Positions 1 through 58,096 of a stretch of DNA of 58,096 nucleotides are shown here, in pieces (position 1 is the first letter of the stretch; every line of letters begins with the position of its first letter). A model generated the notes under the pieces. It was not told the origin of the DNA. It saw only the letters and a list, made by a program, of their open reading frames with translations, and ran no database searches. This DNA comes from Methanobrevibacter olleyae (GTDB lineage Archaea; Methanobacteriota; Methanobacteria; Methanobacteriales; Methanobacteriaceae), in the NCBI GenBank assembly GCA_015063035.1, contig SUTG01000008.1:1-58096 (forward strand), in the 5' to 3' direction. A program made the position numbers and the translations under genes.

Positions 1-393
1 ATTGTAAACGGGCATGGAGGCAATTTGCCTATTGTCACTAAATTATATGATATTGAAGAGCAAACAGGGCTCTTGATTACCTTAAACAGCAAGATCATTG
101 AATCTGAAGGACCTCATGGAGGTTCTGGAGAATTATCCATGGCAAAGGTCTTAGGCATCATCAATGAAGATGAAGTCAAGAACCAGACTGATTTGAGTCA
201 ATATGGAGAAGTTGGCCTATTCATGTTCAGCCAAGCAAGGGAAAATGATCCAAACATTGAAGAAGGTGCATTGGACATTGAAGAAAACGGCGTTTATGTG
301 GATGAAGTTTATGGAAATGAGCTCTTGAAGCTTGCTGTTAACTCTGTCTTGTTGGATGTTGAAAAGCAGTTGGATTCCCATTACGGGTACTGA
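1..393 (+). CDS. arfB: Creatininase-family protein, likely ArfB (3' part)
   Basis: The open frame enters from the left edge; the first codons read VNGHGGN, the metal-binding signature of the creatininase family, followed by a second GPHGGSGE stretch. In methanogens the member of this family is usually ArfB, the formylamino-pyrimidine nucleotide deformylase that makes the second step of archaeal riboflavin and F420 precursor synthesis from GTP. Only the C-terminal 130 residues are visible, so the N-terminal metal ligands cannot be checked. trmO follows 24 bases downstream with its own strong ribosome binding site, so the two may be co-transcribed. Family assignment is firm; the ArfB identity is inferred from the archaeal background. 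Confidence 0.75.
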   Translation: MVNGHGGNLPIVTKLYDIEEQTGLLITLNSKIIESEGPHGGSGELSMAKVLGIINEDEVKNQTDLSQYGEVGLFMFSQARENDPNIEEGALDIEENGVYVDEVYGNELLKLAVNSVLLDVEKQLDSHYGY

Positions 394-417
394 TATTTGA
401 TTCAGGAGGAGCTTATA

Positions 418-810
418 ATGGATGAGGAAATAATCTTTAAGCCAATTGGATACATCAAATCCCCTTTTGAAGACGTCAATAATATGCCTAAATCCACTAG
501 AGAATCCATGGATGTGGAAGCTGAAATGGTCATCAATGAGGAATACCTGGAAAGCATGTCAAGCATGGAAGTCGGTGAGGAGTATATGGTTTTATTCCAT
601 TTCCATAAGTCAGAAGGATTCAAGCAAAGGGTTCCTTTTATGGGAAATGGCCCTATTAAAGGATTGTTTTCAACTCATGCTCCAAACAGGCCAAATCCTA
701 TTGGAGTCTCTACAATAAAGATAACCGAAATTGAAGGAAATGTAATTAAGTTCAATGGAGTTGACATGCTGAATGGAACTCCTGTCCTTGACATAAAGGA
801 TATTTTATAA
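418..810 (+). CDS. trmO: tRNA (t6A37) N6-methyltransferase TrmO/TsaA-like
   Basis: A 130-aa protein of the TsaA-like (UPF0066) fold. It carries the diagnostic STHAPNRPNPIGVS stretch in the middle and the following D(M)LNGTPVLDIK segment, both typical of TrmO, which uses S-adenosylmethionine to methylate threonylcarbamoyladenosine at tRNA position 37. The frame is open further upstream, but the ATG at 418 is preceded by AGGAGG at 403-409 with normal spacing, so this start was chosen. The protein is short for the family and lacks the C-terminal extension of bacterial TrmO, which is usual in archaea. Activity is inferred from the family. Confidence 0.85.
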   Translation: MDEEIIFKPIGYIKSPFEDVNNMPKSTRESMDVEAEMVINEEYLESMSSMEVGEEYMVLFHFHKSEGFKQRVPFMGNGPIKGLFSTHAPNRPNPIGVSTIKITEIEGNVIKFNGVDMLNGTPVLDIKDIL

Positions 811-854
811 GTTTCCGCTTTTTAATTACTTTAATTTTTAGATTTTAATTCATT

Positions 855-1113
855 ATTTTTCTTATTTCTTATTCTTTTCTTATTTTAGTAATCGTTTTTT
901 ATTTGTTGTTATTTTTCTTATTTCTTATTCTTTTCTTATTTTAGTAATCGTTTTTTATTTGTTGTTATTTTTCTTATTTCTTATTCTTTTCTTATTTTAG
1001 TAATCGTTTTTTTATTTGTTGTTATTTTTCTTATTTCTTATTCTTTTCTTATTTTAGTAATCGTTTTTTTATTTGTTGTTATTTTTCTTATTTCTTATTC
1101 TTTTCTTATTTTA
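855..1113. repeat. 56-57 bp tandem repeat, about 4.5 copies
   Basis: T-rich direct repeats start at 855, 911, 967, 1024 and 1081; each copy contains the core TTTTAGTAATCG, and the last is partial. Copies three and four have one extra T in a T run, which accounts for the 57 bp period. The array follows trmO and may act as a long U-rich terminator. The rest of the gap (1114-1547) is AT-rich with no gene seen. Confidence 0.9.
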
Positions 1114-1547
1114 CTAATTATTTCTTATTCTTTTTTCGATATTGGATAATTTTATTTATTTTCATTTGAAAATAGGGATAGATATTAGCTATTTTGCCTA
1201 TTTAGGTACAAACCTTTATATAGTAAATAAAATATATATTATATTAATATTAATTAGGTTTAGCTATATTATTATTGATTATTTTCAAATCTTATTGGAA
1301 TTTAATAATTTTTAATAATTTTTAAGATAATTTTGGTTTTTTAATTTTATAGTTGATCTTATTAATTTATTAATTTTTAGAAAAATTCTAATTAATATGA
1401 GATTATTGTGTCTAAAACATATTGTCTTTAATTTTTTCTAAAAAATTCCTTAACTACTGGTATAATAATTTAAAATAATTATTCTTAATGGATATTTGTT
1501 TTAAAAAGAGGCTTAATTATCCTATTTGGATTAGAAAAATAGTTAAG

Positions 1548-1558
1548 TTTATATATTA
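1548..1558 (+). promoter_or_regulatory. TATA box for the LSm gene
   Basis: TTTATATATTA lies about 40 bases before the LSm start codon. A TATA box here would place transcription start near 1580, just before the AGGTGAT ribosome binding site at 1582-1588. Assigned by position and composition only. Confidence 0.5.
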
Positions 1559-1583
1559 TACAAACATATTTAATATAGTATAG

Positions 1584-1824
<241 letters not shown>

Positions 1825-1826
<2 letters not shown>

Positions 1827-1862
1827 AAACTCAGTTTCTTATTTTTTCTATTAGTTTTTCTT
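1825..1862 (+). terminator. Likely LSm terminator
   Basis: The stop codon runs into the near-palindrome AGAAACTCAGTTTCT, followed by T-rich DNA with runs of six and five T. Archaeal termination relies on such T runs; the short palindrome may be coincidental. Confidence 0.5.
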
Positions 1863-1958
1863 GTTCTACTCAATAAAGATTATTGAATTAATTATCTATT
1901 AGTTAAATTAGTTCCTCTAATGAATTAATTTAATTAATTATCTATTTTATGTTCTTAT

Positions 1959-1968
1959 TCTATATAAG
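1959..1968 (+). promoter_or_regulatory. Possible TATA box for rpl37e
   Basis: TCTATATAAG lies about 80 bases before the rpl37e start. If used, it gives a leader of roughly 50-60 bases that includes the GGAGGAGA ribosome binding site at 2034-2041. Confidence 0.4.
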
Positions 1969-2046
1969 ACTGTTTTATAGACTATTTCTAGTCTGACAAG
2001 TGAAATTTATTATTATTGTTTATGATTGATTTAGGAGGAGATAGAA

Positions 2047-2232
2047 GTGAAAGGAACTCCATCAATGGGTAAAAAAAATAAAAAGACCCATATTAGATGT
2101 AGAAGATGTGGTAAAAACTCATACCACGTACGTAAAAAAGTTTGTGCTTCTTGCGGATTCGGTAAATCCAGTAAAATAAGAAGATACAGTTGGCAAAACA
2201 AAAAACCTACCACTCGTCAAAGATTAGTATAG
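2047..2232 (+). CDS. rpl37e: 50S ribosomal protein L37e
   Basis: A 61-aa basic zinc-finger ribosomal protein. It begins [15 protein letters not shown] and has the four zinc ligands C18, C21, C33 and C36 in C-x2-C-x11-C-x2-C spacing, as in archaeal and eukaryotic L37e. The GTG start at 2047 gives the exact family N-terminus and follows a strong GGAGGAGA site; the ATG six codons in would cut the conserved N-terminus. L37e binds 23S rRNA in the large subunit. Confidence 0.96.
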
Positions 2233-2266
2233 GTTTGCCATTAGCTATTTAAGCAGATAAAATTTA

Positions 2267-2296
2267 TTTGAGATAATTCGCGCATATTATCTCAAA
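2267..2296. terminator. 11-bp perfect hairpin after rpl37e
   Basis: TTTGAGATAAT at 2267-2277 pairs perfectly with ATTATCTCAAA at 2286-2296 across the 8-base loop TCGCGCAT. It lies 34 bases past the rpl37e stop and before the convergent gene, so it fits a transcript-end structure. No long T run follows directly, so RNA stabilisation is as likely as termination. Confidence 0.55.
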
Positions 2297-2333
2297 ACAC
2301 TTACTATTTTTTATTTATTTTTATTTCATTTAG

Positions 2334-2461
2334 TCTATTTTAGGTATTTTTTTCTAGATTTTATAACTTTGGCCTTATCTATTTTAGGTATTTTTTTAGA
2401 TTTTATAACTTTGGCCTTATCTATTTTAGGTATTTTTTTAGATTTTATTTCTTAGGCCTTA
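2334..2461. repeat. 42-44 bp tandem repeat, three copies
   Basis: Copies begin with TCTATTTTAGG at 2334, 2378 and 2420 and end before a diverged start at 2462. Each holds a T run and the segment GGCCTTA. The array lies between two convergent genes and has no coding content. Confidence 0.85.
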
Positions 2462-2510
2462 TCTATTTCAAGATAAAAATTAGTAATTATTTAAGATTTA
2501 TAAAAATAGT

Positions 2511-2618
2511 GTTTTTAAATATGAAAAAAAGTAGTTTTTAATGATTTATTGAAAATCTGCAAGAACTGTTTTTAAATATAAAAAAAGTAGTTTTTAATGA
2601 TTTATTGAAAATCAGCAA
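2511..2618. repeat. 57-bp duplication spanning a gene 3' end
   Basis: The segment from 2568 to 2618 contains the last five codons and stop of the minus-strand gene at 2602-3063. It is repeated almost exactly at 2511-2561, immediately downstream of that gene. The offset is 57 bases with a few differences. It is one of several gene-end duplications in the window. Confidence 0.85.
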
Positions 2619-3063
2619 TAACAAGATCTAACTCATTTTGAAGCTTTTTCAATAATTTCACATTTTTTCCTGTTTTATCCAGGATAATTGTCATTAGCTT
2701 ATCAACTTCATTTTCATGGTAGTTAGGATCTATCTCTTCACTGACACTGTCCCATAGTTCTACAGCCCAGTTTTTCTTGCCGTTGTAGACTTGGTCAATC
2801 AGTGTCAATTTGCCGTTTTTCAGTCTGAATAATCTAAAATCCTGTTTTGGATTGGATTTCTTTCCTTCCTTATTGCAGTCAAGATATAATCCATCAGGAT
2901 ATTCGCTTTTATAGTCTCCTGCCTTAACAAATTCCCCTACAATGGAAAATCCATTCAATACGCTTTTGTCTAATCCGGTAACGGTTTTAACCCATCCTCC
3001 AGTAGCTCTAAAGTTTATTGAAGGGTCTATATTTGTTATCTCTTCACACCAATTAAGAAGCAT
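2602..3063 (-). CDS. Hypothetical protein, 153 aa
   Basis: I do not recognise the family. The protein is soluble and mixed-charge with no signal peptide or membrane segment. It holds several aromatic-rich strands (for example GLYLDCNKEGKK and KNWAVELWDSV) and a C-terminal amphipathic helix ending in NELDLVIADFQ. The frame is open seven codons further upstream, but the ATG at 3063 follows GGAGG with normal spacing and is preferred. It stands alone, convergent with rpl37e. Its 3' end is duplicated downstream and its upstream flank is also duplicated at 3081-3186. Reading-frame quality and the ribosome binding site make it a credible gene. Confidence 0.7.
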   Translation of the reverse strand: MLLNWCEEITNIDPSINFRATGGWVKTVTGLDKSVLNGFSIVGEFVKAGDYKSEYPDGLYLDCNKEGKKSNPKQDFRLFRLKNGKLTLIDQVYNGKKNWAVELWDSVSEEIDPNYHENEVDKLMTIILDKTGKNVKLLKKLQNELDLVIADFQ

Positions 3064-3080
3064 TTCAATCCTCCAAAAGA

Positions 3081-3186
3081 TCAATTAGAAAATTCATTTT
3101 TCATTTAATAATATGTCTTTTAACTTCAAGAGTTCAATTAGAAAATTCATTTTTTCATTTAATAATATGTCTTTTAATTTTAATAA
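3081..3186. repeat. 53-bp direct repeat upstream of a minus-strand gene
   Basis: TCAATTAGAAAATTC starts copies at 3081 and 3134; both continue with CATTTAATAATATGTCTTTTA. The repeat covers the probable promoter side of the hypothetical gene ending at 3063, so it may duplicate its promoter. Confidence 0.85.
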
Positions 3187-3751
3187 AATCCAAGATAAAA
3201 ATTATATTAACTTGAAATTAGCTATAATTTTGCCTTGTTCCTTTAATAAGGGATTAAAAATATATTATTCTAGAAAAACATAAAATACAACTTTTCAAAC
3301 TCCTTTAAACTCTGATTTAAATCTTTAAGCCGAAGCTTAAACCTGATTTTCAGCAATTTAAATTTAAAAAATTGTGTTTATGTTTGTTACAATAGTTTCT
3401 ATATCTTTATTTATAAATGGATTATTCGAGAGCGTTTGAAAACTAATATTTTTAAAAGGGCCCCATTTGTAATTTTTATGATTGTGCTAAATTATAATAT
3501 TTTTTAAAAATGATGCTATTTTTTTTAAAAATTCTTATCAGAAAAATGTATTTATTAATAAATTTATATACTATTAAAACATAAAATAAACTAGGTATAG
3601 TTTTAAGATATGAAAGTGTTGATTATGATAATTTAATATTAATGTTGAATTCTATAATATGGTAATATTAAATTATTATAATAATTCATCTAAAATTCAC
3701 TAAAAACTATTTTTAAAGCTATATGGATAAATTACATATTGAGTGAATTAA
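3187..3751. other. 565-bp non-coding gap before rnc
   Basis: AT-rich DNA with no convincing ORF on either strand. The only GC-rich island is AAAAGGGCCCC near 3456-3466. The rnc start is preceded by GAGTGAATTAA, a weak ribosome binding site, and by ATATGG-type TATA-like sequence about 30 bases upstream. I see nothing else to annotate. Confidence 0.5.
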
Positions 3752-4420
3752 ATGAAATTATTGAAAAAGTTTAATATTGTAGCGAATAATAAAAATTTAT
3801 TTAAGGAAGCCTTTACCCATTCTTCATACAGTGCAAAACATGGATTGGATTATGATTATGAAAGACTGGAATTTCTTGGGGATTCCGTTTTGAACATGTT
3901 GACTTCAGAATTCATCCAGAATATGCATCCTAGCTTTAGTGAAGGCAAATTGACTAAGCTTCGAGCAAATTATGTTTGCCAGAACGCATTGATTGTATAT
4001 TCACATGAAAATGACTTGGATAAATGCATCAGATTGAATTTAGAAGACAATGCACTTACTGATAATGAGGTAATTTCCATCACTGCAGATGTTTTTGAAT
4101 CTTTTTTAGGAGCAATTTATCTCGATCAAGGCATAGATAAGGCAAAGGAATTCCTTGAGAGAACAGTATTCCCATATATTAAAGCAAAGACCATCTTTTT
4201 CTATGATTATAAGTCTACAATCAAGGAATATGGTGATGCAAAAGGCATTAATGTTTGCTATGAATTGCTTGAAGAGCATGGTGCACCACATGACAAGACA
4301 TTTGTAATGAGAATCTTAATTGATGGTGTTGATTATGGCAAAGGTGTTGGAAAAAGCAAAAAAGAGGCAGAGCAATTGGCCGCTTGCAAGGCTATTGATA
4401 AACTAAATATTGGGAAATAG
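3752..4420 (+). CDS. rnc: Ribonuclease III
   Basis: A 222-aa protein with full RNase III architecture: an endonuclease domain (about 1-145) and a double-stranded RNA-binding domain (about 150-220). The signature YERLEFLGDSVL supplies E37, E40 and D44, and the second metal-binding pair is D113 and E116 in ADVFESFLGAIYLD, so the active site looks intact. The C-terminal GKSKKEAEQLAACKAIDKL is a standard dsRBD end. RNase III cuts long double-stranded RNA, for example rRNA precursor stems in bacteria. The family is common in bacteria and patchy in archaea. The start is the first ATG, with the plausible but weak site GAGTGA. The gene stands alone, and its last codons and stop are duplicated as a 26-bp repeat. 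Confidence 0.92.
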   Translation: MKLLKKFNIVANNKNLFKEAFTHSSYSAKHGLDYDYERLEFLGDSVLNMLTSEFIQNMHPSFSEGKLTKLRANYVCQNALIVYSHENDLDKCIRLNLEDNALTDNEVISITADVFESFLGAIYLDQGIDKAKEFLERTVFPYIKAKTIFFYDYKSTIKEYGDAKGINVCYELLEEHGAPHDKTFVMRILIDGVDYGKGVGKSKKEAEQLAACKAIDKLNIGK

Positions 4421-4451
4421 CTTTTAAACTAAATATTGGGAAATAGCTTTT
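4400..4451. repeat. 26-bp duplication of the rnc 3' end
   Basis: Two exact copies (4400-4425 and 4426-4451) of a unit that contains the last six codons and the TAG stop of rnc plus CTTTT. The first copy terminates the gene; the second is untranslated. Confidence 0.95.
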
Positions 4452-4510
4452 AAAATGAATAGATGATTTTTAAAAATAACATTGTCCAAATAAGGATAGT
4501 TTTTCAATAT

Positions 4511-4675
4511 TTTAAAGAGATTCAGCTATTCCTCTTCATATATCTGAAGACAGATATCATAAATTTTTAAAGAGATTCAGCTATTCCTCTTCATATATCT
4601 GAAGACAGATATCATAAATTTTTAAAGAGATTCAGCTATTCCTCTTCATATATCTCAAGACAGATATCATAAATT
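4511..4675. repeat. 55-bp repeat, three copies, from a gene 3' end
   Basis: Copies at 4511-4565, 4566-4620 and 4621-4675. The rightmost contains the last thirteen codons and TAG stop of the minus-strand gene at 4636-4899; the other two lie downstream of it. Each has the near-palindrome ATATCTGAAGACAGATAT; the in-gene copy differs by one base (CTC for CTG), which breaks the pairing. Downstream copies are therefore slightly better hairpins than the gene copy. Confidence 0.95.
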
Positions 4676-4899
4676 GTATCCAAATCCTCTTTTAAATTGA
4701 ATTTTATGTTTTCAGGATTTTTCTCATTGAAATAATCAATAACCTTGCCCTCATCGATTTCATGATTATCTATTAGGTCCATGATGATTTTGGACACTAT
4801 TCTGCTTGTTTCAACAGTAATTGCATCATTGAACAAGAGTTCATATAATTCAATCAGTAGATCAGTATTGTTAAATTCGATTTGATTTTCTTTAGTCAT
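4636..4899 (-). CDS. Hypothetical acidic protein, 87 aa
   Basis: A small acidic, mostly helical protein with no recognised family. It starts MTKENQIEFNNTDLLIELYELL and ends EIYEEE; no membrane segment, metal motif or signal is visible. The ATG at 4899 is preceded on its strand by AAGGAATTA, an acceptable ribosome binding site. It is convergent with rnc, and three copies of its 3' end lie between the two genes. The helical, charged sequence suggests a small protein-binding partner, but this is a guess. Confidence 0.6.
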   Translation of the reverse strand: MTKENQIEFNNTDLLIELYELLFNDAITVETSRIVSKIIMDLIDNHEIDEGKVIDYFNEKNPENIKFNLKEDLDTIYDICLEIYEEE

Positions 4900-5082
4900 A
4901 TGTTAATTCCTTATTTTTATTATTAAATGTTTATATATGGATTATGTATATTAATTTTTACTATTTTTTATATAAAACATTTATAAGTAAATATAAATAG
5001 TATTTATGATATATATAATTAATGCAAATATTTATATATCTTAAGAAATATTCAGTTATATTGATGAAATAAGTAATAACTG

Positions 5083-5235
5083 AATGGTTTTTATTTGTTT
5101 TCGGTTTTTATGTATTGGGTATTGAAGACTGGAAATGGTTTTTATTTGTTTTCGGTTTTTATGTATTGAGTATTGAAGACTGGAAATGGTTTTTATTTGT
5201 TTTCGGTTTTTATGTATTGGGTATTGAAGACTGGA
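5083..5235. repeat. 51-bp repeat, three copies, upstream of metX
   Basis: Copies start at 5083, 5134 and 5185 with AATGGTTTTTATTTG and contain TTTTCGGTTTTTATGTATTG. The array lies in the 430-bp divergent gap between the hypothetical gene at 4636-4899 and metX. The left part (4900-5082) is very AT-rich with TATA-like TTTATATATC near 5031, so promoters for both genes probably lie in this gap. Whether the array has a regulatory role is unknown. Confidence 0.9.
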
Positions 5236-5332
5236 AATATTATATTTATCTGATTAAATACTAGCTAGCTGTTGAATAGTATGCTGAATTATCTAAAGTT
5301 CAGTATTCTTAAAATTTTAAAGGTAATTGAAA

Positions 5333-6808
5333 ATGAAACAAAATACTGTTGGTAGAGTTATAACAAAATACTTCTCTATTGACGAGGATTTGAAGTTAAG
5401 CTCTGGCAAGACCCTTAGCAATGTAGAACTTGCTTATGAAACTTACGGTGAATTGAATTCCGCCAAATCCAATGCAATTTTAGTTTGCCATGCACTTACT
5501 GGAGATGCACATGCTGCAGGCAAGTACACTGGAAACAAAAATGAAAAGCCAGGATGGTGGGATATGGTTATTGGCCCTGGAAAGGCATTGGATACAGATA
5601 AATACTTTGTTATCTGTTCGAATGTTTTAGGGGGATGTAAAGGTTCAACCGGTCCTGCATCAATCAATCCTGCAACTGGGGAGAAATATGCACTTGATTT
5701 TCCGATAATCACCATTGAGGATATGGTTCATGCACAGAAAAAGCTTATAGAATATTTGGGCATAGACAAGTTATATGCTGTTATTGGAGGTTCTATGGGT
5801 GGAATGCAGGCATTGCAATGGGCCGTTTCTTATCCTAATATGATGAAAAAGGCAAGTATAATAGCTACAACTGCAAGGTCCTCCCCTCAGCAAATCGCTT
5901 TTAATGAGGTAGGCAGGCAATCCATTATTCTAGACAATAACTGGAATAGGGGAAATTACTATGATAAGGAAGAGGCCCCTAGATCTGGTCTTGCGGTTGC
6001 GCGTATGATTGGACACATCACATATCTTAGTGATGCATCAATGTATCAGAAGTTTGGAAGAGACTTGCAGGACAAGACAGAACTCAGTTATGACTTCACT
6101 GTCGATTTTGAGGTGGAAAGCTACTTGCACCACCAAGGTGAGACTTTTGTGAAGCGTTTTGATGCAAATTCATATCTATACATTACAAAAGCAGTTGATT
6201 ACTTCGATTTGGCGGTTGAAGGTAACTTGGCTGAAGGTTTAAAGGACGTTGAGGCTAAAATACAAGTTATTGCTGTCGATTCCGATTGGCTATATCCTGT
6301 AGACCAGTCTAAGGATCTATTGGCTGCACTTCAAACCAATGATGTGGATGTAGTCTATAATGAGGTCAAGTCTGACTATGGTCACGATGCATTCCTGCTT
6401 GAAAACGGTCAAATGAACTTCCTTTTATCCAATTTCCTATCTGAGCACAACGTTGGAGATGTTATGAAAACAGAAGTTCCTACAATTCACATTGATTCAA
6501 CAGTTAAGGAAGCTGCAGTTATCATGTTTGACAATGAGATAACTCACTTGCCTGTTGTAAATGATGATAATTCATTGGCAGGAATCGTTACTGCATGGGA
6601 CTTGTCCAAATCAATTGTAGAGGATTGCAGTGAATTGAGTGAAGTGATGACTAAGAATGTTAGAATCTGCAAATCAACAGATGAGATTGAGGATATCGCA
6701 AGATTGATGAAGAAATACAATATTTCATGCTTGCCTGTTGTAGATGGAAACGACTTAAAAGGTCTCATTACAACTGATAGGATATCACATCTTATTTCTA
6801 ACTATTAA
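5333..6808 (+). CDS. metX: Homoserine O-acetyltransferase with CBS tail
   Basis: A 491-aa protein: an alpha/beta-hydrolase MetX domain (about 1-375) followed by two CBS motifs (about 376-491). The nucleophile elbow GGSMGGM gives Ser154; Asp318 in DSDWLYP and His351 in YGHDAF complete the triad. It acetylates homoserine from acetyl-CoA, feeding methionine synthesis. CBS pairs bind adenosyl ligands such as AMP or SAM, so the tail probably gives allosteric control; this fusion is common in methanogens. The ATG at 5333 follows AAAGGT with good spacing and is preferred over an in-frame TTG two codons earlier. It is a single gene, ending in a GC-rich hairpin element. Confidence 0.9.
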
Positions 6809-6810
6809 CC

Positions 6811-6845
6811 CCAGCTTTTCCGCTCCTTCGGAGCGCAAAACCTGG
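6811..6845. repeat. GC-rich palindromic element, copy 1
   Basis: A 35-base imperfect palindrome. The inner stem is CGCTCC-TTC-GGAGCG, and the outer arms CCAGCTTTT and AAAACCTGG pair except at one position. It lies directly after the metX stop. A second copy lies at 12776-12810 after the DUF2207 gene with matching changes in both stem arms. This is typical of a repetitive extragenic palindrome or a shared terminator. The DNA from 6846 to 7090 is T-rich and non-coding. Confidence 0.85.
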
Positions 6846-7092
6846 ATCAAAATTCTTTCTTCAGTTGTGAGTAGATTTTTCTATTCTATTCATTCTTTTT
6901 ATTTTTTAATTTCAGTATTTTTTTATCCTTTTTTTATTCTTTTTATTTTTATAGTATTTTTTAATGAATTTGTTAGAGATTTTACTTTATTTTTTAATTT
7001 CAGTATTTTTTTATTCTTTTTTTATTTTTTTATTTTTCAATTTCAGTAATTTTTCATTTTAACATTTTCTTTTTTAATGCAATTAGGTTAAA

Positions 7093-7109
7093 TTTTTATA
7101 TTTATACTA
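7093..7109 (+). promoter_or_regulatory. TATA-like box for the NSS symporter
   Basis: TTTTTATATTTATACTA lies about 40-50 bases before the symporter ATG at 7147. Assigned by position only. Confidence 0.4.
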
Positions 7110-7146
7110 ATAAAAATATGAATAATTGATTTTAGGATTTATTAAC

Positions 7147-8607
7147 ATGAGTGAAAGATTAGAGTGGGATAGTTCCCTATCATTTATATTTGCTATGATT
7201 GGAGCCGCTGTTGGTCTTGGAAACATTTGGAGATTCAGTTATGTATTGTATTCCAACGGTGGAGGTTCATTCTTTATTCCTTATTTCACTGCCATAGCAA
7301 TTATGGGAATCCCTTTTTTAATACTTGAATATGGTGTGGGATTCAGTTTTAAGGAATCCTTTTCTAAGATTTTAAAGGATATCAATGAACGGTTCGAGTA
7401 CTTGGCTTGGGCCCTTGTTCTATTTGTTTTCATTGTTACAATTTATTATATGGTTATTTTGAGTTGGGATATGGTATATCTCCTAAGCAGTTTTACATTC
7501 AGTTGGGGTGCTGATACAGCTGCTTACTTCACTAATACTGTTGGTGGAAGCTCTGATTTGACTAGTGCAGGCTTCTTGCTTCTCCCTACAACCATTTGTG
7601 TAGTTGTGATGTGGATCGTTGTATGGTACATTTCACATAAGGATGTGGATGAGGGTATCGGTAAGGTTTCAAAAATCCTTATTCCATCATTATTTGTAAT
7701 CATGGGAATCATTGTTGTCTATGCATTGACATTGCCTGGACACATGATTGGTGTAGATGCTCTTTTAAGGCCAAGATGGTCAATGCTTTTGGATATCAAT
7801 ATTTGGTTAGCTGCATTTGCTCAAATCATATTTTCATTGAGTATGGGTCAGGCAATCGCTTTGACTTATGCAAGCTACTTGCCAAAGGCTTCCAAACTAA
7901 CTGATAATGTGCTCATTGTAGTTGCTTCAAATTCCTTGTTTGAGATATTCACTGCATTTGGCGTATTTTCTATACTTGGTTACATGTCTCTTCATTCAGG
8001 TATGGCAATGGGCAAATTGGTGACTGAAGGAACCGGACTTGTATTCATTGTTTTCCCAATGATCTTTAATATCATGGGTCCAATCGGCAGAATTTTAGCG
8101 CCAATGCTGTTCTTGGCTATTTTATTTGCAGGAATAACCTCTGCATTAGGATTCTTTGAACCAATGCTATCTTCTACAAGTTCAAAATTTAATTTAGGTA
8201 GAAGAAAAACTGCTGCTATTCTTTCAGTAATTGGATGTGCATTTTCAGTTCTCTTGACTACTGGAATCAGCAGTTATCTGGTTGGAATCATTGACTCATT
8301 TGTAAACGAGTTCGGCATACTGCTATTGATTGGAGTTCAATGTGTAATCTTTGCTTGGTTCTATAATATTGATGATTTGGTTCCTGTATTGAATGAGAAT
8401 GGACACTTGAAAGTAGGTAAAATCTGGAAATTCATAATCAAGTACCTTTTGCCAATAGTGCTCTTTGCAATGTGGATTTTCGGCATCTATGATCTTTTCA
8501 TGACTGCAGCAAGATTCGAGTTGATTATAGATGTAATTATTATGGTGGCTGTTTTGGCATTCAGTATCATTTTGACTAGATTAAGCCCAAGGGAAGATGA
8601 AAATTAA
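7147..8607 (+). CDS. Sodium-dependent NSS-family transporter
   Basis: A 486-aa membrane protein with about eleven or twelve hydrophobic segments. The first carries GAAVGLGNIWRFSY, the unwound TM1 of neurotransmitter:sodium symporters where sodium and substrate bind; a GGGSFFIPY stretch follows as in LeuT-like bacterial members. It probably imports an amino acid with sodium across the cytoplasmic membrane; the substrate cannot be told from sequence. The frame is open to a TTG at 7126, but the ATG at 7147 with TTAGGA just upstream gives the normal N-terminus (MSERLEWDSS). It is monocistronic by spacing. Confidence 0.9.
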   Translation: MSERLEWDSSLSFIFAMIGAAVGLGNIWRFSYVLYSNGGGSFFIPYFTAIAIMGIPFLILEYGVGFSFKESFSKILKDINERFEYLAWALVLFVFIVTIYYMVILSWDMVYLLSSFTFSWGADTAAYFTNTVGGSSDLTSAGFLLLPTTICVVVMWIVVWYISHKDVDEGIGKVSKILIPSLFVIMGIIVVYALTLPGHMIGVDALLRPRWSMLLDINIWLAAFAQIIFSLSMGQAIALTYASYLPKASKLTDNVLIVVASNSLFEIFTAFGVFSILGYMSLHSGMAMGKLVTEGTGLVFIVFPMIFNIMGPIGRILAPMLFLAILFAGITSALGFFEPMLSSTSSKFNLGRRKTAAILSVIGCAFSVLLTTGISSYLVGIIDSFVNEFGILLLIGVQCVIFAWFYNIDDLVPVLNENGHLKVGKIWKFIIKYLLPIVLFAMWIFGIYDLFMTAARFELIIDVIIMVAVLAFSIILTRLSPREDEN

Positions 8608-8708
8608 CTTTTCAATTTATTTTATCTATTATTTATTTTTATTATTTTATTTATTTTAATTATTTTATCTATTTTTATCTATTTTTATCTCGTTTTTAAT
8701 CAATTTTT

Positions 8709-8718
8709 TATATAAAAA
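8709..8718 (+). promoter_or_regulatory. TATA box close to a start codon
   Basis: The sequence around TATATAAAA ends about 18 bases before the ATG at 8736, and no ribosome binding site precedes that ATG. Start-site distance rules put transcription start at or next to the start codon, which implies a leaderless mRNA. This is inference from spacing. Confidence 0.5.
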
Positions 8719-8735
8719 AATACAATATTTAATTA

Positions 8736-9977
8736 ATGAATGCTATAAGAACTTCCAATCAAGATGAAGATAAGATATTTACAAAAGACTTCTTTTTAAT
8801 CTTTGGAGCATTGCTCTTTTCAGCTCTTGTAATGTATGCATTGATGTCTACAGTTACTGAGTATGCCACTTTTATGGGAACAAGCGCTACTATAGCAGGT
8901 CTAGTATCAGGCATATACATCTTTGGAGGGCTTTGTTCAAGAATATATTCGGCCAATGCACTTGAAAGAAGGGATTGGAAGAGATTAGCCATTATTTTCT
9001 TAAGCATTCACTTTTTAGCATGCATTTTCTACTTTTTTGCAAACAATGTTTCCTTGCTTTTGATTGTGAGATTCATTCATGGGCTTGGATTTGGTGCTTC
9101 TGCAAATGCTATTGTTACCATTGCAAGTGCAATATTGCCTAAGAAACGTTTTGGAGAGGCATTTGGATACTTTATGCTTGGAACTACAATTGCGGTTGGC
9201 TTAGGCCCTTACATTTCAGGATTTTTCTATGACAATTGGGGGTCTATTGGTTCATTTAGCCTTGCAACAAGCTTTGCTTTTCTTGGACTCCTATGCATAC
9301 TCCTTTTGGATATCCGCAAATATGAGATCATTCATAACAGTGAGATTGATAATGCAATTGATGAGGGAGATATAAGCCGTAATCATATTGATTTAGAAGA
9401 AAAAGGAACAATCAGAAGTGTTATAGATAAGATATTTGAGATTCCAGCCATACCTGTATCTCTATTCACTGGACTTACAAGCCTCGGATATGTTTCCATA
9501 CTGTCCTTTTACAGATTATATGCTGTAGAAGTGGATTTGGTAGGGGCATTCTCCCTATTCTTTATAGTATATTCAATTGTTCTAGTGGCTTCAAGGCCTA
9601 TTGCAGGTAGAATCCAGGACAATTATGGAGACAGAATAATCTGTTTCACTGGAATAATTGCACAGGCTATAGGGATCTTCCTGATTGCTTGGATGCCTTC
9701 TGCATTGACTGTCCTTATTTGTGCAGTATGCGCTGCACTTGGTTTCGGTACACTTAATTCAGCTTGCACAGCCATTGTGACAAGGGACACATCAGCAAAT
9801 CGCCGTCCTTATGCAATATCAACATTCTTCATATTCTGTGATGGAACCATGGGATTTGGCCCTGCCTTGCTTGGATCATTTGTAAGTGCTACAAGCGGAT
9901 ATGCTCCAGTTTATTTCATATCATCATTCATCACATTGCTTGCATTGCCAATAGCTTTTTTTGCACTTAAAAAATAG
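8736..9977 (+). CDS. MFS transporter, 12-TM type
   Basis: A 413-aa major facilitator protein with two six-helix halves separated by a charged loop (about 190-235: EIDNAIDEGDISRNHIDLEE). The conserved loop after TM2 is degenerate, but RFIHGLGFGASANA and GEAFGYFMLGTTIAVGLGPYISG are typical of MFS TM4-TM5. The substrate is unknown; the closest general type is a drug or metabolite exporter. No ribosome binding site is visible, and the TATA box spacing fits a leaderless transcript. The gene follows the NSS symporter by 128 bases, with its own promoter. Confidence 0.85.
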   Translation: MNAIRTSNQDEDKIFTKDFFLIFGALLFSALVMYALMSTVTEYATFMGTSATIAGLVSGIYIFGGLCSRIYSANALERRDWKRLAIIFLSIHFLACIFYFFANNVSLLLIVRFIHGLGFGASANAIVTIASAILPKKRFGEAFGYFMLGTTIAVGLGPYISGFFYDNWGSIGSFSLATSFAFLGLLCILLLDIRKYEIIHNSEIDNAIDEGDISRNHIDLEEKGTIRSVIDKIFEIPAIPVSLFTGLTSLGYVSILSFYRLYAVEVDLVGAFSLFFIVYSIVLVASRPIAGRIQDNYGDRIICFTGIIAQAIGIFLIAWMPSALTVLICAVCAALGFGTLNSACTAIVTRDTSANRRPYAISTFFIFCDGTMGFGPALLGSFVSATSGYAPVYFISSFITLLALPIAFFALKK

Positions 9978-10215
9978 TTTAAAAAAATATCCTTTTTTTA
10001 TATCAATTTTAAATGAAATATAGTTTACTTTTTATAAAAATATTCATTCTCATCAAATTTAAATATAAAAGAATAAATACATTAATGGAAATAAATATTT
10101 TCATAGTGATTATAATCTTGACTTATCAAATACGATCTTTTATTATTTGAAAAGATTATTAATTATATGTCAAATGATTGTAATGATTATATGACAAATT
10201 ATCGTAGGTGAAACT

Positions 10216-10770
10216 ATGAATATTTTATTGATAATTCTAATCGTTATACTAATCATTATTCTTGTAGCTGTTGTAGCCATTTACAATGGCCTTGTAACCG
10301 CAAGAAACAAAGTAAAGAATGCATGGGCTCAAATCGATGTTCAATTGAATAGAAGAGCAGATTTGATTCCTAATTTAGTTGAAACCGTTAAAGGATACGC
10401 AGCTCATGAAAGCTCTGTATTTGAAGACGTTACTGCAGCAAGAGCAGGATTGATGAATGCAAATGGCGTAAAGGAAATAGGTGAAGCTAACAATCAATTG
10501 TCCAACACCTTAAAGACCTTGTTTGCTGTTGCTGAAAACTATCCTGAATTGAAAGCAAATGAAAACTTTAGGCAATTGCAGGATCAATTGGCACAAACTG
10601 AGGATAAGATAGCTTATTCCAGACAGTTCTACAACGATACTGTATTGATGTATAACAACAAATGCCAAACATTCCCAAGCAATATCTTTGCAGGAATCTT
10701 CGGATTCAATGAAGCTGACTTCTTTGAAGTAGCTGGAGAAGCAAGATCCGTACCTAAAGTAGAATTCTAG
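10216..10770 (+). CDS. lemA: LemA family protein
   Basis: A 184-aa LemA protein: an N-terminal transmembrane helix (about 3-24) followed by a helical domain containing [21 protein letters not shown] and later [26 protein letters not shown], both hallmark segments. The bulk of the protein probably faces outward, but its function is not known. AGGTGAAACT precedes the ATG. It lies 192 bases ahead of a DUF2207 protein, a frequent partner of LemA in bacteria and archaea, so the pair probably acts together at the membrane. The 3' end merges into a 13-bp tandem array. Confidence 0.93.
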
Positions 10771-10900
10771 TATTCTAATTTAGTTTTCTAATTTAGTTTT
10801 CCAATTTAGTATTCTAATTTAGTTTTCTAAAATAGTATTCTAAAATAGTATTCTAAAATAGTATTCTAAAATAGTATTCTAAAATAGTATTCTAATCTAG
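10771..10900. repeat. 13-bp tandem repeat, ten copies, after lemA
   Basis: Ten 13-base units, the commonest being TATTCTAAAATAG, begin directly after the lemA stop codon; the gene's own end (GAATTCTAG) resembles a unit. Every unit ends in TAG, and since 13 is not a multiple of three, stop codons cycle through all three frames. The array lies in the lemA-DUF2207 spacer. Confidence 0.95.
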
Positions 10901-10962
10901 TATCTAATATAATATTCAGTTAATATGTGGAGTATCTCTCCATATATTAATGGGAGAAATGT

Positions 10963-12750
10963 ATGAATTTCAAAAGCAAGGCATTGGCTATTCTTTTAGT
11001 CATCATATTCTGTCTATCTCTATTGCCTACTGCATCTGCTGTAGACTATTCAATTCCATATGCAAATGTGGATATACAGGTATACGATGATGGACTCATC
11101 AATGTTTATGAAGAGATTGACTATCATTTCGATTCATCAGCCAATGGCGTTTACAGGGACATTCCCTTAAAGAAGAATCAGTCTGTTGAGAATCTTCATC
11201 TTTATGTTGATGGTGCTTATGCTGATTATCAGATAATTGAGGGAAGCAATCAGGAGAGAATAAAGATATATCTTTACCGTGATGCAGCAAAAACCAAAAA
11301 GATTCTTCCAGGCACTGACGTTAAGGTCTATCTCCAATATGACTTCACCCATGTTGTAAAGGTCTACAATGATGTGGCTGAACTCCAATACAAGGTTTGG
11401 GGAGATGAATGGGAAGAGGATTTAGGTTCATTGGATGCTGTAATTCGTTTCCCAGATGATAAGGAGCTTGAATATTGGATAAACCCTGCATATAGCGATG
11501 CCCAAGCAAAATGGTCCAATGGCACTTTATTGGTCAGCAGTGACGGCGTATCTGAAGGAAGCTATGTTGAAGCAAGGGCGCTTATTCCTTTAGAGGAATT
11601 CTCATCAAGCACCCCTTATGCACAGCACATCAATAAGGATGCTGCAGATGAGATAAGGAGCATGCAGAAAAGTGAAGCGGATACACAGAACCTATTAAGC
11701 ACTGTAGGCTCTGTAGTGAATTATCTTCTTGTTGCCTTATGTGCCATTCCACTTGCAATCTATTATAGGTTTGGAAGGGAACCGAAAACTGATTATCAAG
11801 GAATATATGAGCATGAGCCTCCTACCAATGATCCGCCGGCATTTGTAAATGCTCTAATGAGCGGATTCGGTAAGAATGTTGGTGATTTGGACCAAAAGGC
11901 TTTCCAAGCCACAATCATGGATTTGATTGATAGGGGAAAACTTGGTGTGGACTCTGAAGAGGATACAGAATTCACTAAAACCACTTTCCTAACAGTAAAG
12001 TCCATGGATGGCCTTGAAAGGTATGAAAGGGAATTGATTGACATTTTTAGGACTTATGAATTGAATGGAAGAATCAGTTTCACATATATGCAGGATTGCT
12101 TAAGGGAGGAAAACCAAGCTCGCTCTTACCAGGAAAGATATGACAATTGGTGCCAAAACTTCAAGAATGACTATTTGCCTGATGAGTTATTAAGCGAATA
12201 CTTTGACCAAACAGGTTCCGACTATATGATGTACTTTGGTATAGTGGCTCTCATCTTGGCGATTATCGTTGGTGCATTATCAATTTTCTTGCACTTTAGA
12301 GGAAGCTTCATAACAACTATCGTTGCAGTGTTCTTTGCAATCGTAGGAATTGGCTGTCTTATCATGCCCTCTGGAATAGGAGGCAAATACACACTAAAAG
12401 GAAAGCTTTACACTGAAAAATGGGAGAAATTCAAGAAGTTCCTTAAGGATTACTCCTTGATTAAGGAGCATCCTCCGGAATCCATTGCAATATGGAACAA
12501 GTATTTGGTTTATGCAACTGCACTTGGTGTAGCTGATGAGGTTTATAAAGCGATGAAACTGCATGTTTATGGCGGTTTGGATGATCCTAATTACACTACA
12601 AATGACCTCTTCATGTTCTATTATCTTGGTGGTTACAATCATGTAAACAGTTCATTTGCAACTGCGTCATCCACCATTTCAGCTGCCAACAATGACTCCA
12701 TAGGAGGAATCGGAGGCGGTTCCGGTGGTGGAGGTGGTGGTGCTTTCTAA
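10963..12750 (+). CDS. DUF2207 membrane protein with Gly-rich tail
   Basis: A 595-aa protein with a signal-like segment (about 1-26, ending TASA), an extracytoplasmic DUF2207 beta-domain (about 27-235), a membrane helix near 245-268, a cytoplasmic part, two adjacent helices near 425-468 and a cytoplasmic end finishing in GGIGGGSGGGGGGAF. This layout matches YciQ-like DUF2207 proteins, which occur next to lemA. The function is unknown; an envelope role is likely. GGGAG precedes the ATG. Upstream, 10923-10946 forms an imperfect hairpin (GTGGAG against CTCCAT) near the leader. A GC-rich palindrome lies just after the stop codon. Confidence 0.88.
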   Translation: MNFKSKALAILLVIIFCLSLLPTASAVDYSIPYANVDIQVYDDGLINVYEEIDYHFDSSANGVYRDIPLKKNQSVENLHLYVDGAYADYQIIEGSNQERIKIYLYRDAAKTKKILPGTDVKVYLQYDFTHVVKVYNDVAELQYKVWGDEWEEDLGSLDAVIRFPDDKELEYWINPAYSDAQAKWSNGTLLVSSDGVSEGSYVEARALIPLEEFSSSTPYAQHINKDAADEIRSMQKSEADTQNLLSTVGSVVNYLLVALCAIPLAIYYRFGREPKTDYQGIYEHEPPTNDPPAFVNALMSGFGKNVGDLDQKAFQATIMDLIDRGKLGVDSEEDTEFTKTTFLTVKSMDGLERYERELIDIFRTYELNGRISFTYMQDCLREENQARSYQERYDNWCQNFKNDYLPDELLSEYFDQTGSDYMMYFGIVALILAIIVGALSIFLHFRGSFITTIVAVFFAIVGIGCLIMPSGIGGKYTLKGKLYTEKWEKFKKFLKDYSLIKEHPPESIAIWNKYLVYATALGVADEVYKAMKLHVYGGLDDPNYTTNDLFMFYYLGGYNHVNSSFATASSTISAANNDSIGGIGGGSGGGGGGAF

Positions 12751-12775
12751 CCAGATTTATGCACCAGCTTTCCGC

Positions 12776-12810
12776 CCAGCTTTTCCGCCCCTTCGGGGCG
12801 CAAAACCTGG
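12776..12810. repeat. GC-rich palindromic element, copy 2
   Basis: The same 35-base layout as the element at 6811-6845, but with inner stem CGCCCC-TTC-GGGGCG: both arms have changed together, keeping the pairing. A partial copy of its left arm (ACCAGCTTTCCGCC) lies just before it at 12763-12776. The flanking ACCAAAACTTTTTC resembles the flank of copy 1. Confidence 0.85.
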
Positions 12811-12950
12811 ACCAAAACTTTTTCCACTATTAGTGTAATTAAAGTTCTTTTTTTCATTTTTTTATTTTATACTATTTTTATTTTATATTTTCTCTTGATT
12901 AGAGTATTACTTTCTTATTATTACTTTCACGCTGTTATCTATTGATAGAA

Positions 12951-12974
12951 TAATACTCTTTATAAAGAGTATTA
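12951..12974. promoter_or_regulatory. 24-bp perfect palindrome, possible operator
   Basis: TAATACTCTTTA is followed directly by its reverse complement, giving a 24-base perfect dyad. An extra half-like copy AGAGTATTAC lies at 12901-12910. It sits in the 720-bp gap between the DUF2207 gene and the MFS gene at 13532. A regulator-binding site and a transcript-end hairpin are both possible. The rest of the gap (12811-13344) is AT-rich and has no ORF that I can support. Confidence 0.4.
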
Positions 12975-13344
12975 CTGGTTTAAGCTATTTTTAGCCATTT
13001 GTAATAAGAAAAACTTTATATGATTATTACTACTATATATTAAATAAGCATGATATTACTTTTTAATAAATTTTTATTATTTTTATCAATATTATCGCTG
13101 TGTTACCTTTAAGTTAGAATCTGAAAGTTTATTGAAAATGATATTGTGCAAATTAAGATAATAAGTATGTTTACTTATTTTCTCTCCTTAATGCATTTTA
13201 GATAAGGTTATGATGATTTGCAGATAAAAAGTTTATTTAAATCTTAAAAATCACTACAATCCAAATATTATTTAATATATTTCTAAATCACAAAACATTA
13301 TAATAGCAATCTCTTCTGCAAATCGTTATAATCTTCATCTAGAC

Positions 13345-13495
13345 TTTTTTTAGCTATTCTATGACTTCTATTGATGTTCTCTTTTTAAAAATTATATATA
13401 AACTTATATTGAATCTAGGCTATTTTTTAGCTATTCTATAGACTTCTATTGATGTTCTCTTTTTAAAAATTATATAAAAACTTATATTGAATCTA
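13345..13495. repeat. About 78-bp duplication of a promoter region
   Basis: Two copies (from 13345 and 13423) share TTTTTTAGCTATTCTAT, CTTCTATTGATGTTCTC and a TATA-like AATTATATA segment. Copy 2 ends about 35 bases before the MFS start at 13532, so its TATA at 13470-13478 is the likely promoter and copy 1 gives a second one. Confidence 0.85.
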
Positions 13496-13531
13496 ATTTA
13501 TAATTAATAATATCAATCAAAAGGTGTTAAT

Positions 13532-14914
13532 GTGGGTATTGTTGATAGATTAGGTTTGGAAAGATCAGTTATTCTGCTTGCTGCAGTGGTTTCATTTGTC
13601 ACTGCTTTTCTAGCAAACATTACGGTGGCTCTTCCTCTCATTGCACGTGAACTTGCAATGAGCAATATAGTTCAAAATTGGGTTGCCACAATCTTTTTGC
13701 TTGCAATTGCTGCATTGTCAATACCTTTAGGAAAATATACAAGCAAATATGGCCTTAAACGGTCTTTATTCATTGGAATTATAGTCACTATGATAGGAGT
13801 GATAATATCCTGCTTCTCTTTTTCAAGTGAAATGCTCTTGTTCTCAAGAGTTGTTCAGGGAATAGGGACTGCATTCATCAATGTGGCTTCAATGGCACTT
13901 ATCGTTTCTGCTGTTCCACAAGAAACCCGTGGACAGGCATTGGGATTGAACATTGCAGGAGTTTACATAGGTTTATCTTCAGCTCCTGTCATAGGTGGAA
14001 TAGTTATCTATTATCTAGGATGGCAAAGCATTTTCTATTGCATGCTTCCTTTCCTCATATTCTCAGCTTATCTGTGCTACTCATTGAAAGATGAATGGAC
14101 AATGTATGATGGTGTGATGGATAGGATTGGATCTGTTGTCTATATGCTTGGAATATTGCTTTTTGTTTATGGATTCACTGTAATCAACACTGGCTTAGGT
14201 AAGATGCTATTGGTAGCTGGTTTGGCCTTGCTGATTTGCTTTGGGTATATTGAATTGAGGGTTAATGATCCTGTATTTGAAGTGAGATTGTTTAAGAATG
14301 CAAGGTTCTCCTCTTCAAATTTAGCATCCTTGATAAGTTATTTGGCAACTTTTGTAATCACATACATACTGACCTATCATTTTCAATACATTATGGGTTT
14401 AGATTCACAAATATCTGGCCTACTTCTAATAGTGACACCTGTTATGATGGCAATATTGGCACCGATATCAGGCAGGATATCAGACAAGATAGACCCTCAA
14501 AAGCTTGCAGCAATTGGTATGGGATTTGTAGCTATGGCGATTCTTATTCTATGCTTCCTAAATGAGTCAACTCCATTGTACCTCATTATAATTGCAATGC
14601 TCCTGCAGGGAATAGGCTATGGAATGTTTTCAACTCCAAACACCAATGCGATAATGAGTTCAGTGCCTAAAGAGGAGACAGGTACAGCTTCTGCATCACT
14701 TGCAGCTATGAGAGTTATCGGTCAGACATTAAGTATCGGATTGTTGACTGTAATTTTTGCTTACATTATGGGAAATGTGCCTATTGTACCGGAATATTAT
14801 CCTCTTCTTATGGAAAGTTCAAGGATTTCCTGTATAATTTCAGCTATTCTATGTGTGATTGCAGTCTTTGCATCATTGGTTGGATTAAGATCTGATATTG
14901 AGTATGAGACTTAA
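13532..14914 (+). CDS. MFS transporter, DHA2-like (about 14 TM)
   Basis: A 460-aa major facilitator protein of the multidrug:proton DHA2 type. The NITVALPLIARELAMS segment of TM1, the loop GKYTSKYGLKRSLFIG after TM2 and RVVQGIGTAFINVASMALI in TM4 (motif C region nearby in GIVIYYLGWQSIFY) are typical. It probably exports a toxic compound in exchange for protons. The GTG start at 13532 follows AAAGGTG and gives the expected N-terminus. Its promoter region is duplicated, and a perfect palindrome lies 560 bases upstream, so regulated expression is plausible. It ends in T runs at 14921-14947. Confidence 0.87.
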   Translation: MGIVDRLGLERSVILLAAVVSFVTAFLANITVALPLIARELAMSNIVQNWVATIFLLAIAALSIPLGKYTSKYGLKRSLFIGIIVTMIGVIISCFSFSSEMLLFSRVVQGIGTAFINVASMALIVSAVPQETRGQALGLNIAGVYIGLSSAPVIGGIVIYYLGWQSIFYCMLPFLIFSAYLCYSLKDEWTMYDGVMDRIGSVVYMLGILLFVYGFTVINTGLGKMLLVAGLALLICFGYIELRVNDPVFEVRLFKNARFSSSNLASLISYLATFVITYILTYHFQYIMGLDSQISGLLLIVTPVMMAILAPISGRISDKIDPQKLAAIGMGFVAMAILILCFLNESTPLYLIIIAMLLQGIGYGMFSTPNTNAIMSSVPKEETGTASASLAAMRVIGQTLSIGLLTVIFAYIMGNVPIVPEYYPLLMESSRISCIISAILCVIAVFASLVGLRSDIEYET

Positions 14915-14920
14915 TCTTAT

Positions 14921-14947
14921 CTTTTTACTTTTTTTAGTTTTTTTTTT
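14921..14947 (+). terminator. T-run terminator after the MFS gene
   Basis: Runs of five, seven and ten T within 27 bases of the stop codon, a classic archaeal terminator. Confidence 0.6.
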
Positions 14948-15051
14948 AAAAATAGTTTATTTTATATTTTTCATCTTTTTTTTTTATTCATAAATGGTTT
15001 AATATAGCAAACCTTTATAAGTAACGAATTTTATATTATTGTTCCGGTGAT

Positions 15052-15327
15052 ATGATGATAGGTAAAAGCAATATTTTAAAAAAACAGGAACAGGAAAAAG
15101 AACTCCCAGATTACGGAATCGGTCCAATTGTAGCTGCATACTTCTTGGGATACCTCAAATCTGAAAACGGTGAAAAGATTGCAGATGAGGATATTGAAAA
15201 ACTTTATATTGGAGCTTGCCTTAAAATGGGAATCGGTCCAGTGGAAGACCTTTCTGAAATGTTCCAAGTATTATTTGGCTTAGGTGAAGAGAAAAAAGAT
15301 GACAAACCTCTTCAGTACTATGCTTAA
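15052..15327 (+). CDS. Hypothetical protein, 91 aa
   Basis: A small soluble protein of unknown function. It begins with two ATG codons (15052 and 15055), preceded by CCGGTGAT; either could be used. It holds a lysine/glutamate-rich N-terminus, then DYGIGPIVAAYFLGYLKSENG and a helical segment ending in a charged tail. The repeated GIGP motif (residues about 24-27 and 61-64) suggests two similar halves. A TATA-like CTTTATAAGT lies at 15011-15020. No neighbour gives a hint of function. Confidence 0.7.
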   Translation: MMIGKSNILKKQEQEKELPDYGIGPIVAAYFLGYLKSENGEKIADEDIEKLYIGACLKMGIGPVEDLSEMFQVLFGLGEEKKDDKPLQYYA

Positions 15328-15406
15328 ATAATCTATTTTTTCTTTTTTTTAAATTTTCAATCAATAGTAAGATGCATTATTTATGGGTCATTTTATCACA
15401 TAATCT

Positions 15407-15742
15407 TTAATTAGCTATTATATATACAAATCTGTAATATTCATATAGGTTGTTCTTTTTACAGAATGCTATCATATGACTTATGATCTGGTCTATTATT
15501 CTTTCACGTTTTTCAAATTCAACAGAAATCATATTTTTAATTTCAAAAACTTTTTCTATTATATCGCTATCGTAGGTTACGCTTACAGTAATTTTTCCCA
15601 ATCCCATTTTTTCTGTGATTCTATCCATTTCATTTTTAAAGAAAAATATAAACTCTTTCTCTTCCTCTTCTAATAAGCTATACAACACATTTGATGGATA
15701 CTCTGTTACTAAACTATTGTCTTCATTAATTATCTTATACAT
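15407..15742 (-). CDS. Hypothetical partner of a HEPN protein, 111 aa
   Basis: A 111-aa soluble protein with an acidic middle (YSLLEEEEKEFIFFFKNEM) and a helical C-terminus; no family recognised. AGGAGA sits seven bases before the ATG, and the start lies ten bases after the end of the HEPN frame (15753), so the two form an operon read right to left. By position it could be an antitoxin or regulator of the HEPN protein; nothing in the sequence proves this. Its frame is intact while the HEPN gene is frameshifted. Confidence 0.6.
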   Translation of the reverse strand: MYKIINEDNSLVTEYPSNVLYSLLEEEEKEFIFFFKNEMDRITEKMGLGKITVSVTYDSDIIEKVFEIKNMISVEFEKRERIIDQIISHMIAFCKKNNLYEYYRFVYIIAN

Positions 15743-15752
15743 TTTTATTCTC

Positions 15753-16174
15753 CTATAATTTCTCTAATTTCAATTCATCAAAAATCTCATTCATATATTT
15801 AATTGAATCTGCCACATCTTCATCAGTTAGGGGATTGTACATTTTATAATCTGCTCTTTTACGTAATTCATGTAATTGAAATAGTTTACTGCTTGTTTTA
15901 TGATAATTTAGCTCATCTAAGCATCTCTAACCTGTTGATGCTCAGTCTTATAATCTTCTCCTTTAACTTTAAATTCCCATTTTTTCTTTAGCTTAAATTC
16001 ATGTTCTTCCAGCCATAACAATGCATAGGAATAGGCACTATAATAAGCCCTGTTCACTATTGTTCCATTTACTGCACGTTTTCCAGTATATGGCTTTTGG
16101 AACTTTTCCTTATTGATGTTTAATAGTTTTGTAAATTTATATAATCTATATTGGGGATATTTGTCTATTTTCAA
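15753..16174 (-). pseudogene. HEPN-domain protein gene, frameshifted
   Basis: The first 85 codons (16174 down to 15917) encode NRAYYSAYSYALLWLEEHEF, a typical HEPN helix, and stop at VRDA. The next frame continues the family directly: LDELNYHKTSSKLFQLHELR then KRADYKMYNPLTDEDVADS, ending at TAG 15753-15755. The two halves join if one base is restored near 15918-15920, so the gene lost one nucleotide or the assembly has an error. The joined product is about 140 aa and has the LR-x-RADY segment found in this HEPN subgroup. HEPN proteins are often RNases or their inactive relatives in toxin systems. The start is a TTG after GAAGTGAT. The small gene at 15407-15742 follows in the same operon. Confidence 0.75.
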
Positions 16175-16555
16175 GGTATCACTTCAGGTTATCAAATATC
16201 ATTCACTGAAGAAAAAACAAATTACATATTCAAAATTACCCTAATACTTACTTGTTCATTTAAAAAAGATAGTATATAAGTCTATCGATTTTTAAATTGA
16301 ATATTATTGCTTTAAATCAATTTTATAGACTAATTAGAATATTTTTTTAGATATAGTAAACTATAATTGACTTGTTATATTATAACGAAACAAATAAATC
16401 GTATTTTCATCATTAAATTGATTTACATCGAAAAAATTTTAGAAATATAATATTCCATTAGATAATTATAAATAATTTTAAAAATAGACTATTTTTATTA
16501 ATTTAAAATAAAAAATTATAATTATTTAACTTATTTTACTTTTTGCAGTGGTATC
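16175..16555. other. 381-bp divergent non-coding gap
   Basis: Very AT-rich DNA between the minus-strand HEPN operon and the plus-strand CARF gene. Promoters for both must lie here; several TATA-like stretches occur and none stands out. The CARF start has only GGTATC before it. I see no repeat or ORF. Confidence 0.4.
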
Positions 16556-17845
16556 ATGAGAAGGAAAATAAAGACTCTATTTATGACAGTGGGAACTGGA
16601 GTTAATCCAAATTCAGATGAGGAGAGCTATCAAAGATTGGCTAAAGGATTATACAATTCAATTAACAAGATCTCTCCAGATTATATAGTGTTCTTTGCCT
16701 CAGAAATATCAAAGACTACAATAGATTATGTTAAGGAACTCTTTGAGGCAGATGATGATGTATTCATTGAAGGTGAAGACTATGAAATTTCAATTTTATA
16801 TGATATAGACAGTTTCAATGACTGCTTCGAAACATTTGAAAGAATGATATGGAAATTCAACATATTATCTAAAGACAAGCATGAAATAATCATGGATTAC
16901 ACTTCCGGAACCAAAACAATGTCTGCTGCAATGGCTTGCTGCGGAATGTTCTATTCAGTGGACCTTATCAGTGTTACTGGAGACAGGAAGAATGGAACAG
17001 TATCCCTTGGTACAGAAACAATAAAGTATCAAAACCTCTATAAGGTCTATGACAAGTTTTCACTAATGAGAGTCAGGAATTACTTCAATGCAAACAGATT
17101 TTACACTGCAAGTGAAATATTGGAAAAAATAGTTGATGAAAGCATTCACACAGAAGATCTTATGAATCTTTCCAATGCATATTATGCATGGGACAATATG
17201 GACTTTGATGTCGCTTACGATTTTCTAACTAAAGTGGAGTTGAATCTCTTAGAGCTTAAGGAAATCAAGGATGATATCAAGATTAACCTAAAGGCCTTAG
17301 GCGCTATAGTTAGGTCTCAACACGAGAATCTCAAGAACTGCTATATTCTTGCAAGCTTGATTAATAATTCAATAAGAAGGGCAGAGGAATATAAGTATGA
17401 TGATGCCATCGCTCGATTATATAGGGCATTTGAATTGATTGCACAAATTAGGCTTGCTTCTTATGGATTAACAAGTTCAGATATTGATGTTAATATACTT
17501 TTAGAGAAAAAAGTCAGCCAGGAATTCATTGATGCACTTGAAAAAACAAGGGATGAAGGCAAAATAAAAATAGGATTGATTAAGGATTATGAGCTATTGG
17601 CAGAATTGGATGATGATTTGGGAAAGTACTTTGCAGAAAATAGGCATAGCATCAACAATATAACCATTAAAAGAAATAATTCAATCTTGGCTCATGGACT
17701 TGAATCATTGGACAAGGAGGATTTCGATCAATTTGAAGAGCTTGTTGAAAACCTTGCCCGCAAGTTGGATAAGGATATGGGCAAGTTCCTCAAAGAGACC
17801 AAATTCGCTAAATTTGATTTGAAAGTAAAGATGAATGAGATTTAG
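16556..17845 (+). CDS. CARF-HEPN protein, TIGR02710/Csm6-like
   Basis: A 429-aa protein of the CRISPR-associated CARF type. The N-terminal Rossmann-like domain begins LFMTVGTGVNP and contains MDYTSGTKTMSAAM (about 113-126), the ligand-binding loop of CARF proteins; family members sense cyclic oligoadenylate from type III CRISPR complexes. The C-terminal half has YDDAIARLYRAFELIAQIRL and then R373-x6-H380 in RNNSILAH, a HEPN RNase motif. It would therefore act as a ligand-switched RNase. No cas gene or CRISPR array lies in this window, so it is an orphan here. The gene begins at the first ATG. Its 3' end is duplicated as a 41-bp repeat. Confidence 0.82.
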   Translation: MRRKIKTLFMTVGTGVNPNSDEESYQRLAKGLYNSINKISPDYIVFFASEISKTTIDYVKELFEADDDVFIEGEDYEISILYDIDSFNDCFETFERMIWKFNILSKDKHEIIMDYTSGTKTMSAAMACCGMFYSVDLISVTGDRKNGTVSLGTETIKYQNLYKVYDKFSLMRVRNYFNANRFYTASEILEKIVDESIHTEDLMNLSNAYYAWDNMDFDVAYDFLTKVELNLLELKEIKDDIKINLKALGAIVRSQHENLKNCYILASLINNSIRRAEEYKYDDAIARLYRAFELIAQIRLASYGLTSSDIDVNILLEKKVSQEFIDALEKTRDEGKIKIGLIKDYELLAELDDDLGKYFAENRHSINNITIKRNNSILAHGLESLDKEDFDQFEELVENLARKLDKDMGKFLKETKFAKFDLKVKMNEI

Positions 17846-17885
17846 GATTTTCATTCAATCTGAAAGTAAAGATGAATGAGATTTA
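17820..17885. repeat. 41-bp offset duplication of the CARF gene end
   Basis: TGAAAGTAAAGATGAATGAG with the following ATTTA occurs at 17820 and again at 17861. The first copy holds the last codons before the CARF-HEPN stop; the second lies in the short convergent spacer before the TPR gene. Confidence 0.92.
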
Positions 17886-17891
17886 TTATTT

Positions 17892-19196
17892 TTATTCATC
17901 ATCTTCATCTTCCCCTATCTTCTTTAGGAATTCCCTCCATTCTCTTTCTTCTTCCATTATGTATTCATTGTATTTTTCAAAGTCCTTTTCAGCAAGTTCT
18001 TCTTTTCCACATCTTTTATAATGCTTAGCGCGTTCAAGATATATTGTATAGTAGTCCGGATGTTTTGATTGGAGATTGTTATAGATGTTTTCAGCCCTTT
18101 CCTCATATCCTGCCTTGGATAGCCTTTTGGCAATTTCCATAATGTATTCGCTATATGGCCCTTGATTGTAATCCCAAGTTTCAAGCATTACATGAGTTCC
18201 CACCTTGATGGATTGAAATGCATTGCGAGTGTCTCCCAAATCGAAATAGATTGCTCCAAGGACATGGAATGCCTTATCGCATTGATAATTATTCAATAGT
18301 TTGTTTGCATATTCGATTGCTTCATAATAATTTCCTAAATAATATGAAGTTTCACTAATCAAAAAGAGAGCGGTTTTATCCATTTCATCGATTTTCAATG
18401 CATCATTCAGATATTTATGGGCAAGGTCGAAATTTAGGTTTTCAATGTAGCTTTTAGCTATTGAAGTCTTCTTTTCAGCTGTAGAATACAGCCTGTCAGA
18501 GTTGATGAGGTATTTCAATGAATCATAATGCCTGTTTAGTTCATGGTATGACATTCCAATTACATAATTGAAATGTGCAGATTCAAGATCCTTTTCAAAT
18601 GCTCCATTTTCCCTTAACTCTTCAAAGGACTCTATCACTTCATCATATTTCCCAAGAGAATATAGCCGAATAAGCAATAAAGACTTTATTTCAGGAACCA
18701 CATTGGTCATTTCATTGAAGTAAAACATGGAGCGTTCCTCATCATCAAGCTCTTCATAAATCTCTGACATATGATGCAATGCCATTGTGTTTTCAGGATT
18801 CAATTCAAGCAGCTTGTCACCGTATTCGATTGCCTTGTCGTATTCCTCAAGTTCCTTGTATACTAAAAAATGATTTAAAAAGTAGTTTTCCTTGTCTTTG
18901 GTATCCTTTATGATTTCCAAAGCTTTTTCTGGATGGTTTAGTTTTACATAGGCAAGGCCGATCATCATATATGAATCGTCTTTTGCTCCCCCATTTGCTA
19001 TACATTTGTTAAATAGTTCGATTGATTTTTCATATTCCTTTTTATCGTAATAATCGCATGCCAGGTTTTCCTGGAATTCGATTAGATTAGGATTGATCTT
19101 CAGTATTTCCTTACAGACCTCTATGGATTTGTCCACATTGAATTCACACTCCACAGAGTTGTAGGATGCTATTAGTCTGTCAAGTTTGCTTGACAT
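17892..19196 (-). CDS. TPR-repeat protein, 434 aa
   Basis: A soluble protein built of tetratricopeptide repeats through almost its full length; examples are YDKKEYEKSIELFNKCI, YKELEEYDKAIEYGDKLLEL and YYLGNYYEAIEYANKLLNN. It ends in the acidic tail KIGEDEDDE. TPR arrays bind other proteins, so it is probably a scaffold or adaptor; no catalytic domain is present. GGTGAT lies four bases before the ATG at 19196, which is preferred over an in-frame GTG at 19205. It is convergent with the CARF-HEPN gene, with six bases of spacer beyond the repeat, and is likely monocistronic. Confidence 0.85.
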   Translation of the reverse strand: MSSKLDRLIASYNSVECEFNVDKSIEVCKEILKINPNLIEFQENLACDYYDKKEYEKSIELFNKCIANGGAKDDSYMMIGLAYVKLNHPEKALEIIKDTKDKENYFLNHFLVYKELEEYDKAIEYGDKLLELNPENTMALHHMSEIYEELDDEERSMFYFNEMTNVVPEIKSLLLIRLYSLGKYDEVIESFEELRENGAFEKDLESAHFNYVIGMSYHELNRHYDSLKYLINSDRLYSTAEKKTSIAKSYIENLNFDLAHKYLNDALKIDEMDKTALFLISETSYYLGNYYEAIEYANKLLNNYQCDKAFHVLGAIYFDLGDTRNAFQSIKVGTHVMLETWDYNQGPYSEYIMEIAKRLSKAGYEERAENIYNNLQSKHPDYYTIYLERAKHYKRCGKEELAEKDFEKYNEYIMEEEREWREFLKKIGEDEDDE

Positions 19197-19391
19197 AAAT
19201 ATCACCGTATAAAAATTGATTTAACAAATTATAGTATTGATAGTATATAAAGGTTTTGAATTAGAGCAAAATAAAAAAAGAAAAAGAAGTGTTATTTTTA
19301 TAAATAATTAACTATTTATGGTTCTTTTTCTTTTTTATTAATTTATTTCAGTTAATTTTATATATTGGGATTCACAAATTAGTGTTAATGA

Positions 19392-19411
19392 GTAGTGGAT
19401 TTCTCCACTAC
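19392..19411 (-). terminator. GAAA-tetraloop hairpin after a small ORF
   Basis: On the minus strand GTAGTGGA, loop GAAA, TCCACTAC: an 8-bp perfect stem capped by a GNRA tetraloop. The stem begins at the last base of the penultimate part of the 28-codon ORF, overlapping its TAG stop. No T run follows at once, so it may protect the mRNA end rather than terminate it. Confidence 0.65.
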
Positions 19412-19494
19412 TTGTCCTGCATATAGTTCAGTATTGCAAAGATTGCAGAAATTACCAAACTTATGCAGGTGATAACACTAATCGCTTCACCCAT
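19408..19494 (-). CDS. Small hydrophobic peptide, 28 aa
   Basis: ATG at 19494 is preceded by GGGGTGATTAG, which contains this genome's strong GGTGAT site. The product is MGEAISVITCISLVISAIFA followed by ILNYMQDK: one predicted membrane helix (about residues 4-25) with a short acidic N-terminus and a charged C-terminus. A hairpin with a GAAA loop overlaps the stop codon. The combination of ribosome binding site, single TM and hairpin makes it a credible small membrane protein, perhaps regulatory or toxin-like. It is divergent from the ATPase gene at 19799. I know of no named family. Confidence 0.55.
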   Translation of the reverse strand: MGEAISVITCISLVISAIFAILNYMQDK

Positions 19495-19798
19495 CTAATC
19501 ACCCCATATATAATGCATATTACTCTAATTTTTCAAGCTATTTTCTAACTTAAATTAAAATTAAAGCCACATTATATATTTCATATTATTGTTTATTTTA
19601 TATTTAAAGATTTCTCTGATGTTTATTTTGGTTATAAATAGTTATATATAGTTAATTTTTTATTTTAAGTTTCATATGATTTTTATTTTGTTATTAGATT
19701 ATAATTAGCTTAAAAAATTATAATGATTTTATAAAAAAATTTCAATAGATTTAAATTTTTAAAAAAAATACTATTATTAAAAATAATGCGAGGATAAC
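19495..19798. other. 304-bp non-coding gap before the ATPase gene
   Basis: AT-rich; CATTATATATGG on the minus strand near 19506-19517 is a TATA candidate for the small ORF but is rather close to its start. The ATPase gene is preceded by GCGAGGATAAC. Nothing else is visible. Confidence 0.4.
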
Positions 19799-20755
19799 AT
19801 GTCTAATTTCAAATTCAAAATCAATAATGTAGGTTCAATCAATCATGCGGATATGGATATAGGGAGAATCAATGTCATAGGCGGCAAGAACTGTACAGGA
19901 AAATCAACCACAAGCAATTTGCTATACTGTTTCTTAAGGGCCATCTCATCAGAAAACGACTCTACAATAAAGGAATTGCTGAAATCCGAATTTGATATAA
20001 CAGGGCCTCAGGATTACAATGACAATGCTGGCATTTACTCCCATGATGACTTTTCATGCACTTTTGATTTTAAGAACTTTAAATTTGAAAGACAAGGAGA
20101 TTTGGATATAACTAAAGTATTTTACTTTGACTCATTCTCACTATTTGACAATAAGGCTGGTGGAACCTACTTTTTAGAGCATGTTAAAAGCTTGGAAGCC
20201 GCTTTGGAAATAACTGAAGACAATGACAATGAGGATCTGGAAGTTGAAAAGCTCATTAAGGAAATTCTCGGTGGAGAGATCAAAAAGGAAAATGGGGAAT
20301 TGTTCTTTGTAAGGGAAAATGGAATCAAGACCCATATGAAAAACACCTCTTCAGGAGTAAAGCAGGTAGCAATCATCCAAACCTTACTAAATAATAATGA
20401 ACTTGAGCCTAATTCATTCCTTATCATGGATGAGCCTGAAGTGAATCTTCACCCTGAATGGCAGATCAAGTTTGCAAAGATTCTTGTCTTGCTTGTAAAG
20501 GAGCTTGACTTAAGCATTTACATCGCTTCCCATAGCCCTTTCTTCATTGAAGCCATTGAACTGTATTCCCAATTCTATGATTTGATTGATGATAGTTATT
20601 TCTATCTCACTCAAAAGGCAGAGGGGTATCAGTATGATATAATGCCAGTGGATTCCAATAATCTGGAGGCAATCTATAGAAACCTGGGACAGCCATATGA
20701 TATCCTTGATGAGATCAAGATGGACTTGATGTTCAAGAAACTTGATGGTGATTAA
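19799..20755 (+). CDS. AAA/ABC-type ATPase, OLD/RecF-like
   Basis: A 318-aa ATPase of the AAA_15/AAA_21 group. Walker A is GGKNCTGKST (28-37), an ABC-like signature SSGVKQV lies at 184-190, Walker B is FLIMDEPEVNLHP with D211 and E212, and the switch histidine is H245 in IASHSP. It lacks a TOPRIM domain, so it is not a complete OLD nuclease; the next gene probably supplies the effector. The start follows GAGG. The downstream ORF starts one base after this stop codon and has its ribosome binding site inside this gene, so they are translationally coupled. Such ATPase plus nuclease pairs are a common form of anti-phage module; that role here is inference. Confidence 0.85.
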   Translation: MSNFKFKINNVGSINHADMDIGRINVIGGKNCTGKSTTSNLLYCFLRAISSENDSTIKELLKSEFDITGPQDYNDNAGIYSHDDFSCTFDFKNFKFERQGDLDITKVFYFDSFSLFDNKAGGTYFLEHVKSLEAALEITEDNDNEDLEVEKLIKEILGGEIKKENGELFFVRENGIKTHMKNTSSGVKQVAIIQTLLNNNELEPNSFLIMDEPEVNLHPEWQIKFAKILVLLVKELDLSIYIASHSPFFIEAIELYSQFYDLIDDSYFYLTQKAEGYQYDIMPVDSNNLEAIYRNLGQPYDILDEIKMDLMFKKLDGD

Positions 20756-20756
20756 G

Positions 20757-21494
20757 ATGGATGATATTGAAAAGTTTGATGAGTTCTTATCTTTTTATGG
20801 CAAGTACTATCAGACTGTCTCAGAGATATCAATGCCATGTCCGATTCATGATAGGGATTGTCCTTCAATTAAAAAGAAAGAATGTGTAAGCAAAAGCAAG
20901 GAACCTCTTGTAAGTAGTGATTTCATGATGTATTCCTTTGACGATATTTGTCGTAATGTAGAAACTATAGACATTTGTAACCTACCATCTACCTGTGACG
21001 GCTTGTATTTGGATAAAAAGAGAAAAGTTCTATATTTCATAGAGTACAAGGGAGTGAAAATTGATAGGAATAGCAAAAGAGGGGAGCTTCAGGATATCTT
21101 GTATCATATGAATAAGGATTCAGAATGTTATGACAAGTATTATGAGAGATTGCAATGGGTTTATAACAGTTATGGTGATGAACTTGCATTTAAGCTAAGG
21201 CTGAAGCCATTTGAGACCCTTGACTTGGCATTGCCTAATGTCTATAAGGATTATTGCAATAAGAATAAGATTTCTGATGAGGAAAAGTTGGATTTAAGTG
21301 AGTTCCTCTCAAGCATTAAGAAGGTTTATATTGTTGTAGCGGTTTGTGATAAGAGGAATCCGACTGCAGATAGGGCTGGTTCATACAGGTTTATATTAAG
21401 AAAGCCATTTGATAGATTGAGAGATCTTGGGCTTTTTGATATGGTTGAGATAATGGATCATAATGAGTTCAAGTTCTTTTTGGAAAAGATTTAG
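20757..21494 (+). CDS. Nuclease-like partner, candidate PD-(D/E)XK
   Basis: A 245-aa protein. The segment D81-GLYLDKKRKVLYFI-E96-Y-K98-G has the spacing and hydrophobic strand of a PD-(D/E)XK nuclease core, though no search could be run. A cysteine/histidine cluster (C28, H31, C35, C43) near the N-terminus may bind metal. The ATG at 20757 follows GGTGATTAAG inside the ATPase gene. A decayed, nearly identical copy lies at 40981-41680 without the ATPase. The first half of the protein is rich in charged residues; no membrane segment is seen. Function as the effector of the ATPase is inference. Confidence 0.65.
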   Translation: MDDIEKFDEFLSFYGKYYQTVSEISMPCPIHDRDCPSIKKKECVSKSKEPLVSSDFMMYSFDDICRNVETIDICNLPSTCDGLYLDKKRKVLYFIEYKGVKIDRNSKRGELQDILYHMNKDSECYDKYYERLQWVYNSYGDELAFKLRLKPFETLDLALPNVYKDYCNKNKISDEEKLDLSEFLSSIKKVYIVVAVCDKRNPTADRAGSYRFILRKPFDRLRDLGLFDMVEIMDHNEFKFFLEKI

Positions 21495-21724
21495 TTTTAG
21501 TTGCAATTATAATCGCATTTTTAAAAATAGAAAAAATTTAAATTGCAATTTTGATTTGGATTTTTAAAATAGTAAAAAAAAACTTAAATTGTTATATTGA
21601 TTTGGATTTTTTAATAAATAGTTAAAAAAAAAAATTTAAATTGCAATTTTGATATAGTAAAATAATTTTAATTGCAATTTTGATTTGGATTTTAAAAAAA
21701 ATAGAAAAAATAAAAATAAAAGCA
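21495..21724. repeat. Degenerate repeat in a convergent spacer
   Basis: About four imperfect copies of a unit containing the palindrome AAATTGCAATTT and TTGATTTGGATTTTTA fill this gap, with A runs between. Both flanking genes end here, so it probably contains both terminators. Confidence 0.75.
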
Positions 21725-22315
21725 TCAGTCAGCTTCTATTTTTATTTTATCTTCTTGTATTGAGGTGATTTTATTTGTCTCCTTAGTTTTTTGATTAATT
21801 TTTTTCTCATCAATCTTGAAAACTAAGGGCTCTTCTTCCAAAGCTCCAGGGTCTTTTTCTATTAGTTCCTTTACTTTATTTGAAATTGCTGAGCCATCTT
21901 CATTATCTATCAAATCTATTAATTGAACCTGGTTTTGGAATCTTTCTATGGAATCCATTGGTAAATTTTCCACATAAGGTATTGCACCAGTTGCACCAAT
22001 AATTCTCTTTTTTTCTTCATCACAGCTATTTTCATAAAGCGCCTGTATACTTTGACCTGTAATATGCCCCTGCACTTCAGCACCACATAATATCAGGAAT
22101 CTGATGTTAGGGTTTGAAATTATATTTGCCACAACTTTTTCAATTCCTAAATTTTCAGTTTTGCAAGGACCTGCAATAGCAGCTCCTGCGGCTGAAGGGA
22201 TTTCTTCGATATGGGAGGCTAATGTTGCCACTGCTACAGGACTTTCAGGATCACCTACGATATAGTCTCCAGTGATCACTGGCCAATTTTCTGCTGTAGG
22301 TTTTTTTTCTACCAT
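21725..22315 (-). CDS. mtrA: MtrA homologue without membrane anchor
   Basis: A 196-aa homologue of tetrahydromethanopterin S-methyltransferase subunit A, the corrinoid-carrying subunit of the sodium-pumping Mtr complex. The start [22 protein letters not shown] and the corrinoid loop [12 protein letters not shown] are clear; the cobalt ligand position is H84, as known for this family. The usual C-terminal membrane helix is absent: the protein ends in a hydrophilic lysine/glutamate-rich tail (residues about 170-196). It is also outside any mtrEDCBAFGH cluster. It is therefore probably a soluble paralogue, such as those annotated mtrA2 in related genomes, that shuttles methyl groups elsewhere. 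GGAGG precedes the ATG at 22315. Confidence 0.9.
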
Positions 22316-22367
22316 ATGTAACCCTCCATTTTAGTGATTTTTATGAATATCAATCTCTCTTTCTAAT

Positions 22368-22472
22368 ATTTTGGTTTGTTGAAAACCAATAAATGGATGA
22401 AATTTTTATGTTTTTTTTTTGATTGAGAGCTTTTTCGCATTTATGTCTTAAGGTTTTCAACAAAACCAAAAT
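22368..22472 (-). promoter_or_regulatory. Long inverted repeat in the mtrA leader
   Basis: ATTTTGGTTTGTTGAAAACC at 22368-22387 pairs with the 21-base arm at 22452-22472 with a single bulged base. The 64-base interval includes a T run. It lies 53-157 bases upstream of the mtrA start, so it would fold in its leader if transcription starts beyond 22472. It could be a cis-regulatory structure; it does not match a cobalamin riboswitch that I know. Confidence 0.55.
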
Positions 22473-23035
22473 CTATGCCTGCTAATACCCAAGAGAGGAG
22501 TTCATGATAAAGAATATCGATTTGGGTCATATAAATATTTTTATTGAACATTTTTTATTTTTTTTATTAAAATATAGTTAAAAATTGAACAAAATTCAAT
22601 TATACTATTTTTTCATTAAAAGATATATTTTTACAGTCATAATATAAAATTCATTTGAAAATAAGGTTGAACAGTGGTCTTTTTTTTGAATTTTTTTTGA
22701 AAAACTGATTAATTGTAATATTTTTGCTTTTGAATTATCTTTTTCACTTTCATATGCTAATTTTTTGAAAAATCGTAACATTCAGGTATTTTAAGATTTC
22801 TTTGATTATTTCACTATTTTTTATATTTTTCCTAAACATTGTTTAGATTAAATTTTTCTTTTTTCTGATATGAACCTTTTCAAATTCATTTGTTCTAAAA
22901 AATACTACTTTTTCATATTTTGTTTATTTTTTCATTAATTTTTATATGTAAATATGAATATTATTCAATAAAAATATTTATATTTGTTAATTTTAACATT
23001 TAGAATTAGAATTGTACTATAAATTTTTTTATTTA

Positions 23036-23144
23036 ATAAAATCTTTATTAGATAAAATCTTTATTAGATTAAATCTTATTAGATTAAATCTTATTAGATA
23101 AAATCTTTATTAGATTAAATCTTATTAGATAAAATCTTTATTAG
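23036..23144. repeat. Short interspersed tandem repeat (TTAGAT units)
   Basis: Alternating 16-18 bp units, ATAAAATCTTTATTAG and ATTAAATCTTATTAG, repeat six or seven times with small length changes. No coding content. Confidence 0.85.
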
Positions 23145-23228
23145 TATGATTCATCCATAAAACAGCAAATAAGATTTAAGACTAGTTAAATCTTGATAAA
23201 TAGGAATTTTTCTTCAAACGATTTCTCC

Positions 23229-23283
23229 ATTAGTTGCTTCGAGATTTGGGAAATATTCATTCCTTTGTTTCGAAGCAATTAAT
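23229..23283. ncRNA. Candidate structured RNA, 14-bp stem
   Basis: ATTAGTTGCTTCGA (23229-23242) pairs along its full length with TCGAAGCAATTAAT (23270-23283), with one G-U pair if read as plus-strand RNA. The 27-base loop contains GGAA and TTCC, which can form an inner helix. There is no protein-coding explanation. Strand and transcription are unknown. Confidence 0.35.
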
Positions 23284-23751
23284 GATAATAGTTGAAATTT
23301 AAATTTAGAGAAATGTTCTAACATATCTCATAAGAAAATCCTAAATCTAACATCTGAATTTAATTTTAATTATTATCAAAATCTAATGTATTATTTGTGG
23401 AATATATTTTCATCGTTTTAGCTAATTCGGATTTAACTTAAAAAGGTTTTAAACATATTTGTTATAATGGATAAACCTATTGGGTAGTAACTCCGTTATT
23501 TGGGAAATTAATGTAATATCTAAAAACCTTAATATTGTTGGATGTTTTTATGATAAAATTTAATGATCTCAAATGGGCATATAATGAGTTCATTGTTTTA
23601 TAAAACTTTTGGCAATATTAAAGTAAAGTTCAGCATATTACTTGGGCATCATTATATCTCTTGGTAATGATCTGGGATAAGGTTTATTCATTAAAATTAG
23701 TTCATATCTTCTTTTTTTAGTTTTTTAATGCTTTTTTTAAATTATATTTTT

Positions 23752-23940
23752 TAGGATTATCCTTTTATGTGTGGTTTTTTTAGTTAGAATTAGGTTTTTT
23801 TAGGATTATCCTTTTATGTGTGGTTTTTTTTAGTTAGAATTAGCGTTTTTTTTAGGATTGTCCTTTTAGCGTAGTTTTATTAATTAGAATTAGGTTTTTT
23901 TAGGATATCCTTAGGTAAAAGTTTAATTAATAAAATTAGC
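23752..23940. repeat. About 50-bp tandem repeat, four copies
   Basis: Units begin with TTAGGATTATCCTTTTATG or a variant near 23752, 23801, 23852 and 23901, each followed by a T run and GTTAGAATTAG. Later copies diverge. Confidence 0.85.
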
Positions 23941-24020
23941 TTTTAATGTTTTAATCATTAAAAATTAGTTTTCTTAAGCTTGTTTATTTTTAAAAATAGG
24001 AATTGTCTTTTAGATTAAAA

Positions 24021-24055
24021 TAGTGGAATTATTTTCTGAGGCGATTATTCCACTA
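24021..24055. other. 9-bp stem-loop
   Basis: TAGTGGAAT (24021-24029) and ATTCCACTA (24047-24055) pair perfectly around a 17-base loop. Eleven bases further on begins the next inverted repeat. Confidence 0.5.
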
Positions 24056-24065
24056 ATTTAATCAG

Positions 24066-24131
24066 AAACTAAAGAGATCTGATTTGTGTGATTAAATATG
24101 AGTGCTGTTTTTAATAGCTTCTCTTTAGTTT
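24066..24131. other. 12-bp perfect inverted repeat, 42-base loop
   Basis: AAACTAAAGAGA (24066-24077) and TCTCTTTAGTTT (24120-24131) are exact complements. Together with the neighbouring 24021-24055 stem it makes a compact two-hairpin unit. Confidence 0.5.
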
Positions 24132-24273
24132 ATTCTTTTGAAAGAAATATTTATTGTTTACTAATTTACGGTGTGAAATGAAAAGAGAAATATCATTTTT
24201 AATATACTAAATTTAGAAATGCTTGAATATAGTTTTATTAAGTTAGAAACGGGATAATATTTCTCTTTTCGGA

Positions 24274-24319
24274 GTTATAAGAAAAAACTGCTTCCGACTT
24301 GGATGATTTTTCTAATAAC
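24274..24319. other. 13-bp stem-loop, one mismatch
   Basis: GTTATAAGAAAAA (24274-24286) pairs with TTTTTCTAATAAC (24307-24319) at 12 of 13 positions. The loop is more GC-rich (CTGCTTCCGACTTGGATGA) than its surroundings. Confidence 0.4.
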
Positions 24320-24711
24320 TGGAATTGAAACTTTAGGGAAAATATGAAAAATCCTGAAGTATCAATTCTTGATAAAAATAGTGTAATTATTAATATAAAT
24401 ACTTATCTTATAAACAATTTAATAAAATTTTATTATTAATTGTAAAAAAATTGAATAATATTCAATTATATCCGTTTATTTTAATATATTGGAAATTAAA
24501 AAAGATCACTAAATTTATCTGGAAAAAAATATGTGTCTTTATCTATTTTAACTTTAAAATATTGAATATTGTTTAATATTAATTTGATATGCTATCTTAT
24601 ATCTTAAGCATTATTATAAAAAAAGTTATTTATGTGATTTAGGTCTTCAAGTTTCCATATGCTTTCTCATGAAATCTTTCAAACCCATCCACATAAATTT
24701 TCAATTAAATT

Positions 24712-27700
24712 TTATTTTCTATTTCTTATAGGAATCAATACTAATGACAATAAACAGATCAATAAAAGCAATATAGGATTTCCGGTTTTTAAGCTGACAT
24801 TTCTGTCGATTTTCGGAATTCTTTCAGTAGTTTTATTATCTTTTGTCTTATTGCTATCAGGGTCATTAGGAACAGTTACTTTGGTGGTATTAGTGCTGTT
24901 AACTGTATCATTGGTTATGTTATGACCGGCTATAGCAGTATTGATTTTGGTTCCTGCAGTAATAGCTTTAAATAGAATATCTAAACTCACGGATTCTCCA
25001 GGTTGCAATATTCCCTTATATGTCCAAGTGTCTATTCCATCAAAAGTCCATTCATTATTTTTATCTATATAGGATAAATAAACCAATCCATTGGAATATT
25101 CATTGTCTTTTATGTAGACTCCAGTTAAGTTACAGTCACCTGTATTTGTTACAATGATTGTAAATCTTACTGTTTCTCCTATTTTAACTGCTTTATTGTT
25201 GGAAATTTTTTGGATTGTCATGTTTGGAGTGTATACTGAAGTTGTATTATTGGTAGTTTTATTACCTGTTTCATTTGAAGAAACAACGACAACGTTTGTG
25301 AAATTACCTGATTTTGTTGTATTGAACACTACGATGAATTCTATTGTCTCGTTGATGTTTAATTGATTGTTGTATGTCCATCTATTATTGCTGTATGTCC
25401 ATTTGTTTTCCCTATCAATAAAACTATCATAGACCAATCCATCATATTTGTCTTCAATGACACTAATGTCATGTAATATGGTATCTCCAGTATTTTTAAC
25501 TCTGATTATGAATTGAACCTGCTCACCATTCAAAACAGTATTGTTTAAACTTATTTTTTCAATTTCCATATCTGAGAAGTTTCCCATATATGTGATGTTA
25601 AACAAGAATAGGTTTTGAGTGGTTGCATCTGCTGCAGTATAGAAATCAAATAAAACCTGTGTGCCGTTTTCTAATATTAAGCTTGCATTATAATCAGGAA
25701 CACGGAATCCGGAATCAAATAAAGAAATCACATCTTTGGTTATTTCTTTATTGCTGTTTCTGAAGTCGGAATCTGTAAATTCCCATAGATTATAAGTTAG
25801 ATTGTCAGCATTGCTAAAGTAATATTTATAAATCAATATCTTTAAATATTCACTGACATCTTCTCCTGTTAACTGATTGCGAGCGATACTAAGGTTATTC
25901 AATAAGTATACAACATCAGGGAAGTTCATTGTCCTTTGTAGGCAGTAGCCTAGCAATCCATTTTCTAACTCTACTAAATAAGTGTCTGAATCAACGTTTT
26001 CCACATTTACAGGTGTGCCTTGAACATCTTCGATTTGGTTAGGGTTTAATGAATTGTTGTTTGCATTCAATTCATTCAATACATATATTTGCTTATCTTC
26101 CAATGCGCTATTGTCTGTGAAATTATTGTTTTCAACAGTTGCATTGACAGCATAAACAATTCCATATCCTCTTGAGGTGTTGTTTTCAAAATTACTATTG
26201 TTCAAATTTAAATTACCGCTAATGATTGCAGATCCATCATATGCCTGATTATTAGCAAATGTGGAATTTGTAATATTTGAATTTCCTATATTGAATAAAC
26301 CTCCACCATTAACCGCTTCATTTGAATCAAATGTTGAATTGTTGATAGTGGAACTGCCGTAAACATATGCTCCTCCACCGATATATTCTGCGGAGTTATT
26401 GGCAATCAAATCATTTTCAGAGTCTAGATTTTCAACAAATAACCCTCCACCATAGTAATGTGCACTATTATTGATTATAGCATTGTTTTTTGATTCTAAG
26501 TTTTCAGCATATATCGCACCTGCAGTTCCATTGACCTGGTTATTTGTGAACTCATTGTTTTCCAAATAACCATCGTTACCGTATAGTGCTCCTCCAAACT
26601 CTGCACTATTGTTGTTTAGGATAGAGTTTGTAACATTAAAGCCATTAATATTATATAGTGCTCCTCCATTTTCCATTGCAGAGTTGCTTTCAAATATTGA
26701 ATTGTCAACAATCATTTCATCTTGAGAATATACAGCTCCTCCAGATCTGCTTGCATTGTTCTTTTCAAAATTGGAATTATCTATTATGATATTCCCTTGA
26801 GAATATACAGCTCCTCCAGATCTGCCTGCAGAGTTCTCAGTGAAATTTGAATTGGCAATAGTTCCATTTTTATATGTTCCTACTGCGCCTCCATTACCGG
26901 TACCATCACCCATAGCAGAATTGTTTACAAAAGATGATTCATCCACTAAAACATTCTCATTAGAATATATGGCCCCTCCACCAGTTCTAGCTGCATTATT
27001 ATTAAAGTCAGATGAATTCACTATATTGTTTTTTGAATATAATGCTCCACCTGCTCCATTGAGGGATGTGTTGTTAGTAAATGAACAATTTGTAATGGTG
27101 CTAGATTCATAAGACCTTACGCCAGCTCCAGAACCTTTTGCTACATTGTTGGTAAAGTTGGAATTATCAACATTTGCGGTATTAGCCAATATTGCTCCAC
27201 CTTGATCACTAGCATTACTAGAATCAAAATTTGAATTATCAACATTGAGATTTTCTTTAGTGTAAATAGCTCCACCCATGCGACCAGAGTTATTTGTAAA
27301 ATTAGATCCTTCTACATTACCATTATATGAGTATATTGCTCCTCCCAAACTATTAGCAGAATTGTTTTCAAAATCAGAGTTAGTAATATTCAAATTTCTA
27401 TTGGAGTATATTGCACCTCCACTTGTATTTGCACTATTATTAATGAATTTTGAATCTACAATACTAAGGTTACCTGAATATACATAAACTGCACCTCCAT
27501 TAGCTGCAGTATTGTTTATAAATGTAGAATTAATTATTTCCATATTTCCCATATTTGAAAATAATGCTCCCCCATTGCTGCTGTAATTTCCATTGATGAA
27601 TGTTAAACCGCTAAAGGTTAGGTTATTTCTTTGGGTATAGAAAATTCTATTGCCATTACCGTTTATGATAGCGCTTCCAACATTCACTGCAATCAAATTC

Positions 27701-28242
27701 AGATTTTTATTTAAATTGAAATTCATAATATCATAGATCCCATCAAGGAAGTGTATGATATAATCATTTTGAGCAAGGGAATAAGCATTGTTCCAATTTG
27801 TAGGATTATCTGCGGATTCTCCTGTACCTGTTCCATCAGGGCTTATATATATGGAAGTTCCTCTATTATTTGCCCTCAATTGACTGCCTAAATTTAAATA
27901 GTTGTCTTCATTATATAGAATCAGATCATCATCTTCAGTATTATCAATAAATATTTCACTGTCTAATAATGGATTCTCTTCTTCATCATCAGTATCGTCT
28001 ATAGGATACTCATCATCGATAAAACTCTCTTCTTCAATGCTGTCGGCAAAATTAGATTCAGAATCATCCTCTAACGAATATCCGATACCTTCAATTCCGT
28101 CTCCATTAAAATTTTCATTATCAATTAATTCAAAATCAGAATAATCCTCATCATCATAATGAATGGATTCCATTGCTGATACAGAAGATATGGTTAAAAA
28201 TAATGAAAAGATTAATAGAATCACTATTATCTCTTTTTTCAT
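24712..28242 (-). CDS. Adhesin-like beta-helix surface protein
   Basis: A 1176-aa secreted, membrane-anchored protein. A signal peptide (MKKEIIVILLIFSLFLTISS, cleavage near VSA) leads into an acidic Asp/Glu/Ser-rich linker (about 25-125). A long parallel beta-helix follows (about 160-780), built of about 23-residue turns such as NNSANSLGGAIYS and NFTNNSGRMGGAIYT, like Chlamydia Pmp or pectate-lyase folds. Two DUF11 domains follow (near 850-1110), each with VKNTGD or VTNTGD, then a C-terminal membrane helix (NPILLLLICLLSLVLIP) and basic end. GGAG before the ATG at 28242 and the signal peptide fix the start; a longer open frame to 28368 lacks both. Methanobrevibacter species carry many such adhesin-like proteins, thought to mediate contact with host or partner cells. 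Confidence 0.9.
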   Translation of the reverse strand: MKKEIIVILLIFSLFLTISSVSAMESIHYDDEDYSDFELIDNENFNGDGIEGIGYSLEDDSESNFADSIEEESFIDDEYPIDDTDDEEENPLLDSEIFIDNTEDDDLILYNEDNYLNLGSQLRANNRGTSIYISPDGTGTGESADNPTNWNNAYSLAQNDYIIHFLDGIYDIMNFNLNKNLNLIAVNVGSAIINGNGNRIFYTQRNNLTFSGLTFINGNYSSNGGALFSNMGNMEIINSTFINNTAANGGAVYVYSGNLSIVDSKFINNSANTSGGAIYSNRNLNITNSDFENNSANSLGGAIYSYNGNVEGSNFTNNSGRMGGAIYTKENLNVDNSNFDSSNASDQGGAILANTANVDNSNFTNNVAKGSGAGVRSYESSTITNCSFTNNTSLNGAGGALYSKNNIVNSSDFNNNAARTGGGAIYSNENVLVDESSFVNNSAMGDGTGNGGAVGTYKNGTIANSNFTENSAGRSGGAVYSQGNIIIDNSNFEKNNASRSGGAVYSQDEMIVDNSIFESNSAMENGGALYNINGFNVTNSILNNNSAEFGGALYGNDGYLENNEFTNNQVNGTAGAIYAENLESKNNAIINNSAHYYGGGLFVENLDSENDLIANNSAEYIGGGAYVYGSSTINNSTFDSNEAVNGGGLFNIGNSNITNSTFANNQAYDGSAIISGNLNLNNSNFENNTSRGYGIVYAVNATVENNNFTDNSALEDKQIYVLNELNANNNSLNPNQIEDVQGTPVNVENVDSDTYLVELENGLLGYCLQRTMNFPDVVYLLNNLSIARNQLTGEDVSEYLKILIYKYYFSNADNLTYNLWEFTDSDFRNSNKEITKDVISLFDSGFRVPDYNASLILENGTQVLFDFYTAADATTQNLFLFNITYMGNFSDMEIEKISLNNTVLNGEQVQFIIRVKNTGDTILHDISVIEDKYDGLVYDSFIDRENKWTYSNNRWTYNNQLNINETIEFIVVFNTTKSGNFTNVVVVSSNETGNKTTNNTTSVYTPNMTIQKISNNKAVKIGETVRFTIIVTNTGDCNLTGVYIKDNEYSNGLVYLSYIDKNNEWTFDGIDTWTYKGILQPGESVSLDILFKAITAGTKINTAIAGHNITNDTVNSTNTTKVTVPNDPDSNKTKDNKTTERIPKIDRNVSLKTGNPILLLLICLLSLVLIPIRNRK

Positions 28243-28380
28243 ATTTAAAACTCCAATAATGGATGAGATAAATATTAACTTATTATGTATGTAAATAGGT
28301 ATATTAAGAATTAAGTGTTTGTATCTTTCATCTTTAATTGAATATAAGTTAATATAAATCAAATCCATTTTTCCTATAGG

Positions 28381-28405
28381 TGATTTATAGCCTTGCTATA
28401 AATCA
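28381..28405. other. 11-bp perfect hairpin in a 1-kb divergent gap
   Basis: TGATTTATAGC and GCTATAAATCA flank a 3-base CTT loop. It lies in the 1007-bp gap (28243-29249) between the divergent adhesin gene and the PAS gene, 139 bases upstream of the adhesin start. The rest of the gap is AT-rich with no ORF that I can support; promoters for both genes must be there. Confidence 0.5.
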
Positions 28406-29249
28406 TATCCATAGGTCATTCTCATTCTTTAAAAAATAAAGGGAGAATTTAAATCTATTAGCTCTCCGTCTTCTATCTAACGTAACGGGGTTAAAATTAA
28501 AAAGTGGCTAACCAATAGACTTAAGAAACTATAAATTTATCTTTTAAAAATATTGATGTATTTTTATGGATACAGGGAATTTTAAAATATAAATTATAGT
28601 TTATTGGTAAATAATTATTTACCAATCTAAGTTATATTTTTTTTATTTATAAAGATAATTATTGAACAAAATAATAATTTATATTTATTTTTTGCAAATA
28701 TTTTAAACAATTGAATAATTTTTATAGTTATTTATATTTTTTGCCATTATTTTTTTTAGGAAAAATTGGCATGGAAAAATATCTAAACAATGTTTAATTA
28801 TATTTAAATAATTTAATCAAAATCATAATATTTTTAAAAATTATTAAATGGTAGATTAATAAATCATTTTTAAAGAATTTGGATGGAAAATAGGTTCAAA
28901 CAATCATTGATCTTTTTAAAAAAAGCATATACTCGGCGCATATTAAAAATGGCTTGGGTTCGATTCATTTAAATAAATTTAAAGCTTATTTGAATATTCA
29001 AACGCAAATAAATAAGTATTTATACCTTGAAGATTAATTATATATACTGACATTAAGATTTTTTATCTTAATCTAAAAGATTAAATAGGTATATTATTTT
29101 TTTAAGGATTGATTGTGTTAATATTTGTATCTTCCATTAAAATCAAAATCTGATTAGGTGGATAGCTAGTCATCTTAAAAAAACATTTTAATAATTGAAT
29201 GGCTTTAAATTATCAGATTCTATTTAAATCGAAACATATAGGTGATAAA

Positions 29250-31142
29250 ATGTTAACTACAATTATAGAGGACATGGAAGGAAATCTAATCACTAAGCAA
29301 AGGTACATTAAAGAATACCCTTTTAATAATTTCTCATTTAAAAAGAAAAGGAAAAAAATAGTATTCAATCCATCTTTCTTTGATGAATTGGATTTTTCAT
29401 TAGGAGTTTTATCTCCAGACATGAGCCGCAACGATTTTTTAGTCTGTTTTTTAAACAAGCGTCTCTTGGACTACTTTAACATTGATCTGGATGAAGTCAA
29501 GGGAGCTTACCTATTCGACTCCCTGGATTTTCTAAAGGACTTGAACATAAGGGACTTGCTCTTTGATTCATACAATAACGATTATGATTTGGAATTCAAG
29601 GTTTTGCGCTATGTAGAGGACATACTCATATCCTCAAATGTATATAAGTTTTTCAGATTCAAGAACATGCTTTACTTTAAAATAAGCAATTCAAATGATT
29701 TGGATATATTGAACAAGTCCAACAAGGAAACAATAGAAAATTCAAACTTAAGCGTGGGAATCATACAGGCCAACAAATGGGTTTATGGAAACCGAACATT
29801 CTGCAAGATAAACAATGTCAAGTTATCTGATATCGGTGAGTTGGAAATGTTCAATAAAAATATAATCTCTAGGGAATTTGCAAGCATTGAAGAACTAAAG
29901 TATATACTTGATGATATTCTAAACCGTAAGCAGTTTTTCTTTCAGGATAATATAGAATTGAATTATAATGGTGAGATAAGGCATATCAAAGAGTTCATTT
30001 ATCCCACTTCATTTAACAATCAGCCCGCCATAGAAGTGATTTTTATAGACCAGACAAGGGAAGTGAAGTTGAAAAAAGAATTTGCCGACTTAAACAGGAA
30101 AAAGGAGATCATTCTAAAATTGGGCAAATTAGCTGTATGTCAAGTGAAAGATGGAAAGGTCTTTTGGTCTAATGAGATTTATTCCATTTTTGAAATTCCT
30201 CCAAGCCAAGTGGACCTTTCAAGAGAAATAAATACAATTGAAGAGTTTTTTGACATCATTAAGGATTTCATCATTAAAACTGACTTGATTCACCTATATG
30301 ACGAAATAAATGAGCAAAAAGAGGATTTTCTTAAATTCAATTTAAATTTCAGGATCAAGACAAAAAAGGGAAACATCAAGTTCATAAATTGCGAATTCAT
30401 ATTATATGGGGAAGATCCGTTAACACTTACAGGATTTGCACAGGATATAAGTTATGAGGAATCATTAAAAAATGAGTTAAATTATCAATTAACGGAATAT
30501 AGAAAATTATATAAACAATTGCAGCAGTCTAGAATGGATTTGGAACAGGAACTGGGAAGAGAGTCTTTAATTCTGGAATATATCTATAATAAGCTGAATA
30601 AAAATTTAAATATTTTCATTTATCTCTTGAATTTTTATTTGGATTCCAATAGGGAAATATCTGATGACCGTTATAGGATCTTTCAAAGGAGAATTGAAAT
30701 ACTTTGCAGAGATAACATCATTTCCCAAAAGCTAGAATATTATGAGCATTTAAGCTTAGAGGACTTTATAGGAATATTCCTGAACAATTATTTCTCCAAA
30801 CTTTTTGAGGAAAGCATAATAAACGTCAATATAGATAAGGATATTCTATTCAGCAGGGATGAGATTGACTTGTTATACCTGATTCTATGTGAGTATTTCT
30901 TGAATATTCTCAAATTGGATGAAGTGGATATTGAAAGGTTCGACATTTGTGGAGCCATAGAGGGCAATCTAATAAAAATATCAATAAGGGCATTCAATAA
31001 TGAAAAGTTAAATCTTGATTATTCAGACCTTCTAGGATTTTTGAAGAGCCTTAAAGAAACAAGATTACATGACCTTTTTATAGTAAACGACGAATCAGTC
31101 ACAGAAGCGAATATACTGTTTGAAATGGATGGGGGAATTTAA
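29250..31142 (+). CDS. PAS-domain sensor, degenerate histidine kinase 1
   Basis: A 630-aa soluble protein. It has several PAS-like segments (for example WSNEIYSIFEIPPSQVDLS near residues 310-330, then TGFAQDISYEES) and a C-terminal region laid out like a HisKA_2 kinase: a coiled coil, then LILEYIYNKLNKNLNIFIYL, where functional kinases have E-x-HHRVKNNL. The phospho-accepting histidine is missing, and no clear N, D or G ATP-binding boxes follow. It is therefore probably a sensor or scaffold without kinase activity. GGTGATAAAATG at 29241-29252 sets the start and aligns with the next gene's N-terminus (IIEDMEGN against VLQDMESN). The second paralogue begins at the very next base. Confidence 0.75.
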   Translation: MLTTIIEDMEGNLITKQRYIKEYPFNNFSFKKKRKKIVFNPSFFDELDFSLGVLSPDMSRNDFLVCFLNKRLLDYFNIDLDEVKGAYLFDSLDFLKDLNIRDLLFDSYNNDYDLEFKVLRYVEDILISSNVYKFFRFKNMLYFKISNSNDLDILNKSNKETIENSNLSVGIIQANKWVYGNRTFCKINNVKLSDIGELEMFNKNIISREFASIEELKYILDDILNRKQFFFQDNIELNYNGEIRHIKEFIYPTSFNNQPAIEVIFIDQTREVKLKKEFADLNRKKEIILKLGKLAVCQVKDGKVFWSNEIYSIFEIPPSQVDLSREINTIEEFFDIIKDFIIKTDLIHLYDEINEQKEDFLKFNLNFRIKTKKGNIKFINCEFILYGEDPLTLTGFAQDISYEESLKNELNYQLTEYRKLYKQLQQSRMDLEQELGRESLILEYIYNKLNKNLNIFIYLLNFYLDSNREISDDRYRIFQRRIEILCRDNIISQKLEYYEHLSLEDFIGIFLNNYFSKLFEESIINVNIDKDILFSRDEIDLLYLILCEYFLNILKLDEVDIERFDICGAIEGNLIKISIRAFNNEKLNLDYSDLLGFLKSLKETRLHDLFIVNDESVTEANILFEMDGGI

Positions 31143-33539
31143 ATGAGAATTGTTCTACAGGATATGGAAAGCAATATCATTAAAGAGATAAGCGATATAA
31201 GCAAATATGAAATTTTCACACATTCCCCTAAGGTCAAATCAGTGGAATATGATGAAAACTTCAAGATCTTTGATAAGCTGAATCAGGACCTGATAGTATT
31301 AAGGTATTGTAAAAACAGCCAGGATTTCATTGTTGAATATATTTCACAGAACCACATTGACTTGATTAATTCAATCTATGTTGATGAATATGAGTTTGTC
31401 TTGGATTACAGCAATGTCATAGGAAGATACTTTTCAAAGCTGTTCCCTTTTTTAAGAGAGAATAAATTGCTTAAGATTTTTAATGATGTTGCCATAAATA
31501 AGGAACCCTATGAGTTTAGGGAAGTCAAGTATATAGATGATATCCTAATATCAATCTATAGGCATAAGCTATTCTTTTTAGAGGATAAGCTTTTTCATCT
31601 ATCCTATTTTGAAGAGGATCTGGACTTGCTGTACTTCGCTGGAGAGGAGTTTTTCAATAATTCCGAAAGGCCATACATTCTTATTGAAGGGAATGAAATA
31701 CTGAAGGTCAATGATAAGTTTTTAGATTATTTCAGCATAGAGGAAAGTGAAATACTTGGTTTATATGATTTTGCGAATCTCAATTTAATAGACATCAATC
31801 ATGATGAGTTGGACATGATATTGAATAATCTTCTCAATAGGAAATCCTTCTTTGAAACATTCGAATTTTCCATAATCGATTCAAAGGACAAAAGGAGATG
31901 GCTTCGAGCATTCGCATCTCCTTCAAGCCATAATTATAATCCTGCCGTCAAGATTTTCTTTAAGGAAATAACAGATGAAAAGGAATATGAATTGGAGGCT
32001 TACTTATTAAGGGATACCTTGAATCTAGTCCAATATGAAAATGACATTGCAGGATTCTATAAGAAGAAATCTAAGCAAAAAAACTATCTGAATGATTCTG
32101 AAGAACGCTATGATGAGGAATTCCTTGAAGAGAGCATCATGAACAATGATATTAAGAATATGGAAAAGGAACAAGTCCTAAAGGATGATATCTATGATGA
32201 TTTGAAAAAGGGAAGCGTTGATTCCTTTGACATATTCAGTCAATTGGACAAGTCTACAGTATTCTCCAAAGGAATATATAATATTCTTGACTTAAGTTCA
32301 GGAGATTTTAATCATATAATCAGTTTTGCTGATTTCGATGAGGAATCCGATTCTGTTTTAGCTATTAGTGGGGATTCTGATGATTCTGAGGATGTTTTAG
32401 CTACTGGTGGGGATTCTGATGATTCTGAGGATGTTTTAGCTACTGGTCCGGATTCTGATGATTCTGAGGATGTTTTAGCTATTGGTGGGGATTCTGATGA
32501 TTCTAAATATGTTTTCTCCATTGGAGGTGATTCTGATGATTCTGAGGATGTTTTCTCTATTAGGGAAGAGGATTATGAGGATGACTCCATTGAAAGAGAG
32601 GATTTAAGCAGGATTAATGATTATGTTCTTGAAGATTCCGATAATTTAAGCGAAATTGAATTTAGCAAATACATATCTGATTCAGATAAGGAGAATTTCA
32701 AATCGGAGCTAAACAATTTTTCTAAAAATTATGATACAATCAACACTAATTTCAGAATCATCACTGAAAAGAATAGGGAAAAGTACATAAACTTCATTAT
32801 GGAAGGGGAATTCAATGAAAATGGTGTAAATCTAGATTATATAGGATTTTTAAAGGACAATACAGACAGAATTCTTATTGAAAATAAGTTAAAGGAAAAT
32901 CTGACTAAGATGGACCTTCTTTTAAACGAGATAACAGACATCAATCAAAAATTGGAAAAAACTAAAAAATCTGAAGAAAAGCTATTGAATGACTCCCATG
33001 TTCTAATAAAGGATCTTTTTTATATTTTTATAAATATAATGGATTATAGCCTGAATTCAGGATTGGATAAAACAAGCATTCTGGAAAATTTCCAAAGGAG
33101 AATTAATGTTTTGCTCTTGATTCATCGCTATATTGGAAAGGATTTTGACTTATTGAATATAAGCCTTAAGGTTTACATCAATGAGGTCTTGGATTACTTA
33201 TCCAAGGATGAAAATTTAAAGCTGAATTATAAGTTGAATTTGGAAGATATTCATATCAATATAGGTTCCTTAACCTTTTTGGGAATTATTCTTTATGAAT
33301 TTGTATACAACATTTTCGCTGATGATGAGATTCTTATCAGCTTAAAGAAGAAAAATGGGTCAGCTTCCTTAACAATTAAAAAAGAGAATGAGTCTGAAAG
33401 CAAGGGCGGATTCAATGTTAATCTTGTGGAAGAGATACTGGATTCCTTGGATTTCAAATTGTTCAAATCTGAAAATGGGGATTGCTATAGCATTTCCATT
33501 CCAATTGTAAATGAGTATATTGTTAGCTTGAACAATTGA
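31143..33539 (+). CDS. PAS-domain sensor, degenerate histidine kinase 2
   Basis: A 798-aa paralogue of the preceding gene, starting directly after its stop codon; the two share an N-terminal domain of about 290 residues. A central low-complexity insertion (about 405-475) consists of 13-residue GDSDDSEDVLATG repeats. The C-terminus has the HisKA_2-like block FQRRINVLLLIHRYIGKDFD, then ILYEFVYN in place of an N box and GGFNVNLVEEILDSL in place of the last ATP-lid helix. The phospho-acceptor position (HVLIKDLFYIFINIMDYS) lacks the canonical HHRVKNN, and no DxGxG box is present. A dead-kinase sensor is the best reading. The flippase gene follows after 59 bases and may be in the same transcript. 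Confidence 0.75.
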   Translation: MRIVLQDMESNIIKEISDISKYEIFTHSPKVKSVEYDENFKIFDKLNQDLIVLRYCKNSQDFIVEYISQNHIDLINSIYVDEYEFVLDYSNVIGRYFSKLFPFLRENKLLKIFNDVAINKEPYEFREVKYIDDILISIYRHKLFFLEDKLFHLSYFEEDLDLLYFAGEEFFNNSERPYILIEGNEILKVNDKFLDYFSIEESEILGLYDFANLNLIDINHDELDMILNNLLNRKSFFETFEFSIIDSKDKRRWLRAFASPSSHNYNPAVKIFFKEITDEKEYELEAYLLRDTLNLVQYENDIAGFYKKKSKQKNYLNDSEERYDEEFLEESIMNNDIKNMEKEQVLKDDIYDDLKKGSVDSFDIFSQLDKSTVFSKGIYNILDLSSGDFNHIISFADFDEESDSVLAISGDSDDSEDVLATGGDSDDSEDVLATGPDSDDSEDVLAIGGDSDDSKYVFSIGGDSDDSEDVFSIREEDYEDDSIEREDLSRINDYVLEDSDNLSEIEFSKYISDSDKENFKSELNNFSKNYDTINTNFRIITEKNREKYINFIMEGEFNENGVNLDYIGFLKDNTDRILIENKLKENLTKMDLLLNEITDINQKLEKTKKSEEKLLNDSHVLIKDLFYIFINIMDYSLNSGLDKTSILENFQRRINVLLLIHRYIGKDFDLLNISLKVYINEVLDYLSKDENLKLNYKLNLEDIHINIGSLTFLGIILYEFVYNIFADDEILISLKKKNGSASLTIKKENESESKGGFNVNLVEEILDSLDFKLFKSENGDCYSISIPIVNEYIVSLNN
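32370..32564 (+). repeat. 39-bp in-frame repeat, five copies
   Basis: GGGGATTCTGATGATTCTGA begins each unit, which encodes the 13-residue acidic repeat in the second PAS protein. The first three copies are nearly identical, while copies four and five drift, so recent expansion is likely. Confidence 0.95.
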
Positions 33540-33598
33540 ATGTCCTATAATTCTCTTTATCAATAAATATTCTTTAAGATTTCATCGTTTCAAGTGGT

Positions 33599-35155
33599 AT
33601 GATGGGCTCTAAATTAGTTAAGAACAGTGTCTTGATACTAGTGGGGAATGTCATCTTCCGTGTTGGAGGTTACATATACAAATATTTGATGGCTTCCCTA
33701 TTAGGGACTTCTGCATATGGCATATTCACATTAACAACCCCTCTTCAAGGCATCTTTCAAATTCTATCTGCAGGAGGTTTGCCTCCAGCAATTGCAAAAT
33801 ATATTTCAGAGTATAACAGCTTAAATGAGGAGGATTTGGCTAGACAAACCGTTTTCACGGCTTTAAAGATTATGGTATTATTAGGTCTGTTCTTTGGATT
33901 TATCATGATTGTCGTTGTAGCTCCATGGATGGCTTATGAATTCTACAGAAAACCAATTGCATTGCTACCTTTGCAGGCTGTTGGTTTGATAACCCCTTTC
34001 AGTGTAATCGTTGGAGGATTTCGAGGGGCTTTTCAAGGGGTATATAAAATGGAGTATATATTATATACCCGTGCCATTGAGCAAATATTTATGATTCTCG
34101 CTGCCACTGGTTTTGTTCTTATAGGCTTATCTGCTTTTGGAGCTGTTTTAGGGTCAGTGTTTGGGTTTGCGGTTTCATCGATTTCAGCCATTTATATCTT
34201 TAAAAGGTATATGGGCAAGTATTTGCCTAGGCCTAATGAGAATTTTGAATTTTCATTGAGGGATGAGTTGGATTTGGCTAGGCGCTTGGTTACATTTGCC
34301 ATTCCAGTTTCAATTACAGGATTGGCTGAAATGGGGATTTATAGTATCTGCACATTCATTATGGGAGTATTCTTAACAACTAGCGTTATCGGCTACTTTG
34401 GTGTAGCGGATCCGATTGCTAGGTTGCCCTTAATCATTTCCAGTTCCATTGCCACATCAATTTTGCCTGCAGCTTCAGAAGCCTTTGCAATTAGGGACGA
34501 CTTTTTGCTTCAAAGATATGTCGATGAATCATATAAGTATGGGCTATTTTTCATTGTACCCATGTCTTTGGGCATAGCCATATTCTCTAGGGAGATATTG
34601 GGCTTATTGTTTTTTGCTAATCCTGAATATATGAATGGTTTCAGTGCATTATCCATTTTGGTGCTTGGCATGGCATTCTATTCCATATATTCCATTTCCG
34701 CTAGCATTGTTCAGGGGATTGGCAATCCAAGAATTCCTTTGTACCTGCTTATATTCGGATGTTTCGTCACATTCGTTCTAGGATGGCACTTGATTCCTCT
34801 CTATGGCCTAGTTGGAGCTGCATTAGCCACTTCAATTGCTTCATTTGCCATGACTGTTCCAATGTTTATGATACAATTCAATCTGACAAAAACTAATCCT
34901 CCCTATAAATTTCTATTAAAGGTACTGATTGCATCATTGATAATGACATTTCCCTCTCTTCTATTGCCTAATGATAGTTTTGGTTTAGTGTTGGGATTGA
35001 TTATCTGTCCAATAATATATGTTGTTGCGATTGTCTTATTAAGGGCATTTGATTGTGAGGACATTAAAGGATTCAAGAGGTTTTCCCGTAAATTAGGGCC
35101 ACTTGAAAATTGTTTTAATAATTTCCTAGACCTAATAATCAATTTTTATGAATGA
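33599..35155 (+). CDS. Polysaccharide flippase, SpoVB/Wzx-like (MOP)
   Basis: A 518-aa membrane protein with about 14 hydrophobic helices of the MOP (MviN/Wzx/SpoVB) superfamily. The start KNSVLILVGNVIFRVGGYIYKYLMASLLGTSAYGIFTLT and the later ASIVQGIGNPRIPLYLL are typical. These proteins flip lipid-linked sugars across the membrane; in a methanogen the likely cargo is a surface glycan or pseudomurein precursor. GGTATGATGG gives two adjacent ATG candidates (33599 or 33602). It follows the PAS pair by 59 bases, which suggests that the sensors might govern envelope export, but this is inference. A T-rich tandem array follows the stop. Confidence 0.85.
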   Translation: MMGSKLVKNSVLILVGNVIFRVGGYIYKYLMASLLGTSAYGIFTLTTPLQGIFQILSAGGLPPAIAKYISEYNSLNEEDLARQTVFTALKIMVLLGLFFGFIMIVVVAPWMAYEFYRKPIALLPLQAVGLITPFSVIVGGFRGAFQGVYKMEYILYTRAIEQIFMILAATGFVLIGLSAFGAVLGSVFGFAVSSISAIYIFKRYMGKYLPRPNENFEFSLRDELDLARRLVTFAIPVSITGLAEMGIYSICTFIMGVFLTTSVIGYFGVADPIARLPLIISSSIATSILPAASEAFAIRDDFLLQRYVDESYKYGLFFIVPMSLGIAIFSREILGLLFFANPEYMNGFSALSILVLGMAFYSIYSISASIVQGIGNPRIPLYLLIFGCFVTFVLGWHLIPLYGLVGAALATSIASFAMTVPMFMIQFNLTKTNPPYKFLLKVLIASLIMTFPSLLLPNDSFGLVLGLIICPIIYVVAIVLLRAFDCEDIKGFKRFSRKLGPLENCFNNFLDLIINFYE

Positions 35156-35244
35156 TTTTTTTAGGAAATATTACATATAATTTATATTTTACATTCTAAA
35201 ATTAGTTTTTTTGGATGAGACCTTATTTTTTTTAAAAAGCAAGT

Positions 35245-35400
35245 TTAAATCATTAAAACATAATTAGTTTTTTTTTTAATAATTTGCATTAAATCATTAA
35301 AACATAATTAGTTTTTTTTTTTAATAATTTGCATTAAATCATTAAAACACTAATTAGTTTTTTTTTTTTTAATAATTTGCATTAAATCATTAAAATTAGT
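35245..35400. repeat. 44-47 bp tandem repeat, about 3.4 copies
   Basis: AAATCATTAAAACATAATTAG units followed by long T runs and AATAATTTGCATT start near 35247, 35291, 35336 and 35382. T-run length varies from 9 to 12. The array lies between the convergent flippase and zinc-ribbon genes and probably doubles as a terminator. Confidence 0.9.
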
Positions 35401-35440
35401 TTTTTAAAAAGTAGATTAGGTCAAAAAGAAAAATGGAGGA

Positions 35441-36121
35441 TTAATCGAGATAAACTTTATCTTCGATTTTTAATTCTCCACCGCAAATAGGGCATATCTC
35501 ATCTTCAGTAAGGTATGAGATCTTCTTTTGGCAATTTGGGCAAATGTCCCTTTTGAATTTCTCCTCATTCAATGTATAGAAATAACTTCCATAGATAATG
35601 CTGATGATTGTAATGCTGTTTATGTATGTGCTTATATAATATTCCAGATAGATGATTATCTTATTAAGCTTTGATTTCAGATTCTCAAGCCTTCCATTGG
35701 AATCAATCAATTCCTCAAGCAATTCCTTAAAGTATTTTTCATTTTCCAGAATGAAGTCATAAACATCGATTTCCACCTTATTGCTAATGATGAAATTCAA
35801 TTCAACTGCCTTTTTGAATTTTTCCAAGATGAACTCGTGTTGTCTAGTTAGGCTATTTTTAAGTATGTTTATTGATGCGCATGCACCATATCTTGATTCA
35901 AATGGGTTGATTTCATAGATGATTACCCTTTTATTGCAGTTTCCACAATAGGTTTCTATTATATTCCCCACTAAAGGTGAAGATTCACTCTCTTCCATTG
36001 CCAACAAAACCCTATTTTCTATATTGATTTCATTGGTTTTTGGATCTAAATAAAAAAATTGGTCATAGTTGACGAATGTTGAATCGCATTTCTTGCATTT
36101 ATATTTAGTGTAATGGGTCAT
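35441..36121 (-). CDS. Zinc-ribbon protein, family copy A
   Basis: A 226-aa protein with an N-terminal zinc site split between CKKC (9-12) and CGNC (about 59-62), a helical middle and a C-terminal zinc ribbon CPNC...CPICGG. No enzyme domain is recognised. It is a full-length paralogue of the gene at 39499-40170: both have LAMEES-x-SS-L and FLLENE/FILENE segments, and the C-terminal ribbons are nearly identical. GGTGATTTT precedes the ATG. The acidic two-TM gene (36536-36946) lies upstream on the same strand, as in copy B. It may bind a nucleic acid or act as an adaptor; the function is unknown. Confidence 0.8.
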   Translation of the reverse strand: MTHYTKYKCKKCDSTFVNYDQFFYLDPKTNEINIENRVLLAMEESESSPLVGNIIETYCGNCNKRVIIYEINPFESRYGACASINILKNSLTRQHEFILEKFKKAVELNFIISNKVEIDVYDFILENEKYFKELLEELIDSNGRLENLKSKLNKIIIYLEYYISTYINSITIISIIYGSYFYTLNEEKFKRDICPNCQKKISYLTEDEICPICGGELKIEDKVYLD

Positions 36122-36275
36122 AAAATCACCAGCCTATAAGATACTTAGTTTGAAAATGATATTGATACATAGATTCCTTGAAGTAGCTTTAAATGAATCC
36201 TGAAATAAAATTAACGTGAAAATTAATAGGAAGATTCTTCTTAATGACTTATTAAAATTAATTATAAGATCATTG

Positions 36276-36455
36276 GATGAAAATTCTTTTCTTGTTGTAT
36301 TTAAGTGAAAATTAAGATGATAATATTATTGGATGAAAATTCTTTTCTTGTTGTATTTAAGTGAAAATTAAGATGTTTTACCATCGAATGAAAATTTTTT
36401 TCTTGTTGTATTTAAGTGAAAATTAAGATGTTTTACCATCGAATGAAAATTCTTT
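36276..36455. repeat. 54-56 bp tandem repeat, about 3.3 copies
   Basis: Units with GATGAAAATTCTTTTCTTG and GTATTTAAGTGAAAATTAAG start at 36276, 36332, 36386 and 36441. The array lies in the 414-bp gap between the two minus-strand genes of copy A, so it is in the leader or promoter of the zinc-ribbon gene. Confidence 0.9.
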
Positions 36456-36535
36456 CTTTAAGGGCTGAAATAAAAATAATGAAAATAAATAAAAAAATTA
36501 TAAAAATTATGTTAAATAAAAGATTTTATGGCAAT

Positions 36536-36946
36536 CTATGGAATGACTGCAATACCTATTAGGATATAGACAATCCACATGATTAATGAAAGGAGTATAA
36601 TGTATATTCCATGCTCCCTATAGGAAGGAGGCTTGTTGATGATAGCCAATATTATTCCATATATAAGACCAATCAACGGAATGAGCAGTGCAAATATATA
36701 CCCAACTATTATTATGATCTTATTTAGATTGCTTGTCTTTTCTGTTTTTCTCTCTACATTATCGCTTTTGAAAAATGTTTCATCATCAAATTTTATTTCC
36801 TCTTCCATTTCGCTTTCAGCATTTATGGTTTCATCTTGATTTTCTTCCGTTTCGCTTTCGGCATTTATTATTTCATCTTGATTCTCTTTGTTTTCAGTGC
36901 TTTCAATTACCTCTTCTATTTTTTCCTCATTGCTCATTTTTCTCAC
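36536..36946 (-). CDS. Acidic-tail two-TM protein, copy A
   Basis: A 136-aa protein: a long acidic N-terminus with two 14-residue repeats (NQDEIINAESETEE-like, about 22-50), then two membrane helices (about 73-95 IIIIVGYIFALLIPLIGLIYG and 110-133). The loop between them carries KPPSYREHGIYI. It is a paralogue of 38984-39487 by helices and layout. AGGAG precedes a GTG at 36946; an ATG three codons later is equally possible, and the sequence GTGAGAAAAATGAG is shared with copy B. The hydrophilic tail probably faces the cytoplasm. Confidence 0.75.
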   Translation of the reverse strand: MRKMSNEEKIEEVIESTENKENQDEIINAESETEENQDETINAESEMEEEIKFDDETFFKSDNVERKTEKTSNLNKIIIIVGYIFALLIPLIGLIYGIILAIINKPPSYREHGIYIILLSLIMWIVYILIGIAVIP

Positions 36947-37734
36947 ATCTTTTCTCCTAATTAAAAAATTTCTTTCTTAATTAATTAATTGTAGGATATT
37001 TAATCTTATAAAACTTGTTTTTGAACATTTTTTAATTTTTTATCATTTTAAATAAAATATTTAAACAAAATTGTCTAAATCAATATTTATGTTGGATATA
37101 ATTATTTGAAAATAAGATAAAATTAGAAAGTTTAATTTATTATGAACGTTATTTTAAAATGTAATTGTTTTATTGGACATTGTTTATTTTTCTTGAATTG
37201 ATTTTTTTTACTCTTTAATCATTTAGGGCTATGATTAGGGGCTTTTGTCCTTAAGAGGCAATCAGAGGGAATATCAAATTTTTATTTTCATCTCATTAGA
37301 GTAAACCACAATAGCTTTTTTCATTCACTTATTCGGATTGTTAATCCCCAATTGCTTTTTTATTTTCAGTCAGTTGGATTAGCATTTTGTATATTTTTAG
37401 CTATTGGAATTCAGGATTTGTCAAATGATTCAATCCATTTTTTTATTTTATACTTAACAAACAATTTAAATCCATTAAAAACAGATTTTTTTAGATTTTT
37501 GTTCATATATTAATTAAATTTCCAAAAAGTTTTTAAACAAACTGCTTTTGATTATCTTTATTAATAAATAAATTATATTATTTCTATGAATAAAGAGATT
37601 TTATAAAGGATTATGGAATGCAGTTCATATCAATGGATTGATAGTTTATTATGGCTATTTGATGGATTTGGCTTTATGATTTATTTCATAATCTTTTATA
37701 GATTGATTCATATTGAGCTTTTGAGGTGTTATTT
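36947..37734. other. 788-bp divergent non-coding gap
   Basis: AT-rich DNA between copy A's two-TM gene and its plus-strand partner. A 46-codon ORF (37613-37753) has only a poorly spaced AAAGGA and overlaps the next gene, so it is not called. I see no repeat or strong structure. Confidence 0.4.
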
Positions 37735-38151
37735 ATGGATAGGACATGGATAGTAAGTATAGCAATTTTAATACTCATAATAGTGAGCGCTTATATGATT
37801 TACCCTACAACAGATACAAATTTAAATTGTCATGGCGTTAGCAGATCTTCAGACAATAGTTATATAATGTTTTCCCTATATTACAATGAAACAGAGAATG
37901 GAACTCCATCTTATGTGTATTTGTCTGATAAGCCTATACTCGCTAACCTGACAGACAGTTATGGCGAATCAACCATTTATAATCTCACTACCAATTCAAG
38001 CGGCGGAGCAGTTATAAGCGATTTGAAGAATGAGAAGTACAATCTGACAGCTTACTTTGCAGGGGACAGCTTTTACAAGTCTTCCCAATGGAATGGAACC
38101 ATTGACTTGAGAAACAAGATTTATGTCTATAATGGAACTTTCTATATTTGA
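37735..38151 (+). CDS. Small anchored extracytoplasmic protein, copy A
   Basis: A 138-aa protein: an N-terminal membrane helix (about 5-22, WIVSIAILILIIVSAYMI), then a beta-rich outer domain with about six N-x-S/T sites. It is a paralogue of the gene at 38399-38827: both have YP-[ST] right after the helix, C-[HY]-G a few residues later, a TTN-(S/A)-x-G turn and a W-[NE]-G-x-IDL motif near the end. The fold looks like a small Ig-like or carrier domain. GAGGTG precedes the ATG at 37735, preferred over an in-frame GTG at 37726. Unlike copy B, it is on the opposite strand to its two partners. Confidence 0.75.
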   Translation: MDRTWIVSIAILILIIVSAYMIYPTTDTNLNCHGVSRSSDNSYIMFSLYYNETENGTPSYVYLSDKPILANLTDSYGESTIYNLTTNSSGGAVISDLKNEKYNLTAYFAGDSFYKSSQWNGTIDLRNKIYVYNGTFYI

Positions 38152-38194
38152 AGATATGGTTAATTTCCAACTAATGTTATATTATAATATAGTT

Positions 38195-38302
38195 AATCTG
38201 AGCTAATGGTTTATAAGGATTAGATTATAATAAACTTAATCTGAGTTAATGTTTTATAATATTTTATTGTAATACCGTAAATCTGAGCTAATGTTTTATA
38301 AT
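38195..38302. repeat. About 43-bp repeat, three copies
   Basis: AATCTGAG(C/T)TAATG followed by TTTATAA occurs at 38195, 38238 and 38280, between the convergent paralogous anchored-protein genes. Confidence 0.75.
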
Positions 38303-38398
38303 GAAATTATTATTATAAAGTAATGTTGTATAGATAAAAAGCAGTTATTTATTTTTTAATCTTTTTTTCATTCTTTTTTAAATATTCATATCATGATT

Positions 38399-38827
38399 TT
38401 AAGTCAAAGATTCATGCCTATAGCTTGAGTTAGGGTTTTTCAAGTCTATATCCCCTTCCCATCTGGAGGGCTTGTAATTGTATTTTCCCTTAAACACCAC
38501 TGAAACATGATAGTTCCTTTTTTCAAGGGAATCAATTAGGACCTGTCCCTTTGCATTTGTTGTCATGTTGTATGATTTTGTCTTGTTTTCCTTATCTCTT
38601 ATATTGATGGAAAGTGGCATATCTTTTAGTGGAATATACCTGAAACTGTCTGTAGTGAGTTTAGAGCTATCTTTATGCAGCAGATGGACTGTTATATATT
38701 CCCCTTTGGAGCTAATGCTGTTTCCGTAGCAAAATATTTCCGTTTCCAAATTGGTGCTGGGATAAAGATATGATACAGTGAGTATTGCAGCTACTATTAA
38801 TATTATTGCAATTGTTTTCTTTAACAT
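38399..38827 (-). CDS. Small anchored extracytoplasmic protein, copy B
   Basis: A 142-aa paralogue of 37735-38151: N-terminal helix (LKKTIAIILIVAAILTVSYL), then a beta-rich domain with CYGNSISSKGEY, MTTNAKGQVLIDSL and SRWEGDIDLKN. The start is the first ATG. It is convergent with its paralogue, 157 bases downstream of the two-TM gene 38984-39487 on the same strand, forming with that gene and the zinc-ribbon gene a three-gene unit. The function is unknown; an outward-facing sensor or binding domain is plausible. Confidence 0.75.
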   Translation of the reverse strand: MLKKTIAIILIVAAILTVSYLYPSTNLETEIFCYGNSISSKGEYITVHLLHKDSSKLTTDSFRYIPLKDMPLSINIRDKENKTKSYNMTTNAKGQVLIDSLEKRNYHVSVVFKGKYNYKPSRWEGDIDLKNPNSSYRHESLT

Positions 38828-38983
38828 TTTAAACAGCTTTTTATTCTTATTCCCTAAATGGGTGTTGAAGTGTAATTATTTCAGTCTAATTTTCTTTCTC
38901 TTAGGGGTGTTCTAGTTTTATTATTCCTATCATGTTTTATTATTTAAATGGATATCTTTATCATTCCTTAATCTTTTATTATC

Positions 38984-39487
38984 TTAAATGATATGATAGT
39001 ATATCATTTCAATTAATGCAATTATAAAACATAGGATTATTGAAATTATTATGATATAAGGAGCATGCTTTCGGTATATTGTTGGCTCATTCTTCACCAT
39101 AAGCAATATGATTCCATAGACTAATCCAACTACAGGAATTGCTATTGAGCAAATGTATCCTATTGCAACTATGATCTTATTTGCCAAAGTGAGTTCCTCT
39201 TCCTCAGGTTCTGTCATCTCTTCATTTTTTCTTTTCTCTTCCTTAGTTGAGGTTATTTCTTCAGTGTTACTTTTCTTTTCCTTAGTTGAGGTTATTTCTT
39301 CAGTGTTACTTTTCTTTTCCTTTGTTGCTGTTATTTCTTCAGTGTTCCTTTTCTCTTCCTTTTGGATAAGTTTCGTCTCAAAATTGTCTTCTCTCATTTT
39401 TCTCACATCAAAAATCATTTTTAAAAATAGTTTCCTATCAATTTTATCAAAGTTGAAAATGGTGATAACCATTAAATGTCCTTTCAT
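38984..39487 (-). CDS. Acidic-repeat two-TM protein, copy B
   Basis: Up to 167 aa. The N-terminal part carries a 13-residue repeat (NTEEITSTKEKKS, three to four units), then an EEEE stretch and two membrane helices (IIVAIGYICSIAIPVVGLVYGIILL and IIIISIILCFIIALIEMIYY) separated by a loop with YRKHAPYI, the same layout as copy A. The start is uncertain: an ATG at 39487 has AAGGA before it, but similarity to copy A begins only at a GTG/ATG pair near 39406/39397. It lies eleven bases from the end of the zinc-ribbon gene, so they form an operon. An imperfect hairpin (AAATGATAT against ATATCATTT) covers its stop codon. Confidence 0.7.
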   Translation of the reverse strand: MKGHLMVITIFNFDKIDRKLFLKMIFDVRKMREDNFETKLIQKEEKRNTEEITATKEKKSNTEEITSTKEKKSNTEEITSTKEEKRKNEEMTEPEEEELTLANKIIVAIGYICSIAIPVVGLVYGIILLMVKNEPTIYRKHAPYIIIISIILCFIIALIEMIYYHII

Positions 39488-39498
39488 TATTCAAATCC

Positions 39499-40170
39499 TT
39501 AATCAATGTAAATTACCTTGTCTATAAATAGCCTATTGCCGCATAATGGACATATCTCATTCTCATCTATAAAGCTAATTTCCTTTAGGCAATTGGGACA
39601 TGTGTTCTTTCTTATTTTCACATCATTTAGGCTTATGAAGAAATCATTGTTCCTGATGCTTATTGCATATTTTGTTTTATCATAGGTCTTGATTAGATGA
39701 TTCAAGTATTCCAGCTTGATATAGTTCTTGTCTTCCAAGAGCTCATAGTCAGTTGTGAAATTATTGATCAAGTCCTTGAAATACCTTTCATTTTCCAATA
39801 GGAAATTATATATTTCCAGAACAAATCTCCTTTTTTTAATCAGCTTATGCAATTTCAATGATTTTTTGTATTTTTCCTCTATGAAATGCCTCCTTTCGAT
39901 TAAGCTGTCCTTAAGCAGATCCACTGCATCCTGACAGCTGTATAAGCTGTTCTCCAAATCGATTTCAAAAACCTGTATATCCTTATTGCAGTTTGTGCAG
40001 AATGTCTCCTTAATGATTCCTGTAAGTGATGAGGATTTGCTTTCTTCCATGGCTAAAGTGGGACTGCTTGCCACTTTAATTTCATTCTCATAGTTCAGAT
40101 AAAAAAACAGGTTCCGACTTATCAGTTTGGACTTGCACTTTTCGCATCTGTATATGATATGGTGTGTCAT
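39499..40170 (-). CDS. Zinc-ribbon protein, family copy B
   Basis: A 223-aa paralogue of 35441-36121. N-terminal CEKC and CTNC pairs, a helical core and a C-terminal ribbon with CPNC...CPLCG match copy A. The ATG at 40170 aligns with copy A's start (MTHHIIYRC against MTHYTKYKC) and is preferred to an ATG three codons earlier. It is the first gene of the three-gene unit read right to left. Confidence 0.8.
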   Translation of the reverse strand: MTHHIIYRCEKCKSKLISRNLFFYLNYENEIKVASSPTLAMEESKSSSLTGIIKETFCTNCNKDIQVFEIDLENSLYSCQDAVDLLKDSLIERRHFIEEKYKKSLKLHKLIKKRRFVLEIYNFLLENERYFKDLINNFTTDYELLEDKNYIKLEYLNHLIKTYDKTKYAISIRNNDFFISLNDVKIRKNTCPNCLKEISFIDENEICPLCGNRLFIDKVIYID

Positions 40171-40639
40171 TTGCATCACAAACCCTTTTTTAAGTTTTTA
40201 ATTCGTTTAGCTCATTTTTCCACAGGTCCTATCGATTGATTATATTCCTTTTTAGATATTTAAAATTGCTTTTTGAATCATGTTTAATTTTTCCATTTAT
40301 TTTGGATTAAAAATTAAACAAAAGTAGTAAAATAAGGTGTTTTTTTAAATTTATGAAATTTAAAAAATAAAAATTTATAAATCCTTTTTTTGAATAAACA
40401 TTTTTCAAAATTCAGGATAATTTTTAGACAAAATTAGATTTTTTTAAATAGGGGGTTTTGATTAAAATGTTATTTGTAGTTTTAAGCCAATTTTAACCAA
40501 TTTCATTACAGATTTTAATTTATTAATTATGTAATGTGTTTTTGATACTTTTTGCATTGTATCTTTTTTGCATTATGTAATGTGTTTTTGATACTTTTAA
40601 ATATCTATAAATATAAAAAATTATGGCGATTAGAAAAAC
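40171..40639. other. 469-bp non-coding gap
   Basis: AT-rich. TTATGTAATGTGTTTTTGAT occurs twice, at about 40526 and 40572 (46-bp offset), just before the remnant at 40640. No gene or strong hairpin is seen. Confidence 0.5.
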
Positions 40640-40879
40640 TTGAGCAAGCAAGAGCAGAAGATCATCACCACATTATTGGATGGGCCATTAAGAAGGGTGG
40701 ATATTGCCAGGACTTTAAATGTTACTAACGGAGGTATTGGAGCTTCCTTGAATAATCTTTTGAATAAAGGGTTAATAGTATATGAGGAATCTCGTTATGC
40801 CGTTTCCGATAGGATTTTAAGTGCATGGCTAAAGAATGAGTATGGTAGAAGAGGAGTTTACCCTTACAGGGATTTTTAA
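40640..40879 (+). pseudogene. Remnant of an archaeal AAA ATPase C-terminus
   Basis: 79 codons encode a winged helix (LLDGPLRRVDIARTLNVTNG...LLNKGLIVYEESRYAVSD) followed by RILSAWLKNEYG, the usual end of Arch_ATPase-type proteins (pfam01637 group). There the segment follows a P-loop domain that is missing here. It opens with TTG and has no ribosome binding site; an upstream ATG at 40623 runs into a stop. I read it as the leftover 3' end of a deleted ATPase gene. A free-standing DNA-binding protein is the alternative. Confidence 0.55.
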
Positions 40880-40980
40880 AAATTATGTTTCATCATTCAA
40901 AAAATATTATTTTTGCTTTTATGGGAAATTTAATATGATTATCTCATTATTATGGTCTTTGATTTCCAAAAGATTCATAT

Positions 40981-41680
40981 TTGATTCATAATGAGGATTG
41001 CCCTTTAATTAAACACAAGGAATGTGTAAGCAAAAGCAAGGAACCTCTTGTAAGTAGTGATTTCATGATGTATTCCTTTGACGATATTTGTAGGGATGTA
41101 GAAACTATAGATATCTGTAACCTGCCATCTACAGTAGACGGGTTGTATTTGGATAAAAAGAGAAAAGTCCCATATTTCACAGAGTACAAGGGAGTGAATA
41201 GATAGAAACAGCAAAAGAGGAGAGCTTCAGGATATCTTGTATAATATGAATAAGGATTCAGAATGTTATGACAAGTATTATGAAAGATTGCAATGGGTTT
41301 ACAATAGTTATGGTGATGAACTTGCATTTAAGCTAAGGTTAAAGCCATTTGAAACCCTTGACTTGGCATTGCCTAATGTCTATAAGGATTATTGCAATAA
41401 AAATAGTATTTCTGATGAGGAAAAGTTGGATTTAAGTGAGTTCCTGTCAAGCATTAGAAGGTTTATATTGTTGTAGCGGTTTGTGATAAGAGGAATCCAA
41501 CTGCAGATAGGGTTGGTTCCTATAGGTTTATCTTAAGAAAGCCTTTTGATAGATTGAGAGAACTTGGATTATTTGATATGGTTGAGATAATGGATTATAA
41601 TGAGTTCAAGTTCTTTTTGGAAAGAATATGGAAAAAAATTATTTTAAATATATCTATCATAAAAATTATATTTATTTAGT
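40981..41680 (+). pseudogene. Decayed copy of the nuclease-like gene
   Basis: This stretch is highly similar at DNA level to 20843-21494, the nuclease-like partner gene. The first 30 or so codons are absent; reading enters at IHNEDCPLIKHKECVSKSKE. Near 41193-41205 bases are lost (GTGAATAG against GTGAAAATTG), closing the frame; another single-base loss near 41461 shifts it again. The true stop is replaced by a longer tail. There is no ATPase gene beside it. The high identity with multiple lesions indicates a recent duplication followed by decay, or two acquisitions of related modules. Confidence 0.88.
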
Positions 41681-41704
41681 GATATTTTTCTTTAAATACG
41701 GATT

Positions 41705-43702
41705 TTAACATCCTCCCATACTATGTAAATATATTTCACGATATTTTTCTTCTATTTCATTTTTTGCCTCAATTTTTAAGATATTATCTAAATTCTTATC
41801 TGCTTCTTCAAAATTACCAATATCAATAAGTATCATGCCTTTAAATGTTAATAATGTAATATCATCTTCATTATTTTCTAAATTTTTATTAATAAAATTA
41901 TTGAAAGATATTAAAAGTTTAGAATATTCTTTTTTAGGTAATAAATAGTTTAATATAAAAAAGTTATTTACTAAATAAAATTCATCTATTATTAATTGAT
42001 TGTATATTTCTATACCTTCGTGGAATTTTCTATAAATAAAATATAAATTTGCTAATAGATATTTCAAGCGATTATCAGAATATTTTTTAATCAATTCTTT
42101 TAATTTTTCTTCCGTGTTCATTCCACATTTCATTTCAACAAATGTTAAATCAAGATGTGTTTCAATATTATCTTCATCATATTTTAATGACTCTGTAAAG
42201 AAAGCTATAGATTTTTGGTAGTTATTCTCATTTAAATATAATTTTCCCCAAATATAATAAAATCCTGAAACCTCTTTTTCATTTCCAATAAAATCATTAT
42301 TCTTAATTTTTTCTTCAAAGTTTTTAAATAATTCTTTGGCTTCTTTAAAGTTATTATTTTCTAAATAGGATAAAGTTAAGTTATTTGCTATCATTAAACA
42401 TTTCTGCTTCAGAGAAAGTGCTTTTTTAAGATAAATTATAGATTTCATTGGTTCCCCCATGATTCTAAATTCATTAGCTAAGTTTATATAAGCTTGCAAG
42501 TAATCAAAGGAATCTATTGATAAATCAATAGATAATTTATAATATTCTACTGCTTTTTCATGGTCTTCTTTTATTGTATAAATATAACCCAAATTATAAT
42601 ATAATTCAGGAATTAAATAATCTTTATTTTCTAATTTTTTTAAGATATTTTTTGCTTCTTCTATTTTTTCATTATTTAATAAGCTAACAGCTAAATTAAA
42701 TTGAATTATAAAATTATTTGGATCTTCTTCAATTGCTTTTCTATATTCTGCTTCTGCTTCTGTATTAAATCCAAAATGAAGATTTTTTTCAGCATATTCT
42801 CCAAGAACACTTTTATCTTGTGAAATAGTAGGTTTGTATGGCTTTTTATCAGATTTCTTTGAAAATAAATTTATTAAATCTTTTTTTATTTCTGTAAAAT
42901 TTTCATATCTATCATTTGAATCTTTTTCTAAACATTTTGAAATTATTGGCCATAAATCTGAATTTAGTTTTTTTGGTTTTTTAGTCTTATGTAAAATTTC
43001 ATAATCTTCAAAATATTCAGCATAAAAAGGTAAGTCTCCTTTATTTGTAATTTGATAAAATATTATTCCAAAACTATAAATGTCTGATTGTATAGAGTAC
43101 TCACTATCGAAACATTCAGGAGCAGAATATGCTTCTGTTCCATAGAATCTATAATATTCCTCTTCACTTTTAGATATAACGTTAAATGTTTTGTCTAAAA
43201 AATCAGCTAATCCAAAATCACTAATTTTTAAAATATTATCATTATTAATTAATATGTTGTCTGGTTTAAGATCTCTATGTGCTTTGATACCATGTGAATG
43301 AGCATATTCCATACCATAAGCAAATTGTATTCCCCAATCAATAACAGTTAATTCATCAAGATCATCATTCAAATAATCTGTTAAACTTTGTTTTCCATTT
43401 TCTGGACATATAGCTTCTAACATTAAAAAATGCCTGTAATCTAGATTCATAAAATCATAAGCAGCTACGATATTGGGGTGTTGATTTAAATCAATCCAGT
43501 TCCACGCTTCTTGTTCGAATAATTTTATGATTTCTTCTTCATTGTCGTTTCCGATATATTTGTCATGAAAAGTTTTCAAGGCATATGTTATGTCATATCT
43601 AATATCTTTGCAAATAAAAACAGTACCAAAAGCTCCACTAGATTTTTTTATTACTTCGGAATGTAATCCAATTATATCTCCAATTTCAATCTCTTTAATC
43701 AT
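41705..43702 (-). CDS. Ser/Thr protein kinase with TPR repeats
   Basis: A 665-aa soluble protein. The kinase domain (about 1-285) has the glycine loop SSGAFGTV (21-28), the ATP lysine K43 in ALKTF, the catalytic loop HRDLKPDN (142-149), DFG at 162-164 and an APE-type segment (YSAPECF), so it looks active. From about 300 to 650 it is a TPR array (for example YYNLGYIYTIKEDHEKAVEYY). Eukaryote-like kinases with TPRs occur in bacteria and sporadically in archaea and may phosphorylate or sense proteins. The start overlaps the end of the upstream gene in ATGATTAA, so the two are translationally coupled. A decayed module lies upstream on this strand. Confidence 0.9.
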   Translation of the reverse strand: MIKEIEIGDIIGLHSEVIKKSSGAFGTVFICKDIRYDITYALKTFHDKYIGNDNEEEIIKLFEQEAWNWIDLNQHPNIVAAYDFMNLDYRHFLMLEAICPENGKQSLTDYLNDDLDELTVIDWGIQFAYGMEYAHSHGIKAHRDLKPDNILINNDNILKISDFGLADFLDKTFNVISKSEEEYYRFYGTEAYSAPECFDSEYSIQSDIYSFGIIFYQITNKGDLPFYAEYFEDYEILHKTKKPKKLNSDLWPIISKCLEKDSNDRYENFTEIKKDLINLFSKKSDKKPYKPTISQDKSVLGEYAEKNLHFGFNTEAEAEYRKAIEEDPNNFIIQFNLAVSLLNNEKIEEAKNILKKLENKDYLIPELYYNLGYIYTIKEDHEKAVEYYKLSIDLSIDSFDYLQAYINLANEFRIMGEPMKSIIYLKKALSLKQKCLMIANNLTLSYLENNNFKEAKELFKNFEEKIKNNDFIGNEKEVSGFYYIWGKLYLNENNYQKSIAFFTESLKYDEDNIETHLDLTFVEMKCGMNTEEKLKELIKKYSDNRLKYLLANLYFIYRKFHEGIEIYNQLIIDEFYLVNNFFILNYLLPKKEYSKLLISFNNFINKNLENNEDDITLLTFKGMILIDIGNFEEADKNLDNILKIEAKNEIEEKYREIYLHSMGGC

Positions 43703-44273
43703 AAATTACCTCGAATTTATATGTTTTTATTTTGTTAATTTTCTCATATTTGCTTGGTTTATATTTCATGTAAATTTTAAAATAATGTCTGGTAAATGAT
43801 TTATAAATACTTCTAGCTCTTCGAATATTTGCCAAACAAATAGAACAATTTTCTTCTAGTTCTTCGTGCTGTTTAAAAAAGTTTAATGATTCTTGTAGTG
43901 TTAAAATAGCTTGATTTATTTTATTTAAATTTTTATTAATTTCTTTAAAAGATCTAATATTTTTTTCATAAATGATTATTTGAACTTTTGATTTATTCAT
44001 TATGCTAAGATATTTTGCTTGTTTGTCCTTAGTATTTTTTATGACTTTATCATAGAGTTTTAAAGATTTTTTATAATTCTCTTCTTCATTTTCATAATCA
44101 GCAAGTTTGGAAAAACAATTTGCTTCTTCTAACATAGCAACATATTGATTAATAGGAGTTTCATTATTATTTTCTATTCTTTGATAATTTTTACTAATTT
44201 CATTACAGTAGTAAATAGATTTTTTTAAATATTTGACTACATTTTTATCGATCCAGTACTCATTTTCAATCAT
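43695..44273 (-). CDS. Helical protein coupled to the kinase, 5'-eroded
   Basis: 192 codons of a lysine-rich helical protein resembling a TPR solenoid (YENEEENYKKSLKLYDKVIKN). The ATG at 44273 has no ribosome binding site. In frame upstream, about 58 more codons with the same character (for example EILEEVIDTINKDSELYLLF and CDLLSIAYQK) run to near 44450, where stops occur and no start codon is seen. The gene therefore appears to have lost its 5' end. The end overlaps the kinase start by eight bases. It may still be made from an internal start. Confidence 0.55.
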   Translation of the reverse strand: MIENEYWIDKNVVKYLKKSIYYCNEISKNYQRIENNNETPINQYVAMLEEANCFSKLADYENEEENYKKSLKLYDKVIKNTKDKQAKYLSIMNKSKVQIIIYEKNIRSFKEINKNLNKINQAILTLQESLNFFKQHEELEENCSICLANIRRARSIYKSFTRHYFKIYMKYKPSKYEKINKIKTYKFEVIYD

Positions 44274-44757
44274 TTTTTGGTAAGCTATTGATAGTAAATC
44301 ACAAAATAATAAATATAGTTCAGAATCTTTATTTATAGTATCAATAACTTCTTCTAATATTTCTATACTACCTTCTAATTCTATTTTATTAGAGGGATTA
44401 TAAATTATACATTGTATTTCTAAAGTGTTTAAATCATTATTTGATGTAATATCATTTTATCAGTTAAATAATTATCCTACTTCATAAAGAGAGAATTTGG
44501 ATAATTTCTTCTTTTACATTTTTTCATACTCTATTAAAGAATATGTTCAAAATAAATGCTTCTTTTTTATCATTTAATTTTAGGACCGATGAAATTTAAT
44601 TGATAGAAGATTAACTTAAGAAATATAGAATATTTTTTTAAAATTCTTATTTTAAATTTCAATAGATTTTAAATTATAATTAGAATTACTTTTCACCATT
44701 TGAAAGACATAGATATCATTATAGTTACACATATCGATTATTGATTTTTTGCATTCA

Positions 44758-45510
44758 TCAACTATTTTTAATCCTATACACGGCTTTTGGTTTTAAAAAA
44801 GGAACATATTTTTTATTAATATTGTTAGAGAGTATAGGTGTAATATTATCAGGGGCTTGATGGTCATAAATTAATCTCCATTCTTCTTCATATCCCCAAT
44901 CTTTAGATTTCTTTGAGAAAACTCCCCAAATTAATCTGTTTTTCACAAAACCTCCTGCTTGAATTTTCTCAATTACAGTATCATTATTAGTATTATTTAC
45001 ATAATAAATTGGGATACATTGGTCTCTAAAGATATCATTTTCTTTTAAATCGTATGGTATGCATTCATTCATGATTATCTCCATAATGAGCCCACATAGG
45101 ATTTATATCCTTTCTTTCAGAAAAACATATTACTTTAAATTTTTTTTTTTTATTGTTCCCATTTTTCTATTGATTGTTTCTTTGCATGTATTTTTATTTG
45201 ATTTTCAATTTCTTCTTTTTTGTCTATAGTTAATTTTAAATCTTCGTCATAGATTATTTTAATATTATGATTGTCCAGAGTAATCAATAAGTCTCATTCA
45301 AAAGGTCATTTAAATCTCCAATATTTCGTAAATACATTATTTATCACACAATAAACTTTTAGCATATTTTACTTTAGTGTATTGGTAAAGATGTTGGTGC
45401 ATATGTTTATTTTTATATTTTAAATATTCTTCTATTTCAGTTTCCGTACTATCTTTTTTATAAAAATTTTCGAAAAAATTTTCAATTCATGTTTCATCTA
45501 TATTTGCCAT
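44758..45510 (-). pseudogene. DUF2971 protein gene, broken
   Basis: The right end reads ATG GCA AAT ATA GAT GAA ACA then TGA. In other frames the family continues: LRNIGDLNDLLNE, then KVICFSERKDINPMWAHYGD (the DUF2971 core), then DWGYEEEWRLIYDH in the 108-codon ORF that ends at 44758. At least two frameshifts are evident, one at a run of twelve A/T at about 45141-45152 and one after AHYGDNHE near 45066-45072. DUF2971 proteins occur in defence contexts, but their role is not known. This copy cannot be functional as read. Confidence 0.8.
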
Positions 45511-45681
45511 AATTATTTTAAATTAATAATAAAATAAATTTTTTTAAAATAATATTCTCTTTACGAATTTTATTCATTATGATAATTTATATGAGATTAT
45601 CTTTAATTTTTATTTTATCTAATATTATCATATTTCTTGACACGGAATATATTTAAAAAGATAATGTTAATTATTTAAAAA

Positions 45682-48591
45682 TTACATTAATTCATTCAAA
45701 TCTATGTCTTCAAGTAGATCTTCCTCTCTTCTTTGATAGCATCTATATTTTGCTTTTTTCATTCCATATTTATCTGTTTCAAAGCCTATGAAAATATATA
45801 ATCTCCAATCATGTTTATTTTCATCTACAGCTTTAAATTTTATTAAGTTCTCATTTAATTTAGTGAATTTATTTTCTATAAGGTCATGCAAATATAATGA
45901 TTCGGGTTCTAGAATTTCTTCATTAATAACAGTCGAATATATAGGCATGGAATAAGGACCATTTAAAAAAATTATTTCATGTTCTTTAGTTTTCATATCT
46001 ACTCTTCCAGTAGTGTAATATAATCTAAATTTTTCATAACATGAATTCAGATGATTGAATATTTCTAGTTTTGGAGTATTAAGTTCATTTAGCAAGGTCT
46101 CGGCTTCATAAGCATTTGAAATGCCTCCATGGAATTGTTCGTTTCTTTCATTCTTTAAATTAGTATAATTGTTTCTTATATTTTTGTCCATCAGATTCAT
46201 ATAAAACTCTTTGTTTATTTCTGTTCTGAATTCTTTTTTATAAATTCCTGTTAAAATGCCGTGGAAGTGATCCCATGAGCCAAAACTTAAATTTAGTCTT
46301 TTAACATATTTCTCAGCATTGTTCCTTTTATCATAAGCATGTTCCCATATTTTAGTTTTATTTTTTTCATAAATTTCATCTGGAATTCCACTAATTAATA
46401 CATAGGAGTTAAATGCAACTGTAAATTCAAACAATCTTAATAAATTATTAGCTTTTTCAACTTTTTCAAAACCTCCACTTGTGGCTAACAAATAAGTTAT
46501 TGCTAAAGGCCATATCAAACCACTATGTGCATATTCCCAATTATTTGGAATTGAAAGCTCTTGTGTTTCTTCATCAAATTCTTCTTTTCCAAAAAATTCT
46601 TCAACTGCATTTAAATTCCCTTCATAATTAAAGAAATTTTTGTTAATTGTTGTTTTTAATTGTTTCATTCCATCAAATAATTCATCACTACGGTTCATAG
46701 CTTCCACTATTTTGTCTTGCTCTTCTTTAGGGGGGATAGGCACCCTTATATTATATATATCTTCATTTAATTTTTCATGTCCTCTAAGATGATAATAAAA
46801 TTCATTTCTCCCTAATTCTGAATTTAAAAAGTAGTATAAATATTGTACTGATACTTTTTCAGAAATTATTTTATTGATACAGTAATGAGATATGTCTCCA
46901 ATTTCTGAGCCAAAAAATACTATTTGATCTGCATATTCTATATCATCTACAATATACAAAATTTTTTCTTCAGATTTAAGCTTAGATTCTATCATGTCAT
47001 AATCTGTGACTTCCTCAACTAAACTGCCAAGTTTTACAATAGGATAATCTAAATTTTTTGTAATTCTTTTTTTATCTTCAATATATCCTATTTCAAAATA
47101 TTTTTTTTGAGATTTCATTTTAACATCATACATCTCATCATTAAAATTAAAATCTAATATCCTATGGCGCCAGTCATACTTATTTTTACCCATATAATTT
47201 TCAATATTAAATATTTTACTATTATCACTATCAATAAATTCAGAAAATGATCTTAAAGAACTTTCATATATTTCATTATTTTTAACTATGTTTCTAAAAT
47301 CTTCTAAGCTATGTTTTTTTGAAGTTACATCATAATTAAGATTTTTATCAACACTCAAAAATTTATTTTTTTGTTTTTGGGATTTATTGTAATTAAGCGT
47401 AGTTACTAATCCAAGTTTAAAGACATCCTCTTCTTCTTCAAAAGGAGAGGATGTTATTGTATTTTCAAAAGGAATGAGAATTAAGGATTCTAATAAATCT
47501 TCTTTCAACCAGTTATCATAAAGGCCAATAAAATCAAATTGACTAAGGTACATTAATCTTGAAGATATTTGGAAATTATAACTGGAAATATTGTATTCTT
47601 TATCAATCAGATCTTGCACTGAGAAATTAGATTGAATAATAAAATCAAATTGATTTCCTTCATTAGAAAGATCATAATAACTTAAAGGCAGTATTTCTTC
47701 TTTATCAAAACTGTAAATATAATATATTGACTCAACAGGATTAATAATATCTAAAAGATCGAATAATAAATTCATACGTTTGCTAGGAGTAATTATATAT
47801 AAATGAGGGTGACATTCCGGATTTTGACTTCTCATATACTCTACGCATGAAAATATAAAAGGAGTTTCAGGAAGAATATGCAAAATTGTTGCATTCTGTT
47901 TAATTTCAGTGCCATCAAAAAGAACAGTGACTAAAAAATCTCTTAAATCTGGATAATTAATATATTTCTCATCTAATCCTAACATATTCTCAATATGATT
48001 CAATACAAAATTATATAAATCCTCTTTATTTTTTACTATATCATTTATATTCTCTATAGATTCTATAGGAGCACCTTTGTTTAAGTTACTTATTATTTTA
48101 AAAAATACTTGACGAAAAATCTCTTTACGTTCTTCACTACCAAAAATTAAATCAATTACAGGTAGATTAAATCCTCTTAAGTATTCTTCATATTCTTGCA
48201 TTAGTTCACTTTCAAAATCCATATAGTCATAATATGTCTCACGGGAATTTTTCATTAGATAATCTCCAAAGTCTATACTCCTTTCATAATCATTATAAAA
48301 TTGATTTTCTGATTCAAACTTTTCTTTCAAAATATACCAATCAGCATTAGTAATATCTTTTTTATATATTAGATCATCTAAAGTATATTTTGAAATATTG
48401 AAAAAATCTAATTCCTCTCCATTAGGGAAAATTGCTTTTTCAAAAACCCAATCTCCAAAATTTTTATCATTTTTATGTTTTTCATACTCTTCAAGAACTT
48501 CCTTTTTTGAAAATAAAGTAGCTTTATCTAAAAGTTGCAATACAAGAAAAGCGAAATCACAAAGTTCGTCCCAACTAACTATATCTCCCAT
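45682..48591 (-). CDS. Dead N6-MTase / HsdS-half / HEPN fusion
   Basis: A 969-aa protein with three parts. Residues about 130-400 resemble a type I N6-methyltransferase (helical start, HILPETPFIFSCVEYMR as motif I strand region, then FDFIIQSNFS at 315-324 where an active enzyme has FD-x-I-x-x-NPPF), so it appears catalytically dead. Residues about 515-665 match an HsdS half: IVKLGSLVEEVTD, then VQYLYYFLNSELGRNEF, then VPIPPKEEQDKIVEAM. After about 680 comes a helical domain containing R816-NEQF-H821, an R-x4-H HEPN ribonuclease motif. I infer a guard-type protein that may recognise DNA through the HsdS part and act through HEPN. The start follows AGGTTTAAAA weakly. It stands alone on this strand. 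Confidence 0.7.
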   Translation of the reverse strand: MGDIVSWDELCDFAFLVLQLLDKATLFSKKEVLEEYEKHKNDKNFGDWVFEKAIFPNGEELDFFNISKYTLDDLIYKKDITNADWYILKEKFESENQFYNDYERSIDFGDYLMKNSRETYYDYMDFESELMQEYEEYLRGFNLPVIDLIFGSEERKEIFRQVFFKIISNLNKGAPIESIENINDIVKNKEDLYNFVLNHIENMLGLDEKYINYPDLRDFLVTVLFDGTEIKQNATILHILPETPFIFSCVEYMRSQNPECHPHLYIITPSKRMNLLFDLLDIINPVESIYYIYSFDKEEILPLSYYDLSNEGNQFDFIIQSNFSVQDLIDKEYNISSYNFQISSRLMYLSQFDFIGLYDNWLKEDLLESLILIPFENTITSSPFEEEEDVFKLGLVTTLNYNKSQKQKNKFLSVDKNLNYDVTSKKHSLEDFRNIVKNNEIYESSLRSFSEFIDSDNSKIFNIENYMGKNKYDWRHRILDFNFNDEMYDVKMKSQKKYFEIGYIEDKKRITKNLDYPIVKLGSLVEEVTDYDMIESKLKSEEKILYIVDDIEYADQIVFFGSEIGDISHYCINKIISEKVSVQYLYYFLNSELGRNEFYYHLRGHEKLNEDIYNIRVPIPPKEEQDKIVEAMNRSDELFDGMKQLKTTINKNFFNYEGNLNAVEEFFGKEEFDEETQELSIPNNWEYAHSGLIWPLAITYLLATSGGFEKVEKANNLLRLFEFTVAFNSYVLISGIPDEIYEKNKTKIWEHAYDKRNNAEKYVKRLNLSFGSWDHFHGILTGIYKKEFRTEINKEFYMNLMDKNIRNNYTNLKNERNEQFHGGISNAYEAETLLNELNTPKLEIFNHLNSCYEKFRLYYTTGRVDMKTKEHEIIFLNGPYSMPIYSTVINEEILEPESLYLHDLIENKFTKLNENLIKFKAVDENKHDWRLYIFIGFETDKYGMKKAKYRCYQRREEDLLEDIDLNELM

Positions 48592-48934
48592 TTTTAAACC
48601 TCTTCACATATTATTTTTATTTTTAAAAATTAAATTATCAGTTATATAAAAATTTAGAACCAAAACATATAAATGTTTTCTAAATTTCTAATATGTTGGT
48701 TGAATGGAATATATGAAATCTTGTAAATGCAATTCTCTAACAAAATATAATGAAAAATTTTTAATTTTTTCATTGTTTTTACTATTATTTTACATTTGTT
48801 CTAGTTTTTGATTAGGCTTGTTTCTTTTTTCTAGATTTTAACGGTAAATTACTATGAATTTTATTAATTTAATGGATTTACCGAATAAAAAAAAAAAAAT
48901 TTATTTTTTCTATTTTTCCTTTTTGTGCCTCTGA

Positions 48935-49003
48935 AGAGATTATCCTTAAGAAGTTGGTTTTGCAGAATCATTTCTGTTTTTTGGGATAGCAAGGATAATC
49001 TCT
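48935..49003. ncRNA. Candidate structured RNA element, 13-bp stem
   Basis: AGAGATTATCCTT (48935-48947) and AAGGATAATCTCT (48991-49003) are exact complements. The 43-base loop contains CAGAA-TCAT-TTCTG, a nested hairpin. It sits 86 bases before a pair of small membrane-protein genes. Terminator, leader element and small RNA are all possible. Confidence 0.45.
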
Positions 49004-49088
49004 ACTCTTACTATTTACAAAATATTTAAATATTTAGAAAATAAATTAATATTATCTATTTTTTTTTAAAATATGTAGGGGTTTATGT

Positions 49089-49244
49089 ATGGGTAGGAAA
49101 GATTTGGAAAAATTGTTAGTTGGTTATTTTGTTTTTGAAAAAATTAAGAATGCTTTGCATACTGGTTTAGGATTAGCAATTGCTGTTTTAATGTGGGCTA
49201 TTGTTCTTTTTGTTTTATCTGTTTTAGGTATTGGACATATGTGA
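49089..49244 (+). CDS. Small membrane protein, 51 aa
   Basis: ATG at 49089 preceded by AGGGG with a spacing of about eight bases. The product has a charged N-terminal 25 residues (MGRKDLEKLLVGYFVFEKIK) and one membrane helix (about 28-48, GLAIAVLMWAIVLFVLSVLG). The next ORF begins eight bases after its stop. No family is recognised. The layout of two adjacent small membrane proteins beside restriction-type genes suggests an effector or regulator role, which is inference. Confidence 0.6.
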   Translation: MGRKDLEKLLVGYFVFEKIKNALHTGLGLAIAVLMWAIVLFVLSVLGIGHM

Positions 49245-49252
49245 GGGATATT

Positions 49253-49450
49253 ATGAGTGGTTTTGATAGTGATGCAGCATGTATTTTAGGATTAATTTTA
49301 TCACCAGTTTTAGGAGTGGTATTGTTATATGTTATTTTTGATATAGGTTATATATTATTCAATGGGAAATCTCCAACAGGATTAATCATATTCTTTATTT
49401 TAGTGATATTGACAATCATAATAGTCAAAATATTAATAAATAGAGAATAA
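49253..49450 (+). CDS. Small membrane protein, 65 aa
   Basis: ATG at 49253 follows GAGGGAT. The product starts MSGFDSDAAC and has two membrane helices (about 10-32 LGLILSPVLGVVLLYVIFDIGYILF and 40-60). It ends in the charged tail KILINRE. The preceding 51-aa gene shares the transcript by spacing. Its frame is open 20 codons upstream but overlaps the other gene, so the RBS-linked ATG is preferred. The remaining gap to 49710 has no visible gene. Confidence 0.6.
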   Translation: MSGFDSDAACILGLILSPVLGVVLLYVIFDIGYILFNGKSPTGLIIFFILVILTIIIVKILINRE

Positions 49451-49710
49451 TAATTTTCAGTGAATTTTAAAAAAGTTTTTATAATTAGAAACTAAATATA
49501 TAATTACAGTAACTAATCTTTTACTAAACCTGAACCAATTACATATCACCCCCTTCATATATGTTTTTTGAAACTATTGTAGTTCCACTTCTACTATTTT
49601 TCTATTTTTGAGTAATTTTAAATAATGCTATTCCAATAAATAATATTAAAAATCCTATTCTTTATAAATTAACTATTTTTAAACATATGCTATTTTAGTG
49701 GTTATATTTT

Positions 49711-51843
49711 ATGTTAGAAAAAGAACTCTTATATCAATATGCTTTAAAAGCTATGGAAAGATTAGAATCTAAAAAAATAAGTATTTTTGGAAACGGATAT
49801 GTTGAATCACTTGATGAAAATAATAGATTTGTTGAGAGAGATCTTTCAAAAGATAAAGATTATGAAACATGGGTTTTAGATAGTATTGGAGAAGGCAATG
49901 GAATATTTATCGTAATGGGCCAGTTTGTTATTGATAATTGCGGTTCATTTGAAGATATAAGTGATACTGACTTTGTCTTTGATGATAGATATTATGAAGA
50001 GGGCTATTTAGATAGTCTTTACCGGGAATATTATGGCTTTGATGATGAGGACATGTATGATGAGCCAATCGATGAAGAGGATTACGATTTTGAGGATGAA
50101 CCTGAAGCGGTTTCATTTTATATAGATGCAGAACATGGTGTTTCTGCTGCATGTTCCGTGGATTATTTCCCTCCAAATACTGATTTTATTTGCCATATTG
50201 GAATAAACGTATGCAAGGAAGGGGATGAATATCATGTCACTCCAGGATATGCGTATCTACCTGATGTCGGAGCACTTGACCCTCGCATGACTTATGAAGA
50301 TTGGCCTATCACTAAAGAAAGCATTGAAGATGGCCCTATTGAACAGTTATTTGCTGTGGTTTTAGACAGCAATCTTAGTTATGAGGGTGAAGAAGAGGGA
50401 GCATATAATGAATGGAGTCTTGAAAGTTTATTAGAGAGAATTCATGAAAATACTGTCACTAAAGAACTGGATGTTAAATTTGAATCTAGTGGAAACGAAT
50501 TTGAAAAAGAAGCTGAAGAATTATTAAAGTCTGGGGAAATAAGTAATTATTTTGAGCATTTTGAAAAATTGAATAGTACAACTGACAGCATTTATGATTT
50601 AGGTGATAATGAAGTTCTTATAATTTTAAAAGATGGGACTAATTTAACCAGTTGGGATAATGTTTCTAATCAGCATGATATTTTATATATTAGTGAGGAT
50701 TTCTCTAATCGTAAGGCTATAACAAGAAAGTATCGCTATCTCACTTCACTTAAAGCAACAGTTGTAGTGGGCATAACAAAGAAAATAAAAGATATGGAAG
50801 AAATGTTTCATGGGTGTTCTTCATTGGTTGATCTATATGGCCTGGAAACTTGGGATACCTCGAAATTAGAAAAAATGGAGGGTATGTTTAGGGGCTGCTC
50901 TTCTTTGGAAGATATATCTGGTTTGGAAAATTGGGATATTTCCAATGTTTATAGATTATGGAATCTCTTTGATGGCTGTTCTTCTTTGACTGATTTGTCT
51001 CCTTTAGCCAATTGGGATACTTCGGATGTGGGTTCTATGGCAGATATGTTTAGTGGCTGCTCTTCTTTAGTTGATTTGTCTCCATTGGAAAAATGGAATA
51101 TCTCATCAGTACGAAAAATCGATAGCCTCTTTGGAGGTTGTTCTTCATTGGTTGATTTGTCTCCTTTAGCGAATTGGGACACATCACAAATAGAGTCAAT
51201 GGTACATATGTTTGGAGGATGCTCTTCTTTGACTAGCTTGTCAGGTTTAGAATATTGGAATACTTCTAAATTAGAAAATATGCAAGGTATCTTTAGGGAT
51301 TGTTCTTCTTTAACAGATTTGTCTTCGTTGGAGAATTGGAATACTTCTAAGGTTAATAATATGTGGAGCGTCTTTGAAGGCTGTTACTCTTTAGCTGATT
51401 TGTCTCCTTTATCCGGTTGGAATGTTTCCCATGTAACTGCAATGAGATATATTTTTGAAGGCTGTTCTTCTTTGATTAGTTTGTCTGGTTTGGAAAATTG
51501 GGATATTCATAGAGTTAGTGATATGATAGCCATGTTTAAGTGCTGCTCTTCTTTAACTGATTTGTCTTCATTAAAATCTTGGAATCTATCACCTTTTAAT
51601 CAGGATTTAAGTGGAATGTTTAAGTTCTGTTCTTCTTTATCTGATCTGTCGCCGTTATCTTCTTGGGATGTTTCCGGTGTTTTTACAATGAAAAATATGT
51701 TTAAAGGATGTTCTTCTTTATCTGATCTGTCGCCGTTATCTTCTTGGGATGTTTCTAAATTTTTGGAAAATTCCGGAATTTTTGATGATTGTCCTAATAT
51801 TGAAGTATATCCAAATTGGTATGAAAACAATAAAAGCAGATGA
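49711..51843 (+). CDS. DUF285-repeat protein, no signal peptide
   Basis: A 710-aa acidic protein. The C-terminal half (about 365-700) has twelve 27-28-residue repeats of the type W(D/N)-T-S-x-(V/L)-x-x-M-x-x-MF-x-GCSSL-x-DLS-x-L, the DUF285 or BspA-like leucine-rich pattern; the last is truncated. The N-terminal half (about 1-340) is acidic (for example DDEDMYDEPIDEEDYDFEDE) and not recognised. There is no signal peptide or membrane segment, while most DUF285 proteins are surface-exposed, so it is probably cytoplasmic and binds a partner. The start is the first ATG, with a weak distant GTGG site. Confidence 0.75.
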   Translation: MLEKELLYQYALKAMERLESKKISIFGNGYVESLDENNRFVERDLSKDKDYETWVLDSIGEGNGIFIVMGQFVIDNCGSFEDISDTDFVFDDRYYEEGYLDSLYREYYGFDDEDMYDEPIDEEDYDFEDEPEAVSFYIDAEHGVSAACSVDYFPPNTDFICHIGINVCKEGDEYHVTPGYAYLPDVGALDPRMTYEDWPITKESIEDGPIEQLFAVVLDSNLSYEGEEEGAYNEWSLESLLERIHENTVTKELDVKFESSGNEFEKEAEELLKSGEISNYFEHFEKLNSTTDSIYDLGDNEVLIILKDGTNLTSWDNVSNQHDILYISEDFSNRKAITRKYRYLTSLKATVVVGITKKIKDMEEMFHGCSSLVDLYGLETWDTSKLEKMEGMFRGCSSLEDISGLENWDISNVYRLWNLFDGCSSLTDLSPLANWDTSDVGSMADMFSGCSSLVDLSPLEKWNISSVRKIDSLFGGCSSLVDLSPLANWDTSQIESMVHMFGGCSSLTSLSGLEYWNTSKLENMQGIFRDCSSLTDLSSLENWNTSKVNNMWSVFEGCYSLADLSPLSGWNVSHVTAMRYIFEGCSSLISLSGLENWDIHRVSDMIAMFKCCSSLTDLSSLKSWNLSPFNQDLSGMFKFCSSLSDLSPLSSWDVSGVFTMKNMFKGCSSLSDLSPLSSWDVSKFLENSGIFDDCPNIEVYPNWYENNKSR

Positions 51844-52418
51844 TATTGTTAAAAAAAGGAGCATGAGAAGAAGGTGAATAGGCAGCAAAATCTTTTAGAT
51901 TATGTGGATTAATTAGATCTTAGTGAGGAATTTAGGTTTTATTAAGAAATGATATAAAAGAAGACATAATGGCAGTTTTTGCAATATCTAAAGAGCAAAA
52001 AGGTTTGGTGGAAATTATCAGTTCCTTTCTTCAAAACATGTTCAATAATTAATCATGAAATCTATTAATGCCTAATTTATTATAATTATACTCCTGATAT
52101 CTACATTAACTTATAGATATTTTTGTTAATGGAATAAACGATGATTATTTTGGGATTGTTATTGAAGAATCTGATAGTTTCACTTATAAACTTTTAATAT
52201 TTTAATCGTTATTTGAAGAATTTTATGGGCAATTTTTTTTAAATATTTATCTCAGCGAGATTAACTTTTTAACTAATTTAATTGATTATTGAAATAATGG
52301 AAATTACGTCGTTTAACTTTAATTAAAGTTTCTAATTTTTTAAGATTTATATAAAAATTTAATAATCACTTTTAATATATTCATTAATAATTATAATCTT
52401 TATATAAAGGTGGGTATT
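51844..52418 (+). pseudogene. Eroded coding fragments and helicase leader
   Basis: Between the DUF285 gene and the helicase, short coding-like runs appear in different frames: NRQQNLLDYVD then a stop, LDLSEEFRF, then NDIKEDIMAVFAISKEQKGL to the stop at 52050-52052. Later comes a run reading NGINDDYFGIVIEESDSFTY (about 52124-52185). These suggest one or two decayed genes; no family is recognised. The last 150 bases hold AT-rich promoter DNA and the AAAGGTGGG site of the helicase. Confidence 0.4.
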
Positions 52419-55400
52419 TTGTCTGAGGTAAAGGCTCCAAAAGTATTGGATAATAAAACTAATTTTGTATACACAGAACTTGAGGAAAGCATAAAAAAAG
52501 GTTCTAAGCTTTCTGTAATTTCAGCTCTTTTTTCCATGTATGCATATGATGCATTAAAGAAGGATTTAGATAAAATAGACAATATGAGGTTTATTTATAC
52601 TAAACCAAGCTTTATTCGTGATGATAAAAAGGAATCAAGGGAATACTACATTGATAACAATAGCATTTTTGGAAATGATTATGAGATTAAGCTTAGGAAT
52701 GAAATGACTCAAGGATCAATTTCAAGAGATTTTTCCAAATGGATAAATGATAAACTGGAAATCAAATCATTCAAAACACCTAATGAAGCACAATCACGTA
52801 TGGTTTGTGTTGATAATGGAGATGATTCAAGCATAGCTATCAATGGAAGTGTAGACTTTACAACAACAGGTTTAGGGCTAAGCAAATCAGACAGACAAGA
52901 TATGAATCAATGTGTTTATGGAAATATGTTTACACAACCTTCCTTAATGATGTTTGAAGCCTTATGGGATAATGAAGATCTTTTAGAAGATGTTAAGGAA
53001 GAAGTCTTGGAGCAAATGAAAACTATGCATAAAGAAAATCCCGCTGAATTCATCTATTTTTTATCCCTTTACAATATTTTCAGTGGAAACCTTGATGCCC
53101 TTGATGAAGACAAAATCATTAGAAAAGGAAATACACTTAAGGAATCTCAGATATGGAACAAATTATACAAGTTCCAGAAAGATGCTGTTATGGGAGTAAT
53201 TGACAAAATTGAAAATTATAACGGATGTATCCTTGCTGACAGTGTTGGTTTAGGTAAAACTTTTACAGCACTTGCAGTAATTAAATACTACGAATCACGA
53301 AACGATAGAGTTTTGGTTTTAGTGCCTAAAAAATTAAGGGACAATTGGACTATTTACACTCAAAATGATAAAAGGAATATCTTTGTGGATGACAGGTTTA
53401 ATTATGATGTATTGAATCACACTGATTTAAGTCGTGATGGAGGTAAATCAGGAGATTTGGACTTATCTACAATCAATTGGGGTAATTATGATCTTGTTGT
53501 AATTGATGAATCTCATAACTTCAGGAACAATCCAGCTGTAAAGGATAGAACTACAAGATATGAAAAGTTAATGAGAGACATTATAAAAGGAGGACATAAA
53601 ACCCGTCTTTTAATGCTTTCAGCAACTCCTGTTAACAATAAAATGAATGATATAAAAAATCAGATTGCTTTCATTACAGAAGATGATGACACTGCATTGG
53701 AAGAATTTGGAATAAGCAGTATAGAAAATACATTAAGAAAAGCTCAAGGGGCATTTAACCGTTGGTCAAAGCTTACTGAGGAAGAAAAGGAAAACCAAAA
53801 CTTTATAGATACAATTGATTTGGACTACTTTAAGCTATTGGATTTATTGACTATTGCCCGTTCAAGAAGACACATTGAGAAATATTATAATTTAGAGGAA
53901 GTTGGAGATTTCCCTGAAAGACTTGTACCGCTTAATAAGCATCCAGATATTGATATTAATGGAGAATTTTCTGATTTGGATGAAATTAACAATAAGATTT
54001 CATTATTGACTTTAGGAATCTATTCTCCTTTGCATTATGTTTATCCTAATAAAATGGAAAGTTATGAACAGAAATATGACACATCTGTTGGTTCTGGAGG
54101 AAGCATATTAAGGCAAATTGATAGGGATAAGAATGTAGTTGGATTAATGAGAGTTAATTTGCTCAAACGTTTGGAAAGCTCTATTGATTCATTCAGACTC
54201 ACTCTTTCAAGATTATTGAACACTACAGATGAAACATTGGCAAGAATAGACAAGGGCATTGATTATGTTGATGACTTGGATATTAACTTAATAGATCCTG
54301 AAGAAGAGGAATATGATGATTTGATGTTTGGTAAAAACAGGAAAGTTCTTCTACAGGATATGGATTTGGTCAAATGGAAGCAGGACCTAGAATTGGATAA
54401 GGTTGAATTGGAAGCATTGCTTGAAAAGGCAAATAAGGTCACTCCCGAAAGGGATGCTAAATTAAACACTTTAAAAGACTTGATTAGAGATAAGCAATAT
54501 AATCCAATAAACCCATACAATAAGAAAATAATTATATTTACAGCTTTTGCAGATACTGCAAAATATCTATATAAAAACATTCACAAATGGGCTTTAGATG
54601 AATTTGGACTTCATTCTGCACTTGTAACTGGTGGGGATGAAAACAAAACCACTTTAAAAACAGTCAGAAACAAGAAGGATATTAATGATGTTCTCATTAA
54701 TTTCTCACCAAAATCCAAGGAAAGAGCCATTGTGGATAAGGATGCTAAAGAAGAGATTGACATCCTTATTTGTACTGACTGTATTTCAGAAGGTCAAAAC
54801 CTGCAGGATTGTGATTATCTAATTAACTATGACATTCATTGGAACCCAGTTAGAATCATTCAAAGGTTTGGTAGGATAGACAGGATTGGTTCAGACAATA
54901 AACAGATCCAGCTTGTCAATTTCTGGCCGAATATTGATTTGGATGAATATATCAATCTGGAAGGAAGAGTTAAGAATAGGATGGTAATGGTGGATATTTC
55001 CGCAACTGGTGAAGAGAATATCATTGATAAGAATCAAACAATGAATGACCTTGATTATAGGAGAAAACAATTGGAAGAGCTTCAAGAGAGAGTTCTTGAC
55101 CTTGAAGATATAGATAATACAATATCAATTACAGACCTCACTTTCAATGATTTCAAGATTGAATTGATGGATTATATGGAAGAGCATAGGGAAGAATTGG
55201 AAAAGGCTCCTAGAGGAATTTATTCAATTGTAGATGGCTTTGAAGATGTAGAGCCAGGAGTCATATTCCTGCTTAGACAAGTTAAAGGAACAACAGAAAC
55301 AAAGGAAAGAAACCCATTAAGTCCTCATTATCTTGTTTATATTGGTGAAGATAGTAATGTTAAGTATAATTACATTAACTCTAAAAAGGTTTTGGATTTC

Positions 55401-55652
55401 TATCAAAAGCTTTGTGTAGGTAAAAAAGAAGTATTGACTGATCTTGTAAAGGACTTTAATATGGAAACAAATGATGGAAAAGATATGGAAAAATATTCCT
55501 CATTATTGGTTGAAACTATTGAGAACATATTAGGTAAAAAGCAGGAAGCAGGTGTAAAGAGTTTATTCTCTAAAGGAGGAACTGCTACTGTAAAACAGGA
55601 TATAAATGGATTGGAAGAGTTTGAATTAGTTACTTTCTTGATTATTAAATGA
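52419..55652 (+). CDS. SNF2-type helicase with PLD-like N-terminus
   Basis: A 1077-aa protein. The N-terminal 200 residues resemble a phospholipase D-type nuclease domain; the GSVDFTTTGLG segment (near 143) is present, but the H-x-K of the HKD motif is replaced (SRMVCVDN), so it seems inactive. The SNF2 helicase follows: Walker A DSVGLGKT (about 274-281), DESH (363-366), SAT (401-403) and motif VI QRFGRIDRIG. It is the first gene of an operon with an SseB-like gene, DUF4391 and a Mod methyltransferase. TTG at 52419 is chosen because the GTG at 52410 lies in the ribosome binding site AAAGGTGGG. It probably translocates on DNA in a restriction-type defence. Confidence 0.85.
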   Translation: MSEVKAPKVLDNKTNFVYTELEESIKKGSKLSVISALFSMYAYDALKKDLDKIDNMRFIYTKPSFIRDDKKESREYYIDNNSIFGNDYEIKLRNEMTQGSISRDFSKWINDKLEIKSFKTPNEAQSRMVCVDNGDDSSIAINGSVDFTTTGLGLSKSDRQDMNQCVYGNMFTQPSLMMFEALWDNEDLLEDVKEEVLEQMKTMHKENPAEFIYFLSLYNIFSGNLDALDEDKIIRKGNTLKESQIWNKLYKFQKDAVMGVIDKIENYNGCILADSVGLGKTFTALAVIKYYESRNDRVLVLVPKKLRDNWTIYTQNDKRNIFVDDRFNYDVLNHTDLSRDGGKSGDLDLSTINWGNYDLVVIDESHNFRNNPAVKDRTTRYEKLMRDIIKGGHKTRLLMLSATPVNNKMNDIKNQIAFITEDDDTALEEFGISSIENTLRKAQGAFNRWSKLTEEEKENQNFIDTIDLDYFKLLDLLTIARSRRHIEKYYNLEEVGDFPERLVPLNKHPDIDINGEFSDLDEINNKISLLTLGIYSPLHYVYPNKMESYEQKYDTSVGSGGSILRQIDRDKNVVGLMRVNLLKRLESSIDSFRLTLSRLLNTTDETLARIDKGIDYVDDLDINLIDPEEEEYDDLMFGKNRKVLLQDMDLVKWKQDLELDKVELEALLEKANKVTPERDAKLNTLKDLIRDKQYNPINPYNKKIIIFTAFADTAKYLYKNIHKWALDEFGLHSALVTGGDENKTTLKTVRNKKDINDVLINFSPKSKERAIVDKDAKEEIDILICTDCISEGQNLQDCDYLINYDIHWNPVRIIQRFGRIDRIGSDNKQIQLVNFWPNIDLDEYINLEGRVKNRMVMVDISATGEENIIDKNQTMNDLDYRRKQLEELQERVLDLEDIDNTISITDLTFNDFKIELMDYMEEHREELEKAPRGIYSIVDGFEDVEPGVIFLLRQVKGTTETKERNPLSPHYLVYIGEDSNVKYNYINSKKVLDFYQKLCVGKKEVLTDLVKDFNMETNDGKDMEKYSSLLVETIENILGKKQEAGVKSLFSKGGTATVKQDINGLEEFELVTFLIIK

Positions 55653-55677
55653 CATTACATATGTAAAAGGTGAAAAA

Positions 55678-56616
55678 ATGAATGTTAGTCATATAAGCAA
55701 TAATCATTTAAAAGTTCTTTTAAATGAGCTATTAAGTACAGAAGAATTAAACGAAGATTTACTACTAAATTTAACTAGAGAACTTAGATTTAGCATTTTT
55801 GTTTGCCCTGGTCTCTATATGGAAGACGGTGATTTCTTTAATTATCCTCTTTTAGATTTGGATGATGGAACAAGTATACTTCCAGTATTTACAGATGAAA
55901 ATGAGTATAATAATAGTAATTTAATTACAAATGATTATGAACCAGTCACCTACTTTTTTGAACAATCCTTTGATTTTTTAGAGGATGAAACAATTATGGG
56001 AATAGTAATTAATCCAGATTCAGAGGATTTCTTTGTTTCAAAAGATATTATTAATTTAGTTGCTATGTCTCAATTTGAAGTTTCAAACAGTTTGGATAAT
56101 GATAATTCCTTTGCTTGTGATGGAAATGAACTGAAAGTAATTTTTGATACAGTATCAAATGATAGTTTGATAGAATTTATGCATGATGAATCAAATGCAT
56201 TTGATTATGATGGTCTATTTAATGAATTTGCTAAATCCATGTTGAATACAATTATCATTAATGAAAATTTAGGAGAAAATTATGAGGATATTTATCCTAT
56301 TGAACCTCAAGATATTATTTTAGTCACTGAATTTGATGAAGATGACAGTCCTTGGTTAGTTTTAATGGCAAACAAAGATTCTTTTTATAAAAAATTATCC
56401 TTCCAAGATAACAAATCAATCTATTTTGCTCAATTGGTCAATCCTGATGATTTGGCCATTTTTGCATTGGAAAATGATTATGAAGGAATTATGTTGTATG
56501 ATGAAGAGATATTCATACCTATTCCGAGATCAGTTTTACTTGAAAAAATTGATTCAATTAAGATTTTATGCCATAATCCAAGATTAAATAATTCAATTAA
56601 TTATGCATTGAGGTAA
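55678..56616 (+). CDS. SseB-like domain protein, 312 aa
   Basis: A 312-aa acidic soluble protein. The stretch SILPVFTDENEYNNS followed later by TIMGIVINPDSEDFFVS matches the core of SseB N-terminal domain proteins (pressed-in hydrophobic sheet then GI-x-(I/L)NP). A repeat of the theme near the C-terminus (LAIFALENDYEGIMLYDEE) suggests a second such fold. SseB itself has an obscure role. AAAGGTGAAAAA precedes the ATG; it lies 25 bases after the helicase and two bases ahead of the DUF4391 gene, so it belongs to the operon. No catalytic motif is seen. Confidence 0.65.
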   Translation: MNVSHISNNHLKVLLNELLSTEELNEDLLLNLTRELRFSIFVCPGLYMEDGDFFNYPLLDLDDGTSILPVFTDENEYNNSNLITNDYEPVTYFFEQSFDFLEDETIMGIVINPDSEDFFVSKDIINLVAMSQFEVSNSLDNDNSFACDGNELKVIFDTVSNDSLIEFMHDESNAFDYDGLFNEFAKSMLNTIIINENLGENYEDIYPIEPQDIILVTEFDEDDSPWLVLMANKDSFYKKLSFQDNKSIYFAQLVNPDDLAIFALENDYEGIMLYDEEIFIPIPRSVLLEKIDSIKILCHNPRLNNSINYALR

Positions 56617-56618
56617 AA

Positions 56619-57404
56619 ATGTTAATTGAGGAGTTAATCAAGGTTCCTAATGTAGCTATTATCAACAGTATCCTTCCAAAGCAGGATATCTTTGAAGCTA
56701 CTGGAATGACTAAGTCAGATAAGGATTATTTTGTAAGGTATGTAAAGCAGATTAGATGGCTCTATAAGTTTGATGATGCATCTGTTAGAATAAAGCCTTT
56801 TGTCAATGATGAGAAATCATATTTGGAAGCCGAATTAATTAGCATTAAGTTAAAAAAGGAATTTCAGGAGTATAATCATAATACAGGTAATTATCATAGA
56901 TTTGATGCAAGGCTTGATAGGATTGTAGATATTCTTCTAAGGTTTATTCCTTATCCTATACTCTTATGTGCAGAATTCAATGATGAGATTAAGTTTTATG
57001 TAAGTCATATAAGTGAAAGCAAGTCAGATTATGATAAAATCACTTTAGATGAGCTTATTTATACAGATTGGATTGATGTAAATAATTTGGATGGTTTTGA
57101 TAAAGAATTGATTGAAAAATTGCAGATAGATAATTTGGACAAAACCAATGTATTTACATTTTATGATGATATTGTTACAGCTATTATTCAGTATAATGGA
57201 TCTAAGGAAGTAGGTCAAGAGGTAACTTTAAGTTCAGATGAGATTCAAAAGATAATGGATGATATTAAGATGCTTGAGAGAAAAATAACTGAAATAAGAG
57301 TGGCTATTAGAAGAGAGGATAATTTTAATAAAAAAATGGATTATAATATTCATATTAAAGAATTACAAATGGAAATAAAAACATTACAAGAGGAGTTAAA
57401 ATAA
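56619..57404 (+). CDS. DUF4391 protein, 261 aa
   Basis: A 261-aa protein matching DUF4391 by layout: a start with PKQDIFEATGMTKSDKDYFV, then QIRWLYKF and a middle with RIVDILLRFIPYPILLCAEF. A C-terminal coiled coil follows (about 205-261, KMLERKITEIRVAIRR). The family is found between SNF2-type helicases and type III Mod genes and has no known activity. It starts two bases after the SseB-like gene. A probable T-run terminator (AGTCTTTTTTG) begins at about 57411. Confidence 0.75.
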   Translation: MLIEELIKVPNVAIINSILPKQDIFEATGMTKSDKDYFVRYVKQIRWLYKFDDASVRIKPFVNDEKSYLEAELISIKLKKEFQEYNHNTGNYHRFDARLDRIVDILLRFIPYPILLCAEFNDEIKFYVSHISESKSDYDKITLDELIYTDWIDVNNLDGFDKELIEKLQIDNLDKTNVFTFYDDIVTAIIQYNGSKEVGQEVTLSSDEIQKIMDDIKMLERKITEIRVAIRREDNFNKKMDYNIHIKELQMEIKTLQEELK

Positions 57405-57612
57405 AAAAGAGTCTTTTTTGATATTGAGAATATTAAAAATTAAGTACTTGTTTATTAATTCTTAACAAATATGTTTTTTAAATTTATGAATGAAAAATGA
57501 TTTAACAGAAAATAGAAAAATTTTATAAGATTAGAATAACAATGTTGCGATAACTTGGAAAAACAAATTTCACAATCATTATTACTCTAACAAATAATAT
57601 ATACTTAACTAA

Positions 57613-57638
57613 TGTCTTTTAAGAATTTCTAAAAGACA
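57613..57638. promoter_or_regulatory. 9-bp hairpin or operator before mod
   Basis: TGTCTTTTA and TAAAAGACA are exact complements flanking an 8-base spacer. It lies about 50 bases before the Mod start, next to TATA-like AATATATATT at 57645-57654, so it may be an operator. The 284-bp gap from 57405 has no ORF. Confidence 0.5.
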
Positions 57639-57688
57639 AATGATAATATATATTTTGTGATATTTATAATTTATTAAAAGGGATTAAA

Positions 57689-58096
57689 ATGGAAGAAACA
57701 AAGATGAGTGGTGGAAGCAAAGACATAATTTCCGAAAATGTTATAAAAATTAAGAAACTTTTTCCAGAAATTGTTATAGAAGACAATATTGATTTTGAAA
57801 AGTTAAAATTATTGTTGGGCAAGGATATTGAAACTGAAAACGAGAGATATAATTTTTCATGGCCTGGTAAAAATCAAGCTATAAAAGAATCTCAAAGAGT
57901 ATCTTATGGCACACTCCGACCTTATAAAAATGAATCAAAAAATTGGGAAACTACTAAAAATTTATATATTGAGGGGGATAATTTAGAAGTTTTAAAATTA
58001 CTTCAAAAAGGGTATTATAAAAAGATTAAGATGATTTTAATTGATCCTCCTTATAATACAGGTAATGAATTTGTATATCCTGATGATTATAAAGAT
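57689..58096 (+). CDS. Type III-like Mod N6-methyltransferase (5' part)
   Basis: The first 136 codons of an adenine methyltransferase; the frame leaves the window. TTKNLYIEGDNLEVLKLLQK and then MILIDPPYNTGNEF give the DPPY motif IV, in the early-in-sequence order of beta-class type III Mod enzymes. AAAAGGGAT precedes the ATG. It is the fourth gene of the operon-like cluster but has its own promoter region. A Res subunit is expected downstream, outside the window. Target specificity cannot be predicted. Confidence 0.9.
   Translation, partial: MEETKMSGGSKDIISENVIKIKKLFPEIVIEDNIDFEKLKLLLGKDIETENERYNFSWPGKNQAIKESQRVSYGTLRPYKNESKNWETTKNLYIEGDNLEVLKLLQKGYYKKIKMILIDPPYNTGNEFVYPDDYKD

Follow-up and report, generated by a model that had tools for sequence, protein, structure and literature searches.

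The 969-residue protein and its parts

The gene analysed here lies on the minus strand of the window, that is, the whole 58,096-base contig of a methanogenic archaeon, and encodes a protein of 969 residues in one uninterrupted frame, with an ATG start preceded by GAGGT, a plausible ribosome-binding site. An earlier note on this DNA, made from the sequence alone, had picked out three motifs in the protein, and each is confirmed: FDFIIQSNFS at residues 315-324, VPIPPKEEQ at 617-625 and R816-NEQF-H821 (RNEQFH, 816-821). The layout proposed at that time, a dead methylase followed by an HsdS half and a helical domain with an R-x4-H motif, holds as far as it went; a fourth part, the beta domain at residues 855-961, had gone unreported. 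The gene and its parts are listed below.

45682..48591, minus strand: whole gene, with predicted dead HsdM, half HsdS, HEPN-like domain and beta domain (969 aa, stop codon included in the coordinates)
47947..48591, minus strand: residues 1-215, helical part like the HsdM N-terminus and the most divergent of all; intact HsdM proteins are similar over residues 14-82
47302..47946, minus strand: residues 216-430, degenerate N6-methyltransferase core, from profile matches and the Foldseek match to M.S MTase 7eew
46642..47127, minus strand: residues 489-650, single HsdS half, TRD-like part plus conserved region with VPIPPKEEQ, then coiled coil (PF01420 E=2e-6)
46036..46554, minus strand: residues 680-852, HEPN-like helical domain, from an AlphaFold2 model of the C-terminal module; conserved LFEF (720-723) and LSFGSW (768-773)
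46129..46146, minus strand: R816-N817-E-Q-F-H821, putative active-site motif of the RNase, with R, N and H in all 15 modules
45709..46029, minus strand: residues 855-961, conserved all-beta domain, always after the helical domain; its fold is weakly similar to a portion of ribosomal protein eS4

The methylase part has lost its catalytic motif

Taken alone, the window protein has no methylase match in Pfam. Its ancestry emerges from the family: an alignment of nine relatives (A1), used as a profile against PDB, matches the PacII MTases at 6e-13 and EcoR124II HsdM at 1.6e-12, with HsdS chains at best at 4.5e-7, and residues 14-82 match HsdM ORFs of 661-680 aa. Pfam domains are also recognisable in individual relatives, namely HsdM_N (PF12161) in L002 (E=1.2e-5) and L025 (E=7.8e-16), and N6_Mtase in L025 (5.5e-47), L027 (4.9e-26), the Streptomyces protein P0002 (9e-30) and the Gordonia protein P0003 (1.1e-22); in these last four the methylase part is less decayed than in the window protein. 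The full-length AlphaFold2 model is poor over the methylase part (mean pLDDT 54), and its N-terminal part is of low confidence. A Foldseek search with this model, informative for the methylase and HsdS parts only, returned as its best match the type I M.S methylase 7eew (E=1.1e-4). The family profile and the fold match together bear out an HsdM-type origin of the N-terminal part.

Both signature motifs are degenerate in the window protein. Motif I reads HILPETPFIFSC (238-249), with HILPETPF in place of DPACGTGG, and motif IV reads FDFIIQSNFS in place of NPPY. Loss of the N6-methyltransferase motif, noticed earlier in this one sequence, proves to be consistent among homologues: in the alignment, the catalytic [NDS]PP[YFW] is absent from all seven relatives that keep the region, while NPPY/F is intact in six of six HsdM controls. 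The seven fusion proteins carry QSNF, SDF, SDLP, SDY, SQPS, EIPY and DAPW at this position, those of Gordonia (DAPW) and Streptomyces (EIPY) being nearest to an intact motif. In four more relatives (L021-L024, about 700 aa) nothing is left of the methylase's SAM-binding half, and the protein consists of the methylase tail, the HsdS half and the effector. Because the catalytic motif is gone in the former set and the SAM-binding half in the latter, the methylase is predicted to be dead throughout the fusion family, with activity at best doubtful in Gordonia.

The same genome encodes a second HsdM-like protein (locus L035 on contig 44, ORF 272-2098, minus strand; N6_Mtase E=1.4e-90), which has SQIPF for NPPF and a coiled-coil-like insertion and adjoins a 187-aa half HsdS. 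This pair is possibly another dead methylase with a half HsdS.

A single HsdS half

The HsdS-like block containing VPIPPKEEQ, also proposed in the earlier note, is confirmed by a match of PF01420 to residues 489-650 (28.5 bits against a cut-off of 22). The match forms a single stretch, where an HsdS proper would have two TRDs. The distance from the LG to the PPxxEQ element is 100 residues in the window protein versus, by a rough estimate by eye, about 120-140 in the resident HsdS proteins. Other HsdS genes of the genome lie on contigs 13, 44 and 52, and in a tblastn search the TRD-like part of the window protein matched no resident HsdS. Among the four closest relatives, conservation in the TRD is 0.57, compared with 0.70-0.73 in its flanks.

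The C-terminal module carries an invariant R-N-H motif

The survey of homologues that the earlier note had proposed as a check came out in its favour. R816, N817 and H821 are invariant in 15 of 15 aligned C-terminal modules, whose pairwise identity ranges from 15 to 75% (mean 29%) and in which only 11 of 274 well-filled columns, these three included, are invariant. Because of this invariance, the R-N-H arrangement is no chance pattern. The spacing is R-x4-H in the window protein and R-x5-H in some relatives (RN-x3-H or RN-x4-H). A second conserved acidic residue, E722 in the LFEF of an upstream helix, is present in 14 of the 15 modules and is replaced by D in the Streptomyces protein. An R-x4-6-H motif with a polar residue after the R, together with an acidic residue, is a published hallmark of catalytic HEPN domains (PMC3710099).

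An AlphaFold2 model of the last 299 residues, built from an alignment of 13 sequences (module residue n being protein residue n+670), has a pLDDT of 83 and a pTM of 0.84. It shows a helical bundle (helices at 710-734, 770-786, 803-819 and 827-852) followed by the beta domain, with the motif at the junction between the two long helices 803-819 and 827-852.

Comparisons with established HEPN families were less conclusive. Foldseek with the module model had no solved HEPN among the matches listed, and the module is without a match of weight in Pfam, NCBIfam or PDB, the best HEPN match in Pfam being ApeA at 0.58. Alignment by hhalign to ApeA and Csm6 HEPN profiles was not significant (the Csm6 set was noisy); with ApeA the motif aligned on the motif, at a score no better than that of an HsdM_N control. 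The PADLOC Csx1/Csm6 profile gave weak matches in 3 of 15 modules, the best at 3.6e-4 (matched region not displayed). The A3 profile also matched haemagglutinin HA2 chains weakly, which is apparently coiled-coil noise and was set aside. Of the earlier reading as a HEPN RNase, the conserved motif and the predicted helical bundle thus stand, and a fold match to a solved HEPN does not. Because the motif, the N after the R, the acidic residue on the upstream helix and the predicted bundle coincide, we regard membership of the C-terminal helical domain in the HEPN superfamily as likely rather than proven.

The window also encodes a Csm6-type protein with a HEPN domain (16556-17845; PF09670 E=8e-33), a CRISPR type III-like RNase effector.

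The module is carried by several kinds of protein

A profile search found the module in 14 of 152 genomes of the phylum, with a patchy distribution, on five kinds of carrier: long and short dead-methylase fusions, a RecD-like helicase, an SNF2 helicase and a NERD-UvrD protein. The RecD-like carrier (1562 aa) is covered over residues 2-1275 by PADLOC PDC-S68, and the NERD-UvrD carrier (857 aa, in two genomes of another family) over 15-539 by PADLOC C3a187; these best known models both stop short of the module. The SNF2 carrier (L056, 1360 aa) is of the HmaA/BrxHII type and adjoins a DUF1156 methylase and an ATPase-like gene. A tblastn search of plasmids added three Streptomyces plasmids, with identical proteins, and Gordonia sp. 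JH63, in all of which the module is joined to an N-6 DNA methylase. Forms fused to a dead methylase occur in Methanobacteriaceae as well as on plasmids of Streptomyces and Gordonia. Because the same module occurs on the five carrier kinds and on plasmid N-6 DNA methylases, the last ~300 residues appear to behave as an interchangeable effector on DNA-engaging proteins. A wide bacterial distribution was considered and dropped, since 395 genomes of one bacterial phylum gave a single weak match.

Identity to the window protein is highest in the effector (35-38%) and drops to 25% over the methylase tail and to 20% over the TRD-like part. To judge by these sequences, a conserved effector behind a fast-evolving, catalytically dead front end would suit a sensor. 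In a comparison that covered 139 genomes of the same family, one of the 18 other genomes of the same genus has an N-terminal remnant of only 35 codons, which is consistent with gain and loss of the gene. A viral origin was likewise not adopted, as no relatives were found in a phage collection or, by a pattern search of limited reach, in IMG/VR. One full-length fusion relative of 1089 aa (L026:5370-11585) has a gene for the large subunit of a phage terminase as its neighbour, and this copy may be provirus-borne.

Restriction genes adjoin some relatives

No R-M gene, neither HsdR nor an intact HsdM, lies near the window gene. The Gordonia fusion lies directly after hsdM-hsdS-hsdR; its methylase half is 27% identical to the adjoining hsdM, related yet distinct, and the fusion is split into two ORFs, so that this copy may be decaying. 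In L021 and L022 an HsdR-like gene lies 8 bases upstream of the short fusion (HSDR_N 5e-32 and 1.6e-34), and its product is fused to zinc ribbons and a HELSH metallopeptidase-like end. In L023 and L024, the zinc-ribbon and peptidase-like end alone remains of this upstream protein. The HsdR-like genes (L021:10723-14220 and L022:5598-9098) have an intact-looking nuclease motif (D then ELK), and the L021 protein has NDYD at the expected position of a DEAD-type box.

Downstream of the window fusion lie a 108-aa DUF2971-related fragment (44758-45084; PADLOC PDC-S31 E=7.5e-11), apparently truncated, and beyond it a protein kinase with TPR repeats (665 aa), whose gene overlaps that of a 192-aa helical protein (41705-44273); gaps of 600 and 485 bp flank the fragment. 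These kinase-TPR neighbours were rejected as partners, not being conserved alongside the fusion. On the opposite strand, about 4 kb from the fusion gene, are an SNF2 helicase gene and a DUF4391 gene, part of a terminal group (52410-57404) in which the SNF2 helicase (PADLOC C3a139 HKD+Snf2, E=1.7e-131) is joined by SseB-like and DUF4391 genes, and which is probably a second defence locus, truncated where the contig stops.

Likeness to known systems

The 969-aa fusion is analogous to PrrC, PARIS and DndH, yet a member of none. With PrrC (which accompanies EcoprrI) and RloC it shares a C-terminal HEPN-type RNase motif on a restriction-linked regulator, and a type I R-M enzyme keeps PrrC inactive until a phage anti-restriction peptide frees it (PMC3710099). 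The likeness to PrrC extends to those relatives that follow hsdMSR or an HsdR-like gene, though not to the window gene. In PrrC and RloC, however, the sensor is an SbcC/Rad50-like ABC ATPase at the N-terminus, whereas the window protein has no ATPase match, carries a dead HsdM and a half HsdS instead, and has the beta domain in addition. DndH offers the parallel of a methylase whose SAM and NPP motifs are eroded and which probably still serves a defence protein as its platform on DNA; its effector is a REase-fold DNase, unlike the predicted RNase here, and the fusion is without HerA/FtsK, an SNF2 relic or Dnd genes. The HEPN-fused R-M helicases and DUF499 ATPases (Anantharaman 2013; type-1 BREX-related/Hma) likewise bear a HEPN-type effector on restriction-type proteins, and the HmaA-like helicase of L056 bears the very module described here; in the fusion the carrier is instead a methylase, always dead. 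To HsdM and a half HsdS of type I R-M systems the fusion is alike in sequence and in the predicted fold of M and S, and it differs in lacking NPPY/F, in its degraded motif I, in having one TRD only and in the fused effector.

A probable restriction-derived sensor with a predicted RNase

We consider it probable, on balance, that the 969-aa protein joins a sensor of restriction origin to a suicide RNase. Its dead HsdM and half HsdS would provide a platform for binding, on DNA or inside a type I restriction assembly, and the C-terminal module would stay silent until an invader engages or disturbs this platform. Two modules would then pair into an active HEPN-type RNase and cut cellular RNA (tRNA or mRNA), stopping the infection. 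Candidate triggers are the engagement of unmodified DNA, a type I complex that fails or is disturbed, or a bound anti-restriction protein for which the platform would act as decoy. The RNase activity, the dimerisation, the inhibition at rest, the role in defence and the nature of the trigger are what we infer; what can be read from the sequences are the parts, the apparently dead methylase, the invariant motif, the swapping of the module and the R-M neighbourhoods of some relatives.

Counting in favour are the HsdM/HsdS ancestry, the dead active site, the invariant R-N-H, the helical-plus-beta model, the patchy distribution, the occurrence of the module on further helicases of defence type and the HsdR or hsdMSR genes next to some relatives. 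Counting against are the missing fold and Pfam matches to HEPN, the lack of HsdR or intact HsdM at the window gene, the TRD that is not shared with resident HsdS and the split Gordonia gene. The earlier note had cast the protein as a guard that reads DNA methylation or sequence. A guard role, as we infer it, is strengthened by the Gordonia copy after hsdM-hsdS-hsdR and by the copies behind an HsdR-like gene; reading of methylation did not fare as well, being disfavoured for the methylase pocket because four relatives have no SAM-binding half, and the tblastn result for the TRD-like part also speaks against it.

In one alternative version the half HsdS would retain its recognition of a DNA sequence, and an unmodified site of an invader would turn the RNase on. 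The HsdS domain is retained above cut-off, its TRD-like part evolves fast, and DndH sets a precedent for an inactive methylase with TRDs in a defence protein (PMC10853773); yet the LG-PPxxEQ region is compact, the TRD is not hypervariable in the manner of usual R-M specificity domains, and it is not shared with resident HsdS, and we hold this version to be rather unlikely. Another version makes the dead M and half S an integrated bait for anti-restriction DNA mimics of phages or plasmids (such as Ocr or ArdA), whose grip would release the RNase and lead to suicide. Catalysis would then be dispensable, and it is lost everywhere; the nearest fold match, 7eew, is an M.S methylase crystallised with Ocr, although that match concerns the methylase only; some copies adjoin true R-M genes, although none is found at the window gene; and there are precedents in PARIS, where Ocr triggers tRNA cutting (PMC12409363), and in the peptide that releases PrrC (PMC3710099). 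Against it, four relatives do without the SAM-binding half, and we think it unlikely. Broader still, and in our view likewise unlikely, is the claim that these proteins are immune receptors of a new class: a pseudo-restriction decoy for anti-restriction proteins, made of dead M and half S and in some cases flanked by an HsdR-like protein, would be joined in one polypeptide to a new HEPN-plus-beta RNase module that archaea and actinobacteria share.

Alternatively, the C-terminal domain might be HEPN-like and non-catalytic, binding RNA or protein, with the whole acting as a regulator or scaffold. No fold or profile match ties it to an established RNase HEPN, and the beta domain with its weak eS4 resemblance always follows; however, neither R, N nor H varies between archaea and actinobacteria or among five carrier architectures, while non-catalytic HEPN families typically lose the catalytic motif (PMC3710099), which makes this reading quite improbable. 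Finally, the fusion could form a MADS-like methylation-associated system with the neighbouring kinase and TPR gene, since the best PADLOC match of the HsdS part is mad5 (2e-9) and that of the kinase mad6 (6e-54). The kinase reaches only 102 bits, far under the MAD6 cut-off of 460, and we rejected MADS membership on this ground; the intergenic gaps noted above, the lack of a recognisable kinase beside any other fusion copy and the near restriction of the 192-aa neighbour to the window locus leave the MADS-like reading very improbable.

Relation to the known HEPN repertoire

In the HEPN survey of 2013 (Anantharaman), R-M-linked HEPN domains were fused to nucleases, helicases and ATPases, not to methylases, which was taken as a clue to mechanism; in the open-licence literature we found no later description of a methylase-HEPN fusion. 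The methylase fusion described here, present in archaea and bacteria and apparently dead every time, is an exception that refines the rule: the predicted RNase is wired to the methylase scaffold, not to methylation. If confirmed, the module of about 300 residues would be an effector without a Pfam or NCBIfam model and with only a weak PADLOC match, and the fusion would provide a testable case, within a single protein, of restriction machinery reused as an infection sensor.

Other genes of the window

Elsewhere in the window, two 226-aa zinc-ribbon proteins, likely paralogues, are encoded on the minus strand at 35441-36121 and 39499-40179, and an MtrA gene lies at 21725-22315.
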